From NCBI GenBank assembly GCA_018822545.1, contig JAHJKA010000060.1:1-64000 (forward strand): DNA of 64,000 bases, read 5' to 3'. Positions 1-64,000 of the stretch are shown here, one piece after another. Below the pieces are notes generated by a model. It did not search any database and was not told the DNA's origin. It saw only the letters and a list, made by a program, of their open reading frames with translations. A program made the position numbers and the translations under genes. How positions within the stretch are numbered: the stretch's first letter is position 1; each line of letters opens with the position of its first letter. Origin of the DNA: Pseudomonadota bacterium. GTDB lineage: Bacteria; Desulfobacterota; Desulfobulbia; Desulfobulbales; SURF-16.

Positions 1-1548
<1,548 letters not shown>

Positions 1549-1584
1549 GCTGCCGCATGGTGGCATCCGTCAAAAGATAAACGC

Positions 1585-1621
1585 AAAAGGCACAGAGACG
1601 AAAAGCTCTGTGCTTTTGTGG
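1585..1621 (+). terminator. Intrinsic terminator after pyrG
   Basis: An 8-bp perfect stem GCACAGAG (1590-1597) / CTCTGTGC (1606-1613) is followed by TTTTGTGGTTTT. It lies between the pyrG stop and the kdsA start. Confidence 0.7.
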
Positions 1622-1648
1622 TTTTATGACCGGGAAAAGAGAGTCCTT

Positions 1649-2470
1649 ATGAATAATGTTACAATTGCTGGAAAAATAAAGATCGGCGCAGGCAATCCCC
1701 TGGTTCTTATCGGTGGTCCCTGCGTGATCGAGAGTGAAGCCATCATCCGCGAGACCGTGAGCGGTCTGAAAGAGATTACCTCGCGCTTGGGGATTCCCTT
1801 CATATTCAAGGCCTCCTTTGACAAGGCAAACCGCACTTCCATTTCTTCCTACCGTGGCCCTGGTCTTAGGGACGGCCTAGATCTTCTTGGCAGGATTAAG
1901 GAGGAGTTCGGGGTACCGGTGATCTCTGATATCCATGAGGCATCTCAGGCTGCCGAGGCTGCCAAGGTTCTTGATGTTATCCAGATTCCCGCCTTCCTCT
2001 GTCGGCAGACCGACCTCCTGGTGGCCGCCGCCAAAACCGGCAAGCCGCTCAGTATCAAGAAAGGCCAGTTCCTGTCGCCCTGGGATATGAAAAATGCCGT
2101 GAACAAGGTGCGGGAAAGCGGTAACGATCAGATCATACTCACTGAGCGCGGTATCATGTACGGCTACAATAATCTGGTGGTGGATATGCGTGCCCTGCCG
2201 GTGATGCGTTCCCTTGGTTGTCCGGTGATCTATGACGCCACCCATTCTGTCCAGCTTCCCGGCGGGGCCGGCGGCAGTTCAGGTGGTCAACGTGAATTTA
2301 TCCCGCCGCTGTCAAGGGCCGCGGTGGCTGCCGGTATTGACGGGTTGTTTATGGAAATCCACCCCGATCCGGCCAAGGCCCTGTGCGATGGCCCCAACTC
2401 CATGCCCCTTGCCGAGGTGGAGGAATTGTTGCAGAAGTTGGTGCAGATTCATGAGGTGGTGCATGGCTGA
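1649..2470 (+). CDS. kdsA: 3-deoxy-D-manno-octulosonate 8-phosphate synthase
   Basis: KdsA condenses phosphoenolpyruvate with arabinose 5-phosphate to give Kdo-8-phosphate, the first committed step of the Kdo inner core of LPS. The 273 residues show the family's opening (LVLIGGPCVIES), the FKASFDKANRTS substrate motif, a conserved KKGQFLSPWDM stretch, and DATHSVQLPGG near the C-terminus. The length is normal. I chose ATG 1649 because homology begins there; the upstream in-frame extension from 1610 lies within the terminator. The stop overlaps the kdsC start by 8 bases, so the two are probably translationally coupled. Confidence 0.96.
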   Translation: MNNVTIAGKIKIGAGNPLVLIGGPCVIESEAIIRETVSGLKEITSRLGIPFIFKASFDKANRTSISSYRGPGLRDGLDLLGRIKEEFGVPVISDIHEASQAAEAAKVLDVIQIPAFLCRQTDLLVAAAKTGKPLSIKKGQFLSPWDMKNAVNKVRESGNDQIILTERGIMYGYNNLVVDMRALPVMRSLGCPVIYDATHSVQLPGGAGGSSGGQREFIPPLSRAAVAAGIDGLFMEIHPDPAKALCDGPNSMPLAEVEELLQKLVQIHEVVHG

Positions 2471-3107
2471 GTCGTGTCCCACTCCCACGGAAGGTGCCTA
2501 CCCGGGCGACTGTGAGTTTACACAAGGTCTGCTCAAGAAAGCGGCAGCCCGCACGGCATCAAGCCGCGGTTATTCCTGGAAAAATTCGCTGCCCAAGGCC
2601 AAGAAGGTGAAGCTGCTGCTTCTTGATGTGGATGGCGTGCTCACCGATGGCTCCATTACCTATAGCGATGAGGGTATTGAGCTCAAAACCTTTAACTCCA
2701 AAGACGGTTTTGGTCTCAATCTCTTGCGTAAGGTCGGAGTGGAGGTGGGGATTATCACCGCCCGCACGTCCAAGGCCCTGGTCAGGCGCTGCCAGGATCT
2801 GAAGATTGACCATCTCTACCAAGGACGGCGCAACAAGGTTGAAGCATTTCGGGAGATAGTGGCTGTGCTCGGGCTAACGGCTGAAGAGGTCGCCTATATG
2901 GGCGACGATTGGCTGGATCTGCCGCTGCTTGCCAAGGTAGGATTTTCCGCCACCGTGGCCGATGCTGTGGCCGAGGTGATAGAGGTTGTCGATTTTACCT
3001 CTCGGTTTAACGGCGGCCAAGGCGGGGTGCGCGAGGTCTGTGATCTCATTGTTGAGGCCAAGGGCAGGTATGAAGTACTGCTGGCTGAGTATCTGGAGCG
3101 TTCCTAG
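2463..3107 (+). CDS. kdsC: Kdo-8-phosphate phosphatase (HAD family)
   Basis: KdsC removes the phosphate from Kdo-8-P, the step after KdsA. HAD motif I is LLLLDVDGVLTDG, motif IV is MGDDWLDLPLL, and the small cap-less C1-type architecture fits KdsC. ATG 2463 overlaps the end of kdsA. It gives 214 residues, with about 48 residues ahead of the usual KdsC start (KAKKVKLLLLDVDG). No Met lies between, so the polar, Thr/Ala-rich N-terminal extension appears genuine, though a non-ATG internal start cannot be excluded. lptC follows one base after the stop. Confidence 0.93.
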   Translation: MAESCPTPTEGAYPGDCEFTQGLLKKAAARTASSRGYSWKNSLPKAKKVKLLLLDVDGVLTDGSITYSDEGIELKTFNSKDGFGLNLLRKVGVEVGIITARTSKALVRRCQDLKIDHLYQGRRNKVEAFREIVAVLGLTAEEVAYMGDDWLDLPLLAKVGFSATVADAVAEVIEVVDFTSRFNGGQGGVREVCDLIVEAKGRYEVLLAEYLERS

Positions 3108-3108
3108 G

Positions 3109-3675
3109 ATGAATTTTTCCCGCAACAGGGCGTGGCTTGTGCCGCTTATGATCCTTGGTCTGTATCCTCTCTGGCAGCCGCCTGTGGCCAGATTTCTTCA
3201 GCCGCGCGACAGTAAGATTGTCTTTGCCGACAAGAAGGCGCAGGAGGATGATCGCAATCTTCATCTCTATGGGATTACCATGTCACAGAGCACCGGGGAG
3301 AAGCTGGAGATGGTCCTGCGGGCCGACTCCGTGGCAACGGGCGGTGCGGGCGGTGATGAATTTCACTTTCAGAAAATAGATTGTCAGCTCTATAATGACC
3401 AAGGGATGCCCACCCAGATTAAGGGCGGGGAGGCTCTTTTGGCCACCGATAAAAACGTGATTACCATTGTTGAGGATGTGGTTGTGGTCACCGGCGACGG
3501 CAAATACCGGATCGCCACTGACGCCCTGCGTTATTTCACGGTGTATAAGGTGGCCAAAACAGCCACCCCCGTCCTTTTTAAAACCGAGGGCCTCGAACTT
3601 ACCGGCAACAATATGATGTACAATATGCGCACCAACGCCTTCCGGGTCGGCGGCAATGTTATTTGTGATATGTGA
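3109..3675 (+). CDS. lptC: LPS export ABC transporter periplasmic protein LptC
   Basis: LptC is an inner-membrane-anchored periplasmic protein that hands LPS from LptBFG to LptA. The 188 residues have a short basic N-terminus, one hydrophobic anchor (WLVPLMILGLYPLW) and a beta-rich body with the repeating pattern expected of the OstA/LptC fold (for example LELTGNNMMYNMRTNAFRVG near the C-terminus). ATG 3109 is one base after the kdsC stop. lptA and lptB, which often follow in this order, are absent: the next gene is convergent. The call rests on position and fold pattern, since LptC sequences are poorly conserved. Confidence 0.85.
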   Translation: MNFSRNRAWLVPLMILGLYPLWQPPVARFLQPRDSKIVFADKKAQEDDRNLHLYGITMSQSTGEKLEMVLRADSVATGGAGGDEFHFQKIDCQLYNDQGMPTQIKGGEALLATDKNVITIVEDVVVVTGDGKYRIATDALRYFTVYKVAKTATPVLFKTEGLELTGNNMMYNMRTNAFRVGGNVICDM

Positions 3676-3864
3676 GGGGTTGAGAAGACAGAAGGTGAGA
3701 GATAAGAATTTAAGAAATAAGAATTCAGCATCCAGGAATCAGAAGGGGAGAGGCTCAGAATGATATAAGCGCTGCGAGCGTCACAGAAAGTGTTTTCTGC
3801 CAGCGTTCACCTGTCAGGAAAGCTTTTTTCTTCGCCAATTCTCACCTTCTTATTTCGCTTCTCC

Positions 3865-4659
3865 TTAATTAATTCCCAGCAGTTCCGCACCATTTTCCCC
3901 AAGTATCCTTGCTGTCAAATTATCCCCCAAGTCCAAATCCAGCAGCAGTTTTTTGACGCCGGTCTGATCGGCCCAAGGTGAGTCAGAGCCAAAGAGCAGA
4001 CGATCGGGTCGGTGTTCTTTGAGAATTCGGCACGCCTGTTCTCTTTCCAGAAACTCCAGGGCAAAGGCGATATCGAAATAGACATCCTCGCCCACCAGGA
4101 ATTTTTCCACTTTATGCCATTGCTGCCAGGAACCTAAATGGGCAGCCACCAGTTTGAGATGGGGGATGGCGCTGATCAGTTCCTTGATCTTGGCAGGATC
4201 TGCCCGTTCTTCTTCTGGAAAGCCGATATCGTAGCCGCTGTGCAAGATGACAATGAGCCCTTCGTCGGCAAGCTGTTCAAAGAGGGGGCGCATTCTTTTT
4301 TCATCGACATAGAAATTCTGGTAATAGGGGTGGAGTTTGATGCCCTGAAAGCCGGCCGCCTTTATTCTTGTGATCTCAGCGCGGAGATTCTTAGAATCAG
4401 GATGGATGGAGACAAAGGGGATGATACGTTCGGAGCGCACTGTCTGCGACCAGTCCAGGATCGCTGAGAATTGACTGGGTTTGGTGGCAATGGAGCAGAT
4501 CACCGAGGCATCGATGCCAGCTTGGTCCATGGAAGCCAGCAGCCCGGCAGCGGTGCCGTCGGAGGCAGGGCTGACCTTGCCGGCCTTAGCCAGGGCGGGG
4601 ACGGTGGTTACGGCCAGATGGTCAGGGAAGATGTGGGTGTGGAAATCAATACAGGGCAT
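3865..4659 (-). CDS. Amidohydrolase family 2 (TIM-barrel metal hydrolase)
   Basis: This is a 264-residue metal-dependent hydrolase or decarboxylase of the amidohydrolase-2 (PF04909) type; the substrate is unknown. Metal-binding features in order are an N-terminal HxH (CIDFHTHIFPDH), a mid-barrel GIKLHPYYQ, VILHSGYD, a VAAHLGSW histidine and a C-terminal catalytic Asp in LLFGSDSPWA. ATG 4659 was chosen because it sits just before CIDFHTH; a TTG start at 4677 would add six residues. It lies immediately downstream of the AMP nucleosidase gene on the same strand, so the two probably share a transcript. A nucleotide-salvage link is only a guess. Confidence 0.85.
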   Translation of the reverse strand: MPCIDFHTHIFPDHLAVTTVPALAKAGKVSPASDGTAAGLLASMDQAGIDASVICSIATKPSQFSAILDWSQTVRSERIIPFVSIHPDSKNLRAEITRIKAAGFQGIKLHPYYQNFYVDEKRMRPLFEQLADEGLIVILHSGYDIGFPEEERADPAKIKELISAIPHLKLVAAHLGSWQQWHKVEKFLVGEDVYFDIAFALEFLEREQACRILKEHRPDRLLFGSDSPWADQTGVKKLLLDLDLGDNLTARILGENGAELLGIN

Positions 4660-4690
4660 GGGAGAGTCGTGTCGCAAGGGCCTGAAGCCC

Positions 4691-5491
4691 TCAACCGCAG
4701 GGCGGCTTGAAGGAGGTGCTGGGGAATTTCTCGTTCTGGTGGGTTATTTCCTCGCAGATGCGGACCCCCATCCGCAAGTGATCGTTGGTGTAGGTGGAGA
4801 AGATGTCCTGGGCGCTGTCCTTGCTCTTGATGCCGCCGGTGCGCAGGGGCAGGTCAGAGACCAGCATCAGGGCGCCGGTGGGGACGCCAAGGGCATAGCC
4901 CACCGAAAACAGGGTGGCGATCTCCATATCAACGGCAATAATCCGGTGTTTGAAGATGTAATCGATAAACTCCTGGTCAAATTCCCACATCCGGTAGTCC
5001 GTGGTGAGCATAATACCGGATCTTGGTCGTTTGCCCGTGGATTTTTGGACAATCTGCTCGGAGATCCGGGTCAGTTCGACACAGGGGATTGCCGGCACGT
5101 CCTGGGGCAGGTAATGGCGGCTGGTGCCCTCATCGCGGATACTCGCGGTGGGTACGATGTAATCACCAATCTCGCAGTCATCTTTAATGCCGCCGCACAT
5201 GCCGAGCATGAGCACCGAGTTGATATTGTCGAGAAAGGAGAGACAATGCATGACGATGCCGGCCGTGGGTGAGCCGACACCATGGTTAATGATGGAAACG
5301 TCGCGCTCCACGTCGTGCACCACGTCCCAGTATCCTGACTGGATCGGGTTGCCGGTATGCTCGGCAAAACTTTTTACGTAGCGTTCAAAATTGCACAGCA
5401 GGATGTTCGACCTGAAATCCTTGACTGAAGAACCAGTGTATCTTTCCAGGGTGTGACGGGCGTAACTGTCGGGTCGAAGTAATTTCCCCAT
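4691..5491 (-). CDS. AMP nucleosidase / phosphorylase family 1 protein
   Basis: This 266-residue cytoplasmic protein belongs to the PNP/UDP phosphorylase superfamily and matches the short (about 260-residue) AMP nucleosidase type, which hydrolyses AMP to adenine and ribose 5-phosphate. Characteristic stretches are MLGMCGGIKDDCEIGDYIVP, DEGTSRHYLP, TTDYRMWEFD and the ribose-binding AVDMEIATLFSVG. A GGA Shine-Dalgarno-like element lies 8 bases before ATG 5491. The longer E. coli Amn has an extra N-terminal domain that is absent here. Another nucleosidase activity is possible, but the close overall match to the short AMP nucleosidase group makes this the best call. Confidence 0.85.
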   Translation of the reverse strand: MGKLLRPDSYARHTLERYTGSSVKDFRSNILLCNFERYVKSFAEHTGNPIQSGYWDVVHDVERDVSIINHGVGSPTAGIVMHCLSFLDNINSVLMLGMCGGIKDDCEIGDYIVPTASIRDEGTSRHYLPQDVPAIPCVELTRISEQIVQKSTGKRPRSGIMLTTDYRMWEFDQEFIDYIFKHRIIAVDMEIATLFSVGYALGVPTGALMLVSDLPLRTGGIKSKDSAQDIFSTYTNDHLRMGVRICEEITHQNEKFPSTSFKPPCG

Positions 5492-5605
5492 AGTGCATTC
5501 CTTTCATTTAATTTGCGGTCATCAATTTCTGATGGTAGAAGTTGGAGTATGATTATTTAGGTGGAAGATGATAACTCCCCATAATTTCTTATATTCAATT
5601 CTCTT
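5492..5605. other. Intergenic leader of AMP nucleosidase gene
   Basis: Together with the repeat array that follows, this forms a 304-bp gap between divergent genes. This part is A/T-rich and presumably holds the promoter of the minus-strand gene, but I could not define clear -35/-10 boxes. Confidence 0.4.
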
Positions 5606-5770
5606 TATAAAGCTCAAGTTGAGCAGCTCGTCTGCTTAAACGAAACTTATACCCTTGTGGTATAAAGCTCAAGTTGAGCAGCTTGTCAGCTCAAACGAAA
5701 CTTATACCCTTGTGGTATAAAGCTGAAGTTGAGCAGCTTGTCAGCTCAAACGAAACTTATACCCTTGTGG
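5606..5770 (+). repeat. Three tandem 55-bp repeats upstream of pyrF
   Basis: Copies begin at 5606, 5661 and 5716, each starting TATAAAGCTCAAGTTGAGC (copy 3 has GCTGAAG). A truncated fourth start, TATAAT, lies at 5771. Each unit carries a 13-base palindrome (GCTCAA-G-TTGAGC, broken in copy 3) and an imperfect inverted repeat TATACC-CTTGT-GGTATA that spans the junction between units. Copies 2 and 3 are nearly identical; copy 1 differs at a few bases. Confidence 0.95.
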
Positions 5771-5776
5771 TATAAT
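5768..5776 (+). promoter_or_regulatory. Extended -10 promoter of pyrF
   Basis: TGGTATAAT is a perfect extended -10 element (TGnTATAAT) at the 3' edge of the 55-bp repeat array, 20 bases before the pyrF ATG. No good -35 hexamer is seen, as is usual for extended -10 promoters. The same junction in earlier copies reads TGGTATAAA. Confidence 0.55.
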
Positions 5777-5795
5777 AACAAGGTAGAGTCGGAAA

Positions 5796-6506
5796 ATGGC
5801 AAAAAATATTCCATTAAATGAACGAATTATCCTGGCCCTTGATGTGGAACATCCGGAGATCGCCAAGGAATGGGTCAAAAAGACCGAGGCCAAGATCGGC
5901 TATTATAAAGTAGGCCTGCAGCTTTTTCTGGCGGGCTGGTTTGATACGGTGGATTGGATCATCGATCGCGGCCACAAGGTCATGCTGGATCTGAAATTTT
6001 TTGATATCCCGGAAACCGTCAAATTGGCGGTGGCCCAGATCCGCGATCACGGCGTGTCCATGGCAACCATCCACGGCAATGATCCGATCATCAGGGCGGC
6101 CCTCACCGAGCGCGGCGATTTGCAACTCCTTGCCGTCACCGTGCTCACCAGTTTTGGTGAGGAGGATCTGCGGGCCATGGGTATGACCCAGTCCATTGCT
6201 GATCTTGTTTATTTCCGGGCCAAGAGGGCCCTTGAGCTCGGGTGTGACGGGGTGGTCTGTTCAGGGATGGAGGCGCCCAGGCTGCGCGAGGGCTTAGGGG
6301 ATAAACTTATTCTGGTGACACCCGGTATCAGACCCGGGGCCAATATTCTTGATGGCAGTGACGATCAGACCCGGATCATGACCGCCCAAAAAGCGATTCT
6401 TGGTGGTGCCGATCATGTTGTGGTGGGGCGGCCCATTACCAAGGCGGATAAACCCCTGGATGTAATCAGCGCCTTGCAGGATGAAATCGCCCAAGCCGTT
6501 GGCTGA
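5796..6506 (+). CDS. pyrF: Orotidine 5'-phosphate decarboxylase
   Basis: PyrF catalyses the last step of de novo UMP synthesis, OMP to UMP. The 236 residues show the start IILALDVEHPE, the catalytic Asp/Lys stretch VMLDLKFFDIPETV, VTVLTSF, and the phosphate-binding VTPGIRP and GADHVVVGRPIT loops. The length is normal for the family. The gene stands alone behind the 55-bp repeats and ends at a terminator that lies inside the convergent gene. Confidence 0.97.
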   Translation: MAKNIPLNERIILALDVEHPEIAKEWVKKTEAKIGYYKVGLQLFLAGWFDTVDWIIDRGHKVMLDLKFFDIPETVKLAVAQIRDHGVSMATIHGNDPIIRAALTERGDLQLLAVTVLTSFGEEDLRAMGMTQSIADLVYFRAKRALELGCDGVVCSGMEAPRLREGLGDKLILVTPGIRPGANILDGSDDQTRIMTAQKAILGGADHVVVGRPITKADKPLDVISALQDEIAQAVG

Positions 6507-6600
6507 TGTTGGCCTCGGCAGTTGGATCTAAAGCGTTTCCCCAAGGTCAGCAGTTAAAACTGAGGGAGGTTTTGTACTGACCTCAGGAAAACAATTCTTA

Positions 6601-6855
6601 TCATTCGTCATTATGAAGCACCTGCGCCGTAAAAATAGGCCAGGTGCTTTTTTTCTTTTCTGTGCAGATCAGCCTGGCGCGGCGAAACTCCCGGCAGCCT
6701 TTGGCATCTGCAAATTCAGAGCATTCCACAGCACACTCCTCATAGGTGTTACCCTGTTCGTGACCTGACGGACGGTTAATTGCTGCAAGAGCTGATACAC
6801 TCACCAGCCATGCTGCGCCTGATACCGTTAAGGCGAGGAAGAGTTTTTGAGTCAT
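6601..6855 (-). CDS. Small secreted Cys-containing protein
   Basis: This 84-residue protein has a clear Sec signal peptide (MTQKLFLALTVSGAAWLVSV, cleavage likely after SALA) and a mature part with four Cys (YEECAVECSEF, GCREF, LICTEKK) that could form two periplasmic disulfides. I recognise no family. ATG 6855 was chosen over the longer frame because GGAG lies 8 bases upstream and the signal peptide starts there. The 3' end encodes the hairpin that also acts as the pyrF terminator on the opposite strand. Confidence 0.65.
   Translation of the reverse strand: MTQKLFLALTVSGAAWLVSVSALAAINRPSGHEQGNTYEECAVECSEFADAKGCREFRRARLICTEKKKSTWPIFTAQVLHNDE
6616..6656 (+). terminator. Intrinsic terminator of pyrF
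   Basis: A 9-bp perfect stem AAGCACCTG (6616-6624) / CAGGTGCTT (6641-6649) is followed by a T run. It is located inside the 3' coding end of the convergent small secreted protein gene. Confidence 0.8.
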
Positions 6856-7163
6856 ATATGCGCTCCATTTCCATGGGGATGGTTGGTGATATTGAATGGG
6901 ATCAGCATAGGTGAAAAAAATGAGGCTGAACTGTCTGACCACAGCGGCCTCGTGTGATTGTTTCCCTGATCTCTGGCAAGAAGGGTGCCAACATATTAAT
7001 TATATTATTAATTTCTGAAATAGATACAGGAAAGACGTTCTTTCAGGGAGTTGTTGTGTTTGTTGTGGCGAGGGCAAGAGCTGGAATGTGTGGCCGGGCA
7101 GGTGGGAAAGGACAGAGACTGACTATGGGCTGGTTTGAATCTGGTTACTATGCCATTCGGCGA
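6856..7163. other. Intergenic gap, no gene seen
   Basis: This 308-bp gap lies between the start of the small secreted protein gene and the end of pgpA. A short plus-strand frame (6954-7184) has no ribosome site and runs into pgpA, so I do not call it. An 8-bp inverted repeat TATGCCAT / ATGGCATA (7149-7178) straddles the pgpA stop but has no T run. Confidence 0.5.
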
Positions 7164-7619
7164 CTAGAAAATGGCATAGAATGACAGAATCTGCATACAG
7201 GCCAGGGTATAGATGCCGGCCATGACATCATCAAGGACGATGCCGGTTCCACCGTGGAGATGGTTGTCAAACCAGCAGACCGGAAAAGGCTTCCAGATAT
7301 CAAAAATTCGAAACAACACAAAGGCGGTGACCAGGGCAGGCAGGGTGAGAGGGGCATTGATGAGCCCGATCAACATACCGATGATTTCATCAATGACCAC
7401 CATGCCCGGGTCTTGTTTATCAATGATTTTTTCCGCCATACCGGCGGTGATAATGGCCAGGATCAGGATGGCGACCAGGGCCAGATAATAGCCGTGGCCC
7501 GGCAGCAGCAGAAGGAGAAAATGAAGGGGAAAGGCCACCAGGGTACCCATGGAGCCGGGGGCTTTCGGGGTGTAGCCGGTGTAGAATCCGGTGGCAATAG
7601 CCATGACAATTTTATCCAT
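7164..7619 (-). CDS. pgpA: Phosphatidylglycerophosphatase A
   Basis: PgpA dephosphorylates phosphatidylglycerophosphate to phosphatidylglycerol at the inner membrane. The 151-residue protein carries the family signature GYTPKAPGSMGTL near the N-terminus, the acidic VIDEIIGM motif, FRIFDIWKPFP, and the C-terminal GGTGIVLDDVMAGIY. There are about four hydrophobic segments. Length and motif order match the family exactly. Confidence 0.93.
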   Translation of the reverse strand: MDKIVMAIATGFYTGYTPKAPGSMGTLVAFPLHFLLLLLPGHGYYLALVAILILAIITAGMAEKIIDKQDPGMVVIDEIIGMLIGLINAPLTLPALVTAFVLFRIFDIWKPFPVCWFDNHLHGGTGIVLDDVMAGIYTLACMQILSFYAIF

Positions 7620-7701
7620 GAGTCGTGAGCCTTTATTGCTGCTGAGTTGCAGAATAGGTTGATCTTCTGCATGTTTTTTAAGAAGTTGAGGTTTGTTTTC
7701 A

Positions 7702-7791
7702 GTTTACGGTTCACGGTTTACAGCTTGTGGAAGTTGTCTTTTCCTAAAAGAAATTCCTCGAACCGTACACAGCACACCGGGAACCGTAAAC
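7702..7791. repeat. Inverted repeat GTTTACGGTTC / GAACCGTAAAC
   Basis: Perfect 11-base inverted copies lie at 7702-7712 and 7781-7791, with further partial copies between (CACGGTTTAC, CGAACCGTAC). The element sits in the 220-bp gap between larC and pgpA and resembles a dispersed palindromic intergenic repeat. Confidence 0.7.
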
Positions 7792-7839
7792 ACTTTGACC
7801 ATTGCCAAGGAGTATTTTTAGGGCAGCTGACCCCGGCCA

Positions 7840-9003
7840 TCACGTGGCGTTATGTCCCAAGACCTCATGATAGATTTGCTGAATAGGTACGCCCTGCTCT
7901 TCGGCCAGGCGGCGGCACTCTTCATATTCGGGGTAAATCCGGGTGCCGGAAGGGGTGTCAACCTCCTTGGCCACCATGTTGCCGAATCTGGTTTTAAGGG
8001 TAATGGCCCGGCGGGGCAGGGTCCAGCGTCGCTCTTTTCTAAAACGCAGGCCAATGGCTGTGGTTTCGTCAAGGATGAGGCGTTTGCATTGCTGGGCATG
8101 GTTATTTTCAGCCAGGACCCGAAGCAGAAAACCGGGACGCCCCTTTTTCATCTGGATGGGGATGAGGCTGACATCCAGGGCCTGGGCGGCAAACAGCCGA
8201 TCGCAGAGGTAGGGATAGGTCTCCGGGGCCCAATCATCAAGATGGCAGTCAATAACCTCCACCTCCTGGGCCTCGATGATCTCTGTTTCCTGGCCGATAA
8301 AGAGTCGTAACATATTGGGACTGTTATCGGTGCGCACATGGTTGCCGGCTCCGTAGCCCGTGTGGCTCAAGGTGAGGGATGGCATGGGACCGAAATTATC
8401 AGCCAGGGCCTTGATAATGGCGGCACCGGTGGGGGTGACCAGTTCCTGCTCTTGGTCAACGCCATAGATTTGCATCTCTTTGCAGAGCTCCACCACAGCC
8501 GGGGCAGGCAGGGGTAGTCTGCCGTGCTCGCAGTCCACCCAGCCATGGCCCATGGGCAGAGGGGAAGAGACGAGACTGTCGATGCCGAAAAAAGAAAAGC
8601 CGACACAGGCGCCGACAATATCGAGGATGGAATCAACAGCGCCCACCTCATGGAAATGAACCTTGTCAAGGCTGACACCGTGCACGGTGGCCTCGGCCTC
8701 GGCCAGAGCGGTAAAGACAGCCAGGGCATTTTCTTTGATGTCTTCGGCCAGGTGACTTACCAGGAGCAGCTGCTTGATGTCCTTGTAGCTGCGCTGCGGC
8801 TGGCCTTCCTGCACAGAGATTTCCACCTTGGTGGCGCTCAGGCCGTGCGTTACGATTTTGCCATGGCTGACTTCAAAACCTGCCAGGGCAAGGAGTTTGA
8901 AATTTTTTTCAACAAGGGCAATATCGAGGCCGGCATCAAGGAAGCTGCCAAGGAGCATGTCACCGCTGATGCCGGAAAAACAATCAAGATAGGCTATGGT
9001 CAT
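7840..9003 (-). CDS. larC: LarC, nickel-pincer cofactor cyclometallase
   Basis: LarC inserts nickel into pyridinium-3,5-bisthiocarboxylic acid mononucleotide to make the nickel-pincer cofactor of lactate racemase-type enzymes. The 387 residues begin with the family signature YLDCFSGISGDMLLG and continue with VHFHEVGAVDSILDIVG, LVTPTGAAII, GYGAGNH, and a C-terminal CTP-binding half (HLDDWAPE, KKGRPGF). In Lactobacillus the two halves are joined by a programmed frameshift; here they form one continuous frame. No larB, larE or larA is in the window, so the target enzyme is not visible. Confidence 0.93.
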   Translation of the reverse strand: MTIAYLDCFSGISGDMLLGSFLDAGLDIALVEKNFKLLALAGFEVSHGKIVTHGLSATKVEISVQEGQPQRSYKDIKQLLLVSHLAEDIKENALAVFTALAEAEATVHGVSLDKVHFHEVGAVDSILDIVGACVGFSFFGIDSLVSSPLPMGHGWVDCEHGRLPLPAPAVVELCKEMQIYGVDQEQELVTPTGAAIIKALADNFGPMPSLTLSHTGYGAGNHVRTDNSPNMLRLFIGQETEIIEAQEVEVIDCHLDDWAPETYPYLCDRLFAAQALDVSLIPIQMKKGRPGFLLRVLAENNHAQQCKRLILDETTAIGLRFRKERRWTLPRRAITLKTRFGNMVAKEVDTPSGTRIYPEYEECRRLAEEQGVPIQQIYHEVLGHNAT

Positions 9004-9070
9004 GGTTTTGGTTGGCTCAAGGTTGAGGGCAGAACAGGGGGCTTACCCTGCATGGAAATAAAGGAATCTG

Positions 9071-10012
9071 CTACGAGAATACAACTCCTGGTTCCAGGGT
9101 ATGGCCACGCAAGAAAGCATCGACGGGCATCTGGTTTTTACCCTCAAACTGGATTTCCCGTACCAGAAGATAGTCGGCACCGGTGGCAATCACCAACCCT
9201 TCTTTGTCGATACGCACCAGAGTTCCCGGTGCTTCTTTGACCGCTCCTTTTAAAACAACAGGCCGAAAGGGGCGGAGCCATTTGCCCTCAAGATTGGTGT
9301 GGGCCTTGGGCCAGGGGTCGAGGCCACGAATCTGACAACTGATCTGGCTGGCTGTATGATGCCAGTTAATGGGCGCTTCCTCCTTGGTCAACATGGGGGC
9401 ATCTGTTGCCAGGCTGTCATCTTGTTTTATGGGGGGAAGCTTGTCCTGGCGTAAGAGTTCCAGGGCCTTGACCAGCAGGTCGCCGCCCAAGGCCGCCATT
9501 TTGATGGCCAGGGTGGTGGAGGTGTCATCGGGGCTTATTGGGAGACTGCCGGGCAGGAGGATGTCGCCGGTATCCATGCCTTCGTCCATCTGCATGATGG
9601 TGATGCCGGTGATGGTCGCACCGTCAAGGATGGCGCGCTGGACAGGGGCCGCACCCCGATACTTGGGGAGCAGGGAGCCGTGAACATTAATGGTGCCCAA
9701 GGGCGGCAGGTTCAGCAGGGTGCCGGGCAGAATACGGCCGTAGGCGGTGACTACAAAGAGATCGGCCTTGTAGGTGCTAAGCTCGTCGAGGTACTCCTGG
9801 GTTCTGATTTTGGTGGGCTGGAGAACCGGGATGCCGCGGCTTTCGGCCAGAGCCTTCACCGGCGGCGGCTGGACCTTACGGCCCCGGCCTTTAGGGCGGT
9901 CGGGCTGGCAAACAACAGCCACCACATTTTCGCCATGATCAAGCATGGCCTGCAAGGTGGGTACGGCAAACTCAGGGGTACCCATGAAGATGATACGGTT
10001 GATTTCAGCCAT
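9071..10012 (-). CDS. fmt: Methionyl-tRNA formyltransferase
   Basis: Fmt formylates initiator Met-tRNA using 10-formyl-tetrahydrofolate. The 313-residue protein has IIFMGTPEFAVPTL at the N-terminus, the formyl-transfer core NVHGSLLPKYRGAAPVQRAI, and DEGMDTGDIL, followed by the C-terminal OB-like tRNA-binding domain. The def gene lies 23 bases upstream on the same strand, the usual def-fmt pairing, here in a likely galU-priA-def-fmt string. Confidence 0.97.
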   Translation of the reverse strand: MAEINRIIFMGTPEFAVPTLQAMLDHGENVVAVVCQPDRPKGRGRKVQPPPVKALAESRGIPVLQPTKIRTQEYLDELSTYKADLFVVTAYGRILPGTLLNLPPLGTINVHGSLLPKYRGAAPVQRAILDGATITGITIMQMDEGMDTGDILLPGSLPISPDDTSTTLAIKMAALGGDLLVKALELLRQDKLPPIKQDDSLATDAPMLTKEEAPINWHHTASQISCQIRGLDPWPKAHTNLEGKWLRPFRPVVLKGAVKEAPGTLVRIDKEGLVIATGADYLLVREIQFEGKNQMPVDAFLRGHTLEPGVVFS

Positions 10013-10035
10013 AATTTATTGGTTATCGTTTGGGA

Positions 10036-10551
10036 CTATAACTCGCTGACCTCAGCAAGTTGTTTTTTGCGCTTCTTTTTGTACAAGGCTCGCTTCAAAC
10101 TGCTGAGATGATCAATAAAGAGGGTGCCGTTTAAATGATCCACCTCGTGCTGGATAACCCTGGCAAACCACTCTTCGGCAATAAAATCCAGGTGGTTGCC
10201 TTCCGCATCCTGGGCCTTGACTCTGATTTTGCTAAAACGTTTGACCTTGGCTGTCAGGTCCACCACGCTCAGGCAGCCTTCCTCGTCAATCTCGGAACCC
10301 TCGCCTTCGGAGATCTCCGGGTTGATAAGGACAATGAGCTCAGGCTCTTCTTCTCTGCTGGTGATATCCATAACCAGAAGCTGCAGGGAGGCACCGATCT
10401 GCGGGGCGGCCAGGCCGACCCCAGGGGCATCGTACATGGTTTCAGCCATGTCCGCGATCAGCTTTTGTAAAGCGTCATCAAAGGCGGTGACCTTTTCTGC
10501 TTTTTTGCGGAGAAGGGGGTTGGGGTATTTTAAAATTTCACGTAGTGCCAT
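10036..10551 (-). CDS. def: Peptide deformylase
   Basis: Def removes the N-formyl group from nascent proteins. The 171 residues carry the three family motifs: GVGLAAPQIG, EEGCLSV (metal-binding Cys) and the metal-binding HEVDHLNG. The length is normal. It is upstream of fmt and downstream of priA on the minus strand. Confidence 0.97.
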   Translation of the reverse strand: MALREILKYPNPLLRKKAEKVTAFDDALQKLIADMAETMYDAPGVGLAAPQIGASLQLLVMDITSREEEPELIVLINPEISEGEGSEIDEEGCLSVVDLTAKVKRFSKIRVKAQDAEGNHLDFIAEEWFARVIQHEVDHLNGTLFIDHLSSLKRALYKKKRKKQLAEVSEL

Positions 10552-10700
10552 AACTCTTGTCGGGTAAAGAAAAATAAAAGCGGTTTTAGTCTGCTCCCTA
10601 TGTATCAGAAACAGTGAAATTTTTCCAGTGTCTTATTGGCAAGACCATGGCAAACGGCGAAGAGTTCCCTGCTTCTTGCCCGGCAAAACTTGTCTTCTTT

Positions 10701-13139
10701 TCAAAGCATACTGTCCGGATCGATATCCAGGGTCATGCGGACCTTGTTATTTCGCACCTGCACAGGGGGGGTAGTCCGTAAGAAATGGCCGAGGCTGGCG
10801 AGGCTTTGCAGATTCAGTCCTTTTAAAAGAAGCTGCCAGCGGTAGCGGTTGCGTAATTTTGATAGAGGAGCCGGGGCCGGGCCGAGGATTTCCACGCTGG
10901 CGGCGTTTTTACTTTTGCGGGCTATCGCCGCACATTCCAGAGCGGCCTGGCGCACCAATTCGTCTTTTTCCCCGGAGAATTTGACATTGATCAGGCGGCT
11001 GTAGGGCGGATAACTCAAGGCGTGGCGCAGGCCAATTTCCCGTTCGTAAAAACTTTTGTAGTCATGCTCCCGGGCTGCCACCACGGCGTAATGGTCGGGC
11101 TGAAAGGTCTGGATGATGACCTTGCCCGGTTTCTCGCCACGCCCGGCCCGGCCGGTGACCTGGGAAAGAAGCTGGAAGGTGCGTTCGGCTGCTTTGTAAT
11201 CGGGCAGGGCAAGGCCGGTATCGGCCCAGATAATACCCACCAGGGTGACATGGGGAAAATGATGGCCCTTGGTGATCATCTGGGTGCCCACCAAAATGTC
11301 AGTTTCGCGGTTGTGGACGGCGCGGAGAATTTTGATGAAATCCTTGCGGTTTGAGCTGGTGGTGTCGCGGTCAAGGCGGGCAATGGTGGCCTTGGGCACC
11401 ATGGCCCGCAACTCCTCTTCAATGCGCTCGGTGCCGAAACCGCATTCTGTGACCCGGGCTGATCGGCAATGGGGACAGATGGCGGCACTGGGGGCCTGGT
11501 AGCCGCAATAATGACAGATCAGGCGCTGCTTTTGTTTATGGACGGTGAGGGTCACCTCGCAATGGGGGCAGGAGATGGAATGGCCGCAGTCCTGGCAGAG
11601 CAGAAGATTGGCAAAGCCGCGCCGGTTTAAAAAAACCAGGGCCTGATCACCTCTGGCATAGGTGTCCTGCAGGGCGCGGCGCAGGTTGGGGGAAAACAGC
11701 GGTGACTGCTCGCTCACCGTGGGTACCTTTTTTAAGTCAACAATCTCCACCTCGGGCAGGGGCCGGTCATAAATTCTTTTTGCCAGGGTGAGGATGGTGA
11801 ACTTGCCATGCTGGGCATTGTAGTAGCTTGTCACCGAAGGGGTTGCCGAACCGAGCAGCACCACGGCCTTGTTCTCTCTGCCCCGGAGTACCGCCAGATC
11901 CCTGGCGTTATAGCGCAGATTATCATCTTGCTTGTAGGCCGGGTCATGCTCTTCATCAACAATGATCAGCCCCAGATTGGCAAGGGGTGCAAAGATGGCG
12001 GAACGGGCCCCGATCACAATAGAGGCCTGGCCCCGCGTTATTTTCTGCCATTGGTCAAATCGTTCGCCGGTGGTGAGACCGCTGTGGAGCAGGGCTATTT
12101 TTTCCCCGAAGCGCGAGAAGAAATGGCCCTCAATCTGGGTGGCCAGGGCAATCTCCGGCACCAGCACGAGCACGGAACGGCCCTGGGCCAAGGTGGTCTC
12201 GGCAGCCTCTAAATAAATCTCGGTCTTGCCGCAGCCGGTGACGCCGTGGATCAGAAAGGGGGTAAAATTCTGGGACTTGATTTGCGGCAGAATCTGTTCA
12301 AGGGCCGCTTCCTGCTCAGGGGTAAGGGTCTCAGGGCGCGGATAAAAAATAGGCTGTTCGCCAAAGGGGTCACGGTATATCTGTTTGTCAATCAGGGTAA
12401 GTACTTTCTGAGCTTCCAGGGAGCGAATGGCCTTAGCTGCCCCGGAATAAACCTTGATGATATCCCGTCTGCTCACCACACTCTTTTGGCCGCCAAGGTG
12501 CTCTTTGATCAGCCCCAGGGTCTTTTCCTCTGGTTTGCTGAGGGTGATGGCAGGTAGTGGTTCGACCAGGGCCAGGCACACCTCTGTTTTGGCCTTGGTG
12601 GTGGATTCCTGCAGGATTTCGGCAATGGTGATGAAGCCCTGGTTTTGCCAGTCAAGGAGCAGCTTTTTACCCTTGCCGCGCCAGATGTTTGTGCAGGCAG
12701 CCTTGGAAAGGGCGCCGCTTTTGATGAAATCAGCAAACCATGACTCGGTTCCTGAGGGCGGGGAGTTGAGAAGGGTGGAGAGCTTCTCAAGACCATTCCC
12801 AGTTAACGCGACCTTGCGGCCGGATTGGCTGGTAAGGCCACCGGGCAGGGCGCATTTGATCACTTCGCCGATGGGGTATTGGTAATAGTCGGCAATCCAC
12901 TTGAAAAAAGGCACCATGTCGGCCCCAAAAAGGGGTTCCTGGTCCAGGATGTCGAGGATGGGTCGTATCGTATATTCTGTGTCAAGTTTCGGAGTTGTGC
13001 CTAGGACGTAGCCTGTGACCCGGCGTCGTCCCAGAGGGACGAGGACGCGTACACCAAGAGCGGGTGACTTTAGGCCCATGGGGGCGTAAGTGAGGGTTTC
13101 AAAGAGGGGAGCGGCGACCGCTACGACAAGATAATCCAC
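10701..13139 (-). CDS. priA: Primosomal replication restart helicase PriA
   Basis: PriA is a 3'-5' superfamily 2 helicase that reloads the replisome at stalled forks. The 812-residue protein has an N-terminal DNA-binding domain (VLVPLGRRRVTGYVLG), Walker A GVTGCGKTEIY, Walker B IIVDEEHDPAYKQ, GSATPS, and a zinc-binding insert with eight Cys (CQDCGHSISCPHC ... CHYCGYQ ... CPHC), then VGTQMITKGH and GRAGRG. Translation starts at GTG 13139, shortly downstream of galU. Confidence 0.97.
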   Translation of the reverse strand: MDYLVVAVAAPLFETLTYAPMGLKSPALGVRVLVPLGRRRVTGYVLGTTPKLDTEYTIRPILDILDQEPLFGADMVPFFKWIADYYQYPIGEVIKCALPGGLTSQSGRKVALTGNGLEKLSTLLNSPPSGTESWFADFIKSGALSKAACTNIWRGKGKKLLLDWQNQGFITIAEILQESTTKAKTEVCLALVEPLPAITLSKPEEKTLGLIKEHLGGQKSVVSRRDIIKVYSGAAKAIRSLEAQKVLTLIDKQIYRDPFGEQPIFYPRPETLTPEQEAALEQILPQIKSQNFTPFLIHGVTGCGKTEIYLEAAETTLAQGRSVLVLVPEIALATQIEGHFFSRFGEKIALLHSGLTTGERFDQWQKITRGQASIVIGARSAIFAPLANLGLIIVDEEHDPAYKQDDNLRYNARDLAVLRGRENKAVVLLGSATPSVTSYYNAQHGKFTILTLAKRIYDRPLPEVEIVDLKKVPTVSEQSPLFSPNLRRALQDTYARGDQALVFLNRRGFANLLLCQDCGHSISCPHCEVTLTVHKQKQRLICHYCGYQAPSAAICPHCRSARVTECGFGTERIEEELRAMVPKATIARLDRDTTSSNRKDFIKILRAVHNRETDILVGTQMITKGHHFPHVTLVGIIWADTGLALPDYKAAERTFQLLSQVTGRAGRGEKPGKVIIQTFQPDHYAVVAAREHDYKSFYEREIGLRHALSYPPYSRLINVKFSGEKDELVRQAALECAAIARKSKNAASVEILGPAPAPLSKLRNRYRWQLLLKGLNLQSLASLGHFLRTTPPVQVRNNKVRMTLDIDPDSML

Positions 13140-13151
13140 GATACCAGCAGG

Positions 13152-14021
13152 CTACAGGGTTTTCGCCACTTCTTTGATATGGTCGCTGAAGTTTTCACAG
13201 ACATCGGGATGGCGGAGGGCAAAGGCGATAATGGCTTTGAGGTAGCCCATCTTGTCACCGGCGTCAAAGCGGGTCCCCTCAAACTCATAGGCGTACATGC
13301 CTCTTTTGTTGGCCAAGGCCAGCAGGGCGTCGGTGAGCTGGATTTCACCGCCGTGACCCGGGGTAGTCTTGCCGAGGATGTCAAAGATGTCGGGTTGCAG
13401 GATGTAACGGCCGATAATGGCCATGTCGGATCGGGTGGTGCCGGGGGCTGGTTTTTCCACCATGCGCTCAATTTTATGGACCCTCGTTGAGGTGGGGGTT
13501 CCCTCGACAATGCCGTATTGATAGGTCTCCTCGGCGGGCACACGCTGGATGGCAACCACCGATTCCTGCACCTCGTTAAAGAGATTGGTCATCTGCTTGA
13601 GGCAGGGCTGTTCACTCAAGACCAGGTCATCGCCGAGGAGCACGGCAAAGGGCTCGTTACCCACGACATCGCGGGCCATCCAGATGGCGTGGCCCAGGCC
13701 CATGGGTTTTTTCTGGCGCACCGAGACCACATCGATGAGGTTGGAGATGTGGTTCATCTCCTCGGCCAGCCTGGTTTTCCCCTTGTCGGTAAGGGCGTGG
13801 TCCAGGGCAAAATCATAGTCGAAATGATTTTCAATGGCAGACTTGCCGGAGCTGGTGATAAAGATAATTTGTTCAATACCGGAGGCCACCACCTCTTCCA
13901 CGATGTACTGGATGGTGGGCCGGTCGACAATGGTGAGCATCTCTTTTGGGATGGCCTTGCTGGCCGGCAGGAATCGGGTGCCGAGCCCGGCAACGGGAAT
14001 GACAGCTTTGCGGACTTTCAT
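13152..14021 (-). CDS. galU: UTP-glucose-1-phosphate uridylyltransferase
   Basis: GalU makes UDP-glucose for LPS, capsule and other glycans. The 289 residues begin with KAVIPVAGLGTRFLPASKAI, the nucleotide-binding loop, and contain FAVLLGDDLVL, MVEKPAPGTTRSD and FDAGDKMGY. ATG 14021 was chosen because homology starts directly after it; the longer frame to 14126 is Phe-rich and unlike the family. priA starts 12 bases after its stop. Confidence 0.96.
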   Translation of the reverse strand: MKVRKAVIPVAGLGTRFLPASKAIPKEMLTIVDRPTIQYIVEEVVASGIEQIIFITSSGKSAIENHFDYDFALDHALTDKGKTRLAEEMNHISNLIDVVSVRQKKPMGLGHAIWMARDVVGNEPFAVLLGDDLVLSEQPCLKQMTNLFNEVQESVVAIQRVPAEETYQYGIVEGTPTSTRVHKIERMVEKPAPGTTRSDMAIIGRYILQPDIFDILGKTTPGHGGEIQLTDALLALANKRGMYAYEFEGTRFDAGDKMGYLKAIIAFALRHPDVCENFSDHIKEVAKTL

Positions 14022-14279
14022 AGGCAGTTGGGGAGATGGAGGTTTGTTGGTCTGTTTTTTGAAACCAGTAGGAAATAAGAAAGAAAAACAATACAATAGC
14101 CTATCACTGAGGCCTTTGAATGGCAAGGATGAATTGTGTTGCCTGTCCGCCTCTTTACTGAAGAATGTAAAGAAATAGAGAAGTTATGAGGAGGTCTAGA
14201 AACCACTCAAGGCATTCTTCCTTTATCTCTTTTATCTCCTTTATCTTCTCTAACTCCTTTAACTTCTGTCCTTTAAAAC

Positions 14280-15308
14280 ATGCATCCTCTTGAAAAAAAA
14301 ATACTGCAGCTGCTGACAGATAATAAACTGCTTATTGACAGGGAAGCAGTGCTTGTCGGAGTCTCTGCCGGAACAGACTCCATGGCCCTTTTCCATCTCC
14401 TTGCTGGATTTGGCAAGGCGTTACCTCTGAAAGTTACTGCTGTTTATGTCGACCATGGTTTGCGGCCCTCTGAAACCGAGGCAGAGGCGAACCTTGTTCA
14501 GGAGGCGGCGGTAAGACTTGCCGCCGGTTTTGCGCTGGTCAGGGTGGATGTCCGTGGTGAGGCGGCGCGGCAGAAAAAATCCCTGGAACATATGGCCCGA
14601 GATCTTCGTTACCAGGCCTTTGACCAAGTGGCGGCCCAGGTGGGTGCTGGCAAGATTGCCGTGGCCCATACCGCTGACGACCAGGCCGAAGAGATCATCA
14701 TCCGTATGCTGCGCGGCGCCGGACGCGGTGGCTTTTCAGGCATGAGGATGATCCGCGCTAACAGGATCATCCGGCCCCTCCTGACCACGCCTAAAGAGGA
14801 GATCCTCGTCTACCTGCAGGACAGAAATATCCCCTTTCTGGAGGATAGCTCAAATCAGGATTTACGTTTTTTGCGCAACCAGGTGCGCCTGGAGGTCCTG
14901 CCCTTTCTGGAAAGATACAATCCTGCTGTCCGCGAAACCCTGCGGCGCAGTGCTGCTATCCTTCAGGATGAGGAGGACCTCCTGGCTGAAGAGTCTGCGC
15001 GTTGTTGGCACGAATTGGCCTTGGTCGATAAAGGAAGCGTTGATGGCGGGCCAGAGGTGACGATCATGACAGGTAAACTCATGGAGCTTCATCCGGCCCT
15101 GCAGCGCAGGGTAGCCGAGCGTATGCTGCTTACCATGGAGGCCAGACCGGACAGCCGGCAGATTGAACACTTTATAAGTCTGGCACGAGAGGGGCAGGGC
15201 AACGCGCAGCTTCATTTTAGCGGAGGGCTGAGAATCAGGAAACACAAGGGGCAGCTTATCTGTTCCTATCCCCAGGGGAAAGGCGCAGGGCGTGGTGATC
15301 TGAGCTAG
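14280..15308 (+). CDS. tilS: tRNA(Ile)-lysidine synthetase
   Basis: TilS attaches lysine to C34 of tRNA-Ile(CAU), changing its decoding from AUG to AUA. The 342-residue protein has the PP-loop ATPase core (VGVSAGTDSMALFHLL), VDHGLRPSE, AHTADDQAEEIIIRMLRGAG and RPLLTTPKEEIL, then a helical region. The length suits the shorter TilS forms that lack part of the C-terminal domains. The PP-loop reads SAGTDS where SGGxDS is usual; Ala in the second position is a mild departure. No strong ribosome site precedes ATG 14280. Confidence 0.93.
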   Translation: MHPLEKKILQLLTDNKLLIDREAVLVGVSAGTDSMALFHLLAGFGKALPLKVTAVYVDHGLRPSETEAEANLVQEAAVRLAAGFALVRVDVRGEAARQKKSLEHMARDLRYQAFDQVAAQVGAGKIAVAHTADDQAEEIIIRMLRGAGRGGFSGMRMIRANRIIRPLLTTPKEEILVYLQDRNIPFLEDSSNQDLRFLRNQVRLEVLPFLERYNPAVRETLRRSAAILQDEEDLLAEESARCWHELALVDKGSVDGGPEVTIMTGKLMELHPALQRRVAERMLLTMEARPDSRQIEHFISLAREGQGNAQLHFSGGLRIRKHKGQLICSYPQGKGAGRGDLS

Positions 15309-15341
15309 GAGCTCATGACTGGTCCAAGGTGCGAGGGGCTC

Positions 15342-15719
15342 TTAATGGATAACCTGATTTATTTTTTCTTCCAGCACAGCCAGGGTGAAGGGCTTAATCA
15401 TGAATTGATCAACCTTGAGCTGGAGGGCCATATTGATATTGTCATTGCTTGCTGCTCCCGAGGTGAGGATGAAAGGGGTAGCGGCCAGGGAATCATCAGC
15501 ACGAACGGCCTTGAGCAATTCATAGCCGGTCATATATGGCATGTTCCAGTCGGAGATGACAAGATCAATATTCTGCGTCTTCATGATGTCAAAGGCACTT
15601 TCGCCATCAGAGGCCTCGGCAATTTTTGTGAAGCCCATGTGGCGCAGCTGGGATTTTAGTATGGTTCTGATGGTTGATTGATCGTCTACCACAAGTATTT
15701 GCAGATATGGATTCTTCAT
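15342..15719 (-). CDS. CheY-like single-domain response regulator
   Basis: This 125-residue stand-alone receiver domain has the acidic pair D12-D13, phosphoacceptor D57 in ISDWNMP, the switch Thr/Ser (ILTSGA) and Lys in MIKPF. The SDWNMP motif and length resemble chemotaxis CheY, although no FliM-type context is present. An AGGGGGAAG Shine-Dalgarno precedes ATG 15719. It converges with tilS. The partner kinase is unknown. Confidence 0.92.
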   Translation of the reverse strand: MKNPYLQILVVDDQSTIRTILKSQLRHMGFTKIAEASDGESAFDIMKTQNIDLVISDWNMPYMTGYELLKAVRADDSLAATPFILTSGAASNDNINMALQLKVDQFMIKPFTLAVLEEKINQVIH

Positions 15720-15940
15720 GGCTTCCCCCTGGGAAGAGTTTAAATATAGCCTAAAGGCACTTCCGGCACCAATAACTCATCGGGATTCCAAGGAAAAACT
15801 TAAAAAATATCTTAAGCCGTCAGGAATAGTGTCGCCCTCTTCCTGTTCTTGCCTTATCAAAAGATGCCTGTTATATAGTATTGCTTCCGCCCCGGTGAAA
15901 GCAGACGTGTTGAACAGAATCGGGAGTGGAGAAAAGTTTT

Positions 15941-16017
15941 GGACGGGTAGCTCAGCTGGATAGAGTGTCGGCCTCCGAAGCCGAAGGTCGCGGGTTCGAA
16001 TCCCGCCTCGTTCACCA
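15941..16017 (+). tRNA. tRNA-Arg (anticodon CCG)
   Basis: A 77-nt cloverleaf including an encoded CCA end. The acceptor GGACGGG pairs with CTCGTTC (two G-U pairs). The anticodon stem is TCGGC/GCCGA with loop CTCCGAA (anticodon CCG), and the T arm is GCGGG-TTCGAAT-CCCGC. Confidence 0.97.
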
Positions 16018-16021
16018 AAAT

Positions 16022-16064
16022 AAAAAACGGCCAATCAGATTTTTTCTGATTGGCCGTTTTTTTT
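16022..16064. terminator. Bidirectional terminator between tRNA-Arg and rtcB
   Basis: A perfect stem AAAAAACGGCCAATCAGA (16022-16039) / TCTGATTGGCCGTTTTTT with a five-T loop and flanking A and T runs. It can serve both the tRNA (plus) and rtcB (minus). Confidence 0.9.
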
Positions 16065-16120
16065 TGTTCGTGATGGCCAGAGCCTGGCTGGCGGCTGCCC
16101 TGGTAATTATCCAGGGCGGC

Positions 16121-17296
16121 TCAACCCTTGATCACGGCCAGGGGGTGCAGGGCGACGACCACCTCCACCAGGTCGAGCTGGTCATCGATGACCCTGTCGA
16201 TGTTCTTGTAGGCGCCAGCTGCCTCGTCCAGGTCGCGGCGCGAACGCAGGGCATGGATGATGCCCTGGTTGTCGAGATTCTTGATTTCCTGGTCCAGGTC
16301 GAGCTGGCGTTGCGCCTGTTTGCGCCCCATCTTGCGGCCGGCGCCGTGGGAGCAGGAGTGGAAGCTCTCCTCGTTGCCCCGGCCCCGGACGATATAGCTC
16401 GGGGCGCCCTGGGAGCCGGGGATGATGCCATACTCCCCGGCCACCGCCCGGGTGGCCCCTTTACGGTGGACGATGACATTCTTATGGTAGTGATGCTCCA
16501 TGGCCGCGTAGTTATGGGCAATATTGATAAAGGTGCCAAAGGTCACCGGCGCCATGACAAGCTGGACGATCTCCTTGATCCGCTCCATCATGAAGGTGCG
16601 GTTGGCCAGGGCAAATTCGACGCAGTACTCCATCTCGGCAAGATAGCGGCGCCCCTCTGCTGAGTCCAGGGGCAGAAAGGCCAGCTGCCATTTGGCAGGG
16701 ATCTTTGAACCCCATTGGGCGTTGAGCTGGCAGGCCAGGCGGTTGTAGAAATTGGCGACCTTGAAGCCCAGGTTGCGGCTGCCGGAGTGGATCATGATCC
16801 ACACATGGCCATCGCTGCCCTTCTGCACCTCGATGAAATGGTTGCCGCCGCCCAGGGTGCCAAGCTGGGTGCGGGCGTTATTGTACTCCTGCTGGACAAT
16901 GGGCAGGTCTGACAGGACGAGGCCGGCCGGCGGTTTGGGCATCAGCTCATTTTTTTGTTTCTTGTCATGATGCTTGAAACCAAGGGGGACCTTGTGGCGG
17001 ACACCGGCCATGATGGCCTTGAGTTTGTCGGTGCTGATGTCGGTAAGCGAGGTCTGTTGGGCGCACATGCCGCAACCGATATCAACCCCCACGGCATTGG
17101 GGATCACCACGTCATGGGTGGCCATAACCCCGCCGATGGGCATGCCGTAACCTAGGTGGGCATCCGGCATGATGGCCACATGCTGATGGATAAAGGGCAG
17201 GTTGGCAAGGTTCCTGGCCTGTTCCAGGGCCCCCTCTTCGATATCGTCAAGCCAGAGTTTGATGGGGAGCTTTTCGCTCTTGATTTCCTTTTTCAC
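16121..17296 (-). CDS. rtcB: RNA-splicing ligase RtcB
   Basis: RtcB is a Mn/GTP-dependent ligase that joins RNA 2',3'-cyclic phosphate or 3'-phosphate ends to 5'-OH ends. The 391 residues contain MPDAHLGYGMPIGG, the metal Cys in VGVDIGCGMCA, LGTLGGGNHFIEV, IHSGSRNLG, HRKGATRA and the guanylylated His in SHGAGRKMGR. Translation starts at GTG 17296, preceded by GAGG. No RtcA or rtcR is adjacent. This is a shorter bacterial form than the archaeal enzyme. Confidence 0.96.
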   Translation of the reverse strand: MKKEIKSEKLPIKLWLDDIEEGALEQARNLANLPFIHQHVAIMPDAHLGYGMPIGGVMATHDVVIPNAVGVDIGCGMCAQQTSLTDISTDKLKAIMAGVRHKVPLGFKHHDKKQKNELMPKPPAGLVLSDLPIVQQEYNNARTQLGTLGGGNHFIEVQKGSDGHVWIMIHSGSRNLGFKVANFYNRLACQLNAQWGSKIPAKWQLAFLPLDSAEGRRYLAEMEYCVEFALANRTFMMERIKEIVQLVMAPVTFGTFINIAHNYAAMEHHYHKNVIVHRKGATRAVAGEYGIIPGSQGAPSYIVRGRGNEESFHSCSHGAGRKMGRKQAQRQLDLDQEIKNLDNQGIIHALRSRRDLDEAAGAYKNIDRVIDDQLDLVEVVVALHPLAVIKG

Positions 17297-17482
17297 CGCT
17301 GACCTCGCAGGGAAGTGTCACAGCCGGGCAAGGCTGGTTTGCGATCGCTGGCCAGATGGCCAGGGGGGTGCCTGTATGTTGCCCCTTCACCTTTGAGGCT
17401 ATGATTAGCGGCCGCACCTTGTCAATGGAAATCCACGACCTTTACCAGGGCTTGGGTGCCAGGGCGGGTAAGTGATTGCCCC

Positions 17483-18940
17483 CTAGAGAAGGTTCAGGAA
17501 TTCTTGTTGTTGATTGGTCGTGACCGGCTTGCCGTTGAGGTAGAGGGTGATCACGCTAAAGGGGTTCTCCTCTCCAACTTTTTCAGCAATATGGGTGGGG
17601 CTGACTGTAAAACGGCCAAGGGTTTTTTGGGTGGGCCATTGTATGTTGGCATAAGAGACATAGATTAATTCGGAGCAGACGATACGGTCATTGGTTTCGA
17701 TATCAAAATTAAAGTCGTATGGTTTGCCAATCTGTCGGAAGGCTCTGGTCAAAATTTGGGCAAGGGTCGGCGGGGCAAGGTTTGCTGGTCGCAGGATGGC
17801 TAAATCATCGACATTAAGAAAATGGTGCAGGGAGTTAACGGTAACGCCACAGCGTAAGGCCTCAATGATTCTTTTGCCTGCCCGGATCTCCTCATGGTAC
17901 GGGATGACTGCCGGGTGGTCCCAGATGCCTAAATCAATTAAATCCTGTTCTGAACCCAGCCAAATGGCGACATGGCCCCAATGTCCAGGGATGAGTTTGT
18001 CTGTGAGGCGGAAAGGTGTCTTTTCTAGCAGGATATCCCCGGCTCTCAGTTGCGAGAGAAGAGAGTCGTGGACATGCGGATCATTATATAAATAGCCTTT
18101 TCTGGTTTGGACAAGTCCCACAGAATTACCAAAGAGTAAGCTGAAGAGATTGACTCCGTCATCTCTCATTTTGAGGAGTGTGTCTGTCGTTACCCCTGCC
18201 AAAAACAGACCATAACGGTTTAAAATGTAGAAAGGCGAGACCTGCAAGGTGCTGTTGTAGGAAGGGCTTTGGGTGATAAAGTCATGGAAATAGGAGTTTC
18301 TGTCCTGGAAGCTTGCTGACTGGCTCTGTATTTGCTCCTGGAAAATGCTGATTGCCTGTCTGATCTGGTGCCTTTTGGTCAGGGAATTGTATTGGGTTGT
18401 TACTTCAGTAAGCGAGAAAGAGCCAATATCATAGCTAGGGTGTCTGGCGTTGATGTAGCGCCGAAGTTTTTGGGTTTCATGAAAGAGGGAGAAGGCGACA
18501 AGGTAGTTGTCGTAAAGCGCCAGGGCCGCAGAGAGGGAGAGTATGACGCCTTGCAGTCGTAATTCAGGATCAACGCCTTCAGGGGGCTGGTCGACCCATG
18601 CCTTATATTTGTAAGCTGCTTGATAAAGTTCGGCACGTAAATGGAGATGGTCGGTAAGGCCATTATTCAAGGTGTCTAAATCTGCACCAGACAAGGGCAT
18701 TTTTTGGCTGATTTCTTGTTGAATATGGTCGTAAAAAGAGAGCGTTTCTTCCCGGTAGGTCAGAGATTTTTCCAGCAAGAGTTGGAAACGCTCGAAATCT
18801 TGATCGAGATCTCTTTTTGCCTCATGGCAAGAGAGGTTGTGCGCAGGGAGAGGCGGAGATAGCTGTGGGTTGTGGACATACCCTGTGGTGCAACCTCCCA
18901 CAACAAGGATGAGGAGAAGGCAATAGCTAGATGTTTTCAT
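17483..18940 (-). CDS. Lipoprotein with C-terminal YiiX-like permuted papain domain
   Basis: This 485-residue predicted lipoprotein has the signal and lipobox ILVVGGC, with Cys about 20 residues after ATG 18940; that start was chosen over the 43-residue longer frame because of the signal. Residues about 35-280 look helical and Gln/Leu-rich. The C-terminal third has the NlpC/P60-related YiiX (PF05708) pattern: AGDILLEKTPF, a His in GHWGHVAIWLG and a Cys in IVCSELIYVSY, the order expected for a circularly permuted papain fold. It may be a peptidase or amidase at the envelope; the substrate is unknown. rtcB is 186 bases downstream. Confidence 0.8.
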   Translation of the reverse strand: MKTSSYCLLLILVVGGCTTGYVHNPQLSPPLPAHNLSCHEAKRDLDQDFERFQLLLEKSLTYREETLSFYDHIQQEISQKMPLSGADLDTLNNGLTDHLHLRAELYQAAYKYKAWVDQPPEGVDPELRLQGVILSLSAALALYDNYLVAFSLFHETQKLRRYINARHPSYDIGSFSLTEVTTQYNSLTKRHQIRQAISIFQEQIQSQSASFQDRNSYFHDFITQSPSYNSTLQVSPFYILNRYGLFLAGVTTDTLLKMRDDGVNLFSLLFGNSVGLVQTRKGYLYNDPHVHDSLLSQLRAGDILLEKTPFRLTDKLIPGHWGHVAIWLGSEQDLIDLGIWDHPAVIPYHEEIRAGKRIIEALRCGVTVNSLHHFLNVDDLAILRPANLAPPTLAQILTRAFRQIGKPYDFNFDIETNDRIVCSELIYVSYANIQWPTQKTLGRFTVSPTHIAEKVGEENPFSVITLYLNGKPVTTNQQQEFLNLL

Positions 18941-19228
18941 TTTTCGGGTGGTTGGCGGGTTTGTTATGAGGGGAATTACTATCTGTGTAAAACGTACCTG
19001 ATTGGGGAGAAGTGAGCATGGAAAATGTTCGAGGTGTTGATTGGGGTTTGTAAATGCGCTGGGGTTCAAAGAGAGTACGGCTCCTCAAATATTGTAATTC
19101 GGCTTGCCGTTTTTACGATGGGGTGGTCAAAATGAAAAACGAGGCATGAACGGTTATGCAATGGGGCTGAAATAACAAAATTTCAAAGGCCCTGGACAAC
19201 CAAGGATATAATAAGGAGGAAAAGAGCA
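18941..19228. other. Divergent intergenic region
   Basis: 288 bp between the lipoprotein gene and the DsrE-like gene. It should hold both promoters, but I could not assign boxes with confidence. A strong AAGGAGGAAAAG ribosome site ends it on the plus strand. Confidence 0.4.
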
Positions 19229-19579
19229 ATGGTATACAAGGTAGTCTTTCATATTAATCTTCCCGACGAGGGTGCACTGAATCGGGCCTTGGGCAATGTC
19301 GCCAATCTGCTTAAGGGGATCGGGGACAAGGAGCATGATGTTGTTGTGCTCCTTAATGGCCAGTCGGTCAGCCTGATTGCCGGAGATAACAGTTTGCCCT
19401 TTCAGGTGCGGATTACAGAGCTGCACCGCCAAGGGGTACATTTTAAGACCTGTAGGAATTCGCTGAAGAAAGCGGAGGTTGACCCTGCCAGCCTGCCGCC
19501 GGAATTTGACATTGTTCCGGCTGGTATTATTGCCATTATTGAGCTGCAGAATGATGGATTTGCCTATGTGAAGCCGTAG
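19229..19579 (+). CDS. DsrE/DsrF-like sulfur-relay family protein
   Basis: This 116-residue protein fits the DsrE/F fold (PF02635 and relatives): an N-terminal VYKVVFHINLPDEGALNRAL, a central VVVLLNGQSVSLIAGD, a single conserved-position Cys in HFKTCRNSL and a C-terminal IVPAGIIAIIELQNDGFAYVKP. Members of this family carry or sense reduced sulfur, typical of sulfur-metabolising bacteria. A strong Shine-Dalgarno AAGGAGG precedes ATG 19229. It is a single gene with its own terminator. The sulfur role is inferred from the family. Confidence 0.82.
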   Translation: MVYKVVFHINLPDEGALNRALGNVANLLKGIGDKEHDVVVLLNGQSVSLIAGDNSLPFQVRITELHRQGVHFKTCRNSLKKAEVDPASLPPEFDIVPAGIIAIIELQNDGFAYVKP

Positions 19580-19606
19580 ACAATAAGGATGTGGGGGACG
19601 GGCTTT

Positions 19607-19652
19607 AGGCTGGTGATTGCGCGAGGATAGGGCGAACACCAGCCTTTTTTTT
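19607..19652 (+). terminator. Intrinsic terminator of the DsrE-like gene
   Basis: A 9-bp perfect stem AGGCTGGTG (19607-19615) / CACCAGCCT (19637-19645) is followed by a run of eight T. Confidence 0.85.
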
Positions 19653-19654
19653 GT

Positions 19655-19921
19655 TTAACAGAGGTGGGCTAACTCTTGGGTGAGATTGCGGAGTTTCTCG
19701 TCGTAAAAACGAAGGCATGCCCGCTTGAAGGATTTCATGGCAGCCTCGGAAACGAATTGGTTGGCCATGAAAGGAGCGTCTGAGCACAGGGAGTTGAGGG
19801 TGTTGTGGTCGATACCAGGCGTGATCAGAAAGGCCATTTTGGCCCGTAACTCCTGAATCCGCTCATCGGTCTCAATGCGGTCCGACAGTGCAGCTAGGTG
19901 TCTTGTATGATCAGAATTCAT
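19655..19921 (-). CDS. Small hypothetical protein (88 aa)
   Basis: This 88-residue soluble, charged, mainly helical protein (MNSDHTRHLAALSDRIETDE at the start) has three Cys and no signal peptide. GAGGAGA lies just upstream of ATG 19921 at good spacing, which is the main reason to call it. I recognise no family. It converges with the DsrE-like gene, sharing the terminator region. Confidence 0.6.
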   Translation of the reverse strand: MNSDHTRHLAALSDRIETDERIQELRAKMAFLITPGIDHNTLNSLCSDAPFMANQFVSEAAMKSFKRACLRFYDEKLRNLTQELAHLC

Positions 19922-20077
19922 AATATCTCCTCTCTTCCTTTGTTTAAGAAATACTTAAAAAACGTATGACTTAAAAAACATCTTAGTCTTGGCAATAGAG
20001 GAAAACAATAAGCCCTTAGTTTAAATGCGACCTAAGCGAAACGCCTAGAAAGGGGAAGTTTTACAGGGTAAGAAAAA

Positions 20078-20452
20078 TTATGATTTAGACCTGAGCATAT
20101 AGGGACTGATGTTTGAGCCGTGTGGATTATGGCATTTCAGGCAGTTTGTCGAGGCGTTTGCGTGCTGGCTGGTGGCGCCTTTAACGTGGCAGGTCTGACA
20201 GATGTCTTTGGCCTTTATTTTGAAGTTGCCAGCCTGGGTTGGAGTGCATGTTGGGCCTGTCGGGGTATGGCACATAATACAAGCTTGGACTCCGGCCATC
20301 TCGGCGCCAATGGGGCCGTGCATATGCTTGAATTTTGTCATAAGTTGATGGCAGCCGTCGCTGAGACACCCTGTGGCAAGTGTCGAGACAGGAAGCACAG
20401 GGTCTATGATGAAGGCGAAGATAAGGCCGACCAGGGCTGTTTGGAATTTCAT
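20078..20452 (-). CDS. Small periplasmic multihaem c-type cytochrome
   Basis: This 124-residue exported protein has a signal peptide (MKFQTALVGLIFAFI) and four haem c motifs in the mature part: a CX4CH (CLSDGCH) and three CxxCH (CIMCH, CQTCH, CLKCH), the last followed by NPHGS as in doubled-CXXCH proteins. ATG 20452 was chosen because the signal sequence begins there; the longer frame to 20590 adds 46 residues without sense. The likely role is periplasmic electron transfer. CX4CH is used by some class III-type cytochromes, so all four sites may bind haem. It is divergent from the HD-GYP gene. Confidence 0.78.
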   Translation of the reverse strand: MKFQTALVGLIFAFIIDPVLPVSTLATGCLSDGCHQLMTKFKHMHGPIGAEMAGVQACIMCHTPTGPTCTPTQAGNFKIKAKDICQTCHVKGATSQHANASTNCLKCHNPHGSNISPYMLRSKS

Positions 20453-20927
20453 AAGGTATTTTAGGGTACTGCAGATTTCTTGGGTGAGACTTTTGCCCGT
20501 ATCTGACACGGATTTTAGGTTGCAAGACGTCACAACCATACCTTGAAACATGCTTTGGGAAAAGTTTTTTGTCTCGCGGTAGATGAACATTCTTTGGATG
20601 ATTGCTAGGTATCTTGAGCTTACTCATGAAGCATGATACGAGAGCGACCCTTTGAATTTTCTTTGTGGTGCTCTGGTCGAACAAGCCATCCATGCATCCA
20701 TATGCTATGGTGCTAAATCGTTGCCTGAAGCGGAAGGGCGATTTCTTTAAAAGTGATGTTTTCGAGGTGTAGAAAGCATGTTTTTTATTGGTGGTTGTAA
20801 GAGGGACGTGTCGGAATCTCGGTTTAAATATTTCTTGATTTAAGGCATGCTTTACATTTTGCCGGCACCTATAAAAGTGTTAAACTAGAGAAGTTATTTA
20901 AGTTAGTTATGTCAATAAGGAGTGGGA
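20453..20927. other. 475-bp divergent intergenic region, no gene seen
   Basis: This lies between the cytochrome gene (minus) and the HD-GYP gene (plus). A TATAAA box near 20870 and a TTGATT hexamer near 20840 occur, but the spacing is wrong for a sure promoter. An antisense frame here (20181-20693) is an out-of-frame shadow of the cytochrome. Confidence 0.4.
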
Positions 20928-21899
20928 TTGCAATCATTTAATAAGGAAAATTTTGTAGCTGTCAGCCGTGAGGAAATCCTGGCCGGTTCTGAGAAGCTTT
21001 CCTTCGATCTCTACTCAATCAATTTAGAGCAAGGTATGCTGGAGCCGGTTGTTATCTGTCGGCGTGGCACCTCGTCTCATGCGGTGGCAAGAGCTATCTC
21101 CGGGCGTCTTCTGGATAAGCTCTTTGTTCGAAAACAGGCACTTCAGGATTTTTATGATCACATGGAGGAATCCCTGGGCGCACTCATCGACAATCCTCGT
21201 CTGCCCACCAAAAAGAAGTCCGATATCCTTTATCACTGCGCCTCCAATGTGATGCAGGATGTCTATAATGATCCCCGCAGTGGCGAAAACATCGAACGGA
21301 GCCGGGAGATTAGTAATCATATTATCAGATTCAGCCTGAATGATCCCGCTTCCATCCCCACGCTGCTCTCTCTTTCCTCCCATAATTACTATACCTTTAC
21401 CCATTGTGTGAATGTGGCGGTGTTCGGTGTCGGTCTCTGGCAGTTTGTTGGACTCGGTTCGCCATCTGAACTCAGGGAATTTGCTCAGGGCGCCATTCTT
21501 CATGATGTGGGCAAGAGCAAGATTGCCGATGAAATCCTCAATAAGCCAGGCAAACTGACCGATGAGGAGTTTGAGATCATCAAGACCCATCCTCGTAATG
21601 GCTATGAGCTCATGGAGGGCAAGGTTTCTGATATCGCTCTCGACATCATTCTTCACCACCATGAAAGATATGATGGCAGCGGTTATCCTGAGAAACTAGG
21701 TGGCAGCACTATCTCTGATAATGCCAAGGTTGCTATTCTTGCCGATGTCTATGATGCCCTGACCACCAACCGTCCTTATGGTGATGCCCGTGATCCTTTC
21801 CAGGCCATGCTGCTCATGAAAGAAAAGATGGTCGGCCATTTTGAACAGCAGAAATTCATCTCCTTTATCAGGTTTTTAAGCAACACCCCGACTGCCTGA
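20928..21899 (+). CDS. HD-GYP domain protein (c-di-GMP phosphodiesterase type)
   Basis: A cytoplasmic protein of about 323 residues. The N-terminal 130 residues resemble the undefined region found before many HD-GYP domains. The C-terminal domain has GAILHDVGKSKI, LNKPGKLTDEEF, the HHERYDGSGYP signature and LADVYDALTTNRPY. HD-GYP proteins usually hydrolyse c-di-GMP. I chose TTG 20928 because AAGGAG lies at ideal distance (about 6 bases); the GTG at 20922 would touch the ribosome site. There is no receiver or membrane segment, so its input is unknown. Confidence 0.9.
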   Translation: MQSFNKENFVAVSREEILAGSEKLSFDLYSINLEQGMLEPVVICRRGTSSHAVARAISGRLLDKLFVRKQALQDFYDHMEESLGALIDNPRLPTKKKSDILYHCASNVMQDVYNDPRSGENIERSREISNHIIRFSLNDPASIPTLLSLSSHNYYTFTHCVNVAVFGVGLWQFVGLGSPSELREFAQGAILHDVGKSKIADEILNKPGKLTDEEFEIIKTHPRNGYELMEGKVSDIALDIILHHHERYDGSGYPEKLGGSTISDNAKVAILADVYDALTTNRPYGDARDPFQAMLLMKEKMVGHFEQQKFISFIRFLSNTPTA

Positions 21900-22036
21900 T
21901 CTCTTTCCCCCTTTTTTTTTAGGTTTAGCTCTCTGATTTTATGTAATTTACCTTTGCAGGCTCCCTCTTTTATTGGTAGGAGTTGCCTTTGTGGAAATCC
22001 TTTTCAACTCATATGTATCTTGCCAAAGAGTGACGC

Positions 22037-22795
22037 ATGACAATGCTTGATGCCCTGATTATAAAAAATCAGGAAGAACTTGCCTCTTTTGAAAAAAAAC
22101 TGGACTACGTCTTTGCTGATGTTTCTCTGTTGCAGGAAGCCTTTATCCATAGCTCTTATGCCTTTGAACAGGGTAATGACTTGAGCCGTGATAACGAGAC
22201 CTTAGAATTCTTGGGTGATGCTGTTTTGGATCTCACCGTGGGCCATGCCCTTTACCTGCACTATCCTGAGATGCAAGAGGGCGACCTCACCCAGCTTCGG
22301 GCGGCCCTGGTCAAGGAGAGCCATCTGGCTCGTATGGCCCGAGAGATCGATCTTGGTCCCCATCTTCTTTTGGGCCGGGGCGAAGACCATTCCCAGGGCC
22401 GTATGAAAAATTCCATTCTTTCCTGTGCCTTCGAGGCGGTCATGGGGGCGATTTTTCTGGATGGGGGGTATCAGGCTGTAGAAAAGGTGGTGGCAAAACT
22501 TGTGGTGCCTTGGTTTGAAAAACGGTACAAGGCCCTTGATGTTGCCGATGCCAAGAGCAGATTGCAGGCCATGCTCCAGGACCTTTTCAGCGAAGGCCCC
22601 ACCTATAATCTGGAAGAAACCTCCGGGCCTGATCATGACAAAATCTTCACGGTTTCTGTCCGTTTCCGGGATCAGGTTTTGGCGCAAGGACAGGCGAAAA
22701 ATAAGAAAAAAGCTGAACAGCTGGCTGCTGCAAAGGTAGTTGAGAATTTTGATTCCTATAATTTTACTGGTGGCACAGAATCGGCTGGAGATTGA
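22037..22795 (+). CDS. rnc: Ribonuclease III
   Basis: RNase III cleaves double-stranded RNA in rRNA and mRNA processing. The 252-residue protein has the catalytic signature DNETLEFLGDAVLDL, the second acidic site ILSCAFEAVMGAIFLDGG and a C-terminal dsRNA-binding domain (AKSRLQAMLQDLF ... KNKKKAEQLAAAKVV). A second ATG at 22043 is an alternative start. The radical SAM gene follows about 95 bases later. Confidence 0.97.
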   Translation: MTMLDALIIKNQEELASFEKKLDYVFADVSLLQEAFIHSSYAFEQGNDLSRDNETLEFLGDAVLDLTVGHALYLHYPEMQEGDLTQLRAALVKESHLARMAREIDLGPHLLLGRGEDHSQGRMKNSILSCAFEAVMGAIFLDGGYQAVEKVVAKLVVPWFEKRYKALDVADAKSRLQAMLQDLFSEGPTYNLEETSGPDHDKIFTVSVRFRDQVLAQGQAKNKKKAEQLAAAKVVENFDSYNFTGGTESAGD

Positions 22796-22889
22796 TGGCA
22801 ACCGGTGAAATGCAGTTAGTTGCCAGGGGCGCCATGATGGATGTAATTTTGTTAATTCATAGGCCGCAACAGGGGCTGGTGGAGAGCAG

Positions 22890-23903
22890 TTGACCCCTTT
22901 TGTTATTCCCTTTTTCATTGCCCATCAGGGCTGCCCGCACCAATGTGTGTTCTGCAACCAGCACGCCATTTCTGGCAATACTTCCGGCAAGGTGACTGCC
23001 GCCCAGGTCGCCGAAGAGATTGCCCAAAAACTTGCCTGGCCCAGAAGCTCCGGGAGGATGGTGCAGGTTGCTTTTTACGGCGGCAGCTTCACCGGCTTGC
23101 CTTTGTCTCAGCAGCAAGAGTTGCTGGCAGCGGTGACCCCCTATCTTGCCACGGGCCAGGTGCGGGAGATTCGTATTTCCACGCGGCCTGACTTTGTCAG
23201 TTTGGAAATCATTGATCATCTTAAGTCTTTTGGGGTCAGCCTTGTTGAGCTTGGTGTCCAGTCCCTGGATGATGAGGTGCTGCAGAAAAGTGGCCGAGGC
23301 CATACCGTGGCCCAGGTGGAAGAGGCCTTTGCCCTCTTAAAAGCTGGCAGGATGCAGATCGGTGGCCAGCTCATGGTAGGCTTGCCAGGTGATAGCAGAC
23401 GGAAAGCCCTGAACAGCGCCCGGAGGTTAGCTGCCCTGAAACCTGATCTGGTCAGGATCTATCCCACCCTGGTCATGCAGGGCAGCCCTTTGGCCGCTTC
23501 TTTTACCAAGGGACTGTTTCGTCCCTGGTCCCTTGGCCTTTGTACGGCGGTATGCAGTTCCATGAAAGATATCTTTGACCGGCAGGGCATCACCGTTGCC
23601 CGCATGGGGTTGCAAAGTTGTGAGACACTGGAGCAGGATCTGTTGGCTGGTCCCTATCATCCTGCCTTTGGCGAGCTTGTTTTGAGCCGTCAATATTATA
23701 AAAAACTGCGGGCCATTCTTTTTTCCGCCCAAAAAGATGCTCGCGGCCAGAGGCTTACTCTCCGTCTTGCTGAGCGCGATCGTTCCCTTTTTACCGGGAT
23801 GAACAAGGAAAATATGGGGCGCTACCAGCGGCGTGCTCTCCTCAATAATGTCGAGGTGGTTTTTACTCCGAATCAGCGCCGTTTTACAGTAGAGGTCTCC
23901 TAG
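22890..23903 (+). CDS. Radical SAM protein, Elp3-like
   Basis: This 337-residue radical SAM enzyme has the Fe-S motif CPHQCVFC (Cx3Cx2C) close to the N-terminus, AFYGGSFTGL (Gly-rich SAM site), a GVQSLDDEVL strand and GQLMVGLPGD, the order seen in the Elp3/HemN-type SAM barrel. It lacks the acetyltransferase domain of true Elp3. Translation starts at TTG 22890 with GGAG upstream. The substrate is unknown; tRNA modification is one possibility given the family. It lies downstream of rnc. Confidence 0.85.
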   Translation: MTPFVIPFFIAHQGCPHQCVFCNQHAISGNTSGKVTAAQVAEEIAQKLAWPRSSGRMVQVAFYGGSFTGLPLSQQQELLAAVTPYLATGQVREIRISTRPDFVSLEIIDHLKSFGVSLVELGVQSLDDEVLQKSGRGHTVAQVEEAFALLKAGRMQIGGQLMVGLPGDSRRKALNSARRLAALKPDLVRIYPTLVMQGSPLAASFTKGLFRPWSLGLCTAVCSSMKDIFDRQGITVARMGLQSCETLEQDLLAGPYHPAFGELVLSRQYYKKLRAILFSAQKDARGQRLTLRLAERDRSLFTGMNKENMGRYQRRALLNNVEVVFTPNQRRFTVEVS

Positions 23904-23977
23904 TCTGAAAGCAGCGCGGGTTGAGCTGAAAGGTTGCTGGATCGTGTGTCGCAAAGAGCCTTTTCATCCTATTTTCT

Positions 23978-24943
23978 TTAAGAAATTCCCTTCAGAAAAA
24001 CACGAAGCGGCGCTGGATAGCCTTCGACAGTGAGCGCTGGATTCTGTGGATCAATAAAATCGGTATAAGATTCAAAATCCATCCAGTCGGTGCGCCGTTG
24101 TTCGTCACTGTTCATTTCGTGGCTGCAGAAGATCTCCACCTGGCTGAATCCGGCCCGTATCATCCAGTTTTTCACACAGGTGCCGGTGGGCACAAAATAG
24201 GTGCCCGGTACCTTGGCATAGCGGCCTTCCGGGAAGAGGGCCACTGGCTCCTGGCCGGGAATGGCCTGGGACTCGACAATGAGGGTACCGCCCGGGGTCA
24301 TGGCTTTTTTGATCTCTTTAAGGCAATCCACCGGTGAGATGCGGTGGTAGAGAATGCCCATCAAAAAGACAACGTCAAAGCTTTCGGTGAAGAGGCCCAA
24401 GTCTTCGACACCCAGAAGTTCCAGTTCAAGGTTGCTACAGCCGGCAAAGCCGTTCAGCATCCTGAAGGTGAAATAATGGTGGAGATAGGGCTCAAAACCC
24501 ACCACAAGCTTAGGGTTATAGTGCTGCATGCGAAACATGTAATAGCCGTTGTTGCTGCCCACATCGGCAATGACCTTATCTTTCAGGTCGGGCAGGACAG
24601 GGAGCAGTCGGTCCCATTTTCTGTTTGAGCGCCATTCGGCGTCGATATCAACACCAAAGATGGAAAAAGGTCCCTTGCGCCAGGGCATAAATTCCTTGAG
24701 GGCGGCCAGCAGCTTGTCGCGGTCTGCAAGACTGATTTCGTCGGCCTTGCCAATGGTCACCGCGTCCCCTGAAAAATCAAGATGGGCTGCTTTGAGATGG
24801 GGCAGGCAGTCGGCCCGTTCGCGCAGGCTGCGGATACCTTTTTTTAGACTTGTAAGGCGTTTGATGTTTTCCTGTTGTCTCTTGAGCAGTTCAGTGTGGT
24901 TTGCCTTGGGCAGCAGTTGGTAATACTCAGAGTTAAAGTCCAT
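23978..24943 (-). CDS. cmoB: tRNA U34 carboxymethyltransferase
   Basis: CmoB transfers a carboxymethyl group from carboxy-SAM to 5-hydroxyuridine at tRNA position 34, giving cmo5U. The 321 residues include RNSKWD-like RSNRKWDRLLP, the SAM-binding VIADVGSNNGYYMFRM, GFEPY, and VFLMGILYHRISPVDCL. ATG 24943 shares one base with the cmoA stop (TGATG), indicating translational coupling. The pair forms a complete cmo5U late pathway. Confidence 0.95.
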   Translation of the reverse strand: MDFNSEYYQLLPKANHTELLKRQQENIKRLTSLKKGIRSLRERADCLPHLKAAHLDFSGDAVTIGKADEISLADRDKLLAALKEFMPWRKGPFSIFGVDIDAEWRSNRKWDRLLPVLPDLKDKVIADVGSNNGYYMFRMQHYNPKLVVGFEPYLHHYFTFRMLNGFAGCSNLELELLGVEDLGLFTESFDVVFLMGILYHRISPVDCLKEIKKAMTPGGTLIVESQAIPGQEPVALFPEGRYAKVPGTYFVPTGTCVKNWMIRAGFSQVEIFCSHEMNSDEQRRTDWMDFESYTDFIDPQNPALTVEGYPAPLRVFLKGIS

Positions 24944-25713
24944 CACTCTTTCACCGCGGCAAAAGAGACAAAATTGAACCATTGGAAAAAGCTCTCGCAG
25001 TTGACAAACCCGGCCTCTTTCAGCAGGCTCAAATTTTCGGCTATGGAAAAGGGGATGAGGATGTTTTCAAGGGCCTCGCGCTTTTTGGTTATTTCAATTT
25101 CGGAATAGCCCTGCCGCCTCTTGAAATCGAGGTAGATATCAATAAAACTGCGGTTGAGAAGGGAGTGGTGGGAGATGATTTTTTCAGAGAGGATCAGGAT
25201 GCCGCCGGGTTTCAGCGCTTCATAGATTTTTCGAAGAAAGGCTGCTCGGTTTATGGGGCGCAGGAACTGGAGGGTGTAACTCAGTAATACCACTTGGCAG
25301 GGCTCAAGTTCTGCGCTGGTAATATCGGCAAGCTTAAAATCAATCTGGTTGTGCTGGCTGTACATCTCAGCCTTGAGTCGGGCCTTATTGATCATGGACT
25401 CGGAACTGTCCAGGCCGATATAACGCAGTTTTTTTGATTTGAGCATCTCAGCCAGGGCTATGAGTGGCCGCCCGGTGGAACAGCCCAGGTCATAGATGAG
25501 GTCATCATCATGGACAAAGTTATCCAGAAGTTTCCCCGTCATATCGATAACCTGACGATAGCAGGGCACTGAACGCTCGAGCATGTCGTCAAAAACCTCA
25601 GCGACCTTGTCGTTAAAGGTAAAGTCAACGGAGCTGTTTTTATTGGTGAAGAGTTTGTCGATGGCCATTTTGTCGTGCTGCATGTCGATGGGAGTAAAGA
25701 TTTTTGCCACCAT
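24943..25713 (-). CDS. cmoA: Carboxy-S-adenosyl-L-methionine synthase
   Basis: CmoA converts SAM and prephenate to carboxy-SAM for CmoB. The 256-residue methyltransferase-fold protein has FTFNDKVAEVFDDMLERSVP, the glycine loop IYDLGCSTGRPLIAL, IGLDSSESM and VVLLSYTLQFLRP, all typical of CmoA. The start at ATG 25713 is the outermost; later Met codons (MQHDKMAIDK) are alternatives. It is coupled to cmoB. Confidence 0.94.
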   Translation of the reverse strand: MVAKIFTPIDMQHDKMAIDKLFTNKNSSVDFTFNDKVAEVFDDMLERSVPCYRQVIDMTGKLLDNFVHDDDLIYDLGCSTGRPLIALAEMLKSKKLRYIGLDSSESMINKARLKAEMYSQHNQIDFKLADITSAELEPCQVVLLSYTLQFLRPINRAAFLRKIYEALKPGGILILSEKIISHHSLLNRSFIDIYLDFKRRQGYSEIEITKKREALENILIPFSIAENLSLLKEAGFVNCESFFQWFNFVSFAAVKE

Positions 25714-25756
25714 ACCGCAACTTGTGTTTTTTTGGCTGGGAAAAATTTGTCTGCAA

Positions 25757-25800
25757 CAAAAAAAATGCCCCTACCCGGGAGAGAGTCGGGTAAGGGCGGG
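25757..25800 (-). terminator. Intrinsic terminator, minus strand
   Basis: Read on the minus strand, GCCCTTACCCG pairs with CGGGTAGGGGC (one mismatch) and is followed by ATTTTTTTT. It serves the gene at 25868-26254. Confidence 0.7.
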
Positions 25801-25867
25801 GTGGAGAGAGTTGGAGCTAAACCTCCTTCACCATGAGGGAGGGGTACTGCTTTAAGGAGGAGAGCTT

Positions 25868-26254
25868 TTAATGGGTAATGCTAAAATCCACAGGAGGTCC
25901 GTGGAGAATATTTTCTAAATATTTTTTCAGGTCGTTGTTTAACTTATGCACCGAACCGCCAGGCCTGATGCCATCATCCTTCCAGGCAGCTTCGAAAAGC
26001 TCAGGCGGTACGGGTACCTTGGCGAGTTCTTCTGAGCCTTTCATTGTTCTTTTAATCAGGGTGACAAGGGGAGCTTCCCAGTCAAAGAGGACAAAATAAT
26101 AGGACTCATCATGTGCGCTGGCGACAAAGTCGTTGCCGCGAATCCAGCCCGTACCCCATTCGAGATACATTTCCACAGCCTTCTCTGGGGTCATGTGCCA
26201 ATCAATTTTATTGAGCAGCTTTCGGTCTGATTGTAATTGCGAGAGCGTGAGCAT
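25868..26254 (-). CDS. Conserved small protein, DVU0772-like
   Basis: This 128-residue soluble protein (MLTLSQLQSDRKLLNKIDWH...) resembles, from memory, the DVU0772 family found in sulfate reducers (pattern IDWxMTPExAVxxYLEWG). The function is unknown. ATG 26254 has a strong AGGAGGTG ribosome site, and the longer frame to 26410 is discarded. Upstream is a TTGACA promoter overlapped by a Fur-like box (26284-26298), so iron-dependent expression is possible. A terminator lies at 25757-25800, so it is a monocistronic gene. Confidence 0.7.
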   Translation of the reverse strand: MLTLSQLQSDRKLLNKIDWHMTPEKAVEMYLEWGTGWIRGNDFVASAHDESYYFVLFDWEAPLVTLIKRTMKGSEELAKVPVPPELFEAAWKDDGIRPGGSVHKLNNDLKKYLENILHGPPVDFSITH

Positions 26255-26279
26255 CTGACACCTCCTGGCTGATTTGTTA

Positions 26280-26308
26280 AAATTAATAATCATTACTACA
26301 TGTGTCAA
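26280..26308 (-). promoter_or_regulatory. Sigma70-like promoter with Fur-like box
   Basis: On the minus strand a perfect TTGACA (26308-26303) is followed after 17 bases by TAATTT (26285-26280). The spacer contains TAATAATCATTACTA (26284-26298 on the plus strand), matching 11 of 14 defined positions of the 7-1-7 Fur consensus TGATAATNATTATCA. Confidence 0.5.
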
Positions 26309-26393
26309 GGGGAAAAGGAGGTGGATGACTTTCTGAAAGAGTGTGGATATGGAAGGCGTTGCGGGAGAGGAAAGGAGGTTGGGCAGCAGCACG

Positions 26394-27245
26394 TTATGAG
26401 TACCGCTCATCTTCCTTATAGTATTGGGGGAAATCGAGGGTCTCTTGCAGGTGTGAAAAGGAGATGTGTGCGGGATAGTCGCCTTTCTTGAGAGCGGCCA
26501 GAGATTTTTCCATGGCCTCTACGGCCGAGCTCAGAAGGGTGAGGGGGTAGGCGGCAATTTTAAAACCGAGTTCCTGGAGTCGGGTGGGTGGCAGAAGAGG
26601 GGTCTGGCCATTTTGGATCATATTGGCCATGCAGGGTGCCTTAATTGTTGCACAGAAAAGAGCCATTTCTTCCTCGCTTTGGGGGGCCTCAAGGAAAATG
26701 ATGTCGGCCCCTAGTGCGGCAAAATCCCGGCAGCGGTCAAGGGCCTCATCAAAACCTAAAGGTGCCCGGGCATCAGTGCGGGCCATAATCAAGATATCTG
26801 CCCCTTCTTCACGGGCATCAACAGCAGCCTCTATGCGCGTGCAGGCCTCGTGACGGTTGACCACCTGTTTGCCTATAGTATGTCCGCAGCGCTTGGGGCT
26901 TACCTGATCTTCAATCATGACACAGGCAAAACCGGCCTGGGCATAGCCCCGTACGGTCCGTTTGGTATTAACGGCATTGCCATAGCCGGTATCGCCGTCG
27001 CCAAGCACGGGAATGGTTGTTGCCCCGCAGATCAAACGACCCTGGTCAACCATTTCGCCGTAGGAAATAAGCCCGGTGTCGGGAAGGGCCAGGCGGCTTG
27101 CCGAAACAGCAAATCCGCTCATGAAGGTAAGTTCAAAACCGGCCCGCTCTATGAGTTTCGCCGACAGGGCGTCATAACAGCAGGGCATGACCAGCAGGCC
27201 AGGTGTGCTCAGCAAGGTTTTGAGGCGAGAGGCCGCTGACATCAT
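26394..27245 (-). CDS. Isocitrate lyase/PEP mutase family enzyme
   Basis: This 283-residue TIM-barrel protein belongs to the ICL/PEPM superfamily. Key sites are MSGFAVSASRLALPDTG, the Mg-binding GDGDTGYGN, the active-site loop with Cys in SPKRCGH, and IMARTDARA. The KRCGH form points to a C-C lyase (methylisocitrate lyase or oxaloacetate-hydrolase-like) rather than PEP mutase, but the substrate cannot be fixed. It starts five bases after yhbY on the minus strand, with AAGGATAGGCAGG upstream. Confidence 0.85.
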   Translation of the reverse strand: MMSAASRLKTLLSTPGLLVMPCCYDALSAKLIERAGFELTFMSGFAVSASRLALPDTGLISYGEMVDQGRLICGATTIPVLGDGDTGYGNAVNTKRTVRGYAQAGFACVMIEDQVSPKRCGHTIGKQVVNRHEACTRIEAAVDAREEGADILIMARTDARAPLGFDEALDRCRDFAALGADIIFLEAPQSEEEMALFCATIKAPCMANMIQNGQTPLLPPTRLQELGFKIAAYPLTLLSSAVEAMEKSLAALKKGDYPAHISFSHLQETLDFPQYYKEDERYS

Positions 27246-27250
27246 CCTGC

Positions 27251-27586
27251 CTATCCTTTCGGAATATGGATGGTCTGGTCAGGAGGCATATCGGTGTTTG
27301 GCCGATACAAAATGATGATCCTGCCAATGATCTGAACCAGGGCGGCCCCGCATTCCGCAGCAAGCGTAGCCGCGGTTTCAGGACGATCAACGTCAGCAGT
27401 GCTCTGAACCTTGACCTTGATCAGTTCATGGGTGCGAAAGACATCATCGACAGACTTGATGACCTGTGGTGTCAGACCGTTTTGGCCGATCATGACCAAA
27501 GGGTCAAGATTATGGGCCAGTCCCCGTAGAAAACGAAGTTGTTTCTTGGCAAGGATGGGAGCCTTCTTTTTGGTTTTCTTAGCCAT
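27251..27586 (-). CDS. yhbY: YhbY-type RNA-binding (CRM domain) protein
   Basis: This 111-residue basic protein has a single CRM domain: the N-terminal KQLRFLRGLAHNLDPLVMIG, the GxxG-type RNA loop IGQNGLT, the helix ELIKVKV, and VQIIGRIIILYRP at the end. Its E. coli relative binds pre-50S ribosomal particles. AGGGGAACA precedes ATG 27586. It lies in a tight minus-strand string with the TraB-like and ICL-family genes. Confidence 0.93.
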   Translation of the reverse strand: MAKKTKKKAPILAKKQLRFLRGLAHNLDPLVMIGQNGLTPQVIKSVDDVFRTHELIKVKVQSTADVDRPETAATLAAECGAALVQIIGRIIILYRPNTDMPPDQTIHIPKG

Positions 27587-27594
27587 TGTTCCCC

Positions 27595-28842
27595 TTAAAC
27601 GAGGTTAGAGATGATTTCATAGCCACCTACCCAGGTGCCGATCATGCTGCCGATTCCCGGCAGTAAAAAGGCGAGAAAAACCTTGAGCAGATTGTTGTGC
27701 CACCAGCCCCGTAACGTGGCCATGTCTGCCATGGCATTCTCAAATTCACGAACAAGGGGAGGGCGCATCATGGCCTGGATAAAGGCGCAGACATAGCCCG
27801 CTCCTATAACTGGTGTCAAACTGGTGATGGGTGCAGCAATAAAGGCGGTAATGATGGTTGCGGGGTGGGCCAGGCCGATTAATGCGCCTATGGAAGACGG
27901 GATGCCGTTGGCCAGCACCCAGTACAGGGCATTGTCTCCTGCTGCCTGACCTCCCTTGTTAAAACCGATATAGGCGATGGAGCCGAGAATGAGAGCCGGA
28001 ATGAGCCAGCCCACTATTTTCCAGGTTGGTGAAACAGGCGGGATGCTATTAATTTCTGTCATTTGAGCGCTGCGGTCCTCAAGAAGGGCTTTTTTGAGGC
28101 CGGCAACATGACCGGCGCCCACCACAGCGACAATTTTCTTGCCGTGGGCCTCCTTAATTTTCTCTGAAAGATAGGTGTCGCGCTCATCGATGAGCACCTG
28201 CTTAATCTCCGGCAGGGCTTCGCCCATTTCGGCAAGGAGTTCGGAAAGGGCATCACTTTCCTTTAATTCGCTGAGCTTCTCTTCACTCAGCTCAGTGGTG
28301 TCGAACAGGCTGGCAAAAAGAGAGGTGAGCAGATAACCCTTTTTGAAAAAGGAGGTTTTTTTCCAGGCCCGCCTTAAGGTAACGCGGACGTCCCGATCAC
28401 ACAGGGCAATGGGGATATTGAATTTCTCAGCGTACCGGGTGGCTTCCAGAAGTTCAGAGCCAGGGGTGACCCCAAGCTGGTCACCCAGTTTTTTCTGGTA
28501 GGAGGCCAGAGTCAGGTTGATCATCAGGGTGGCGAGCTGTTTGTTTTTGATGATCTGCTTGATGTCGAGAGATTGCCAGCGCTGCTTTTTCGACAAAGAT
28601 TCGTAGCGTTTGTCGTCAAGCTCCACGCAGACGCAATCAGGACGTTCCTCCTCAATGACCTGCTGGACGAGATCCACAGATTTCTGGGAAACATGGGCGG
28701 TACCGATCAGAATAATCTGACGATCTTGTTGCTGGACAATATGGACGTCGGTGGAGTCGTAGGATGTCAAAGTGGATAAAACCTGGGCAAAGTGATTTAA
28801 GGAAATGGTTAACTTCAATAACAAAGAGGATGCCAATGGCAT
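27595..28842 (-). CDS. TraB/PrgY family membrane protein
   Basis: A protein of up to 415 residues. The N-terminal TraB domain has IGTAHVSQKSVDLV, VCVELDDKRY and VVGAGHVAGL, the conserved family blocks; about four hydrophobic segments follow (WLIPALILGSIAYIGF onward). The family includes the Enterococcus PrgY, proposed to inactivate a pheromone peptide; the bacterial housekeeping role is unknown. ATG 28842 sits inside a perfect 15-bp hairpin and has no proper ribosome spacing, so a TTG at 28770, just before the conserved domain, may be the real start. Confidence 0.85.
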   Translation of the reverse strand: MPLASSLLLKLTISLNHFAQVLSTLTSYDSTDVHIVQQQDRQIILIGTAHVSQKSVDLVQQVIEEERPDCVCVELDDKRYESLSKKQRWQSLDIKQIIKNKQLATLMINLTLASYQKKLGDQLGVTPGSELLEATRYAEKFNIPIALCDRDVRVTLRRAWKKTSFFKKGYLLTSLFASLFDTTELSEEKLSELKESDALSELLAEMGEALPEIKQVLIDERDTYLSEKIKEAHGKKIVAVVGAGHVAGLKKALLEDRSAQMTEINSIPPVSPTWKIVGWLIPALILGSIAYIGFNKGGQAAGDNALYWVLANGIPSSIGALIGLAHPATIITAFIAAPITSLTPVIGAGYVCAFIQAMMRPPLVREFENAMADMATLRGWWHNNLLKVFLAFLLPGIGSMIGTWVGGYEIISNLV

Positions 28843-28852
28843 CCTCTTTGTT
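28820..28852. terminator. Perfect 15-bp hairpin after fadL-like gene
   Basis: AACAAAGAGGATGCC (28820-28834) pairs fully with GGCATCCTCTTTGTT (28838-28852) across a 3-base loop, 17 bases after the stop of the FadL-like gene. The tail after it on the minus strand is only moderately T-rich (ATTGAAG), so termination is likely but not certain. Confidence 0.5.
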
Positions 28853-28868
28853 CCGGAAAAAGATCAGA

Positions 28869-30095
28869 CTAGAAGGTGGTGTTTAAGCCGACAGTAACCA
28901 TATGGGCGGCGGCGTTTTTGAATTCACCGACAATGGAATTGTTGTCATCAACCCGCAGTATGCGTTCGTCTTTGTCGTCATAAAGGTAGGCAAGTCCCAG
29001 TTCGTACTGGTCGTTGAGCTTGTACTTGCAGCCAAGAGAGTAGATCTTCGCGTCCGAGTCGGGAAGTTCAAAGCCCAGGGAGTGATCAGGAACCGGGGTC
29101 TCATCAATGGCAAAGCCGGCCATGAGGGTGAGACGGTTCTCTAACAGCTTCTGGGTGACGCCGATCCGGAAGGCGTCGGAATCATTGTAGTCTTTGGCTA
29201 CGGAATTGTCGAAAAGGTAGAAAGGGTGACCTGCTGCAAAGGTTTGGGCGTAGTCAAAATCCAATTCGTCATAGTCAGACCAGAAGGTGCGGTCCCAGAC
29301 CACCTCAATGGTGGTATTTTTCAGGGTATAGGCCACTGCCAGACTGAGAATCTCCGGTAGCGGCACACTCACTTCGCCGTCATCATCATAATCAAAGATC
29401 GTCGTAGGAGCATATTTTAAGGTAGCATCACCTTCCAGGGTAAGATTCACCTTGGAACGCCAGGTGACGGAGGTGGTCAGGTTGGCCATGGGTTTGACGG
29501 TGAGGGCCAGGTTATAGCCTTCGTCACAGGAATCACCTTCAAGCTCGCGGGATATAGCAGCATCGCTGCTCACCCGACCTTCGCTGTGGACGGCACGGAC
29601 ACCGGCGGCCACTGACACCTTGTCATGGAGTTTGTAGGACAGGGTGGGGTTAAGTTCAAGAACCTTCAAGGAAAATTCGCCAGCAGTGGCACCTGGGTAA
29701 GGGTCTGCCCAGCGTTTAGAAAGACCACCGGGGACAGTAAAGGAGAGGCCGAAGCGCATATTGCTGAACTCCGGGGAGACCAGATGAAACAGGGGCAGGA
29801 CAAAATCCTCTTCTTTGGAATTTCCATCCAGGGCAGGAGTGGTCAGGTGGGTGAACTCAACAGAGGTGAGATGGATGTACTGGGCGTCCACTTCCAACTG
29901 CCAGTTTTCCTTATCCTCTTCAAAGCTCATATTGGCTGGGTTGAAATAAGCGGCATCGGCACCATGGGCATTGGCGATATAGGCGGCGCTTAAGGCCGTA
30001 GAGTTCACAGATTGCTCTGGGATACGCCAGCCTGAGGCCAGGGCGCTGCCCGCGGTAAAGACTCCTGCTAAAACAAGTAAGGCGATTTTCTTCAT
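28869..30095 (-). CDS. FadL/TodX-family outer membrane transporter
   Basis: This 408-residue outer membrane beta-barrel has a signal peptide (MKKIALLVLAGVFTAGSALA), the FadL-type N-terminus GWRIPEQSVNSTALSAAYIA, the GADAAYFNPANM hatch motif, alternating beta strands, and an aromatic C-terminus (VTVGLNTTF). It probably imports long-chain fatty acids or other hydrophobic compounds. It directly follows an acyl-CoA synthetase gene on the same strand, fitting uptake plus activation. A strong AAGGGGAAG ribosome site is present. Confidence 0.93.
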   Translation of the reverse strand: MKKIALLVLAGVFTAGSALASGWRIPEQSVNSTALSAAYIANAHGADAAYFNPANMSFEEDKENWQLEVDAQYIHLTSVEFTHLTTPALDGNSKEEDFVLPLFHLVSPEFSNMRFGLSFTVPGGLSKRWADPYPGATAGEFSLKVLELNPTLSYKLHDKVSVAAGVRAVHSEGRVSSDAAISRELEGDSCDEGYNLALTVKPMANLTTSVTWRSKVNLTLEGDATLKYAPTTIFDYDDDGEVSVPLPEILSLAVAYTLKNTTIEVVWDRTFWSDYDELDFDYAQTFAAGHPFYLFDNSVAKDYNDSDAFRIGVTQKLLENRLTLMAGFAIDETPVPDHSLGFELPDSDAKIYSLGCKYKLNDQYELGLAYLYDDKDERILRVDDNNSIVGEFKNAAAHMVTVGLNTTF

Positions 30096-30149
30096 TTCTT
30101 CCCCTTGGCTGCTCTGACAGCCCTTACATAAAAAAATGAGTGATGGCTT

Positions 30150-31838
30150 TTATTGGCCATCAGCATAGAGATACCGTTTGATTTTATGGGTAGCCGTCTT
30201 GATAAACGGTTCTTGTCGTTCTGTAAAGTGGTGAATTCTTGAATAGGTCGGCAGCTGGGCATTGATCTCAGATTTCAGCTCGGCCAAGAGGCTGTTGATA
30301 TACTCAAGTTGCTCTGGCACGGAATTGTTGGCAGTCTCGCGATTAATGACATCGTGGTCCAGATAGATCTTGGCCTCGAGCTGGTTGTTATTTTCAATAA
30401 CCAAGGATTCTGCCACCCACTCCACCCCATTTAATTTTTCCTCAATGGTCTCAGGATAGATGTTTTCACCGCTGGACAGAACAATAACGCTTTTAGAACG
30501 ACCTTTAATATATAGAAAGCCCTCATTGTCAAAATAACCAAGGTCACCGGTGGCCAACCAGCCCCCAGGTTTCAAGGACTCTTGTGTTGCTTCGGGATCA
30601 CCCTCATAACCCTGCATGATATTGCTGCCCCTGGCCCATATTTCGCCAATGCCGGTTGCCGGATGGGGAGCATTGATCTTTATTTCCACGTCGGGCATGG
30701 GCATGCCACAGGAGCCAAGGGGAATAATAACATCGCCAAGAGGACCACCGGCGAGAAGCGGGGCCGATTCGGTGAGGCCGTAGCCCACCATATAGGGCAG
30801 GCAGGCCTCACGGAGAAAATGTTCAGCCTCGTAATTTAAAGCGGCACCGCCAATGCCGAGAAATTGTAGCTTGCCGCCAAAAAAGGCAAGGAGGCGGCCG
30901 CCGATTTTCTGCATGATCATGCGGCGGATAGGGCCAATCTTACAGGCCAGGCGCAGGATTTTTTTCTCGTGCAGGACGGCAAGTACCTTTTTTTTGTAGA
31001 TTTTCTCGATGACCATGGGCACCACAATCATGGCGGTGGGCTGTTCTTTCTGGCAGATGCGTTCCAGGAAGGTCGGGGTTGGAGGTTTGCCGGCAAAGAC
31101 TACCCTGCACCCCTGACTTAATGGGATGAGCAGCCCAACGGTAAATTCGTAGGTGTGGCTCATGGGCAGGATGGAGAGAAAGACCCACTCCGGGGTTGCT
31201 GTGGTCAAAACCTTGTTGCCGGAATTGACATTGGCGCAGAAGTTGCCATGGGAAAGCATGACGGCCTTTGAGTGCCCTGATGTGCCGGAGGTGTAGATCA
31301 CAGAGGCCAGGTCATCTGTTTTGACATCCTGGGCAATTTTCTCAACTTTAGTTATGGTTTTTTCGGGCAGATGGTGTCCTTTGGCAAGAAAAAGAGTCAG
31401 GGGCTCTACTTCATGGGATGCTGAGGGGTCGAGGCTGTCGTCAAGGGTGATGATGGTCTTCAGGGATGAGGTGGCTAGCTCATAGGTCTTTTCGATGTGG
31501 CGCTGGCTGGTGAAGATGATCTTGCACCTGGCTTCAGAAAGGATATGACGCACATCAGCATGGGGAAAGTCAGGCAAGATCGGTACGGCAATAGCCCCCA
31601 GGCGGATAATGGCAAAATAGGCCACGACCCAGTTCGGTGAATTTTCGGCCAGAATAGCCACTTTGTCTTTCTTTTTGACGCCTTCGACATGGAGAACTGC
31701 GGCAAGTTTTATGACCCTGGCATGGAGATGAGTATACGAGAAAGGGTCCTCAAAGGCCAAGCTCAGGGCGGGCCGATCGGCAAACTTGCTGCAGCTGAGG
31801 TCGAAAAGTTGGTTTAACGTAGCGAAGGTCATGGGCAT
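30150..31838 (-). CDS. AMP-dependent acyl-CoA synthetase/ligase
   Basis: This 562-residue adenylate-forming enzyme shows P-loop IYTSGTSGHSKAVMLSHGN, GYGLTESAPL, ATGDLGYFDNEGFLYIKGRSK and a C-terminal catalytic Lys region (THKIKRYLY). It most resembles long-chain fatty acid-CoA ligases. ATG 31838 or the ATG two codons later may start it. The next gene (FadL-like) is 54 bases downstream, suggesting that the two proteins handle the same imported fatty acid. Exact chain length cannot be read. Confidence 0.9.
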   Translation of the reverse strand: MPMTFATLNQLFDLSCSKFADRPALSLAFEDPFSYTHLHARVIKLAAVLHVEGVKKKDKVAILAENSPNWVVAYFAIIRLGAIAVPILPDFPHADVRHILSEARCKIIFTSQRHIEKTYELATSSLKTIITLDDSLDPSASHEVEPLTLFLAKGHHLPEKTITKVEKIAQDVKTDDLASVIYTSGTSGHSKAVMLSHGNFCANVNSGNKVLTTATPEWVFLSILPMSHTYEFTVGLLIPLSQGCRVVFAGKPPTPTFLERICQKEQPTAMIVVPMVIEKIYKKKVLAVLHEKKILRLACKIGPIRRMIMQKIGGRLLAFFGGKLQFLGIGGAALNYEAEHFLREACLPYMVGYGLTESAPLLAGGPLGDVIIPLGSCGMPMPDVEIKINAPHPATGIGEIWARGSNIMQGYEGDPEATQESLKPGGWLATGDLGYFDNEGFLYIKGRSKSVIVLSSGENIYPETIEEKLNGVEWVAESLVIENNNQLEAKIYLDHDVINRETANNSVPEQLEYINSLLAELKSEINAQLPTYSRIHHFTERQEPFIKTATHKIKRYLYADGQ

Positions 31839-32137
31839 GAAAAAATAGGTGTTTTATATACTCGTTGCGAGATTGCCGCCCCGAAAGAATTTCCTTAGTA
31901 AAGCAGTTGCCACGCCCATAACACGTGTGGCTTTTTGATGACAGATCGGCAGGATGATATCATCTGTTCTTATTGCGAACAAAAGCGTTCGTCAAGAGTT
32001 CTTGGTGGCGGCAAGGGAAATGGTAGGTGCGTCAAGAAGGGGCTCCCTATTGTTACCTTGGCAGTTCGACAACAGTCGAGCAATCTAAAACGGCCCTGTG
32101 CCCATACACTCACTAGGGGTGGAGACTTTATGGGAGG
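31839..32137. other. Intergenic gap, no gene seen
   Basis: 299 bp between the acyl-CoA synthetase start and the Nudix gene stop. A short plus-strand frame (31935-32141) lacks a ribosome site and any family pattern. Confidence 0.5.
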
Positions 32138-32623
32138 TTAGAGTCGCTGGAATTCCCAACTCACCGGTTGCCCTTTGTCATAAGGCATATAGCCATGGAA
32201 GGGGCGAGGATCTTCATCAAACACGAGGGGTAAAAAATGGCGATCCCCTGGCCACATGGGGAGGGTATGAAGTTCTTTAAGGGCATGCCAGGCCAAGGGT
32301 CCTTCCTTGTTTGTCAAGTAGGGTTGCCCTGAAAAGGCCGTGATGAGAAAGATAAACCCCAACCAGTTTTCCCCTGCGGGTCCGAAGTTCGGCCAGTTAA
32401 CGGTGCCGCGTAACTTCATTTCTAAACAGCTCAGGCCAGATTCTTCATGAATTTCACGACGCATACAACTGGCGACATCCTCGCCAGCTTTCATCTTTCC
32501 TCCCAAGCCGTTATATTTGCCGAGGTGGTGATCACCCTCTCTTCCAATGCGATGGACCAGCAGAGTTTTGTTGGCGTCAGGGGAGAGGATAAAGCCAAGG
32601 GTGCCAATTATAGGGGTATACAT
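32138..32623 (-). CDS. Nudix hydrolase, 8-oxo-dGTP diphosphatase-like
   Basis: This 161-residue protein has the Nudix box GKMKAGEDVASCMRREIHEE followed by SGL, the full Gx5Ex7REUxEExGU pattern, after an N-terminal TLGFILSPDANKTLLVHR. The layout resembles MutT/MTH1-type 8-oxo-purine nucleotide sanitising enzymes, including the W-rich stretch PMWPGDRHFLP. The substrate is inferred. It is a single minus-strand gene. Confidence 0.88.
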   Translation of the reverse strand: MYTPIIGTLGFILSPDANKTLLVHRIGREGDHHLGKYNGLGGKMKAGEDVASCMRREIHEESGLSCLEMKLRGTVNWPNFGPAGENWLGFIFLITAFSGQPYLTNKEGPLAWHALKELHTLPMWPGDRHFLPLVFDEDPRPFHGYMPYDKGQPVSWEFQRL

Positions 32624-33313
32624 GGTGAATTTTCTCTGGTGAAAGATGCCTTGATATCTCTCTTTACGAAAGATTGGTGGTGATAAGTAAGATTTTTTTA
32701 AAGGGCTCTATGTGGTGTGGAGCTCATCTGAAAAATTAAGGGATAAAATGCAGAGAACAAAAGGAGTTTGCCAGTATAATAAGATAAGGATGTTTGTTGA
32801 CAGTACAGCGAGAAGTTGTTATCCACAAGCAGGGAAGTAAGCTCTTCTTTTTGCAGCTTCTTTGAAGGGTCCAGGCCATTTCGACACCAACACATTTGTC
32901 GATAAATTCAGCAAATGGAAGTTTTTCATAGTGCTTCTCACTCCCCACGATTGCACAGCCCTTAAGTGCAATGCTCGGAGGAGGAGTTTTAGTGGTGTGT
33001 CGACAGTTTGTGAAGGGGCTCAACGCCTCGCTTGCTTTGTAACCAATAAAGCCAGTGGCGCAAGGATTTTTTGTTTTTAAGACATTCTTAAATAGTTTTG
33101 GAATCTCCGGCTTGTTGGTCGCCGTGTTGTGGAAAGTGTGACAAGGGTTCGGTGCGGCATTAATGGTGAAGGCGGTCGTTGGTCAGACACAAGAGATCGA
33201 AGAGCGCCTGCAGGATGTCTACCCTAATTAATGGTAGATATTCTAAAATGGTAATAAAATTTAACAAAAGACCTGTTTTGGTATTTTTTTTATTATTTCA
33301 ACATGTTCGCTTC
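32624..33313. other. Long non-coding stretch with possible gene remnants
   Basis: With the promoter and leader that follow, this is the largest gap in the window (about 905 bp before the next start). Minus-strand frames at 32736-33023 and 32698-32895 overlap in different phases and look like a decayed coding region, and a short plus-strand tail around 33150-33230 (ending RLQDVYPN) also looks coding-like. None has a ribosome site or a recognisable domain. The stretch is richer in A+T than its neighbours. Confidence 0.4.
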
Positions 33314-33343
33314 TTGACAAGGCCTCTGGGCAAATCATAGAAT
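33314..33343 (+). promoter_or_regulatory. Sigma70-like promoter of the roadblock-MglA locus
   Basis: TTGACA (33314-33319), 18-base spacer, TAGAAT (33338-33343), with an A/T-rich upstream tract. It would give a leader of about 180 bases before GTG 33529, in which TGGTA-TACT-TACCA forms a small hairpin. Confidence 0.6.
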
Positions 33344-33528
33344 AGAAAATTGGTATACTTACCAGTGTGTTGGCCGTTAAATAGCAATAGATGAGTATGT
33401 GACAGTATAAGGACTTAAAGCATTTCTTTAGTGATTTTAAAATGTTAGGCCTAGTTGCTCCAGGTTCGCTGCCTGATCTGCTGAAGAAATAATGGCTTTA
33501 TTAAAAAAAACAAGTAGGGGGAGAGTAC

Positions 33529-33924
33529 GTGCCAGACATGATTTTGACAGCAGAGACTGTCGATGCCGTGAAGTCAATAGTCAATGATAAACTGATCAGT
33601 GAAAATGTTCAGACTGTTTTGGTTATTGATGGAGCTGGGAATATTTTGGCCCATTGCGGTCAAGATACTGATGGATTGGATGCTATCTCGTTGGCAGCAT
33701 TGACCGCCGCAAATTTCGGCGCCACCTCTCAGATAGCTAAGCTTATCGGTGAAAATGACTTCTCCCTTCTCTATCACAAGGGGGAAAAGGCCAATATCCA
33801 TTTTGCCAGGTTAGGTGGTGAGATGATTTTGGTGAGCATTTTTGGTGATGATGTTTCCCTTGGCTTAGTTCGTGTGCGCGTTGACGAAATTGCTGAGGAT
33901 ATTAATAAGATTTTTGAACAATAA
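33529..33924 (+). CDS. Roadblock/LC7 domain protein (MglB-like)
   Basis: This 131-residue single-domain roadblock/LC7 protein has VQTVLVIDGAGNILAHCG, a central helix SLAALTAANFGATSQIAKLI, then the strands FSLLYHKGEKANIHFARLGG and MILVSIFGDDVSLGLVRV. MglB-type roadblock proteins act as GTPase-activating partners of MglA. Translation starts at GTG 33529 with AGGGGGAGAG upstream. The MglA-like gene follows 19 bases later, the classic mglBA arrangement. Confidence 0.9.
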   Translation: MPDMILTAETVDAVKSIVNDKLISENVQTVLVIDGAGNILAHCGQDTDGLDAISLAALTAANFGATSQIAKLIGENDFSLLYHKGEKANIHFARLGGEMILVSIFGDDVSLGLVRVRVDEIAEDINKIFEQ

Positions 33925-33943
33925 GATTTTTAAAGGGTAATCA

Positions 33944-34558
33944 ATGGCCTTAATTGACCTTGGAAAGAAAGAAGTACATTGTAAGATTGTTTATTATGGT
34001 GCGGGAAGATGTGGTAAGACCACCAATCTTCTCTATATCTATAATGCCATGAGCGACAATGACCGTGGCAAGATGCTTACTATTGACACCAAGGGTGATC
34101 GAACACTCTTTTTTGATCTGCTCCCCCTGAACCTTGGCAAGATCAGTGGTTTTGATATTCGGATTCAACTTTATACTGTTCCTGGGCAGGTAATGTATGA
34201 GGCCACCCGGAAATTAGTTCTTAAGGGTGTGGATGGTCTTGTTTTTGTAGCAGACCCCCTCAAGGTAAGACAGGAACGGAATATTGAAAGTCTCGACGAT
34301 CTACGACGTAATGTCGCCGATCATGGTTTGGATCTCAAGGAGATGCCACTGGTGCTTCAGTACAACAAGAGAGATCTCTGTGATACTCCTGTGCCGACTT
34401 TGACTGTCGCAGAACTTGAGCATGACCTCAATCAGGAATACAAGGTTCCTGGGTTTGAGGCCATAGCCACCAAAGGTCCCGGAGTTTTTGAAACCCTTAA
34501 AGAGATAAGTAAGCGTACGGTTAATTATGTGGCTAATAAGCATCTCTTTAGTAAATAA
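33944..34558 (+). CDS. MglA-like small Ras-family GTPase
   Basis: The 204 residues have P-loop GAGRCGKT (19-26), the MglA arginine-finger region TKGDRTLFFDLLPL, the switch motif TVPGQVMYEATRKLVLKGVD (with Thr replacing the usual Asp of DxxG, as in MglA) and the base-recognition NKRD. MglA sets cell polarity and motility direction in Myxococcus and Bdellovibrio. AAAGGG lies before ATG 33944. It is paired with the roadblock gene just upstream and followed by a CheW-like protein and a GspE-type ATPase. Confidence 0.93.
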   Translation: MALIDLGKKEVHCKIVYYGAGRCGKTTNLLYIYNAMSDNDRGKMLTIDTKGDRTLFFDLLPLNLGKISGFDIRIQLYTVPGQVMYEATRKLVLKGVDGLVFVADPLKVRQERNIESLDDLRRNVADHGLDLKEMPLVLQYNKRDLCDTPVPTLTVAELEHDLNQEYKVPGFEAIATKGPGVFETLKEISKRTVNYVANKHLFSK

Positions 34559-34670
34559 AGATTTTCTTTGCGCGCTGAGAGCACTCGCAAAACAGTACAA
34601 TTGAACTAAAAGCCTTGCAAGAGGCGGTAAAAAATTCTGTAAGGGATTACCAGATAAGGAGTAGGTGCTG

Positions 34671-36293
34671 ATGGGCAGTAACGATATAATGAATCGTGGC
34701 GATTTTAATGCAAAAATATCAGATGCCGTTGATGACCTTTTTAATGCTGTTCGGCAGATTGAAATCGACCCGGCCACCAATGAAGTGAGGGAGTTAGGAC
34801 GTCCCGCTCCTAAGGCAGGGGCAGCAGCCCCGGCTCTGGAGCTTGAGAAAAAGGGTGGTAGCCAGGCTGCGCCGGCTGGAAAAGCTGCAGCGCCAAGTGC
34901 CAGTGCACAAAGCCATCACATATTGTCCAAACTGGATCAGTCCCTGATGACCCTTGACTGGGAGGTTAGCCGTTCTAATGCCGGCAATATGCGCGACCTT
35001 CTTGATAAGGCAGCCCGTGAGTATGATCTTGGACCCTTGCAGGGTGAGGGAGGCGTTATTTCCCTGATGCATAAAATACTGGCAATCATGAGTGATGCGC
35101 CGGAAAGTGTGCCCACCTCTGGTCCTCTTGCTTTGAAAAGTAGTTTGACAGCCTTAAAGGCTGCGGCCCTTGAGGGACAACCATACAGCGCCGAGACAAG
35201 AACGAAGCTAGAGCAGGCTCAAAATGCCCTACTGTCAGTTCTCCCGGAACAACGGGGTGTAGTGTCTGCCGCACCTTCGCAAGCACCGGTTGCTGTAAGT
35301 GCTGCGCCTCCACTGCCAAAAGAGTTTCAAGTTACCCTGAAAAATCATATCGCCCGCCTTGACCAACTCATTAACAAACGGCTCATCCCTGTTGAGAAGT
35401 TTTTTGGCAAGACAGCCAGTCTGGCAAAACTTTATGTTGTAATGAAAGCTGTTCGACAACAGTTGGCTGAACAGTCTGAGCAGCTCAAGGCTGCTCTAGC
35501 AGGGCGTTACAGTAATGTTATGCCCGTGGCCGATCCTGTGGGTATCAGTATCAAGCTTGGTAATGAATGCCAGCAGCTTATGCAATATCATTTACAGGTC
35601 CTGAATCATTGTGCCCGACGCGTCGCACCTATTGAAAAATTGTTTGCCGATCTGGAAGGACAGCATAAATTACATACCATCCATTTTGAGATACGGAGCG
35701 GGTTAATGGGGCAGCTTCATTACGTGGCTGCCGCTCTGGACGGAGATTTTGGCCCTCTGCCGCCCTTGCCTAAACTGGCAGCGGCGGCTCCAGTAGCCGC
35801 GCCTAGGCAGGCTGGTGCCGCTGTAGCTGCCTGTCCATGGCCGACCATGATGGTGGGGCGCTGGCGGGGAGAACATGTTGCCTTTATCTCTGATCAGGTT
35901 TGTTTTGAAGGGAAGGCCGGTTTCGGTTCTGGGAATATCGTTCGCCAACAGTCTTTAAAATTGAAAACACTCAAGTCCTGGCCCTGGTCCGGATTGAGAT
36001 CAAAATTTCGTAGTGGGCTGGCTGAAAAGACGAATAAAGAACTGGCTAGTCTGGAGTTCCCTGTCCTGGACTTACCACTGCCTGCCTCCGGTTTGGGTGG
36101 AAAATATATAGTTATTCTTTTCCAGGCAGCTAAGGGTGGAGTTGTTCTCATTGATGCTCCTCTTGAGGAGCTGGAAATCGGTGATCAGTACAAGTGGAAG
36201 GCCAGCACTACCAGCGAGGGAGATCTTGTCTGTGGCACCATTTGCTCTGACTTTGGTGAACCTATTCCTGTGGTGGATGTCACAAGACTGTAG
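34671..36293 (+). CDS. Large CheW-like scaffold protein, unknown function
   Basis: A 540-residue protein I cannot name. Residues about 40-80 are an Ala/Pro-rich linker; 85-210 are helical. A duplicated helical unit occurs near residues 238 and 318 (IPVEKFFGKTASLAKL versus APIEKLFADLEGQHKL, both followed by a basic helix). From about 390 to the end there is a CheW-like beta domain: WRGEHVAFI, FPVLDLPLP, KYIVILFQAAKGGVVLIDA and a final PIPVVDVTRL. ATG 34671 was chosen because AAGGAG lies 9 bases upstream; a GTG at 34665 is too close. CheW domains dock kinases to receptors, but none are encoded nearby. Confidence 0.72.
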   Translation: MGSNDIMNRGDFNAKISDAVDDLFNAVRQIEIDPATNEVRELGRPAPKAGAAAPALELEKKGGSQAAPAGKAAAPSASAQSHHILSKLDQSLMTLDWEVSRSNAGNMRDLLDKAAREYDLGPLQGEGGVISLMHKILAIMSDAPESVPTSGPLALKSSLTALKAAALEGQPYSAETRTKLEQAQNALLSVLPEQRGVVSAAPSQAPVAVSAAPPLPKEFQVTLKNHIARLDQLINKRLIPVEKFFGKTASLAKLYVVMKAVRQQLAEQSEQLKAALAGRYSNVMPVADPVGISIKLGNECQQLMQYHLQVLNHCARRVAPIEKLFADLEGQHKLHTIHFEIRSGLMGQLHYVAAALDGDFGPLPPLPKLAAAAPVAAPRQAGAAVAACPWPTMMVGRWRGEHVAFISDQVCFEGKAGFGSGNIVRQQSLKLKTLKSWPWSGLRSKFRSGLAEKTNKELASLEFPVLDLPLPASGLGGKYIVILFQAAKGGVVLIDAPLEELEIGDQYKWKASTTSEGDLVCGTICSDFGEPIPVVDVTRL

Positions 36294-36516
36294 GATGGCT
36301 TGACAAATCAGGTTTTTTTCAAGGTCAGATAAGCGTAGACTGCCCCTTTGCATTCCGTGGAAGAGTTTGCGATCATCAAGCATGAATTTGGCCGACAAGA
36401 CAATCCCAAGGTGGCCCTGATGGGCCCCACTTCACCTTGGGTCGCGTTCAAGATCTTAATCGCACATCTCTGATGATGTGTTTTGGTGTGTTTCCTAGCC
36501 TCAACCAGCAATAGCA
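36294..36516. other. Intergenic stretch with a bulged hairpin
   Basis: 223 bp before the GspE-like gene. At 36406-36440 an outer stem CCAAGGTG/CACCTTGG and inner stem GGCCC/GGGCC enclose a TGAT loop with a 7-base bulge. No T run follows, so it is not an obvious terminator; it may be a leader structure or a processing site. Confidence 0.5.
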
Positions 36517-38838
36517 ATGTCGGAATCCAAACAATATTTTGAAGATCGCTTAGCAGAAGCAGAACTCTATAAGACCCATGGCCTTGATAAAGAGGCGTGT
36601 GCCATATATGATGAGCTCCTTTCAAAAATTGATGCGGAAAAACATGCCAAACTCTATAGCCAGATCAAAGAACGTTTAGATTCGGCCCGTGGGCCTGCCG
36701 AGGTTCATATCAAAGAAGTGGCTCCGGCTTCTGGTGCTAATGATGAGCGCCGTCTTGAAAATTGTGATGGTCTTGTTGAAGCCGGTTTTTTTCAAGAGGC
36801 CATTGATGAGCTTCATAAGCTTTTTGAGTCCTCCATTCAGCCTGGCCTCATCAGTTTTCGAATCGGTCAATGCTATAATCGCCTTGAAAAACCTTATGAG
36901 GCTGTTGATTTTTTTGAAAAGGCCTTAAGCGATGTAGGACTTGAGGATAAGGATCGGTTGGATATACTCGACCGGCTTGCCCTTGCCCAAGAGCAAAACG
37001 GTAATATGAAGGAGGCTATGCGGGCTCTGGAAGCTGTCTGCTCTCTTGATTCCACCTTTCGCGATGCCGGCAAAAGGCTTGAACATATCAAGCAAAATGC
37101 CCAGAAATCAGGACGTTTTTTTCGGCTCATCAGTGGTGGTTATCTTGTCCAAAATGACCTTGAACAGGCCAGAAGAACTGCCCAGCAGCAGGCCAAATCC
37201 ATCGAGGCTGTTCTTGTTGAATCCTATAGTGTCGATAAAGGTGAACTGGGCAAGTCTTTAAGCGAATATTATGGTTGTCCATTTATTGAATACACTGAGG
37301 GGAGTGTCGGTCCGAAGCCTGGCTGTGTTAAGGGAATCAGTGAGAAGTTCTTTCGGACCAATAAATGTATTCCTCTCTACGATGAGAACCATAATCTCCT
37401 TCTGGCCATCGACAACCCCACCGACAGTGTTCGGGCCGATAATGTCAAAGCATCCCTGAATTCCCGGGATATTGAGCTGGCCGTGGCGCTCAAGGATGAT
37501 ATTGATAAAATCATTGACGCCTACTACGGCATGCAAGAAACAGCTGCCGAGTTGGATGGTGATGACGATGTCTTTGAGCAGCTTGAACTCGTCGATGAAA
37601 CTGCCGAAGAGGAGGTTGTCGATGATAGCGGTGCCGTTGCTGAGGGCGTTGTCGTTCAGATGGTCAACAAGATCATTGAGGATGCCTTTCTCAGGGATGC
37701 CTCGGATATTCACATTGAGGCCATGCCCGGCAAGCGCGGGGTGCTGATCCGTTTCAGGGTTGACGGACAGTGTCTGCATTACAAGACTGTGCCCGCCCAG
37801 TTTAAACGGCCGTTGGTGGCCCGTATCAAGATTATCTCCAAACTTGACATCTCAGAACGGCGGATGCCTCAGGATGGTAAGATAAAGTTCAAGACCCGCG
37901 CCGGCAAGATTATTGAACTCAGGGTGGCAACCTTGCCCACTGTTGGTGGCAATGAGGATGCCGTGCTTCGTCTGCTCGCGGCAAGTGGCGCCATGCCTTT
38001 AGAGAAAATGGGCCTCCTGGATCACGTCTATGCCAAATTTATGGAGGTCCTTGCTATACCATACGGGTTGGTTCTTGTGGTCGGTCCGACCGGTTCTGGT
38101 AAGACAACCACCCTTCATGCCGCCTTGGCCAAGATAAACACCCCGCAAAGAAAGGTGTGGACGGCCGAAGATCCGGTGGAGATTGTCCAAGATGGTTTGC
38201 GTCAGGTTCAGGTCCAGCCCAAGATTAATTTGAATTTTGCCAGGGTATTACGCGCTTTCCTCCGTGCCGATCCTGACGTCATCATGGTTGGTGAGACCCG
38301 GGATGAAGAAACGGCGGAGATCGTTGTTGAGTCAGCTCTGACCGGTCATCTGGTTTTTTCGACCCTGCATACGAATTCGGCGCCGGAGACGGTAACCCGT
38401 CTTCTCGGTATGGGTATTGATCCCTTCAATTTCGCGGATTCTCTCCTTGCTGTACTTGCCCAGCGTCTGGTTCGTCGCCTCTGTGTGCATTGTAAGGAAA
38501 AGTATCAACCCGACCAGACAGAAAGAGAACTTATCCTCACCCTCTATGGCAATCATAAGGTGCATCCGTTGACGGATAAAGATCTCCAGGTGGATTTGTA
38601 TCGCAGTAAGGGCTGTCCGAAATGCCAGCATTCAGGCTATAAAGGGCGACTGGCTGTTCATGAGCTGCTGACCTCCAATGATTCTCTGCAGCGTAAAATT
38701 GCCCTCGCCGCCCCTGTGGGTGAGATTCGTGATTTAGCCATGGACAACGGCATGCTCACCTTGATGCAGGATGGTATCTGGAAAGTAATTCAGGGGCACA
38801 CTGATCTCATGCAGATTCGCGCCACCTGTGCTAAGTAA
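36517..38838 (+). CDS. GspE/PilB-type ATPase with N-terminal TPR and MshEN regions
   Basis: A 773-residue type II/IV secretion-system ATPase. Residues about 5-190 form TPR-like helices (FFQEAIDELHKLF, KPYEAVDFFEKAL). About 200-262 resemble an MshEN domain (YLVQNDLEQARRTAQQQ then YYGCPFIEY), which binds c-di-GMP in MshE. The motor core follows: ASDIHIEA, Walker A GPTGSGKTTT (about 522), the Asp box EDPVE, Walker B DPDVIMVGETRDEET, His box STLHTNSAPE, and zinc Cys pairs CVHC/CPKC. No pilin, platform or secretin gene is near. No clear ribosome site precedes ATG 36517. Confidence 0.92.
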   Translation: MSESKQYFEDRLAEAELYKTHGLDKEACAIYDELLSKIDAEKHAKLYSQIKERLDSARGPAEVHIKEVAPASGANDERRLENCDGLVEAGFFQEAIDELHKLFESSIQPGLISFRIGQCYNRLEKPYEAVDFFEKALSDVGLEDKDRLDILDRLALAQEQNGNMKEAMRALEAVCSLDSTFRDAGKRLEHIKQNAQKSGRFFRLISGGYLVQNDLEQARRTAQQQAKSIEAVLVESYSVDKGELGKSLSEYYGCPFIEYTEGSVGPKPGCVKGISEKFFRTNKCIPLYDENHNLLLAIDNPTDSVRADNVKASLNSRDIELAVALKDDIDKIIDAYYGMQETAAELDGDDDVFEQLELVDETAEEEVVDDSGAVAEGVVVQMVNKIIEDAFLRDASDIHIEAMPGKRGVLIRFRVDGQCLHYKTVPAQFKRPLVARIKIISKLDISERRMPQDGKIKFKTRAGKIIELRVATLPTVGGNEDAVLRLLAASGAMPLEKMGLLDHVYAKFMEVLAIPYGLVLVVGPTGSGKTTTLHAALAKINTPQRKVWTAEDPVEIVQDGLRQVQVQPKINLNFARVLRAFLRADPDVIMVGETRDEETAEIVVESALTGHLVFSTLHTNSAPETVTRLLGMGIDPFNFADSLLAVLAQRLVRRLCVHCKEKYQPDQTERELILTLYGNHKVHPLTDKDLQVDLYRSKGCPKCQHSGYKGRLAVHELLTSNDSLQRKIALAAPVGEIRDLAMDNGMLTLMQDGIWKVIQGHTDLMQIRATCAK

Positions 38839-38870
38839 ATTTTGATTTTAAGTTGTTTTAAGGAATGGGT

Positions 38871-40070
38871 ATGAAAAAGATATTGATTGTTGATGACGAG
38901 AATAATTTCTTGTTGAGCCTTGAGGATGGCCTGAAAGAGTTCAGTGATTCCTTTTCCATCGCCACTGCCAATAATGGTAAAGAGGCCGTGGCGGTCATGG
39001 AGAAGGAAAAAGTCAACTTGGTCATCACAGACATAAAAATGCCAGATATGGATGGCTTTGAGTTGCTTGCTCATTTGAGTGCTGTTCATTCTGATATCCC
39101 GGTCATCGTCATGACTGCCTTTGGTTCTTCTGAAATTGAAGATCGTCTCGATAACATGGGGGCTTTTCAGTACATTGAGAAGCCCATTGATTTTGATGTG
39201 TTGATTGAAAAGGTGAAAGATGGGCTTGCTGCCGGGGAAAAGGGGCATATAACCGGAGTGTCGTTAGCCTCTTTTATGCAGCTGCTCTCCCTTGACAAAA
39301 AAACATGTACCCTCAAAGTCACCTCAGGTGAACATGTGGGGAGTGTTTTTTTTCTTAATGGTGACTTAATGCATGCCTTCACCGAAAGTCTACAAGGCCA
39401 GGAGGCCGCCCTGGAGATTGCCTGTTGGGAGCCAGTTGAGATTGAGATTCAACATTTTTGCCGTCAGCGGGAGAGGGTGATTGAATCGCCACTTGGTTTT
39501 GTTCTCATCGAGTCTGCCCGCATGAAGGATGAACGGAAAGATCGTGCATCCGGTGGTAAGGGGATGGCGGAAGAAGAGCAACGGGAGAAGAAGAAAAAAG
39601 CACCCCGTGCAGAGGAAGGTGTTGTCCGTGAGATAGATCCTGCATCCCTGGTGCAGCCGGCGGAAACAGCAGAGGGTTTTGCCAGAGAGATTGATCCGGC
39701 TTCTTTGGTTTCTGAACCAGAGGCACCATCGGTTCCTCCGCAAATTATCCCCATGTTTGAAGCATTGAAGGTCATGGAGGGAGTAACGCGCTTTGCCATT
39801 TTAAACCGCGAAGGTCTCTTGATCGCTGAACTAAAAAATGGCAATGAATTTGGTCCTTATATCACTATGTTGCTTACCGCGACTGAAAAACTTAATGCTG
39901 ACTTAGGCATTTCGGCACCCCAGAGTTTAGTAATCAACAAGAGAACAGGAAGCAAAATCCTCATCATTGCCGGGCCGCACATCATTGTCGGTCTCGATCT
40001 ATCGAATGATGCCTCAGCAGGATCAATAGCTGATAGTATGCGTCCCATGGTTCAACGGATTTCACTGTAG
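38871..40070 (+). CDS. Receiver-DUF4388-roadblock signalling protein
   Basis: A 399-residue three-part protein: receiver domain 1-120 (VDDENNF, phosphoacceptor D54 in ITDIKMPDMDG, MTAFG, YIEKPID), a DUF4388 (PatA-like) domain about 126-205 (GVSLASFMQLLSLDKKTCTL, GSVFFLNGDLMHA), a charged linker, and a roadblock-like C-terminus about 290-395 (VTRFAILNREGLLIAEL). The linker holds the motif REIDPASLV twice (about 253 and 272). ATG 38871 has AAGGA at 6 bases; ATG 38865 touches it. It probably links phosphorylation by an unseen kinase to the MglA module. Confidence 0.85.
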   Translation: MKKILIVDDENNFLLSLEDGLKEFSDSFSIATANNGKEAVAVMEKEKVNLVITDIKMPDMDGFELLAHLSAVHSDIPVIVMTAFGSSEIEDRLDNMGAFQYIEKPIDFDVLIEKVKDGLAAGEKGHITGVSLASFMQLLSLDKKTCTLKVTSGEHVGSVFFLNGDLMHAFTESLQGQEAALEIACWEPVEIEIQHFCRQRERVIESPLGFVLIESARMKDERKDRASGGKGMAEEEQREKKKKAPRAEEGVVREIDPASLVQPAETAEGFAREIDPASLVSEPEAPSVPPQIIPMFEALKVMEGVTRFAILNREGLLIAELKNGNEFGPYITMLLTATEKLNADLGISAPQSLVINKRTGSKILIIAGPHIIVGLDLSNDASAGSIADSMRPMVQRISL

Positions 40071-40153
40071 GTTTTTTTTACTATATGCATAGTATTTAGG
40101 TGCAGCTGCTATTTATTAGAGAAATGGTTTTTGATTTTAGATTGGGAAAATAA

Positions 40154-40882
40154 ATGAACGATTTATTGCAAGAGATTAAAATGCTCAAGGGCGTGCTCGG
40201 CGCATTTGTTTATACAGATAAATTCGGCCTGGTTGCCTGCGAAATGCCTCCTTCGGCAAGCTTTACTTTAGCTTCAATGGAAAAAGTTGGTGTCTTTGTA
40301 AAGCGCTTTTTTAGTAATCCGACCACAGTGGAATTCGGTGTCATGAGTTACGAGATCAGAAACAGCGAGTCGTTGTTGCTTCTGAAGAAGATTGACAGTC
40401 ATGCGACCTTGGTGACAATCTGCGAGCCCGTAGTTAGCATGCCCCTTGTGAATATGACCACCAGCATGTTGATTGCCGAGTTAAAGTCGGCTGTTGATTT
40501 AATTACAGAAAAGCCTGATCTTTCAAAATTTCAAGGGCAGGGGAAAGCTGCAACAATAGCTCCTGTCCAAGTAAAGAATGTTGCCAGCCAACCCGCCAAG
40601 CCTGCTGTTGCCCCCCCACCCAAGTCAAAGGTCATTGATGTTGAGAAACTGATGAGCGAAGGGCCTTTTGCAGCTATTGCCAGAAAACTTGAGGATTCCA
40701 TGGCGAGAGCTATTGGTCCTGTTGGAAATATGGTAGTGCGGGATTGTGTTGATAAATGGGTGGCAAATGGGTCACCTTCTAAAGATCGTTTTGGGGAACT
40801 TATGACGCTCCTTCTTAAAGAGATAGGGGATAGCCGTCTGGAAGAAGAATTCCGTCAGGAAGTTGGTTCGTTGTTAAGCTGA
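40154..40882 (+). CDS. Roadblock-like protein with C-terminal helical domain
   Basis: A 242-residue protein. Residues 1-115 resemble a divergent roadblock/LC7 fold (LKGVLGAFVYTDKFGLVACE at the start, then LLLLKKIDSHATLVTICEP). After a Pro/Ala/Lys linker (about 120-160) comes a compact helical domain (KLMSEGPFAAIARKLEDSMA ... EEEFRQEVGSLLS) similar in style to helical domains found with bacterial signalling proteins. I know no function. It is the last gene of the locus, followed by a very strong terminator. Confidence 0.7.
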   Translation: MNDLLQEIKMLKGVLGAFVYTDKFGLVACEMPPSASFTLASMEKVGVFVKRFFSNPTTVEFGVMSYEIRNSESLLLLKKIDSHATLVTICEPVVSMPLVNMTTSMLIAELKSAVDLITEKPDLSKFQGQGKAATIAPVQVKNVASQPAKPAVAPPPKSKVIDVEKLMSEGPFAAIARKLEDSMARAIGPVGNMVVRDCVDKWVANGSPSKDRFGELMTLLLKEIGDSRLEEEFRQEVGSLLS

Positions 40883-40903
40883 GTTGCGTGCTGTGAAGAG
40901 TAA

Positions 40904-40956
40904 GTGCACAAAAAAAACCTGATTGGATGTTCATCCAATCAGGTTTTTTTGTGCAC
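40904..40956. terminator. Very strong bidirectional terminator
   Basis: A near-perfect 25-bp stem: GTGCAC, an A run, CCTGATTGGATG, a TT loop, then CATCCAATCAGG, a T run and GTGCAC. It lies between the convergent roadblock-like gene and the TPR gene and can stop transcription from both sides. Confidence 0.95.
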
Positions 40957-40975
40957 GAAAGGAAACTACTTCCCG

Positions 40976-41686
40976 TTAGTCGGCGCCCATTTGGTTGTCA
41001 TCAAGGGTACCGGTGATGTCGGAGTGACCTGTCTTATCAAACAGCAGGCTTTGAATTCCTTCAGTTTGCATTGGGGAAGCTGCTAACGGTTTCATGACCT
41101 CCGGATCCTGCATAATAAGAACCTGTGTTGGTTCATAGGGAATCGGGTTTGCTTCATCTGTCGCAGGAGTCGATGATTTTTTTTCAGCTTTTGGTGCTGA
41201 CTTGGCTTCATCGAGGGGGTTCACAAAAGCAGCTATAGCATCATCACCGCCCGATTTTTTTGCCAGGGCCTTAGCTTCCGCTAAGGAATTTTGGGCCCGC
41301 TTATTATCTGGTTCCAAGGATAGGCCAGTTTCATATGCCTTAACTGCATCTCCTGGGATGTCGAGATTAATGTACATATCACCCATACCAAAATAACTCT
41401 TGGCATATTTCGGGGCCAGTTTGGCAGCGATCTGATAATGTTTGAGGGCCAGCTTGTATTTACGTAAACGCTCCATGGCGTAAGCGTATTCAAAATTTAT
41501 AATAGGATCATTGGGGCAATCACTAATGCCCTGCTTAGCCAGTTCCTTACGTTGCAAAATGTCAGATTGCTCTTCAATCTGCTTTCGAATGGCCAGGCAG
41601 TCGGCAGCAAGAACCTCGCTGGCAAAGCTATGAAATACAAGCAAGGAAAGGAGAAACCCTGAGATGATAAGGGGATATTTTTTCAT
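40976..41686 (-). CDS. Periplasmic TPR protein
   Basis: This 236-residue protein has a signal peptide (MKKYPLIISGFLLSLLVFHS, cleavage likely near EVLAA) and about three TPR units (FEYAYAMERLRKYKLALKHY, AKSYFGMGDMYINLDIPGDA, AVKAYETGLSLEPDN), followed by a low-complexity tail (Lys/Ser/Ala, then acidic). TPRs mediate protein contacts. It starts one base after the stop of the haem sensor gene, so the two are almost surely co-expressed and may work together. Confidence 0.8.
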   Translation of the reverse strand: MKKYPLIISGFLLSLLVFHSFASEVLAADCLAIRKQIEEQSDILQRKELAKQGISDCPNDPIINFEYAYAMERLRKYKLALKHYQIAAKLAPKYAKSYFGMGDMYINLDIPGDAVKAYETGLSLEPDNKRAQNSLAEAKALAKKSGGDDAIAAFVNPLDEAKSAPKAEKKSSTPATDEANPIPYEPTQVLIMQDPEVMKPLAASPMQTEGIQSLLFDKTGHSDITGTLDDNQMGAD

Positions 41687-41687
41687 T

Positions 41688-42560
41688 TTAGCGCCTAGTG
41701 AGCATCCTGGCTACGCTGATCCGGAGCCGGTCTATAGCTCTTGAAAGAGAGCCAATCTCATCGTTTGATTTAATAACAACGGGTTGGTCAAGGCTTTTGC
41801 CAAGACTTATTTCTTCGGTACGGCTGTTTAACCGCATAATGGGCTGCACAACACCTTTCTCGAGGAAGATGCTGATGACAAAGAGGGTGAAGATTAAGCA
41901 GCCGGCACCAATACCAAGAAGAGTCATGGCGGTTTGCTTGGCTTGGGCAATGGCCCCGGAAATAGGAATATAGACAAGTAGACTTGCCACAATTTCATTC
42001 ATCTTCCAGTTGTAGCCGCTTTCTGTTCCATAAATAACAACCTGATCCTTTGGTGCAAGGGCAGGGTCAGAGTGGCACTCAAGGCAGGCAGGATTATCAA
42101 CCTTAAGGGGGATAGCCTGAAAATAAAAGTCAATGCCATTCTTTGTAATGGTGCCGGTAGTTTCTTTGAGTTTTTGGTCGGCTTTGAATTTGTCTAAAAT
42201 TTGTACCTCAAAGTCATCGGCCCGGTTTGTTTCCTTAAGGGGATTTGTTGCCGCATATTTAATCGTAAAGCCAGGCATTCTTTGGTTGAAGTAATCAAAA
42301 GTGGTACTGGTTGCAGCAAAACCAGACATCAGGTTTGGGTAGAAACGATCTTTTTCAATAAGCTCGTTAATGAGTGGAGTTTGGTTTTTTTGGAAAAAAT
42401 GGCGTTGGGATTGTAAATAGTTAAAGATAATCTCACCCTTATTGCCAGCTTCAATCATGGCAGCTCGACGGCTGAATTCATAACTGGCAGCGCCCAGTGC
42501 AACAAGAGCGAGCAGGCTGAGAATCCCCATGATGATCAAAAAACGTGTTCTAATACCCAC
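41688..42560 (-). CDS. Tll0287-like haem sensor with HAMP domain
   Basis: A 290-residue membrane protein: N-terminal TM (FLIIMGILSLLALVALGAAS), a periplasmic Tll0287-like (DUF3365) domain with one c-type haem motif CLECH (after KVDNPA), a second TM (LLGIGAGCLIFTLFVISIFL) and a cytoplasmic HAMP domain ending the protein (SNDEIGSLSRAIDRLRISVA). There is no kinase or cyclase output of its own. Translation starts at GTG 42560 with AAGGAG upstream. The histidine kinase encoded 204 bases upstream on the same strand could be its output partner. Confidence 0.88.
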   Translation of the reverse strand: MGIRTRFLIIMGILSLLALVALGAASYEFSRRAAMIEAGNKGEIIFNYLQSQRHFFQKNQTPLINELIEKDRFYPNLMSGFAATSTTFDYFNQRMPGFTIKYAATNPLKETNRADDFEVQILDKFKADQKLKETTGTITKNGIDFYFQAIPLKVDNPACLECHSDPALAPKDQVVIYGTESGYNWKMNEIVASLLVYIPISGAIAQAKQTAMTLLGIGAGCLIFTLFVISIFLEKGVVQPIMRLNSRTEEISLGKSLDQPVVIKSNDEIGSLSRAIDRLRISVARMLTRR

Positions 42561-42764
42561 TTATCTTCTCCTTATTTATAAAACTGTTTTTACTTCACAC
42601 ATTATTAAAATAACATTGTTTTTTATATTAGGAAACATCAATAAAACTGTCAAGGATACCCTGATGACATACAAAACTGAAAGATGATAAAAACGTTAAA
42701 TTCTATACAAGCAATGCCTGGCCGTGAAAATTCATCGTGAGGAGGGGAATGCAGCAAGGGTACT

Positions 42765-43841
42765 CTATAGGGACTGTTTGTAAGAGGCAGTCTCATAGGA
42801 ACGTGCCTTTGGAATGGTAATGGTTACCGTGGTGCCTTGGCCTTCTATACTGGCAATATCGATGGAGCAACTCATCTGAGCCAGCATTTTTTTTGATAGG
42901 GCAAGTCCAAGTCCGGTGCCCTTTTCCTTGGTGGTATAAAAGGGCTTGAAAACATCATGAAGGGATGCTGCTGCAATGCCACAGCCGGTATCTTTGATTT
43001 CTAACAGGGTGCTTGGACCATGGGAGCGGGCGGAGATGGCCAGGCGCGCCTCCTTGTTGTCATGCATGGCATCCATGGCGTTAGCCAAGATATTCATGGT
43101 AACTTGTTGTAGGGCACGACGATCCACCTTAACCATCTCTGATCCAGGTTCAATATCAACACTGATAGCTATCAGTGTATCTTTGACACTTGAGTAGGCG
43201 GTAATGAGCTGGGTGTTATGCATGATGAAGTCCGAGAGGTCCATCACCGCTGTCTGCGGTTTTTCATACATGTTGAAGTTCTTGAAGGATTTTAAGAGTT
43301 GTTCAATTCTTGCTATTTCTTCAAAGACACGGACGAAATAGACCTCAATTTCGTCCGGAGAGTAGCGATCAATATTCTTTTGAAGGACAGTGATAGCCAT
43401 TTTTATGGAGTTAAGTGGATTTCCGATTTCATGACGAATGCCTGAAAAAATGTAGCCGACATTGTTCATGGTAACCACGGCTTCTGCAATAGAATCCATC
43501 CTTTTTTGGTCAGTAATATCCTGCAGAAGAATGGAAATAAAACGCCGCGATTTATCCGGGGAACCAAAGGTATAGCCAATAAAACGTTCGCCATGTTTTT
43601 TGACGGTTTTCACCTTCTGGGATGTTTCTGAGTCCAGAAGTTCGGATACGGATGAATCAATTATTGGAAATAAAGAGTCGAAATCAGGAGAAAGCTTGAT
43701 GAGATTAAAAATCTCTGCCGCCTGCTGGTTGCAATAGGTGATAATCTTTTTTTTGATGTCAATAATGACAATGCCAAGATGAATATCTTGGAGAATGTCT
43801 CGGAAAATTTGACCGTCGCAGTCTTGTGAAGGAGTGGCCAT
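42765..43841 (-). CDS. PAS-containing sensor histidine kinase
   Basis: This 358-residue soluble kinase has an N-terminal PAS-like domain (LGIVIIDIKKKIITYCNQQA), an H box IFSGIRHEIGNPLNSIKMAI (His in RHEIGNP), an N box MNILANAMDAMHD, and G boxes IKDTGCGIA and GTGLGLALSKKML. There is no TM segment, so it is probably cytoplasmic. No cognate response regulator is adjacent. Same orientation as the haem/HAMP gene downstream. Confidence 0.92.
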   Translation of the reverse strand: MATPSQDCDGQIFRDILQDIHLGIVIIDIKKKIITYCNQQAAEIFNLIKLSPDFDSLFPIIDSSVSELLDSETSQKVKTVKKHGERFIGYTFGSPDKSRRFISILLQDITDQKRMDSIAEAVVTMNNVGYIFSGIRHEIGNPLNSIKMAITVLQKNIDRYSPDEIEVYFVRVFEEIARIEQLLKSFKNFNMYEKPQTAVMDLSDFIMHNTQLITAYSSVKDTLIAISVDIEPGSEMVKVDRRALQQVTMNILANAMDAMHDNKEARLAISARSHGPSTLLEIKDTGCGIAAASLHDVFKPFYTTKEKGTGLGLALSKKMLAQMSCSIDIASIEGQGTTVTITIPKARSYETASYKQSL

Positions 43842-44243
43842 GGAGGCAAGGAGATGGTGACAGCTTTTAACTGGCAGAGGTTACTCTTAAAATTTACATT
43901 ATTATCTTTTATTTTTTTTTGTCAAGGGAATGGGGATAATGTGCTGTTAAAACAAATGGTTATTGTTTATTGTTCGGTGGAGGAAATGTGATAGGGCTAA
44001 ATGTGGTTGCGTTAATCCTTAAGTCAGGATAGTCGTAGGTAGATGGAGCAGTCTGATGTGATCGTTTTAACTAGCTGTTTTTTAAAACTTTATGTAGGAG
44101 TTTTTGCGGAATTTTATTTGAAATACTGGTGGTATTAATGGTTTTATTGTTTGCGGTTAAAGTATAAAGTTCGACGGGGCTTTCTGAGGTAGTTGTTGAC
44201 ACTGTTTTTATTTTTTTTCTAACGAGGGGAAAATGAGGCTCGT
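43842..44243. other. 402-bp divergent intergenic region, no gene seen
   Basis: A/T-rich region between the histidine kinase and PilZ genes. A TTGACA at 44196-44201 with TAACGA 18 bases later could be a weak promoter for the PilZ gene. A minus-strand frame at 44071-44286 has no ribosome site and no recognisable pattern. Confidence 0.4.
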
Positions 44244-44738
44244 ATGTCAAAAAGAGTACGCGTAAATAATGATAATTTGGCGGCAATCAAATGCCCACAC
44301 TGCCAAAGCATGAAGCTTATCTCTGTACACAAGTTTAAAGGGCTCAAGCATTCGCTCAAGGTGAAATGCACCTGCAATAATAGTTTCTCTGTTTCTTTGG
44401 ATTTTCGGGAGAGGTACCGGAAGTCGACAAATATAGATGCTAAATATGTCAAGTTTGATAAAGATATAAGGATTGTTAAGGGACAGGCAGAACCCAACCT
44501 GAAATGCAAGGTTGCTGATTTGTCGCTGAGCGGCTTGGCCTTGACCATAATAGGCTCCCACAACCTACAGGTGGGTGATGTACTCATGGTGGAGTTTGAT
44601 TTGGATGATAAGGCGAATACCCATATAAAGAGAAAGGCTATTATCCGTGTGATTGGCCAGGGGTTTGTGGGGTGTCAGTTTGATGAAGCGGGGTCGCCGG
44701 CCTATGACAAGGCTCTAGGTTTTTATTTGATGCCCTAA
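44244..44738 (+). CDS. PilZ domain protein with N-terminal CxxC pair
   Basis: This 164-residue protein has residues 17-50 with a zinc-ribbon-like set (IKCPHCQSM ... KVKCTCNN), then a PilZ domain with the c-di-GMP motifs RERYRK (RxxxR-type) and VADLSLSGLAL (D/NxSxxG-type), and VGDVLMVEFDLDD. It is a probable c-di-GMP receptor. A terminator follows directly. The ribosome site GAGG is weakly spaced. Confidence 0.85.
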   Translation: MSKRVRVNNDNLAAIKCPHCQSMKLISVHKFKGLKHSLKVKCTCNNSFSVSLDFRERYRKSTNIDAKYVKFDKDIRIVKGQAEPNLKCKVADLSLSGLALTIIGSHNLQVGDVLMVEFDLDDKANTHIKRKAIIRVIGQGFVGCQFDEAGSPAYDKALGFYLMP

Positions 44739-44762
44739 AAGTCAGTTCCTATCTTTTTTTCG

Positions 44763-44802
44763 GGCCACGTTTTTTAACTCATAAAAGCGTGGCCTTTTTT
44801 TT
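44763..44802 (+). terminator. Intrinsic terminator of the PilZ gene
   Basis: GGCCACG (44763-44769) pairs with CGTGGCC (44788-44794) across an A/T loop and is followed by eight T. Confidence 0.85.
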
Positions 44803-45115
44803 ATGGTTTCAAGTCATGATTCTGGTTCAAAAGATGAATAAGTCGTCCGATGTGTTTGGTTGCCAGGGCGGTTATTGCAGAATCCTGCTGGAAACATTGA
44901 GGGAAAAGGTGTTTCATCTCGATTGGTGGTTGATTTTCTGAAAGCCTGAGATATATGGTCCTTAAACTAAGTAGCCCTTAACGCAAGGGGTTGCTTTCAC
45001 TGTCAGAATCATGGCGATGTGGAGATTGGTTTGTGTGGGGTGGGGAAAAGGGAGCACTATTGCCTGTGCTGCTTAATTATTGTGAAAATCAGGCAGAGGA
45101 AGAAGCGAGAAAGCT
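44803..45115. other. Intergenic stretch with a possible gene remnant
   Basis: No complete gene. A minus-strand frame ending at 44801 and open back to about 44985 reads like the C-terminus of a protein (ATKHIGRLIHLLNQNHDLKP) but has no usable start or ribosome site, so it may be a decayed gene tail. Confidence 0.3.
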
Positions 45116-45124
45116 GTGGGGGTG

Positions 45125-46075
45125 ATGGAAGTGATACAGATGTTGTGGTCTGGTTTGGCGCTGCCTTTGATGAAGTTGATTTTTTTTGTTTCCTTAGGCC
45201 TGGCCTTTGCAAATTTTATTGAATCGTTGAACTGGACCCATAAAATTGCCAGTCTTTCGAAGCCCCTTATTCGTTTGGGGCATCTTTCCAGCGATACGGG
45301 CGCCAGTTTTTCCATGGCTTTCTTTTCAGGAGTTTCTTCAAATAGTATGCTGGCTGAGGCATTTGATCAAAAACGTATTGATAAAAAAGAACTCATTTGT
45401 GCGAATCTTTTCAACTCGCTTCCCACCTATTTTCTTCATCTGCCCACCATGTTTTTCATTACCGCACCTCTTATCAAAGGTGCGGCGTTGATTTATGTCT
45501 CGATAACTTTTATTGCGGCGATGTTAAGGACGTTCATTATTCTGGTTGTAGGCCATTTTTTGCTTGAAAAGAAAAAATATGAATCCTCTGAAGTTGCTGA
45601 AGAGAAACGTTTGACTGTGCGAGAGGCTCTTGTGAAAACCTGGCAGAGGTTTCGTAATAGGTTGAAAAAGATAGTTTTATTTACAGTGCCAATCTATACG
45701 GTTATTTTTATTATTAATAAATCCGGTGGATTTGACGTGCTTGAAGACTTTATGGCCACACATCTTAGTATTCTTTCCTGGCTTCATCCGCAAAGCCTTG
45801 GTATTATTGTATTGCACCTGGCAGCAGAATTTACTGCCGGACTTGCTGTGGCCGGCGCCCTGCTTGATGCCGGAACCATGAGCTATCGTGAGATAGTCTT
45901 GGCCTTACTGGTGGGTAATATATTGTCGTCACCGGTACGGGCCGTTCGTCACCAGTTCCCTTATTATGCCGGGATTTTCTCGCCACGCATTGCCATGGAA
46001 CTGATATTGTATAACCAGGGTTTTCGGATAGGCTCTCTTGTTGCAGTGAGTCTGGGTTATTACTTGTTTTTTTAA
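45125..46075 (+). CDS. Nucleoside-recognition (Gate) domain membrane protein
   Basis: This polytopic inner membrane protein of about 316 residues has two Gate/nucleoside-recognition (PF07670) halves, as in SpmA/SpmB-like and YjiH-like proteins: an N-terminal half with MAFFSGVSSNSMLAEAF and a C-terminal half with LGIIVLHLAAEFTAGLAVAG and LLVGNILSSPVRAVRHQFPY. There are about eight hydrophobic segments. The transport substrate is unknown. ATG 45125 was chosen; an in-frame GTG at 45116 is also possible. The MltD-like gene starts 15 bases after the stop. Confidence 0.82.
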   Translation: MEVIQMLWSGLALPLMKLIFFVSLGLAFANFIESLNWTHKIASLSKPLIRLGHLSSDTGASFSMAFFSGVSSNSMLAEAFDQKRIDKKELICANLFNSLPTYFLHLPTMFFITAPLIKGAALIYVSITFIAAMLRTFIILVVGHFLLEKKKYESSEVAEEKRLTVREALVKTWQRFRNRLKKIVLFTVPIYTVIFIINKSGGFDVLEDFMATHLSILSWLHPQSLGIIVLHLAAEFTAGLAVAGALLDAGTMSYREIVLALLVGNILSSPVRAVRHQFPYYAGIFSPRIAMELILYNQGFRIGSLVAVSLGYYLFF

Positions 46076-46090
46076 TGAAGATGTAAGCCT

Positions 46091-48580
46091 ATGCGTCGTT
46101 TCTTCCTTTTATTTGTCACTCTCTGTTCTCTTGGGGCTCTTGTCGGGTCCGTATCGGCAATGGCGAGTAGTGAGCCGTTCCCTATCCATGCCTCCATGCG
46201 TCCCAATGTGGAATTCTGGAAAAAGATCTACTCAGAGTATCCCTCCACTCAGGGTGTTCTTCATGACAGTAATAATCTTAAAATTATTTATGAAGTTATC
46301 GAGTTAGAACCCCATGGGCCCGGCAGTAGTCGTGTCAACAGTGAGCGGATCAAAAAGGCCAAAGATCGCTATCTGTCAATGCTTGATAAGTTTGCCAGGG
46401 GGCAAGCGCCTTCAACGCAGCTTGAATGTCGTATTTATGACATGTTCGGCCCGAATCCTAAGCGCGAAGAATTTCGCCAGGCCCGAGATGATATTCGTTG
46501 CCAGACAGGGCAAAAGGATAGATTCCTGGCGGGTGTGAAGCGCTCGGGAAAGTATCTTGAGCGGATAAAGGATATTTTCAGAAGTCAGGGGCTCCCTGAA
46601 GATCTTGCTTATCTGCCCCATGTGGAGTCATCCTATAATTACGAGGCCTACTCTAAATTCGGCGCTGCCGGGATTTGGCAGTTCACCCGTTCAACAGGGC
46701 AACGTTATATGCAGGTAGATTACGTTGTTGATGAGCGCCGTGATCCCATTGCCGCGAGCTATGCAGCAGCAAAATTTCTCAAAGAAAATCATGATCTTCT
46801 CGGTAGTTGGCCTCTGGCCTTGACTGCATATAATCATGGCCCGAACGGTATGCTCCGCGCTAAAAAAGAAATGGGGGATTATGCCAGAATATTTGACGAG
46901 TATGACGGGAAGAGGTTCAAGTTTGCATCTCGAAATTTTTATTCTGAATATATTGCCGCTCGCCATGTCGCCAAAAATTACCGGCTCTATTTTGGAAATG
47001 TGAATGTTGATAAGCCTGTTATCTATCACTCCATTGAGCTTGAGGGCTATGCGCCAATGGCCAGTATTTGTAATTTTTTCCATGTCGGCATGGATGAGAT
47101 TAAATGTGTAAATCCAGCCCTGCGTTCCCCTGTTTTTGACGGTCAGAAGCATATACCGAAAGGTTACAGGCTCCGTTTGCCAGGCCATTCACAGAAAATG
47201 GCAAGGATGTCTTCGGTTTTGCCGGCCTCTCTGTTTGAACGCGGGCAGAAAAGATCGAATTTCTACAGGGTTCAACGGGGAGACACAGCCGGTAAGATTG
47301 CCAAACGGCATAATGTCAGCATCAACGAACTTGCAGCGGCTAATGGCTTGAGTCGCCGGGCCACAATTTATGTCGGCCAGAATCTCCGCATTCCTGCAGG
47401 GGATGAAAAATCTACGATGCTGGCTTCTGCATCAGGTAACAGTAAAAGAAGTCCGTCAGTGCCTACCATGGCCATTTTAAAGGAACAGGTTTTGGCTAAG
47501 GCCACCGCTCAAGAAAAGAGCAGTTCTCCCGTGGTGGGGAGTCTTGCTAAATGGCGCCCGCGTGGCAATCCCCAGGGGCTGATCGCTGCTCGTGAGGAGG
47601 AGACACCTCCGCCATCTCTGGTGGCCCGGGCTGAGAAAAAGGTGGTTGAGGCCCTGGAAATTCCGCTGCCTGCCGCTCCTGAAGAACAGGTTGCTGTGCT
47701 GGACGAGATCCCGGCACTTGCCCAGGCAGAAACGGTGGTTGTTGATATATCTGAGATTGAGCCCCCCATGGTTGTTGCGGAAGTTGCGCAACAACCGCTT
47801 TCTGTCCTTGAAGAGATTGTCGAATTTGTTCTCCCGGCCCCGGGTGTTGAGGCTGAACTGGTGTCTGAGTTGGCAGAAGATCCGCGAGAAAACTTAGTTC
47901 TTGCTGAGGACGAAGTCTTTGCAATGGCATCAGATGCAGTTGAGGAAGAAGAGGGCGTAGGGGCTGAAGTGGAGGTCGCTGAGGCTGTTGAAAGTTTTGA
48001 GACCATTGAGGCCGCCGAGGTTGTAAATCCCTTAGTTCTTGTCGGAAATTTCGATGTCGGTAAGATGAAAACCGTCAAAGGCACTGCCACGGGTACCATT
48101 CAGGTCGAAGTGGAAGAAACCCTTGGCCATTATGCGGATTGGCTGGAAATTCCCACCCAGAATATCAGACGCTTGAACAGCTATCGGTATGGCAAACCCA
48201 TCCAGTATGGGCAGAAATTGAAACTGCCCTTTGCCAAAGTTTCCAAGGAAGATTTTGAAGAAAGGCGTTACCTTTATCATAAGGAAATGGTGGAAGATTT
48301 TTTTGTCGCCTATAAGATTGATGGGGACAAGACGTATCGGGTGAAGAAAGGGGATAATCTCTGGACATTATGCCACGATGATTTTGAACTGCCCTTCTGG
48401 CTCATCAAACAGTATAATTCGAATTTTGATTTTCACGCCCTGCGCCTAGGCTCTGAAATCAAGGTGCCCGTGGTCAGTAAGGTTGATTCTGACAGTCAGG
48501 TTGCGGAAGTGAATCCAGGCAGCCTGCCTGGAAAACCCTTGGCAAAAAGGATTTCCGTCAAGAAACTGGCAATTCAATAA
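46091..48580 (+). CDS. MltD-like lytic transglycosylase with LysM domains
   Basis: An 829-residue secreted peptidoglycan enzyme: signal peptide (MRRFFLLFVTLCSLGALVGS), then a GH23 lytic transglycosylase domain with catalytic Glu179 in LPHVESSYN, GAAGIWQFTRSTG and ALTAYNHGPNGM; LysM domains follow (FYRVQRGDTAGKIAKRHNVS and KTYRVKKGDNLWTLCHDDF near the end, with a divergent one between). Residues about 490-650 form a long Ala/Val/Glu-rich acidic spacer. It cleaves glycan strands between MurNAc and GlcNAc. It lies directly downstream of the Gate-domain gene. Confidence 0.92.
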   Translation: MRRFFLLFVTLCSLGALVGSVSAMASSEPFPIHASMRPNVEFWKKIYSEYPSTQGVLHDSNNLKIIYEVIELEPHGPGSSRVNSERIKKAKDRYLSMLDKFARGQAPSTQLECRIYDMFGPNPKREEFRQARDDIRCQTGQKDRFLAGVKRSGKYLERIKDIFRSQGLPEDLAYLPHVESSYNYEAYSKFGAAGIWQFTRSTGQRYMQVDYVVDERRDPIAASYAAAKFLKENHDLLGSWPLALTAYNHGPNGMLRAKKEMGDYARIFDEYDGKRFKFASRNFYSEYIAARHVAKNYRLYFGNVNVDKPVIYHSIELEGYAPMASICNFFHVGMDEIKCVNPALRSPVFDGQKHIPKGYRLRLPGHSQKMARMSSVLPASLFERGQKRSNFYRVQRGDTAGKIAKRHNVSINELAAANGLSRRATIYVGQNLRIPAGDEKSTMLASASGNSKRSPSVPTMAILKEQVLAKATAQEKSSSPVVGSLAKWRPRGNPQGLIAAREEETPPPSLVARAEKKVVEALEIPLPAAPEEQVAVLDEIPALAQAETVVVDISEIEPPMVVAEVAQQPLSVLEEIVEFVLPAPGVEAELVSELAEDPRENLVLAEDEVFAMASDAVEEEEGVGAEVEVAEAVESFETIEAAEVVNPLVLVGNFDVGKMKTVKGTATGTIQVEVEETLGHYADWLEIPTQNIRRLNSYRYGKPIQYGQKLKLPFAKVSKEDFEERRYLYHKEMVEDFFVAYKIDGDKTYRVKKGDNLWTLCHDDFELPFWLIKQYNSNFDFHALRLGSEIKVPVVSKVDSDSQVAEVNPGSLPGKPLAKRISVKKLAIQ

Positions 48581-48703
48581 AAAGGGGCGTTTTCTTTCAG
48601 CTCTATTTTATTGATACCTTCCATCTTGAAGTGCCCCTCTTTTCTGGTGTTCCCTTATTACTCAAATACCCTTTCAGGATGATGTTATCCTTATTTAAAT
48701 TAT

Positions 48704-51349
48704 ATGAAACTGTCTGAACCTAGAACTGTTTATCTGAGTGAATATCAGCCCCCTGATTTCTATATTGATACTGTTGACCTGTCGATTGCCTTGTTTGATG
48801 ACAAGGCCCTTGTTACCGTTGTAACGTCTTTGCGCCGGGCGGAACATGGCATGTCAGATGTACCCTTGATACTTGACGGGGAGGAACTTGTACTTGTCGA
48901 ACTGGCCGTGGATGGCAGGGTTCTCGAGGGGAAGGAGTATGAAGCGGATGCGCAAAATCTTACCATCTTCAAGGTTCCTGGTTCCTTTACCTTGCGCTGT
49001 GTTACAGAAATTTATCCCCAGAAAAACACCTCCCTTGAAGGCCTCTATCAATCAAGTGGTAATTTTTGCACCCAATGTGAGGCCCAGGGCTTTCGCAAGA
49101 TAACCTATTATTTCGACCGCCCTGATGTCATGGCCCGTTTTACCACGACCATCGAGGCCGATCTCTCCATCCCTGTTCTCCTTGCCAACGGAAATCTCGT
49201 CGACCATGGTGCCGCTGGTGAGCATCGTCATTTTGCCCGTTGGCAGGATCCATTCCCAAAGCCCTGTTATCTTTTTGCCATGGTGGCAGGTGATCTCGTC
49301 GCCATCAAAGATACCTTTACAACAAGGAGTGGTCGGCGGGTTGATCTTCATATCTATGTCCAGGAGCATAATAAGGAACGCTGTGACCATGCCATGGCCT
49401 CTTTGAAGAAGGCGATGAAGTGGGATGAAGAGGTCTTTGGCCGTGAATACGACCTGGATCTCTACATGATAGTGGCGGTGGATGATTTCAATATGGGGGC
49501 CATGGAGAATAAGGGGCTGAATGTCTTTAACTCCAAATATGTGCTTGCCGAACCTGCCACAGCCACTGATGATGACTATGAAGGCATTGAAGGCGTCATC
49601 GCCCATGAGTATTTTCATAACTGGACTGGCAACAGGGTGACCTGTCGGGATTGGTTTCAACTCAGTTTAAAAGAGGGCCTCACTGTTTTTCGTGATCAGC
49701 AATTCTCGGCGGATATGACCTCCGTGGCCGTGAAAAGAATTAATGACGTTCAGACCCTTCGCAATGTGCAGTTTCCCGAAGACAGTGGTCCCATGGCTCA
49801 TCCTATCCGTCCCGATCATTATATGGAGATTAATAATTTCTATACGGTCACTGTTTATGAAAAAGGCGCGGAGGTGATTCGGATGATTCATACCTTGCTT
49901 GGACCTGAGAAGTTTAGGAAAGGCATGGATATCTATTTTGAACGGCATGATGGTCAGGCGGTGACCTGTGATGATTTTGTGGCTGCCATGGCTGATGGCG
50001 GTGGGAGAGACCTCAGCCAGTTTAAGAACTGGTACAGTCAGGCCGGCACCCCGGAACTACGGGTGGAGGGCGAATATGACGGACAGAATAAAACCTATAG
50101 CCTGCATGTAACGCAGTCATGTCCGCCCTCGCCAGGCCAAAATGTCAAGGAACCGTACCATCTGCCCCTCAGGTTTGGACTTGTTGGGGCTGATGGCGGT
50201 GTCTTGCCGTTTATCCTTTCTGGAGGAGATGGAACCCCACGTGAGTCCGAAATTCTGGAGATTCGTGAGGCAAGCCAGGAGTTTGTGTTTGAGAATATCC
50301 CGGCAAAACCCATTCCTTCGCTGCTTGGCTCGTTCAGTGCGCCGGTTAAGCTCCATTATCACTATAGCGATGAGGAGCTGCGTTTTCTCATGGTGCATGA
50401 TCCTGATGCGTTTAATAGATGGGAGGCTGGCCAGCGTTTGGCCTGCCGTCTTCTTCTCAAACTTGTCGATGATTATCAGGCTGCGCGGCCCCTGGCGCTG
50501 CCTTCGGACTTTGTTGAAGTGTATGGCAGTATCCTCAAGGAATCCTCTGATCCGGCACTTATGGCCCGTCTGCTCGTGTTGCCCACGGAAAAATATCTTG
50601 GCGAACAGATGGCTATTATCGATGTGGATGCGCTTTTTGCGGCAAGGCAATTTGTGCGCAGTGAGCTTGCAAAGAAACTTTTTATGCCTTTTTTGTCATG
50701 CTATCACGCGGCAGTTTCTGATGCCCCTTATCGATATGACCCCGCCTTAAGCGGGCAACGGCGCTTGAAAAATACCGCGTTAGCTTACCTGATGATGTCT
50801 GGGAAACAGGAGGTGGTCGAGCTTTGCCTCAGGCAGTTTGAACAGGCAGATAACATGACAGACGCCTTCAGCGCCTTTACGGCCATCATGCATAATCCGG
50901 ACTGTGCCGAACGGAAATCAGTTCAGGTTGCTTTTTTTAGTCAGTGGCAGCACAACAGTCTGGTCTTGGATAAATGGTTCACGGTTCAGGCCACCGCTCC
51001 CCTCCCTCATACCTTGGCGGAAGTTAAGGAGCTGACCAGACATTCTTCATTCTCCCTGGCAAATCCCAATAAGGTGCGCGCTCTCATCGGTGCCTTCTGT
51101 TCTGCCAATCAGGTCTGTTTTCATGAGGTATCAGGGGATGGGTATCGTTTTCTGGCAGATCAGGTGTTGGCCTTAAACTGCAGTAACCCCCAGATTGCCG
51201 CGCGGATGCTGGCTCCTTTAAGCCGTTGGCAGCGTTATGATAGCGGTCGGCAGCTGCTGATGAGGACGGAGCTTGAACGTATCCTTGCCCAAGGAGCATT
51301 GTCAAAAGACGTCTATGAGATTGCCGCTAAGAGTCTCGGCGACGCTTAA
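48704..51349 (+). CDS. pepN: Aminopeptidase N (M1 family)
   Basis: This 881-residue zinc metallopeptidase of the E. coli PepN type has the exopeptidase motif GAMEN (265-269), zinc ligands H301 and H305 in HEYFHNW and E324 in LKEG, and catalytic E302. The length matches PepN (about 870). It removes N-terminal residues from peptides in the cytoplasm; no signal peptide is present. No ribosome site is visible before ATG 48704. Confidence 0.96.
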   Translation: MKLSEPRTVYLSEYQPPDFYIDTVDLSIALFDDKALVTVVTSLRRAEHGMSDVPLILDGEELVLVELAVDGRVLEGKEYEADAQNLTIFKVPGSFTLRCVTEIYPQKNTSLEGLYQSSGNFCTQCEAQGFRKITYYFDRPDVMARFTTTIEADLSIPVLLANGNLVDHGAAGEHRHFARWQDPFPKPCYLFAMVAGDLVAIKDTFTTRSGRRVDLHIYVQEHNKERCDHAMASLKKAMKWDEEVFGREYDLDLYMIVAVDDFNMGAMENKGLNVFNSKYVLAEPATATDDDYEGIEGVIAHEYFHNWTGNRVTCRDWFQLSLKEGLTVFRDQQFSADMTSVAVKRINDVQTLRNVQFPEDSGPMAHPIRPDHYMEINNFYTVTVYEKGAEVIRMIHTLLGPEKFRKGMDIYFERHDGQAVTCDDFVAAMADGGGRDLSQFKNWYSQAGTPELRVEGEYDGQNKTYSLHVTQSCPPSPGQNVKEPYHLPLRFGLVGADGGVLPFILSGGDGTPRESEILEIREASQEFVFENIPAKPIPSLLGSFSAPVKLHYHYSDEELRFLMVHDPDAFNRWEAGQRLACRLLLKLVDDYQAARPLALPSDFVEVYGSILKESSDPALMARLLVLPTEKYLGEQMAIIDVDALFAARQFVRSELAKKLFMPFLSCYHAAVSDAPYRYDPALSGQRRLKNTALAYLMMSGKQEVVELCLRQFEQADNMTDAFSAFTAIMHNPDCAERKSVQVAFFSQWQHNSLVLDKWFTVQATAPLPHTLAEVKELTRHSSFSLANPNKVRALIGAFCSANQVCFHEVSGDGYRFLADQVLALNCSNPQIAARMLAPLSRWQRYDSGRQLLMRTELERILAQGALSKDVYEIAAKSLGDA

Positions 51350-51400
51350 CTTTTTAGTGACTTACTCGGCAAGTTCCACTATAAAAAACAAGTAATTTTT

Positions 51401-51490
51401 AACGTGACTTCAGCTGGATAACCACCAGATAAGCGAACAAAGAGAGACTTCGAGTCACGTATACCCCTCAAGGGGGGTACTAAAAAGGTG
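51401..51490 (+). ncRNA. Candidate structured leader of the MoaE-like gene
   Basis: An outer stem ACGTGACT / AGTCACGT encloses an inner CTGG/CCAG hairpin, and is followed by a second hairpin TACCCC / GGGGTA, all within about 90 bases just upstream of the MoaE-like gene. I cannot match it to a known riboswitch class. It may be a regulatory leader or a pepN 3' structure. Confidence 0.35.
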
Positions 51491-51535
51491 CCGTTCTAAA
51501 ATATATTACCGTCAAAGGTGTTAGAGGAATACGAT

Positions 51536-51901
51536 ATGGATATCTCAAAGGCCATTGCTGCCATGAAACAGAAACCTGAATTTGCCCAGAATGTTGGTAT
51601 GCTTCTGGTACATAACGGCGTGGTCCGGGCTTGGTCCCGGCAAAGCCATGATCAGGTGGAATACCTGGATGTACGTCCCGACCAGAAAAAGGTGGAAGAA
51701 ATCCGCCAGGAATTTTTGCAACGGGAGGGCATTTTTGATATTGTAATCGAGGCCAAGGAAGGGCGCTTTCTGCCTGGCGATGACCTGCTCTTTATGATTG
51801 TTGCTGGCGATATACGGGAGAATGTCAAACCAGCCCTTGCCGATCTCCTTGATCGCATCAAGGCCGAGGCCATCACTAAAAAAGAGATCGTCACCGCTTG
51901 A
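51536..51901 (+). CDS. MoaE-like (molybdopterin synthase large subunit family) protein
   Basis: A 121-residue protein resembling a shortened MoaE: NVGMLLVHNGVVRAWSR corresponds to the MoaE N-terminal strand, IRQEFLQREGIFDIVIEAKE to its helix-strand unit, and GRFLPGDDLLFMIVAGDIR to the ELWPGDxxVxV motif. The C-terminal catalytic Lys region of MoaE (FWKKE-like) is not obvious, leaving only AITKKEI. ATG 51536 has AGAGGA upstream. No moaD is adjacent. It could be a regulatory or specialised relative rather than the active synthase. Confidence 0.72.
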   Translation: MDISKAIAAMKQKPEFAQNVGMLLVHNGVVRAWSRQSHDQVEYLDVRPDQKKVEEIRQEFLQREGIFDIVIEAKEGRFLPGDDLLFMIVAGDIRENVKPALADLLDRIKAEAITKKEIVTA

Positions 51902-51976
51902 TTCTCCCTGGCAAGTCGAGTACATATCTGCCTGTTTCTTTATTGATGAGATAAACACCAACCAAAAAGTGATTTT

Positions 51977-52540
51977 ATGTATACCTCCTCAGATTTGCGG
52001 AAAGGCCTGAAAATAGAGATCGACGGCGATCCTTACATTATTACCAATTTTGAATTCTCCAAACCGGGGAAGGGCCAGGCCCTTTACCGTTGTCGCCTGA
52101 AGAATATGGTTTCCGGTAATGCCTTTGATAAGACCTATCGCTCCAGTGAGAAGTTTAAAAAGGCGCCCCTTGATGAACGGAAGATGCAGTTTCTGTACAA
52201 CCAGGGCGAGGACTACCATTTTATGGATACCAAGAGCTTTGAGCAGTACATTATCTCCAGGGATCAGCTTGATGATGTCACCAATTTCATGGTTGATAAT
52301 ATGGAGGTCGATGTTCTGCTGTTTCATGACAACCCCATTGGCGTCACCCTTCCTAATTTTGTAAATCTCACCGTTACCAAGTCCGACCCCTGGGTGAAAG
52401 GCGATACCTCCGGTACTGATACCAAGCCGGTCACCGTGGAAACGGGCTTTGAACTGCAGGTGCCACCTTTTGTTGTAGAAGGTGATAAAATTCAAATAGA
52501 TACCCGTACCGGTACGTATATTACCCGGGTGAAAGAATAG
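51977..52540 (+). CDS. efp: Elongation factor P
   Basis: EF-P relieves ribosome stalling at polyproline stretches. The 187 residues have KOW-like N-terminal domain I with the modified-Lys loop SKPGKGQAL (Lys in the PGKGQ tip), domain II DVLLFHDNPIGVTLP and domain III ending with the EF-P signature (VVEGDKIQIDTRTGTYITR). The lysine-type loop agrees with epmA directly downstream. Confidence 0.97.
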   Translation: MYTSSDLRKGLKIEIDGDPYIITNFEFSKPGKGQALYRCRLKNMVSGNAFDKTYRSSEKFKKAPLDERKMQFLYNQGEDYHFMDTKSFEQYIISRDQLDDVTNFMVDNMEVDVLLFHDNPIGVTLPNFVNLTVTKSDPWVKGDTSGTDTKPVTVETGFELQVPPFVVEGDKIQIDTRTGTYITRVKE

Positions 52541-52552
52541 GTTGCTTCACGC

Positions 52553-53452
52553 ATGAATGTACACCGACTTCAGCAGCGGGCTGCCATTATTCAGGCAGCC
52601 CGCTTTTTTTTTGGAGCACGCGGTTATCTTGAGGTTGAAACCCCAATCCGTTTGCCTGCACTTATCCCTGAGGCCAATATTCTCCCCCTGTCTTCGGCTT
52701 CCTGGTTTCTGCAGACCTCTCCCGAGCTCTGTATGAAACGGTTGCTCGCTGTTGGTGTGCCACGACTCTTTCAAATCTGTAAATGTTTCCGCGATCACGA
52801 AAGGGGCAGGCGCCACCTCCCTGAGTTTACCATGCTCGAATGGTATTGTTTGGATGGTACCTATCTGGATTTGATGACGGAGACCCAGGCACTTCTTCAG
52901 GCTCTGGCCGAAAAATTCAAAGACGAGGTAGGCTTTGATGGGGAAGTTGTCCGCTTGCTCTTAGAGCTTGATTGGCAGAGATTGACCGTCCATGACGCTT
53001 TTGCCCGCCATGCTCCGATCTCGGTGGATCAGGCCCTGGCTGATGATTGCTTTGATGAAATACTTGTCGAGTATGTGGAGCCGAAGCTAGGCATTGAACG
53101 GCCCTGTTTCCTCTATGCTTACCCGGTTTCTCTCGGTTCGTTGGCCAAGACGAGTCGGCAATATCCTGAGCTCGCCGAGCGCTTTGAACTCTATATTCAC
53201 GGAGTGGAACTGGCCAACGGCTTTTCGGAGCTCACAGACCCTGCGGAACAAAGACGCCGTTTTGTAAAGGAAACAGAGCTTGGCCGGAATAAGGGGGTGT
53301 CTTTTGGAGTTTTGCCGGAAAAATTTCTTAAGGATCTTGTGAAAATTGAGGCGGCATGCGGGATTGCCCTGGGCATGGACAGGCTGGTTATGCTGTTGAC
53401 AGGTGCTAAAGACATTGATGAGGTGGTCAGTTTCACACCTGAAGATCTCTAA
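52553..53452 (+). CDS. epmA: EF-P (R)-beta-lysine ligase EpmA
   Basis: EpmA (GenX/PoxA) attaches beta-lysine to the EF-P loop Lys. This 299-residue class II lysyl-tRNA-synthetase-like protein lacks the tRNA-binding domain, as expected. Motifs are GYLEVETPIRLP, LQTSPELCMKRLLA, CFRDHERGRRHLPEFTMLEW, GVELANGFSEL and GIALGMDRLVMLL. ATG 52553 lies 12 bases after efp. Codons 9-20 form a perfect intrinsic terminator (52576-52612), so read-through from efp should be limited. No EpmB gene is in the window. Confidence 0.95.
   Translation: MNVHRLQQRAAIIQAARFFFGARGYLEVETPIRLPALIPEANILPLSSASWFLQTSPELCMKRLLAVGVPRLFQICKCFRDHERGRRHLPEFTMLEWYCLDGTYLDLMTETQALLQALAEKFKDEVGFDGEVVRLLLELDWQRLTVHDAFARHAPISVDQALADDCFDEILVEYVEPKLGIERPCFLYAYPVSLGSLAKTSRQYPELAERFELYIHGVELANGFSELTDPAEQRRRFVKETELGRNKGVSFGVLPEKFLKDLVKIEAACGIALGMDRLVMLLTGAKDIDEVVSFTPEDL
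52576..52612 (+). terminator. Perfect intrinsic terminator inside epmA 5' coding region
   Basis: GCGGGCTGCC (52576-52585) pairs fully with GGCAGCCCGC (52594-52603) across an 8-base loop, followed by nine T. It lies 36 bases after the efp stop and within epmA codons; the T run encodes the conserved Phe residues of ARFFFGARG. Confidence 0.85.
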
Positions 53453-53491
53453 GATTTGGCAGCGCACTCCGTGGGGTTTAATGCGGGGCTG

Positions 53492-54292
53492 TCATGCCTT
53501 TTTTATCTGTTTAAGTTTATGCTGGATGAGCTGCAGGTCGTACCAGGCCGCTTTTTTTAAGTCAGGGACCTGGATCAATTGGCTGGGATGATAGGTTGCC
53601 ATCAGCGGTATCTTGTTGAACTGGTGAAACCGGCCACGCAAGGCAATGAGTTTGTTTTTGGTGCCGATAAGGGCCTGGCTGGCCATCTGCCCCATGGTGC
53701 AGATGATCAGGGGCCGGAGCAGGCTGATCTGTTCTGCGAGATGGGGGCGGCAGTTCTGAAGCTGTGTTGCCAGGGGTATGTCGCCTGGCCCAAAGGCACA
53801 TTTGACTATATTGGTCTGGAAAACATCCGTCACGCTTATATTGATGGCAGCAAGCATCTTGCCAAGCAAGTCTCCCTCCTGGCCCGAAAAAATCTCCCCG
53901 TGTTCAAGAGCTCCGCTACTTGCGGCATCGCCGACAATGAGCAGGACAGGACAGATCTGTTTTCCCTTGCCAAAAAGGGGTGTCGGGCGTTTTGCTTGCG
54001 GTAGACAACGTTCACAATGACTAATCGTATCTATAAGGACGCTAAGGTCATGTGCGGCAATAGGAAGGGGGGCTGGCTTTGTTGTCGGTGGTTGCGGTGG
54101 GGGAGCAAGGGTTGCCAAGGCGCGGCTTTCTGCCTGAGCACGCTTTAAGGCAGGGCTGGCCGGGCGGGTGGTGAAGTTGGTCGACTTAGGGTACTCAAGG
54201 CCAAGGGTGCCGTGCAATGCGCAGAGTTTGCGGGTGGCATCGGTGAGCGTAGCCAGTTCCTGGGCCAACTCTTCCTTACTCTGCGTAGTCAT
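53492..54292 (-). CDS. Uracil-DNA glycosylase family 4-like protein
   Basis: This 266-residue protein has a Thr/Pro-rich first 90 residues followed by a UDG superfamily domain: Fe-S type Cys pair CERC, motif 1 VGDAASSGALEHGEIF (family 4 usually GEAPGxxED), SGQEGDLLGKML, TNIVKC with a further Cys (LQNCRPH), and the C-terminal ATYHPSQL. The Fe-S Cys spacing fits family 4/5, but motif 1 departs from the usual one, so activity on uracil is uncertain. ATG 54292 has GAGG upstream. It follows the PLP decarboxylase gene by 7 bases. Confidence 0.82.
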   Translation of the reverse strand: MTTQSKEELAQELATLTDATRKLCALHGTLGLEYPKSTNFTTRPASPALKRAQAESRALATLAPPPQPPTTKPAPLPIAAHDLSVLIDTISHCERCLPQAKRPTPLFGKGKQICPVLLIVGDAASSGALEHGEIFSGQEGDLLGKMLAAINISVTDVFQTNIVKCAFGPGDIPLATQLQNCRPHLAEQISLLRPLIICTMGQMASQALIGTKNKLIALRGRFHQFNKIPLMATYHPSQLIQVPDLKKAAWYDLQLIQHKLKQIKKA

Positions 54293-54299
54293 GGTTCCC

Positions 54300-55712
54300 T
54301 CATTTGAACTCAGTTTTAAGATGCCCAGCCAATTGCTCAAGGCGATCACAGAGTTTACTAATATGTTGTTCAGCAGTCAAAGGGTTCATGACGGACAGAC
54401 GCAAATAGCTTTCACCGTGGATCGTAGCCCTGGTTATATAAAAATCACCCTCTGCCACCAGTTCCTGGCGGAGGCTGTCCTGTAAAGCTGAATTTACACC
54501 ATAGCGGAAACAGAGAACATTGGCCTCGGGCGGGCAGAGGCAGGAAAAGCCGGGACGCTCGTTTATGAATGTATAAAAAAGACGGGTGTTGTTGTAAAGA
54601 GTGTCGACATGGGTGGCCAGGCCTGCCTCGCCAAGAACCGCCAGATTGAAAAAAAGTTTGAGACCCATCATGGACTTGGTGCATTCCACTGTCCGTTCGG
54701 AAATGTCTACACCTTCTTTCTGCTGGTCAGTGAAAAGGTAGGTGCCTTGCTGGCGGAAGGTGCCATCCAGGCACTTCTTGCGGCGGAATAATGCGGCGCC
54801 GCAGAGGGCTGATGTGCCCAGCATTTTATGGGTGTCCCAGGTCAATGAATCGGCCAACTCTATGCCGTCAAGAAAGTGGCGGTACTTCTGCGAGACCAGG
54901 GCCGAGGCACCATGGGCCCCGTCAATATGAAGCCAGAGATTGTGCTCTCGACAGAACTCGGCGATATCTCTGATCGGGTCATAGACACCGGTGGCGGTGA
55001 CGCAGGCATTGGCAACCACAGCCATGATTTTTTTACCAGCCGCTTTTTGCGCGGCATAGGTCTCAGTCAGGGCCTCCCGGCGCATCCTGAAAACTTCATC
55101 CACAGAAACAGGAATTACCTGGGCAGTACCCAAGCCGAGAATGGCAGCCATCTTGGCAATGGAATAATGACAGGCCGCTGAGGCCAGGATAACAGCGCTT
55201 CCGTCTACGCCCTTTTCCCAAGCCTGGGGCAGGGCATGGGCTCGGGCCGCCAACAGGCAGGTCTGGTTGGCCAGGCTGCCGCCGTGGGTAAGGACACCAT
55301 CGCCCGTTGTTTGCCATCCTGTTTTGCCAAGAAACCAGGAGATCAGGCCACGTTCTACAGCAGTGGCAGCCGGACCCATTTCGTAGACCGGCATGGCGTT
55401 ATTGCTAACGCCATTGACAAGATCGGCAAATATGGCCGGCATCATGGGCACCGCAACCTGATGGCCGATATAGCGCGGGTCAAGCATATGGTTGCAGTGG
55501 CCAAGCAAGGTGGTGATGATCTCTGGTAAGGAGCCGCCGCCTTCGCTGATAAGTCTGGAGAAGTCGAGTTCGGCAAGGATGTTGGCGATGGGTTTTTGGA
55601 TCAAAACCTTTTGTTCTGAATGGCTGGAGCTTTTCAGGTAATGGCTTAAAACCGGCACGAGTTCGGTGAGAGTTTTTTGGAAATAGTCTGGATTATAGCT
55701 TAAAGAATGCAT
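54300..55712 (-). CDS. PLP-dependent group II amino acid decarboxylase
   Basis: This 470-residue protein belongs to the PF00282 family (aromatic amino acid, glutamate and diaminobutyrate decarboxylases). It has GVLTHGGSLANQTCLLAAR, the PLP-ring His in VTATGV and IDGAHGASALVS context, and the Schiff-base Lys in LTWDTHKMLGTSALCG. The overall pattern is nearest to 2,4-diaminobutyrate or similar decarboxylases, but the substrate is not determinable. ATG 55712 was chosen because homology starts at SLSYNPDYF. The UDG-like gene follows closely. Confidence 0.88.
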   Translation of the reverse strand: MHSLSYNPDYFQKTLTELVPVLSHYLKSSSHSEQKVLIQKPIANILAELDFSRLISEGGGSLPEIITTLLGHCNHMLDPRYIGHQVAVPMMPAIFADLVNGVSNNAMPVYEMGPAATAVERGLISWFLGKTGWQTTGDGVLTHGGSLANQTCLLAARAHALPQAWEKGVDGSAVILASAACHYSIAKMAAILGLGTAQVIPVSVDEVFRMRREALTETYAAQKAAGKKIMAVVANACVTATGVYDPIRDIAEFCREHNLWLHIDGAHGASALVSQKYRHFLDGIELADSLTWDTHKMLGTSALCGAALFRRKKCLDGTFRQQGTYLFTDQQKEGVDISERTVECTKSMMGLKLFFNLAVLGEAGLATHVDTLYNNTRLFYTFINERPGFSCLCPPEANVLCFRYGVNSALQDSLRQELVAEGDFYITRATIHGESYLRLSVMNPLTAEQHISKLCDRLEQLAGHLKTEFK

Positions 55713-55826
55713 ACTGTGCTCCAAGAGCAGGAAAGATGAAAAGGGCAAACAGGATCTTGGTGCCAGCAGGGAGGATCTGATCTTGTTAGGGAATGCATAC
55801 TACCCAACTGTTGCGGATGCGCAAGA

Positions 55827-56726
55827 ATGATTTTTGAAGAACAGGAAGGCCGAGAGAACGCTGAGGCCATTTTTGCCAGGGATGACAGCGAAATGCATCT
55901 GTGGTCATTGGTGCTGAGCTCGGTGGCAATCCCCCATTTTGTCGGGAGCTCGCAGGATGGTTTTGCTCTCTGGGTGGCTCATGACAGGGTTCATGCAGCC
56001 CAGCACCAGATTTTTCTTTACGAAGAAGAAAACAGGCCCCAGTCCGAACTTCAGGAACGCTATCAGGATAAGGCACTTTTCAAGCCACCAACCTTACTCA
56101 TCATTGCCCTTTTGGGTCTTTTTTTTTATAAGACCGGGCCCTGGCAAGAGCACTCTCTGTGGTTCAGCCAAGGGGCGGTGGATAGGGATGCGATTCTTAT
56201 CACCCACCAATGGTGGCGCTTGGTAACAGCCCTCACCCTGCATGCCGATGTGGTGCATGTGGTTGGCAATATGCTCCTCGGCGGCACTATTATTCATCTC
56301 TTGTGTAAAGTTGTGGGAACTGGACTCGGTTGGGCCCTTATTTTCACGGCTGGAATCATCGGTAATTTTCTTAATGTCGTTTTGCGCCAAAGCCAGCATG
56401 TGTCGGTGGGGTTTTCCACAGCAGTTTTTGGAGCCATCGGCCTTTCGTGCGGGCTGGAGATTGCCCGGCGTCGCAGATGGCAGGGTGTTTTACTTGCCCT
56501 TGGCGCCGGTCTTGGTCTGCTGGCCATGTTGGGAACCAGCGGTGAGCGGGTAGACTTGGGCGCTCATTTCTGGGGATTTACCGTGGGAGTGGTGCTGGGA
56601 GTGGTGACCTCTCTTGGACGACAGGCTGCAGGGCGCTACCCAGGTTTTTTGCTGCAATGTGTTTTGTTGTTCTCAGTGGTTACCGTGGTGTGGCAGTCCT
56701 GGCGTTATGCCTTGGGTTTTGGTTGA
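55827..56726 (+). CDS. Rhomboid family intramembrane serine protease
   Basis: A 299-residue protein. The first 90 residues are cytoplasmic and not recognised. Then about six TM segments with the L1-loop WWRLVTALTLHAD, HVVGNMLLGG, catalytic Ser197 in GFSTAVFGAIG (GxSx4G) and catalytic His247 in GAHFWGFTVG. Rhomboids cleave membrane proteins within the bilayer. It lies upstream of hflKC but 168 bases apart, so operon membership is unclear. Confidence 0.92.
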   Translation: MIFEEQEGRENAEAIFARDDSEMHLWSLVLSSVAIPHFVGSSQDGFALWVAHDRVHAAQHQIFLYEEENRPQSELQERYQDKALFKPPTLLIIALLGLFFYKTGPWQEHSLWFSQGAVDRDAILITHQWWRLVTALTLHADVVHVVGNMLLGGTIIHLLCKVVGTGLGWALIFTAGIIGNFLNVVLRQSQHVSVGFSTAVFGAIGLSCGLEIARRRRWQGVLLALGAGLGLLAMLGTSGERVDLGAHFWGFTVGVVLGVVTSLGRQAAGRYPGFLLQCVLLFSVVTVVWQSWRYALGFG

Positions 56727-56893
56727 AAAATAGTTGGAAATAAATGATAGTGCGAGATTGTACTAATGCTGCAGCAGGTTTTTTGTTCCTTTACAACGAT
56801 TCAAGTCTGGAACTTTTTTTCTGCTACCCTGGCCATTGCGATGGCCACTTTAGGGCAGCATGATACTTTATAAATACTTAGAGGGAGAACATT

Positions 56894-57994
56894 ATGTCGT
56901 GGCAAGATGAGCAGCCCCAATGGGGCAAAAAAAAAGGGCCATCCTCTCCAGAGGATTTTATCGCCGCCCTGCTCAATAAGATTAAAGAAAGTTTCGAAGG
57001 CGGCGGCAATAAGGGTGGCGGTGTCCCCCCTGGCCCGGGTTCCGATACTCCTAGTCTGAAGGGCGGACTCAGTGCCATTGGTCTTATTATTATTGTTATT
57101 GTCGGATTCGTCCTTCTCCGTTCATCTTTTTATACCCTTGATGAGGCGAAAGGTGAAAGGGGTGTGGTCCTGCGGCTAGGTAAATTTTACACCTTGACCG
57201 AGCCGGGTCCCCATCTCAAAGTGCCTTTTCTTGACGAGGTTTTCAAGGTTTCAGTCTCTGAGGTACGCAAGGAGGAATTTGGTTTCCGTTCGCGCTCTTT
57301 AGATCAAAAATCCGTGTTTGCCAAATCGGGTTACACCAGTGAATCTCTGATGCTCACCGGTGACAAGAATGTCATTGATGTTGAGTGGATTGTTCAATAT
57401 CAGGTACAGGATCCCTATAAATTTGCCTTTAATGTCCGTGATGTTCCCCAGGCTGTCCGTGACGTCTCGGAGATGGTTATGCGCCGCATGGTTGGTAACC
57501 ACGGTTTTGATTACGTGCTTAATAATCGTGAGATGCTGGGCGGTGATGTGGCGCGTGAGCTTCAGAAAACTTTAAATGACTATAATAGTGGTGTTTATAT
57601 CGGTGAAGTTCGACTCAAAGATGCCACTCCGCCGGATGAAGTGAAGCCCGCCTTCAATGAGGTCAATGAGGCGGATCAGGATATGAAGCGCCTGGTCAAC
57701 GAGGCAGAGCAGCAATACAACAAAGTTATCCCCAAGGCCCGCGGTGAGGCCAAGGGTATGATTGAAGAGGCCTACGGTTATGCCATTGAGCGTACCAATA
57801 TTGCTAAGGGTGATACGGCCCGCTTTCTGTCTGTCCTTAAGGAATATGAGAAGGCAAAGGTGGTAACCAGGAAAAGAATGTATCTCGAAACCATGGAGCA
57901 GGTGTTGCCCAAGGTCAGCGAGATCTACGTTATTGATAAAGAGCAGCGCTCACTGTTGCCACTGCTCAATGTCGGGCCAGTTCCTAAAAAATAG
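56894..57994 (+). CDS. hflK: FtsH protease modulator HflK
   Basis: This 366-residue SPFH/band-7 inner membrane protein has a Gly/Pro-rich cytoplasmic N-terminus, one TM (AIGLIIIVIVGFVLLRSSFY), a band-7 domain (GVVLRLGKFYTLTEPGPHLK ... NVIDVEWIVQYQVQDPYKFA) and a coiled-coil region (RGEAKGMIEEAYGYAIERTN). With HflC it forms a cage around FtsH and tunes its proteolysis. GAGGGAG precedes ATG 56894. hflC follows 76 bases later. Confidence 0.95.
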   Translation: MSWQDEQPQWGKKKGPSSPEDFIAALLNKIKESFEGGGNKGGGVPPGPGSDTPSLKGGLSAIGLIIIVIVGFVLLRSSFYTLDEAKGERGVVLRLGKFYTLTEPGPHLKVPFLDEVFKVSVSEVRKEEFGFRSRSLDQKSVFAKSGYTSESLMLTGDKNVIDVEWIVQYQVQDPYKFAFNVRDVPQAVRDVSEMVMRRMVGNHGFDYVLNNREMLGGDVARELQKTLNDYNSGVYIGEVRLKDATPPDEVKPAFNEVNEADQDMKRLVNEAEQQYNKVIPKARGEAKGMIEEAYGYAIERTNIAKGDTARFLSVLKEYEKAKVVTRKRMYLETMEQVLPKVSEIYVIDKEQRSLLPLLNVGPVPKK

Positions 57995-58070
57995 TCGATG
58001 CCGGCAGCTAATTGTATCTCAATCTATAAGGCGGTCTTTTGGGATCGCTTGAAAATAACGAGGAATTTCA

Positions 58071-58991
58071 ATGCAAGTAGGTAAATCAGCACTTCTCTTT
58101 CTCACCCTGGTGGCGACGGTGGTCGTCTGGGATGGTTTTTACATCCTTCCCGAAGGGCAGCAGGCCGTGGTCACCCAACTGGGTGCTCCGGTTGGTGAAC
58201 CGGTTACCAGCGCCGGGCCTCATTTTAAAATGCCTGTTCTCCAGAAGGTTCGCTATCTAGAGAAGAGAATTCTCATCTGGGACGGTAAGCCCAATCAGGT
58301 GCCAACCCATGATAAAACCTTCATCTATTTAGACACCACAGCCCGCTGGCGTATCAAGGATGCCATGATTTTCATGCAGGCTGTCCGTGATTACTCCGGT
58401 GCCCAGGCAGTGCTTGACGATATTATCGATTCTGCTGTCCGTGACGTTGTTAACAAGAATGATCTGGTGGAGATTATCAGGAGTTCCGATTGGGATGTCT
58501 CCCTGGTGGGCGCCAAGGGTAAGAGCTATACGGAAGAAGTGCAGCTTGGCCGGGATAAGATGGCGGGACTCATTTTTCAGAACGCCTCGTTGATCACCCC
58601 GAAATACGGCATTGAGCTTGTTGATGTCATGTTCAAGCGGGTGAATTATATCGATACCGTACGGAGTAAGGTTTATCAGCGCATGATCTCTGAACGTAAT
58701 CGTATTGCCGCTGAGAAACGCTCCATGGGTGAGGGGCAGAAATCAGAGATTCTTGGTAAGCTTGAACGGGAGTTGAAGGATATTACTTCTGGCGCCAAAC
58801 GGGAGTCTGAAGAGATCAAAGGCCGGGCCGATGCGGCAGCCGCTAAGATTTATGCCGAGGCCTACAGCAAGGATCCTGAATTCTACGCCTTTTCCAAGAG
58901 TCTGCAGAGTTATGAAAAGACGGTTGATGCTAATACCAAGCTTCTCATATCCTCTGATTCCGAGTTCTATAAATATTTTGATAAGCAGTAG
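58071..58991 (+). CDS. hflC: FtsH protease modulator HflC
   Basis: This 306-residue partner of HflK has an N-terminal TM (SALLFLTLVATVVVWDGFYI), a band-7 domain (GQQAVVTQLGAPVGEPVTSA, KTFIYLDTTARWRI), and the RMISERNRIAAEKRSMGEGQ coiled coil typical of HflC, ending with DSEFYKYFDK. Strong ribosome site ACGAGGA. Confidence 0.95.
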   Translation: MQVGKSALLFLTLVATVVVWDGFYILPEGQQAVVTQLGAPVGEPVTSAGPHFKMPVLQKVRYLEKRILIWDGKPNQVPTHDKTFIYLDTTARWRIKDAMIFMQAVRDYSGAQAVLDDIIDSAVRDVVNKNDLVEIIRSSDWDVSLVGAKGKSYTEEVQLGRDKMAGLIFQNASLITPKYGIELVDVMFKRVNYIDTVRSKVYQRMISERNRIAAEKRSMGEGQKSEILGKLERELKDITSGAKRESEEIKGRADAAAAKIYAEAYSKDPEFYAFSKSLQSYEKTVDANTKLLISSDSEFYKYFDKQ

Positions 58992-59006
58992 GCGGCTTTT
59001 TTTGTT

Positions 59007-59675
59007 CTACTGAGTTTTCTTAGATTCATTACCGGCCGTGGGATAGGCTGGGCGCTGGGAGGCCGCATCATAGGTGATGCGGCCTTTTTTTTTGGCGCGT
59101 TGAAGGAAGAGATCAAGCTGGCTGTCGGAGGTTATTTCTGTAACTCCAAGTTGTTCGAATCGGCAATTACAGTTGATTAACTGGCCGTCACACAAGGGGC
59201 ATACTTCAACGGGGCACCCAAATTCATGGAGTTCCCCTTCCCGACAATAGCAGACCGGACAGACCTGACTGGTAATAAAGTCGGGAGAATAGGGGGCCAG
59301 TTCGCTGAAGTTGTTAAATTTTTTCTCGAAGCTTTCCTGGTCACCAAAGCCGTAAAACTGGAGGAACTCTTCTCTTATCCCTTCTTGCTGAGAACCGCCA
59401 TATGCGGCCTTGTCGTTGTTGACCATGTAAAAGTATGAGGACAGGGTTGTCTTGACCCAAAAGAGCATCTGGCCTTGATGTTGTTCAAGCAGGAAGAGCC
59501 CTTCGATGCAGTCCTCGACAGCATCGGGCAGGGTGCTGTAAAAGCTGTGGAAGATATTAATGGCAAGGGGGTCATGGCTGAATTTGTCAACCAGGGCCCG
59601 GGCCTGCTCCTGTTGTGCTGCTGGCACGCCATATTCGATAAATAAATCCAATTCTTTGAATTTCTGGGAAATCAT
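59007..59675 (-). CDS. Cys-rich hypothetical protein
   Basis: A 222-residue soluble protein. The N-terminal 130 residues are helical with no recognised family. Residues about 138-172 carry eight Cys in a two-ribbon pattern (CPVCYCREGELHEFGC, then VCPLCDGQLINCNC), likely binding one or two zinc ions. Small proteins with HxxGCxxExCPxCxGQLxxCxC are widespread but uncharacterised. The start overlaps the thiE stop by four bases, so it is co-translated with thiE. Confidence 0.75.
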   Translation of the reverse strand: MISQKFKELDLFIEYGVPAAQQEQARALVDKFSHDPLAINIFHSFYSTLPDAVEDCIEGLFLLEQHQGQMLFWVKTTLSSYFYMVNNDKAAYGGSQQEGIREEFLQFYGFGDQESFEKKFNNFSELAPYSPDFITSQVCPVCYCREGELHEFGCPVEVCPLCDGQLINCNCRFEQLGVTEITSDSQLDLFLQRAKKKGRITYDAASQRPAYPTAGNESKKTQ

Positions 59676-60340
59676 TTAGTTTTCTCCGCTAAGCCCTTCA
59701 TAATTTCTTGATGCCAGAGGTGGGTTTCCTGGGCAATATCGTCGGCAGCCGTCAGCGCCGTGACCACGGCCAGCCTTCTCGCCCCTAGAGCGGTAAGTTC
59801 GGCGATATGCTCTTTTTTTATGCCGCCCATGACGGTAAAGGGCAGATCGGAATGGGCTGAGTATGTGGCAATGGCCTGGGGGCCGATAAAATTGTGCAGA
59901 CCCGATTTGGTTTTTGTGGCAAAAAGCGGGCCGATATTGTAATAGGATGCGCCTATTTTCTGAGCAGCACTGGCCTGTTGCTCTGTGTTTGCCGATACGC
60001 CGATGATGAGGTCAGGGGCCAGACGGCGGGCTTCCTGGGCAGGGATATCGTTATTGCCAAGGTGGAGCCCGTCCGCTTCAGAGAGCAGCGCGATATCAAG
60101 ACGGTTATTGACAATGAAAAGGGCGCCAGCCTCTGCGGTCATCCTCCTGAATTCCTTGGCCTTGGCCAGAAGAGTCCTGTCATCCGAGGTCTTGTCGCGA
60201 AGCTGGACGATTTTGGCACCACCGGCCAGCACTCCGGCCAGCCACTGGATATCAGTGCGGCCACAGGCCAGTTTCTCGCAGGAAACAGGGTAGACGGTAA
60301 CCTGCTCTATAAACTGTTGAAGGCGTTGGCTGTATGTCAT
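59672..60340 (-). CDS. thiE: Thiamine-phosphate synthase
   Basis: ThiE joins HMP-PP and thiazole phosphate to thiamine phosphate. The 222 residues have VQLRDKTSDDRTLLAKA, FIVNNRLDIALLSEADGLHL, GNNDIP, IGVSANTEQQ, YYNIGPLFATKTK and MGGIKKEHI, all family blocks. I chose ATG 60340 because the five-residue longer form begins with Pro-rich sequence; 60355 is the alternative. No TPP riboswitch is seen upstream. Confidence 0.93.
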   Translation of the reverse strand: MTYSQRLQQFIEQVTVYPVSCEKLACGRTDIQWLAGVLAGGAKIVQLRDKTSDDRTLLAKAKEFRRMTAEAGALFIVNNRLDIALLSEADGLHLGNNDIPAQEARRLAPDLIIGVSANTEQQASAAQKIGASYYNIGPLFATKTKSGLHNFIGPQAIATYSAHSDLPFTVMGGIKKEHIAELTALGARRLAVVTALTAADDIAQETHLWHQEIMKGLAEKTK

Positions 60341-60649
60341 TGGGATGGGGGGCACGGCGCTCTATAGTTATATTTGTAAGTTGTTGAAATAGGGCTGGTA
60401 AAATTGTTATCGCTTGAGTTTTTTTTGATTTTCTCTTAAGGTGCTTGATTCGTGAGAGTTAAAATAATAAAGAGAAATGCCGCATTTATATAGGCAAAGC
60501 TTCTCATCGTCAAGGGTGCTGACCTTTCTTTCCAAAAGAATGAATATTGGAATTGTATGTTGTGTCCGTGGCAGGGTGAGTATGTTCAGGTATTTTTTAA
60601 AACATACGGCGGGGAGAGTGCTCCCCCCCGATAGTAGTGAGGCAGAACT
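60341..60649. other. 309-bp divergent region upstream of gltA
   Basis: Between thiE (minus) and gltA (plus). Just before the gltA ribosome site, GGGGAG-AGTG-CTCCCC (60611-60626) forms a tight hairpin. Promoters for both genes must lie here, but I could not assign them surely. Confidence 0.5.
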
Positions 60650-61957
60650 ATGTTGATGGATTGCATATCAAATGAAAAAGCGGAGCTCACCCTGGATGGG
60701 AAAACCTATCTACTTCCCATCGTCGTAGGCACTATGGGTGAAAAGGCCATCGATATCCGCTCTTTGCGGGCTGAAACAGGCTACATCACTATTGATTCCG
60801 GCTATATGAATACCGGTTCTTGTTCCAGTCAAATCACCTTCCTTGATGGTGAGAAGGGTATTTTAAATTACCGCGGTTATGCCATTGATGACCTTGCCGA
60901 CAATTGTTCCTTTGTCGAGGTTGCCTACCTCTTGTTGCACGGTAGCCTTCCCACCCGCGAGGATCTTCGTAAATTCAGTGTTTTGCTGAACTGCTACTCC
61001 CTTATTCATGAGGATATGGTCCATTTCTTTGACCATTTTCCGCCCAATGCTGCACCTATGACCATTCTTTCCTCCATGGTCAACTCGCTCTCCACCTTTT
61101 ATCCGGAGATGAATGAGAACCCCCTTGAGGATATCGATAATATGTCGGCCCGCCTTATTTCCAAGGTGCGTACCATTGCCGCCTTTAGTTATCGCAAGAG
61201 TCTTGGAGCACCTTTGGTCATGCCTCGCCATGATTACAGCTATTGCGCCAATTTTCTCAATATGATGTTTGACTCGCCAGTCAATCCTTATGTAGTGGAT
61301 GACGATGTTGTGGCGGCCTTAAATAAGCTGCTCATTCTCCATGCCGATCATGAGCAGAATTGCTCCACCTCCACGGTACGTTTGGTGGGAAGTGCTCGGG
61401 TGAATCTCTATGCCTCTATTTCTGCCGGCATTAATGCCCTGTGGGGTCCCTTGCATGGCGGCGCCAATCAGGCGGTCATTGAGATGCTGGAGAAAATTCA
61501 TACAAGCGGCGACGATTTCAAAAAATATATTGATAAGGCCAAGGATCGCAACGATCCCTTCCGGCTCGTTGGTTTTGGTCACAGGGTGTATAAGAGTCAT
61601 GATCCCCGGGCCCGGATTATTAAAGAGGCATGCGATCAGGTCCTGGGAGCCTTGGGTATTAGCAATGATCCCTTGCTGGCCATTGCCAAAGAGTTAGAGG
61701 CGGTGGCGTTGAAGGATGAATATTTTATTGAACGTAATCTCTATCCAAATGTTGATTTCTATTCCGGGATTATCTATCGGGCCCTTGGTATTCCACAGAA
61801 TATGTTCACCGTCATGTTTGCCCTTGGACGTCTTCCCGGTTGGATTTCTCATTGGACGGAGATGTGGGGTGATCCCAACTGGCGCATAGGTCGGCCACGC
61901 CAGATTTATGTTGGTCCAAAAAGCCGCGAGTTTGTCAAAATAGATGATCGGAAGTAG
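60650..61957 (+). CDS. gltA: Citrate synthase
   Basis: This 435-residue hexameric-type citrate synthase condenses acetyl-CoA and oxaloacetate. Active-site stretches are HADHEQNCSTSTVRLVGSA, GPLHGGANQAVIEML, GFGHRVYKSHDPRARI and the Asp in NVDFYSGIIYRALG, then GWISHWTEMW and RPRQIYVG. GAGG lies 7 bases before ATG 60650. A terminator follows at 61981. It is a single gene. In a sulfate reducer it may serve the oxidative cycle or glutamate synthesis. Confidence 0.96.
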   Translation: MLMDCISNEKAELTLDGKTYLLPIVVGTMGEKAIDIRSLRAETGYITIDSGYMNTGSCSSQITFLDGEKGILNYRGYAIDDLADNCSFVEVAYLLLHGSLPTREDLRKFSVLLNCYSLIHEDMVHFFDHFPPNAAPMTILSSMVNSLSTFYPEMNENPLEDIDNMSARLISKVRTIAAFSYRKSLGAPLVMPRHDYSYCANFLNMMFDSPVNPYVVDDDVVAALNKLLILHADHEQNCSTSTVRLVGSARVNLYASISAGINALWGPLHGGANQAVIEMLEKIHTSGDDFKKYIDKAKDRNDPFRLVGFGHRVYKSHDPRARIIKEACDQVLGALGISNDPLLAIAKELEAVALKDEYFIERNLYPNVDFYSGIIYRALGIPQNMFTVMFALGRLPGWISHWTEMWGDPNWRIGRPRQIYVGPKSREFVKIDDRK

Positions 61958-61980
61958 TTTTTTGGAAAATATTTCCCCTC

Positions 61981-62018
61981 AAAAAATCCCTGGCCGTTTG
62001 GCCGGGGATTTTTTTTTG
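61981..62018 (+). terminator. Intrinsic terminator of gltA
   Basis: An A run and TCCCTGGCC (61987-61995) pairs with GGCCGGGGA (62000-62008) across GTTT, followed by nine T. Confidence 0.92.
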
Positions 62019-62122
62019 GTTTTTTTTCAAGTTTGTGTTCAGTTAGTCGATAAGTATGGTGAAAAAGAAAAACTGTACCCTTTGTAATTTGTATTTATTC
62101 ATGATGTTTGTGGGGTCTCATT

Positions 62123-63046
62123 ATGGTTGGCGTTATTGGTAACCAGTCTGCCTCTCCTGTCTCTTTGTCGCGGCCGCAGGTACTTCCTGGCGGCGGCTCA
62201 CAAGGAAATCACAAAGAGGCAGGCAATGCAGGTCTTGCTGTTGATACTTACAGTGGCAATAGTGAGGCCTGGCGTAATAGGGCGACCTCAGCTGCGCGCG
62301 GTCAAGTCGCCTGTCGCTGCGGCAATTGTCCCGCCTGTGCGACACAGGCATACGCCTCCCAGGCAGGACTAGATTCGGCAATTGTGGAGCAGGAGGATTC
62401 CGAGCAATCCGCTCCAGTTCTGGGGCAAGATGGTCCGGAGCAAGAACAAGGAATGGTTGCCTCATCTGACCCGAAAGGGGTGGATGGTGAAGTGTTGACT
62501 CCGGAGGAGCAAGCTCGAGTGGTTGAGTTGAAAAAGATCGATCAGGACGTTCGTGCCCATGAGCAGGCCCATATGGCCGCCGCTGGCGGCTTGGTGCGGC
62601 AGGGCGTCTCCTTGTCCTATGAAAAAGGGCCTGATGGTCGGCGCTACGCAGTGGGTGGAGAGGTGTCTATTGATACCTCTAAGGAGGCCGACCCCTCAGC
62701 CACCATTGCCAAGATGAGAACCGTGCGGGCCGCCGCTCTGGCCCCTGCGGAGCCGTCAGCGCAGGATCGCCGGGTTGCTGCTGCGGCCACGGTCAAGATG
62801 ACCAACGCCATGAGTGAACTGAGGTTGGCAAAATCTGAAGCGGAAAACGCCGGGAATGTGGTTGGCCAGGCCGTCGAGAAAATCGGTAGCCGCACCGATG
62901 GGGGTAAGAGTTCGCAAGATGAGACCTCTGTTGAGCCAGCAGAGGCTCTTTCGATGGATGTCTCCCCTCGGCGCAGTTGGGGCGTTCAGCAGTATTATGC
63001 GGCAAGCACCGGAGTCCAGTCAGCGCAGGCAACGGTGTCCGCCTGA
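62123..63046 (+). CDS. SprA-like putative metalloprotease domain protein
   Basis: A 307-residue protein. The first 120 residues are low-complexity with a Cys cluster (VACRCGNCPACATQ). From about 125, LTPEEQARVVELKKIDQDVR leads into AHEQAHMAAAGG, a HExxH zinc-type motif, then SYEKGPDGRRYAVGGEVSID, the pattern of the SprA-related (PF12118) family. The C-terminal part is Ala/Ser-rich. There is no signal peptide. Protease activity is assumed from the motif only. ATG 62123 was chosen over 62108 because GGGG lies upstream. Confidence 0.78.
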   Translation: MVGVIGNQSASPVSLSRPQVLPGGGSQGNHKEAGNAGLAVDTYSGNSEAWRNRATSAARGQVACRCGNCPACATQAYASQAGLDSAIVEQEDSEQSAPVLGQDGPEQEQGMVASSDPKGVDGEVLTPEEQARVVELKKIDQDVRAHEQAHMAAAGGLVRQGVSLSYEKGPDGRRYAVGGEVSIDTSKEADPSATIAKMRTVRAAALAPAEPSAQDRRVAAAATVKMTNAMSELRLAKSEAENAGNVVGQAVEKIGSRTDGGKSSQDETSVEPAEALSMDVSPRRSWGVQQYYAASTGVQSAQATVSA

Positions 63047-63085
63047 TGGGCAGCGCTTCTTGTGTGCCCCTTGAGGCATCGGGCG

Positions 63086-63292
63086 CTAAAGACAGCCGCA
63101 CATCATCTTGTAATTTTCGCATTCTCTCTGGTTGACAAAGGGACACGGCGCCCTGCGAAACCAATGTCTTTTAGGGCACCAGTAACGATCCCTAAAGGGT
63201 TCGTTACAACCTGAAAGGGTAAGCTGTTTTCGAGTTTTCTCCCCCTTCCTTACGATGCCTTCTTCGAGGGTAAATCTCCACACTTTTCCCAT
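63086..63292 (-). CDS. Small Cys-rich protein (68 aa)
   Basis: A 68-residue basic protein with six Cys (SGCNEPF, WCPKRHW, APCPFVNQRECENYKMMCGC). Ending on Cys-Gly-Cys-Leu, it could bind a metal or an Fe-S cluster. AGGGAGAG precedes ATG 63292 at good distance, the main evidence for it. I know no family. It converges with the SprA-like gene, 39 bases apart. Confidence 0.55.
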   Translation of the reverse strand: MGKVWRFTLEEGIVRKGEKTRKQLTLSGCNEPFRDRYWCPKRHWFRRAPCPFVNQRECENYKMMCGCL

Positions 63293-63526
63293 GCAATCTC
63301 TCCCTGGAGTTGCTGCCATCACTCCTGCACACTTTTCTCATATGTATCCTATCGGAAAGTTATCGATGAAAGTTGAGGAGTTTATTGACGGATTGTGGGG
63401 GGCTGTGGTAGACAACTGAGTTTTACTGTTGACGGTAAGGGTGCTGTTATGCCTTGAAATCACGACCTTGTTCAACGGAATCCTGACTCGGATTCTTTAA
63501 CGCCTCTTTGGTGGAGTGTATAATTC

Positions 63527-64000
63527 ATGCGTACTGATATCGTTCATATTGGAGCGGGAGAGCTTACCTACGAAATCCGTAATATTGTCAATGTCGGCCA
63601 GAAACTTCAAGAGCTGGGCATGGAAACCCACTGGGAAAATATCGGTGATCCCGTGGCGAAAGGTGAGAAGATTCCCCTCTGGATGAAGGAGATTGTTGCA
63701 GATTTTGTCATGCAGGATGCCACCTACGGTTATTGTCCTACCCGCGGCATGTTGGCCACCAGACAGTTTATTGCCAAGCAGGTCAATGACCGCGGTCGTG
63801 TCCAGATTGGCCCTGATGATATTCTCTTTTTTAATGGTCTTGGTGACGCGATCAGTAAGATTTTTGGTTTCCTGCGCCGGACCGCCCGCGTTGTGGTGCC
63901 GACCCCAAGTTATACCACGCATTCTTCGGCAGAGGCCGCCCATGCCGGCGATAGGCCGGTTACCTATATTTTGGATCCGGATAATAACTGGTACCCCGAC
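63527..64000 (+). CDS. Aminotransferase class I/II, cut by window edge
   Basis: The frame is open from ATG 63527 to the window end (158 codons) with GGTGGAG upstream. MRTDIVHIGAGELTYEIRNI, WENIGDPVAKGEKIPLWMKE, DATYGYCPTRGMLATRQFIA, ILFFNGLGDAISKIFGFLRR and VVVPTPSYTTHSS match the N-terminal half of fold-type I PLP aminotransferases (GDP, Y-x-PTxG and GxxxA motifs). The catalytic Lys would lie beyond the window. The amino acid substrate cannot be judged. Confidence 0.88.
   Translation, partial: MRTDIVHIGAGELTYEIRNIVNVGQKLQELGMETHWENIGDPVAKGEKIPLWMKEIVADFVMQDATYGYCPTRGMLATRQFIAKQVNDRGRVQIGPDDILFFNGLGDAISKIFGFLRRTARVVVPTPSYTTHSSAEAAHAGDRPVTYILDPDNNWYPD

Follow-up and report, generated by a model that had tools for sequence, protein, structure and literature searches.

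The locus lies in a window of 64,000 nt, the whole stretch of DNA analysed, and consists of six ORFs on the + strand (33529-40882) that encode, in order, MglB, MglA, a CheW-fold scaffold, a TPR-MshEN-GspE-type ATPase, a REC-DUF4388-roadblock protein and a second roadblock protein. All six stand at the positions and on the single strand given in an initial annotation, which also assigned them these products and described a self-contained unit between a good promoter and a very strong terminator. The terminator holds up well, as a palindrome located between convergent operons (40904..40958, no strand assigned) reaches -35.1 kcal/mol with a z-score of -10.4. The promoter fares less well: a weak sigma-70-like match is present (33314..33343, + strand; TTGACA-18-TAGAAT, 11/12 of the consensus), but promoter-like sites in the region number 20 against 20.2 in shuffled sequences, so the match is no evidence of a promoter. 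Nor is the unit closed at 40956, because a convergent cluster at 40976-43841, encoding a c-haem sensor with a HAMP domain, a histidine kinase and a TPR protein, is conserved alongside the module; self-contained was therefore too strong a term. The genes upstream of the module (FadL-like, AMP-ligase and Nudix) are conserved in near relatives only and were left out of it.

The first gene (33529..33924, +) starts with GTG and encodes a 131-aa MglB-like roadblock protein (Robl_LC7, 1.1e-12; M. xanthus MglB in the PDB, 5.4e-22). It is adjacent to the gene for a 204-aa MglA-like Ras-family GTPase (33944..34558, +) with a Ras/Arf Pfam match, whose top PDB hit is M. xanthus MglA (1.4e-63, with identity at 103 of the 193 aligned positions). 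The P-loop is kept, as are the equivalents of Arg53, Thr54, Thr78 and Gln82 in an alignment to 6h17. Judged by sequence, the GTPase and its roadblock partner are genuine homologues of Myxococcus MglA and MglB. The fifth gene (38865..40070, +) encodes a 401-aa response regulator with a receiver (Response_reg, 1.1e-26), a DUF4388 domain (3.1e-13) and a C-terminal roadblock domain. DUF4388 is taken here to be the PATAN domain, in keeping with a match in Synechococcus elongatus, although the literature searched gave no confirmation of this identity. The C-terminal domain compares weakly with MglB by profile and is clearer in per-member Pfam scans, which find Robl_LC7 in 7/16 orthologues (best 9.4e-6), a weaker and sequence-based kind of evidence. 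The sixth gene (40154..40882, +) encodes a 242-aa protein; neither this nor the 540-aa scaffold has a Pfam match, and both were therefore modelled. The predicted structure of the gene 6 product (AF2 pLDDT 82) has an N-terminal half with a roadblock fold (Foldseek matches from 1.2e-6; TM 0.79 to an archaeal roadblock protein) followed by a helical C-terminal domain. Roadblock profile comparison is negative for this protein, its roadblock being seen by fold comparison only. The three roadblock domains annotated initially are thus found in genes 1, 5 and 6, and may, to judge from the fold, serve as the docking sites that were suggested.

The third gene (34671..36293, +; ORF 34665-36293, with the ATG at 34671) encodes the 540-aa scaffold. 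Its model (AF2 pLDDT 78) comprises an N-terminal helix, a helical 'DWEVS' domain, helical hairpins and a C-terminal CheW-fold domain (approximately residues 385-540). The 11 best Foldseek matches of the C-terminal domain are all CheW proteins or CheA chains, the latter carrying the CheW-like P5 domain. The matches have probabilities of 0.96-1.00, TM-scores of up to 0.56 on the target and modest E-values of 5e-3 to 9e-2, the query being the full-length protein, most of which is helical. No Pfam family matches the protein, PF01584 (CheW) included, so that the CheW-like character proposed initially is borne out by the predicted fold and not by Pfam.

The fourth gene (36517..38838, +) encodes a 773-aa ATPase with TPRs, an MshEN domain (9.2e-14) and a T2SSE domain (2e-116). 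Its best model is PilB TIGR02538, at 516.2 bits, below the equivalog cut-off of 675.65, and the TfpB model gives 396 bits against a cut-off of 850. In a rapidly built tree that has several long branches outside this group, the module ATPases form a single clade (SH-aLRT 100) that is nearest to canonical PilB (88) and separate from both MshE and GspE. The score below the TIGR02538 cut-off and the separate clade identify the module ATPase as a PilB-family paralogue rather than PilB itself, and the tree and model scores together reject a type II GspE identity. The initial annotation had asked whether the ATPase was simply the main PilB of a pilus operon split by a local rearrangement; the separate clade speaks against this. 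Canonical PilB is present in 48/58 relatives and in 15/18 module carriers, and displacement of the main PilB was accordingly rejected. Canonical pilB is absent from the MAG studied here, which is 84.8% complete, so this absence carries no weight. Walker A, Walker B, the Asp box and the tetracysteine motif are kept in 27/27 full-length orthologues of the module ATPase, and the His box in 24/27. The MshEN c-di-GMP motif pattern occurs in 0/27, and NF053729, the NCBIfam model for the c-di-GMP motif, leaves the module ATPase unmatched, though four other ATPases of the genome match it.

Relatives of the 540-aa family occur in 32/116 related genomes from eight families, and named carriers of the module include Desulfobulbaceae, Desulfurivibrio and Desulfocapsa. 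Of these genomes, 26 were read in detail, and 18 of the 26 have all six genes complete and in order. The remaining eight loci comprise five cut by contig ends and three with a fused variant, in which a shorter DUF4388 protein without a receiver has, as its C-terminal end, the helical domain of the gene 6 product. Loss of synteny in relatives, which the initial annotation had named as grounds for abandoning the module, is thus not what is seen, and chance assembly of the six genes is ruled out by the same synteny. In a phylum-wide sample, 66/395 genomes match a profile built from the 540-aa family, and a module-type ATPase adjoins the scaffold in 21 of 33 further loci fetched. Because the phylum-wide loci keep MglB-MglA-scaffold-ATPase while the neighbours vary, these four genes are regarded as the core, with inputs differing by lineage. 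The homology of the GTPase pair to that of Myxococcus would suit a conventional polarity module that places existing machines, with the ATPase as a passenger or localisation marker. However, the ATPase gene stands after the scaffold gene in the whole order and in the 21 further loci, from many families, which argues that it is no passenger and makes this explanation very improbable. On sequence evidence, the gene set is conserved across sulfate-reducing bacteria and their relatives, and no description of it was found in the literature searched. The module is real and conserved, and it is richer than first described.

Part of this richness lies on the input side, in the convergent cluster that accompanies the module in Desulfobulbales. 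Its three genes, all on the - strand, are conserved with the module and encode an exported TPR protein recognised by domain search, most orthologues of which are longer (40976..41686), a Tll0287-like sensor with a CxxCH c-haem motif, two TM-like segments and a HAMP domain, and without a kinase domain (41688..42560), and a PAS-HisKA-HATPase histidine kinase without TM segments, the proposed partner of the HAMP sensor (42765..43841). The sensor is found in 18/19 loci with a visible downstream side, and every copy has CxxCH. Loci from other families (L129-L131, L134, L135 and L140) have a histidine kinase gene directly upstream of the receiver-DUF4388 gene. Given the conserved sensor/kinase cluster and the kinase next to the receiver-DUF4388 gene elsewhere, two-component input is the simplest reading. 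The chemosensory input envisaged in the initial annotation is plausible in other families, where a chemosensory operon, divergent to the core, encodes CheB-type regulators, a DUF4388-receiver-CheB protein, CheY and CheA (L095 and 12/21 core loci of the phylum sample) and is headed in all but two of these loci by an HDOD protein. Within Desulfobulbales a two-component relay is likely rather than CheA, which is absent from the 64,000-nt window. A DUF4388 response regulator accompanies both types of input.

The output side appears to vary as well. A model of the first 200 residues of the ATPase has no match in canonical PilB or in the other ATPases of the genome, and it matches Pkinase-fused proteins in loci L223, L225, L231 and L234. 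In these four loci the slot after the scaffold gene holds, in place of the ATPase, a protein kinase with a similar TPR region fused at its N-terminal end. The TPRs resemble each other generically, and part of this similarity may be superfamily noise, but the matches are mostly colinear and start near the N-terminus, which favours a shared TPR adaptor. The arrangement points to the TPR region as the link to MglA and the scaffold and to the C-terminal part as the output. It would also fit an ATPase that is a signalling or regulatory subunit, driving no filament and instead sensing or competing with PilB, for example through mixed rings or platform titration. In line with such a role, the gene is always in a signalling operon and never beside pilus structural genes, canonical PilB coexists with it in 15 of the 18 carriers, and its slot can be occupied by the kinase fusion. 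However, a purely regulatory role would relax the motor motifs, which are kept, tetracysteine included, in every full-length orthologue, and we consider this explanation unlikely.

The genome encodes a type II platform protein, an MSHA-like one and an orphan PilC, three in all, as well as a pilMNOP-secretin cluster and a pilT-family gene. No pilB lies beside the orphan pilC of this genome. Among relatives, pilC is found in 53/58, and since it is present with or without the module, its co-occurrence does not tie it to the module. The MSHA-like platform, or another, could be the one that the module ATPase acts on, and the module might then control an MSHA-like pilus or a type II-like system instead of the pilC/pilMNOP-secretin machine. 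The genome does contain MSHA-like and type II secretion loci with their own platforms, but both already have their own adjacent ATPases, and the module clade groups with PilB and not with MshE or GspE; this alternative is accordingly judged improbable. On balance, we lean towards reading the locus as a second extension motor, switched by a GTPase, that serves a machine of the type IV pilus kind whose pilin, platform and secretin are encoded elsewhere in the genome.

Gene content, folds, conservation, clade and motifs are observed in the module and its relatives; from these we infer how the proteins interact, in which direction regulation runs and that a pilus is the target of this motor. The periplasmic c-haem sensor (Tll0287-HAMP), whose anatomy and synteny are seen in the loci, would drive the soluble histidine kinase, and the kinase would phosphorylate the receiver of the REC-DUF4388-roadblock protein. 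In other families the CheA-containing chemosensory operon would take the place of these two steps. The REC-DUF4388-roadblock protein, roadblock 2 and MglB, recognised by their folds, would then set the nucleotide state of MglA, activities that are suggested by Myxococcus. MglA-GTP on the CheW-fold scaffold would engage the N-terminal TPR region of the ATPase, a step proposed partly because four loci have a similar TPR region fused to a kinase in the same slot. The released ATPase would dock on the orphan PilC-type platform and drive extension alongside or instead of canonical PilB. On this reading the TPRs would be an adaptor on which the GTPase docks, and the DUF4388 regulator would provide the phospho-input. 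A broader reading, which we put forward tentatively and with less assurance than the pilus motor itself, is that of a modular bacterial Ras cassette, in which MglA/MglB on the CheW-fold scaffold would be combined with interchangeable inputs (a CheA operon or a haem-sensor two-component relay) and TPR-plugged outputs (a pilus motor ATPase or a protein kinase).

The locus brings roadblock, CheW-fold, PATAN-type and receiver proteins together with a single motor across a large anaerobe group, and offers a direct route to asking how a Ras-like switch turns a surface machine on and off. Because the TPR region and the PilB-family motor are one polypeptide, encoded in an operon with MglA, the coupling of MglA to the motor is testable with few purified proteins. 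Roadblock proteins also have a role in the conservons (Cvn) of Streptomyces, which are not known to have a motor ATPase or a CheW-fold scaffold. Like the module, the conservons combine a histidine kinase with a small GTPase and a roadblock protein at a single locus (PMC4316618). In early aggregates of Syntrophobacterium fumaroxidans, type IV pilus genes are raised, and mglA is one of the genes that rise with them (PMC10787695). Two extension motors, PilB and TfpB, serve one machine in Acinetobacter baylyi, and TfpB resembles the module ATPase in being a second PilB-family ATPase in a genome with PilB (PMC8213720; PMC11656802). However, TfpB as described is not in a GTPase operon, and the module ATPase scores far below the cut-off of the TfpB model. 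A review of PilB control (PMC11656802) contains no mention of MglA or of a PilB homologue with fused TPRs.

The closest parallels are found in cyanobacteria and myxobacteria, each covering a part of the module. The PilB1 motor of Synechocystis is bound by PATAN response regulators, one of which, PixG, binds PilC too (PMC12288463; PMC10519157). Both PixG/PixE-PilB1 and the module pair a PilB-type motor with a regulator made of REC and DUF4388 (taken as PATAN), but the regulator of the module has a fused roadblock domain, shares its operon with MglA/MglB and the scaffold, and comes with no photoreceptor. In M. xanthus, PilB is brought to the pole by the TPR protein SgmX, itself recruited by MglA-GTP; the mechanism is stated to be unknown, and direct binding of SgmX to PilB was undetected (PMC11580455). 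That system, in which MglA/MglB act with RomR/RomX and SgmX, shares with the module MglA and MglB themselves, a response-regulator input and a TPR link from MglA to a PilB-type ATPase (PMC9481161; PMC11580455). The relay from MglA through TPRs to PilB, split over separate proteins in M. xanthus, would here sit in one operon, with the TPRs and a dedicated second ATPase joined in one protein, and with a CheW-fold scaffold and a DUF4388-roadblock regulator included in the operon. While the Myxococcus proteins form a polarity system, the module is known from its genes and predicted folds. Regulation of surface machines by MglA is already established, and the module is thus a variation on that theme rather than a wholly new kind of system.

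Upstream of the module, the genes for a FadL-like porin, an AMP-dependent ligase and a Nudix protein (window positions 28869-32623, - strand) are kept beside it only in close relatives, and a PilZ-domain protein gene (44244-44738, + strand) keeps its place beyond the convergent sensor cluster only within the same genus. Inside the module, the DUF4388 gene of three related loci (L053, L054 and L059) lacks the receiver and carries at its C-terminal end the helical domain that otherwise belongs to the second roadblock protein; this fusion links the DUF4388 gene to the second roadblock gene. At loci L071 and L090, which belong to one genome, a 72-aa ORF matching the N-terminus of the module ATPase comes before the ATPase gene, an arrangement that would fit a duplication of the first TPR unit or a split gene.

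In L223, L225, L231 and L234, the ATPase slot of the MglB-MglA-scaffold operon is occupied by a TPR-protein kinase fusion. L223 has what looks like an altered catalytic loop and L225 what looks like an altered DFG motif, so some of these fusions may be pseudokinases. The MglA-scaffold operons of L143, L224, L229, L232, L233 and L240 lack the ATPase and continue with a PAS histidine kinase gene and one for a receiver protein. The window's own genome holds another MglB-MglA pair (L066, G000:C31:5000-24900; 9920-14321, + strand). After this pair come a 565-aa distant relative of the 540-aa scaffold, a protein of 283 aa and two short ones, of which one resembles the second roadblock protein; the locus has no ATPase gene.

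Three more PilB/GspE-type ATPases are encoded in this genome (L062 on C69, L063 on C6 and L064 on C61), none with adjacent platform genes; that of C61 (884 aa) lies beside one gene for a MinD-like ATPase and a pair of genes for HDOD-like proteins. Canonical PilB of the Desulfobulbales is an orphan gene, distant from other pilus genes and set within a conserved block (L160-L168, L173) of what look like one-carbon/CO-dehydrogenase metabolism genes.
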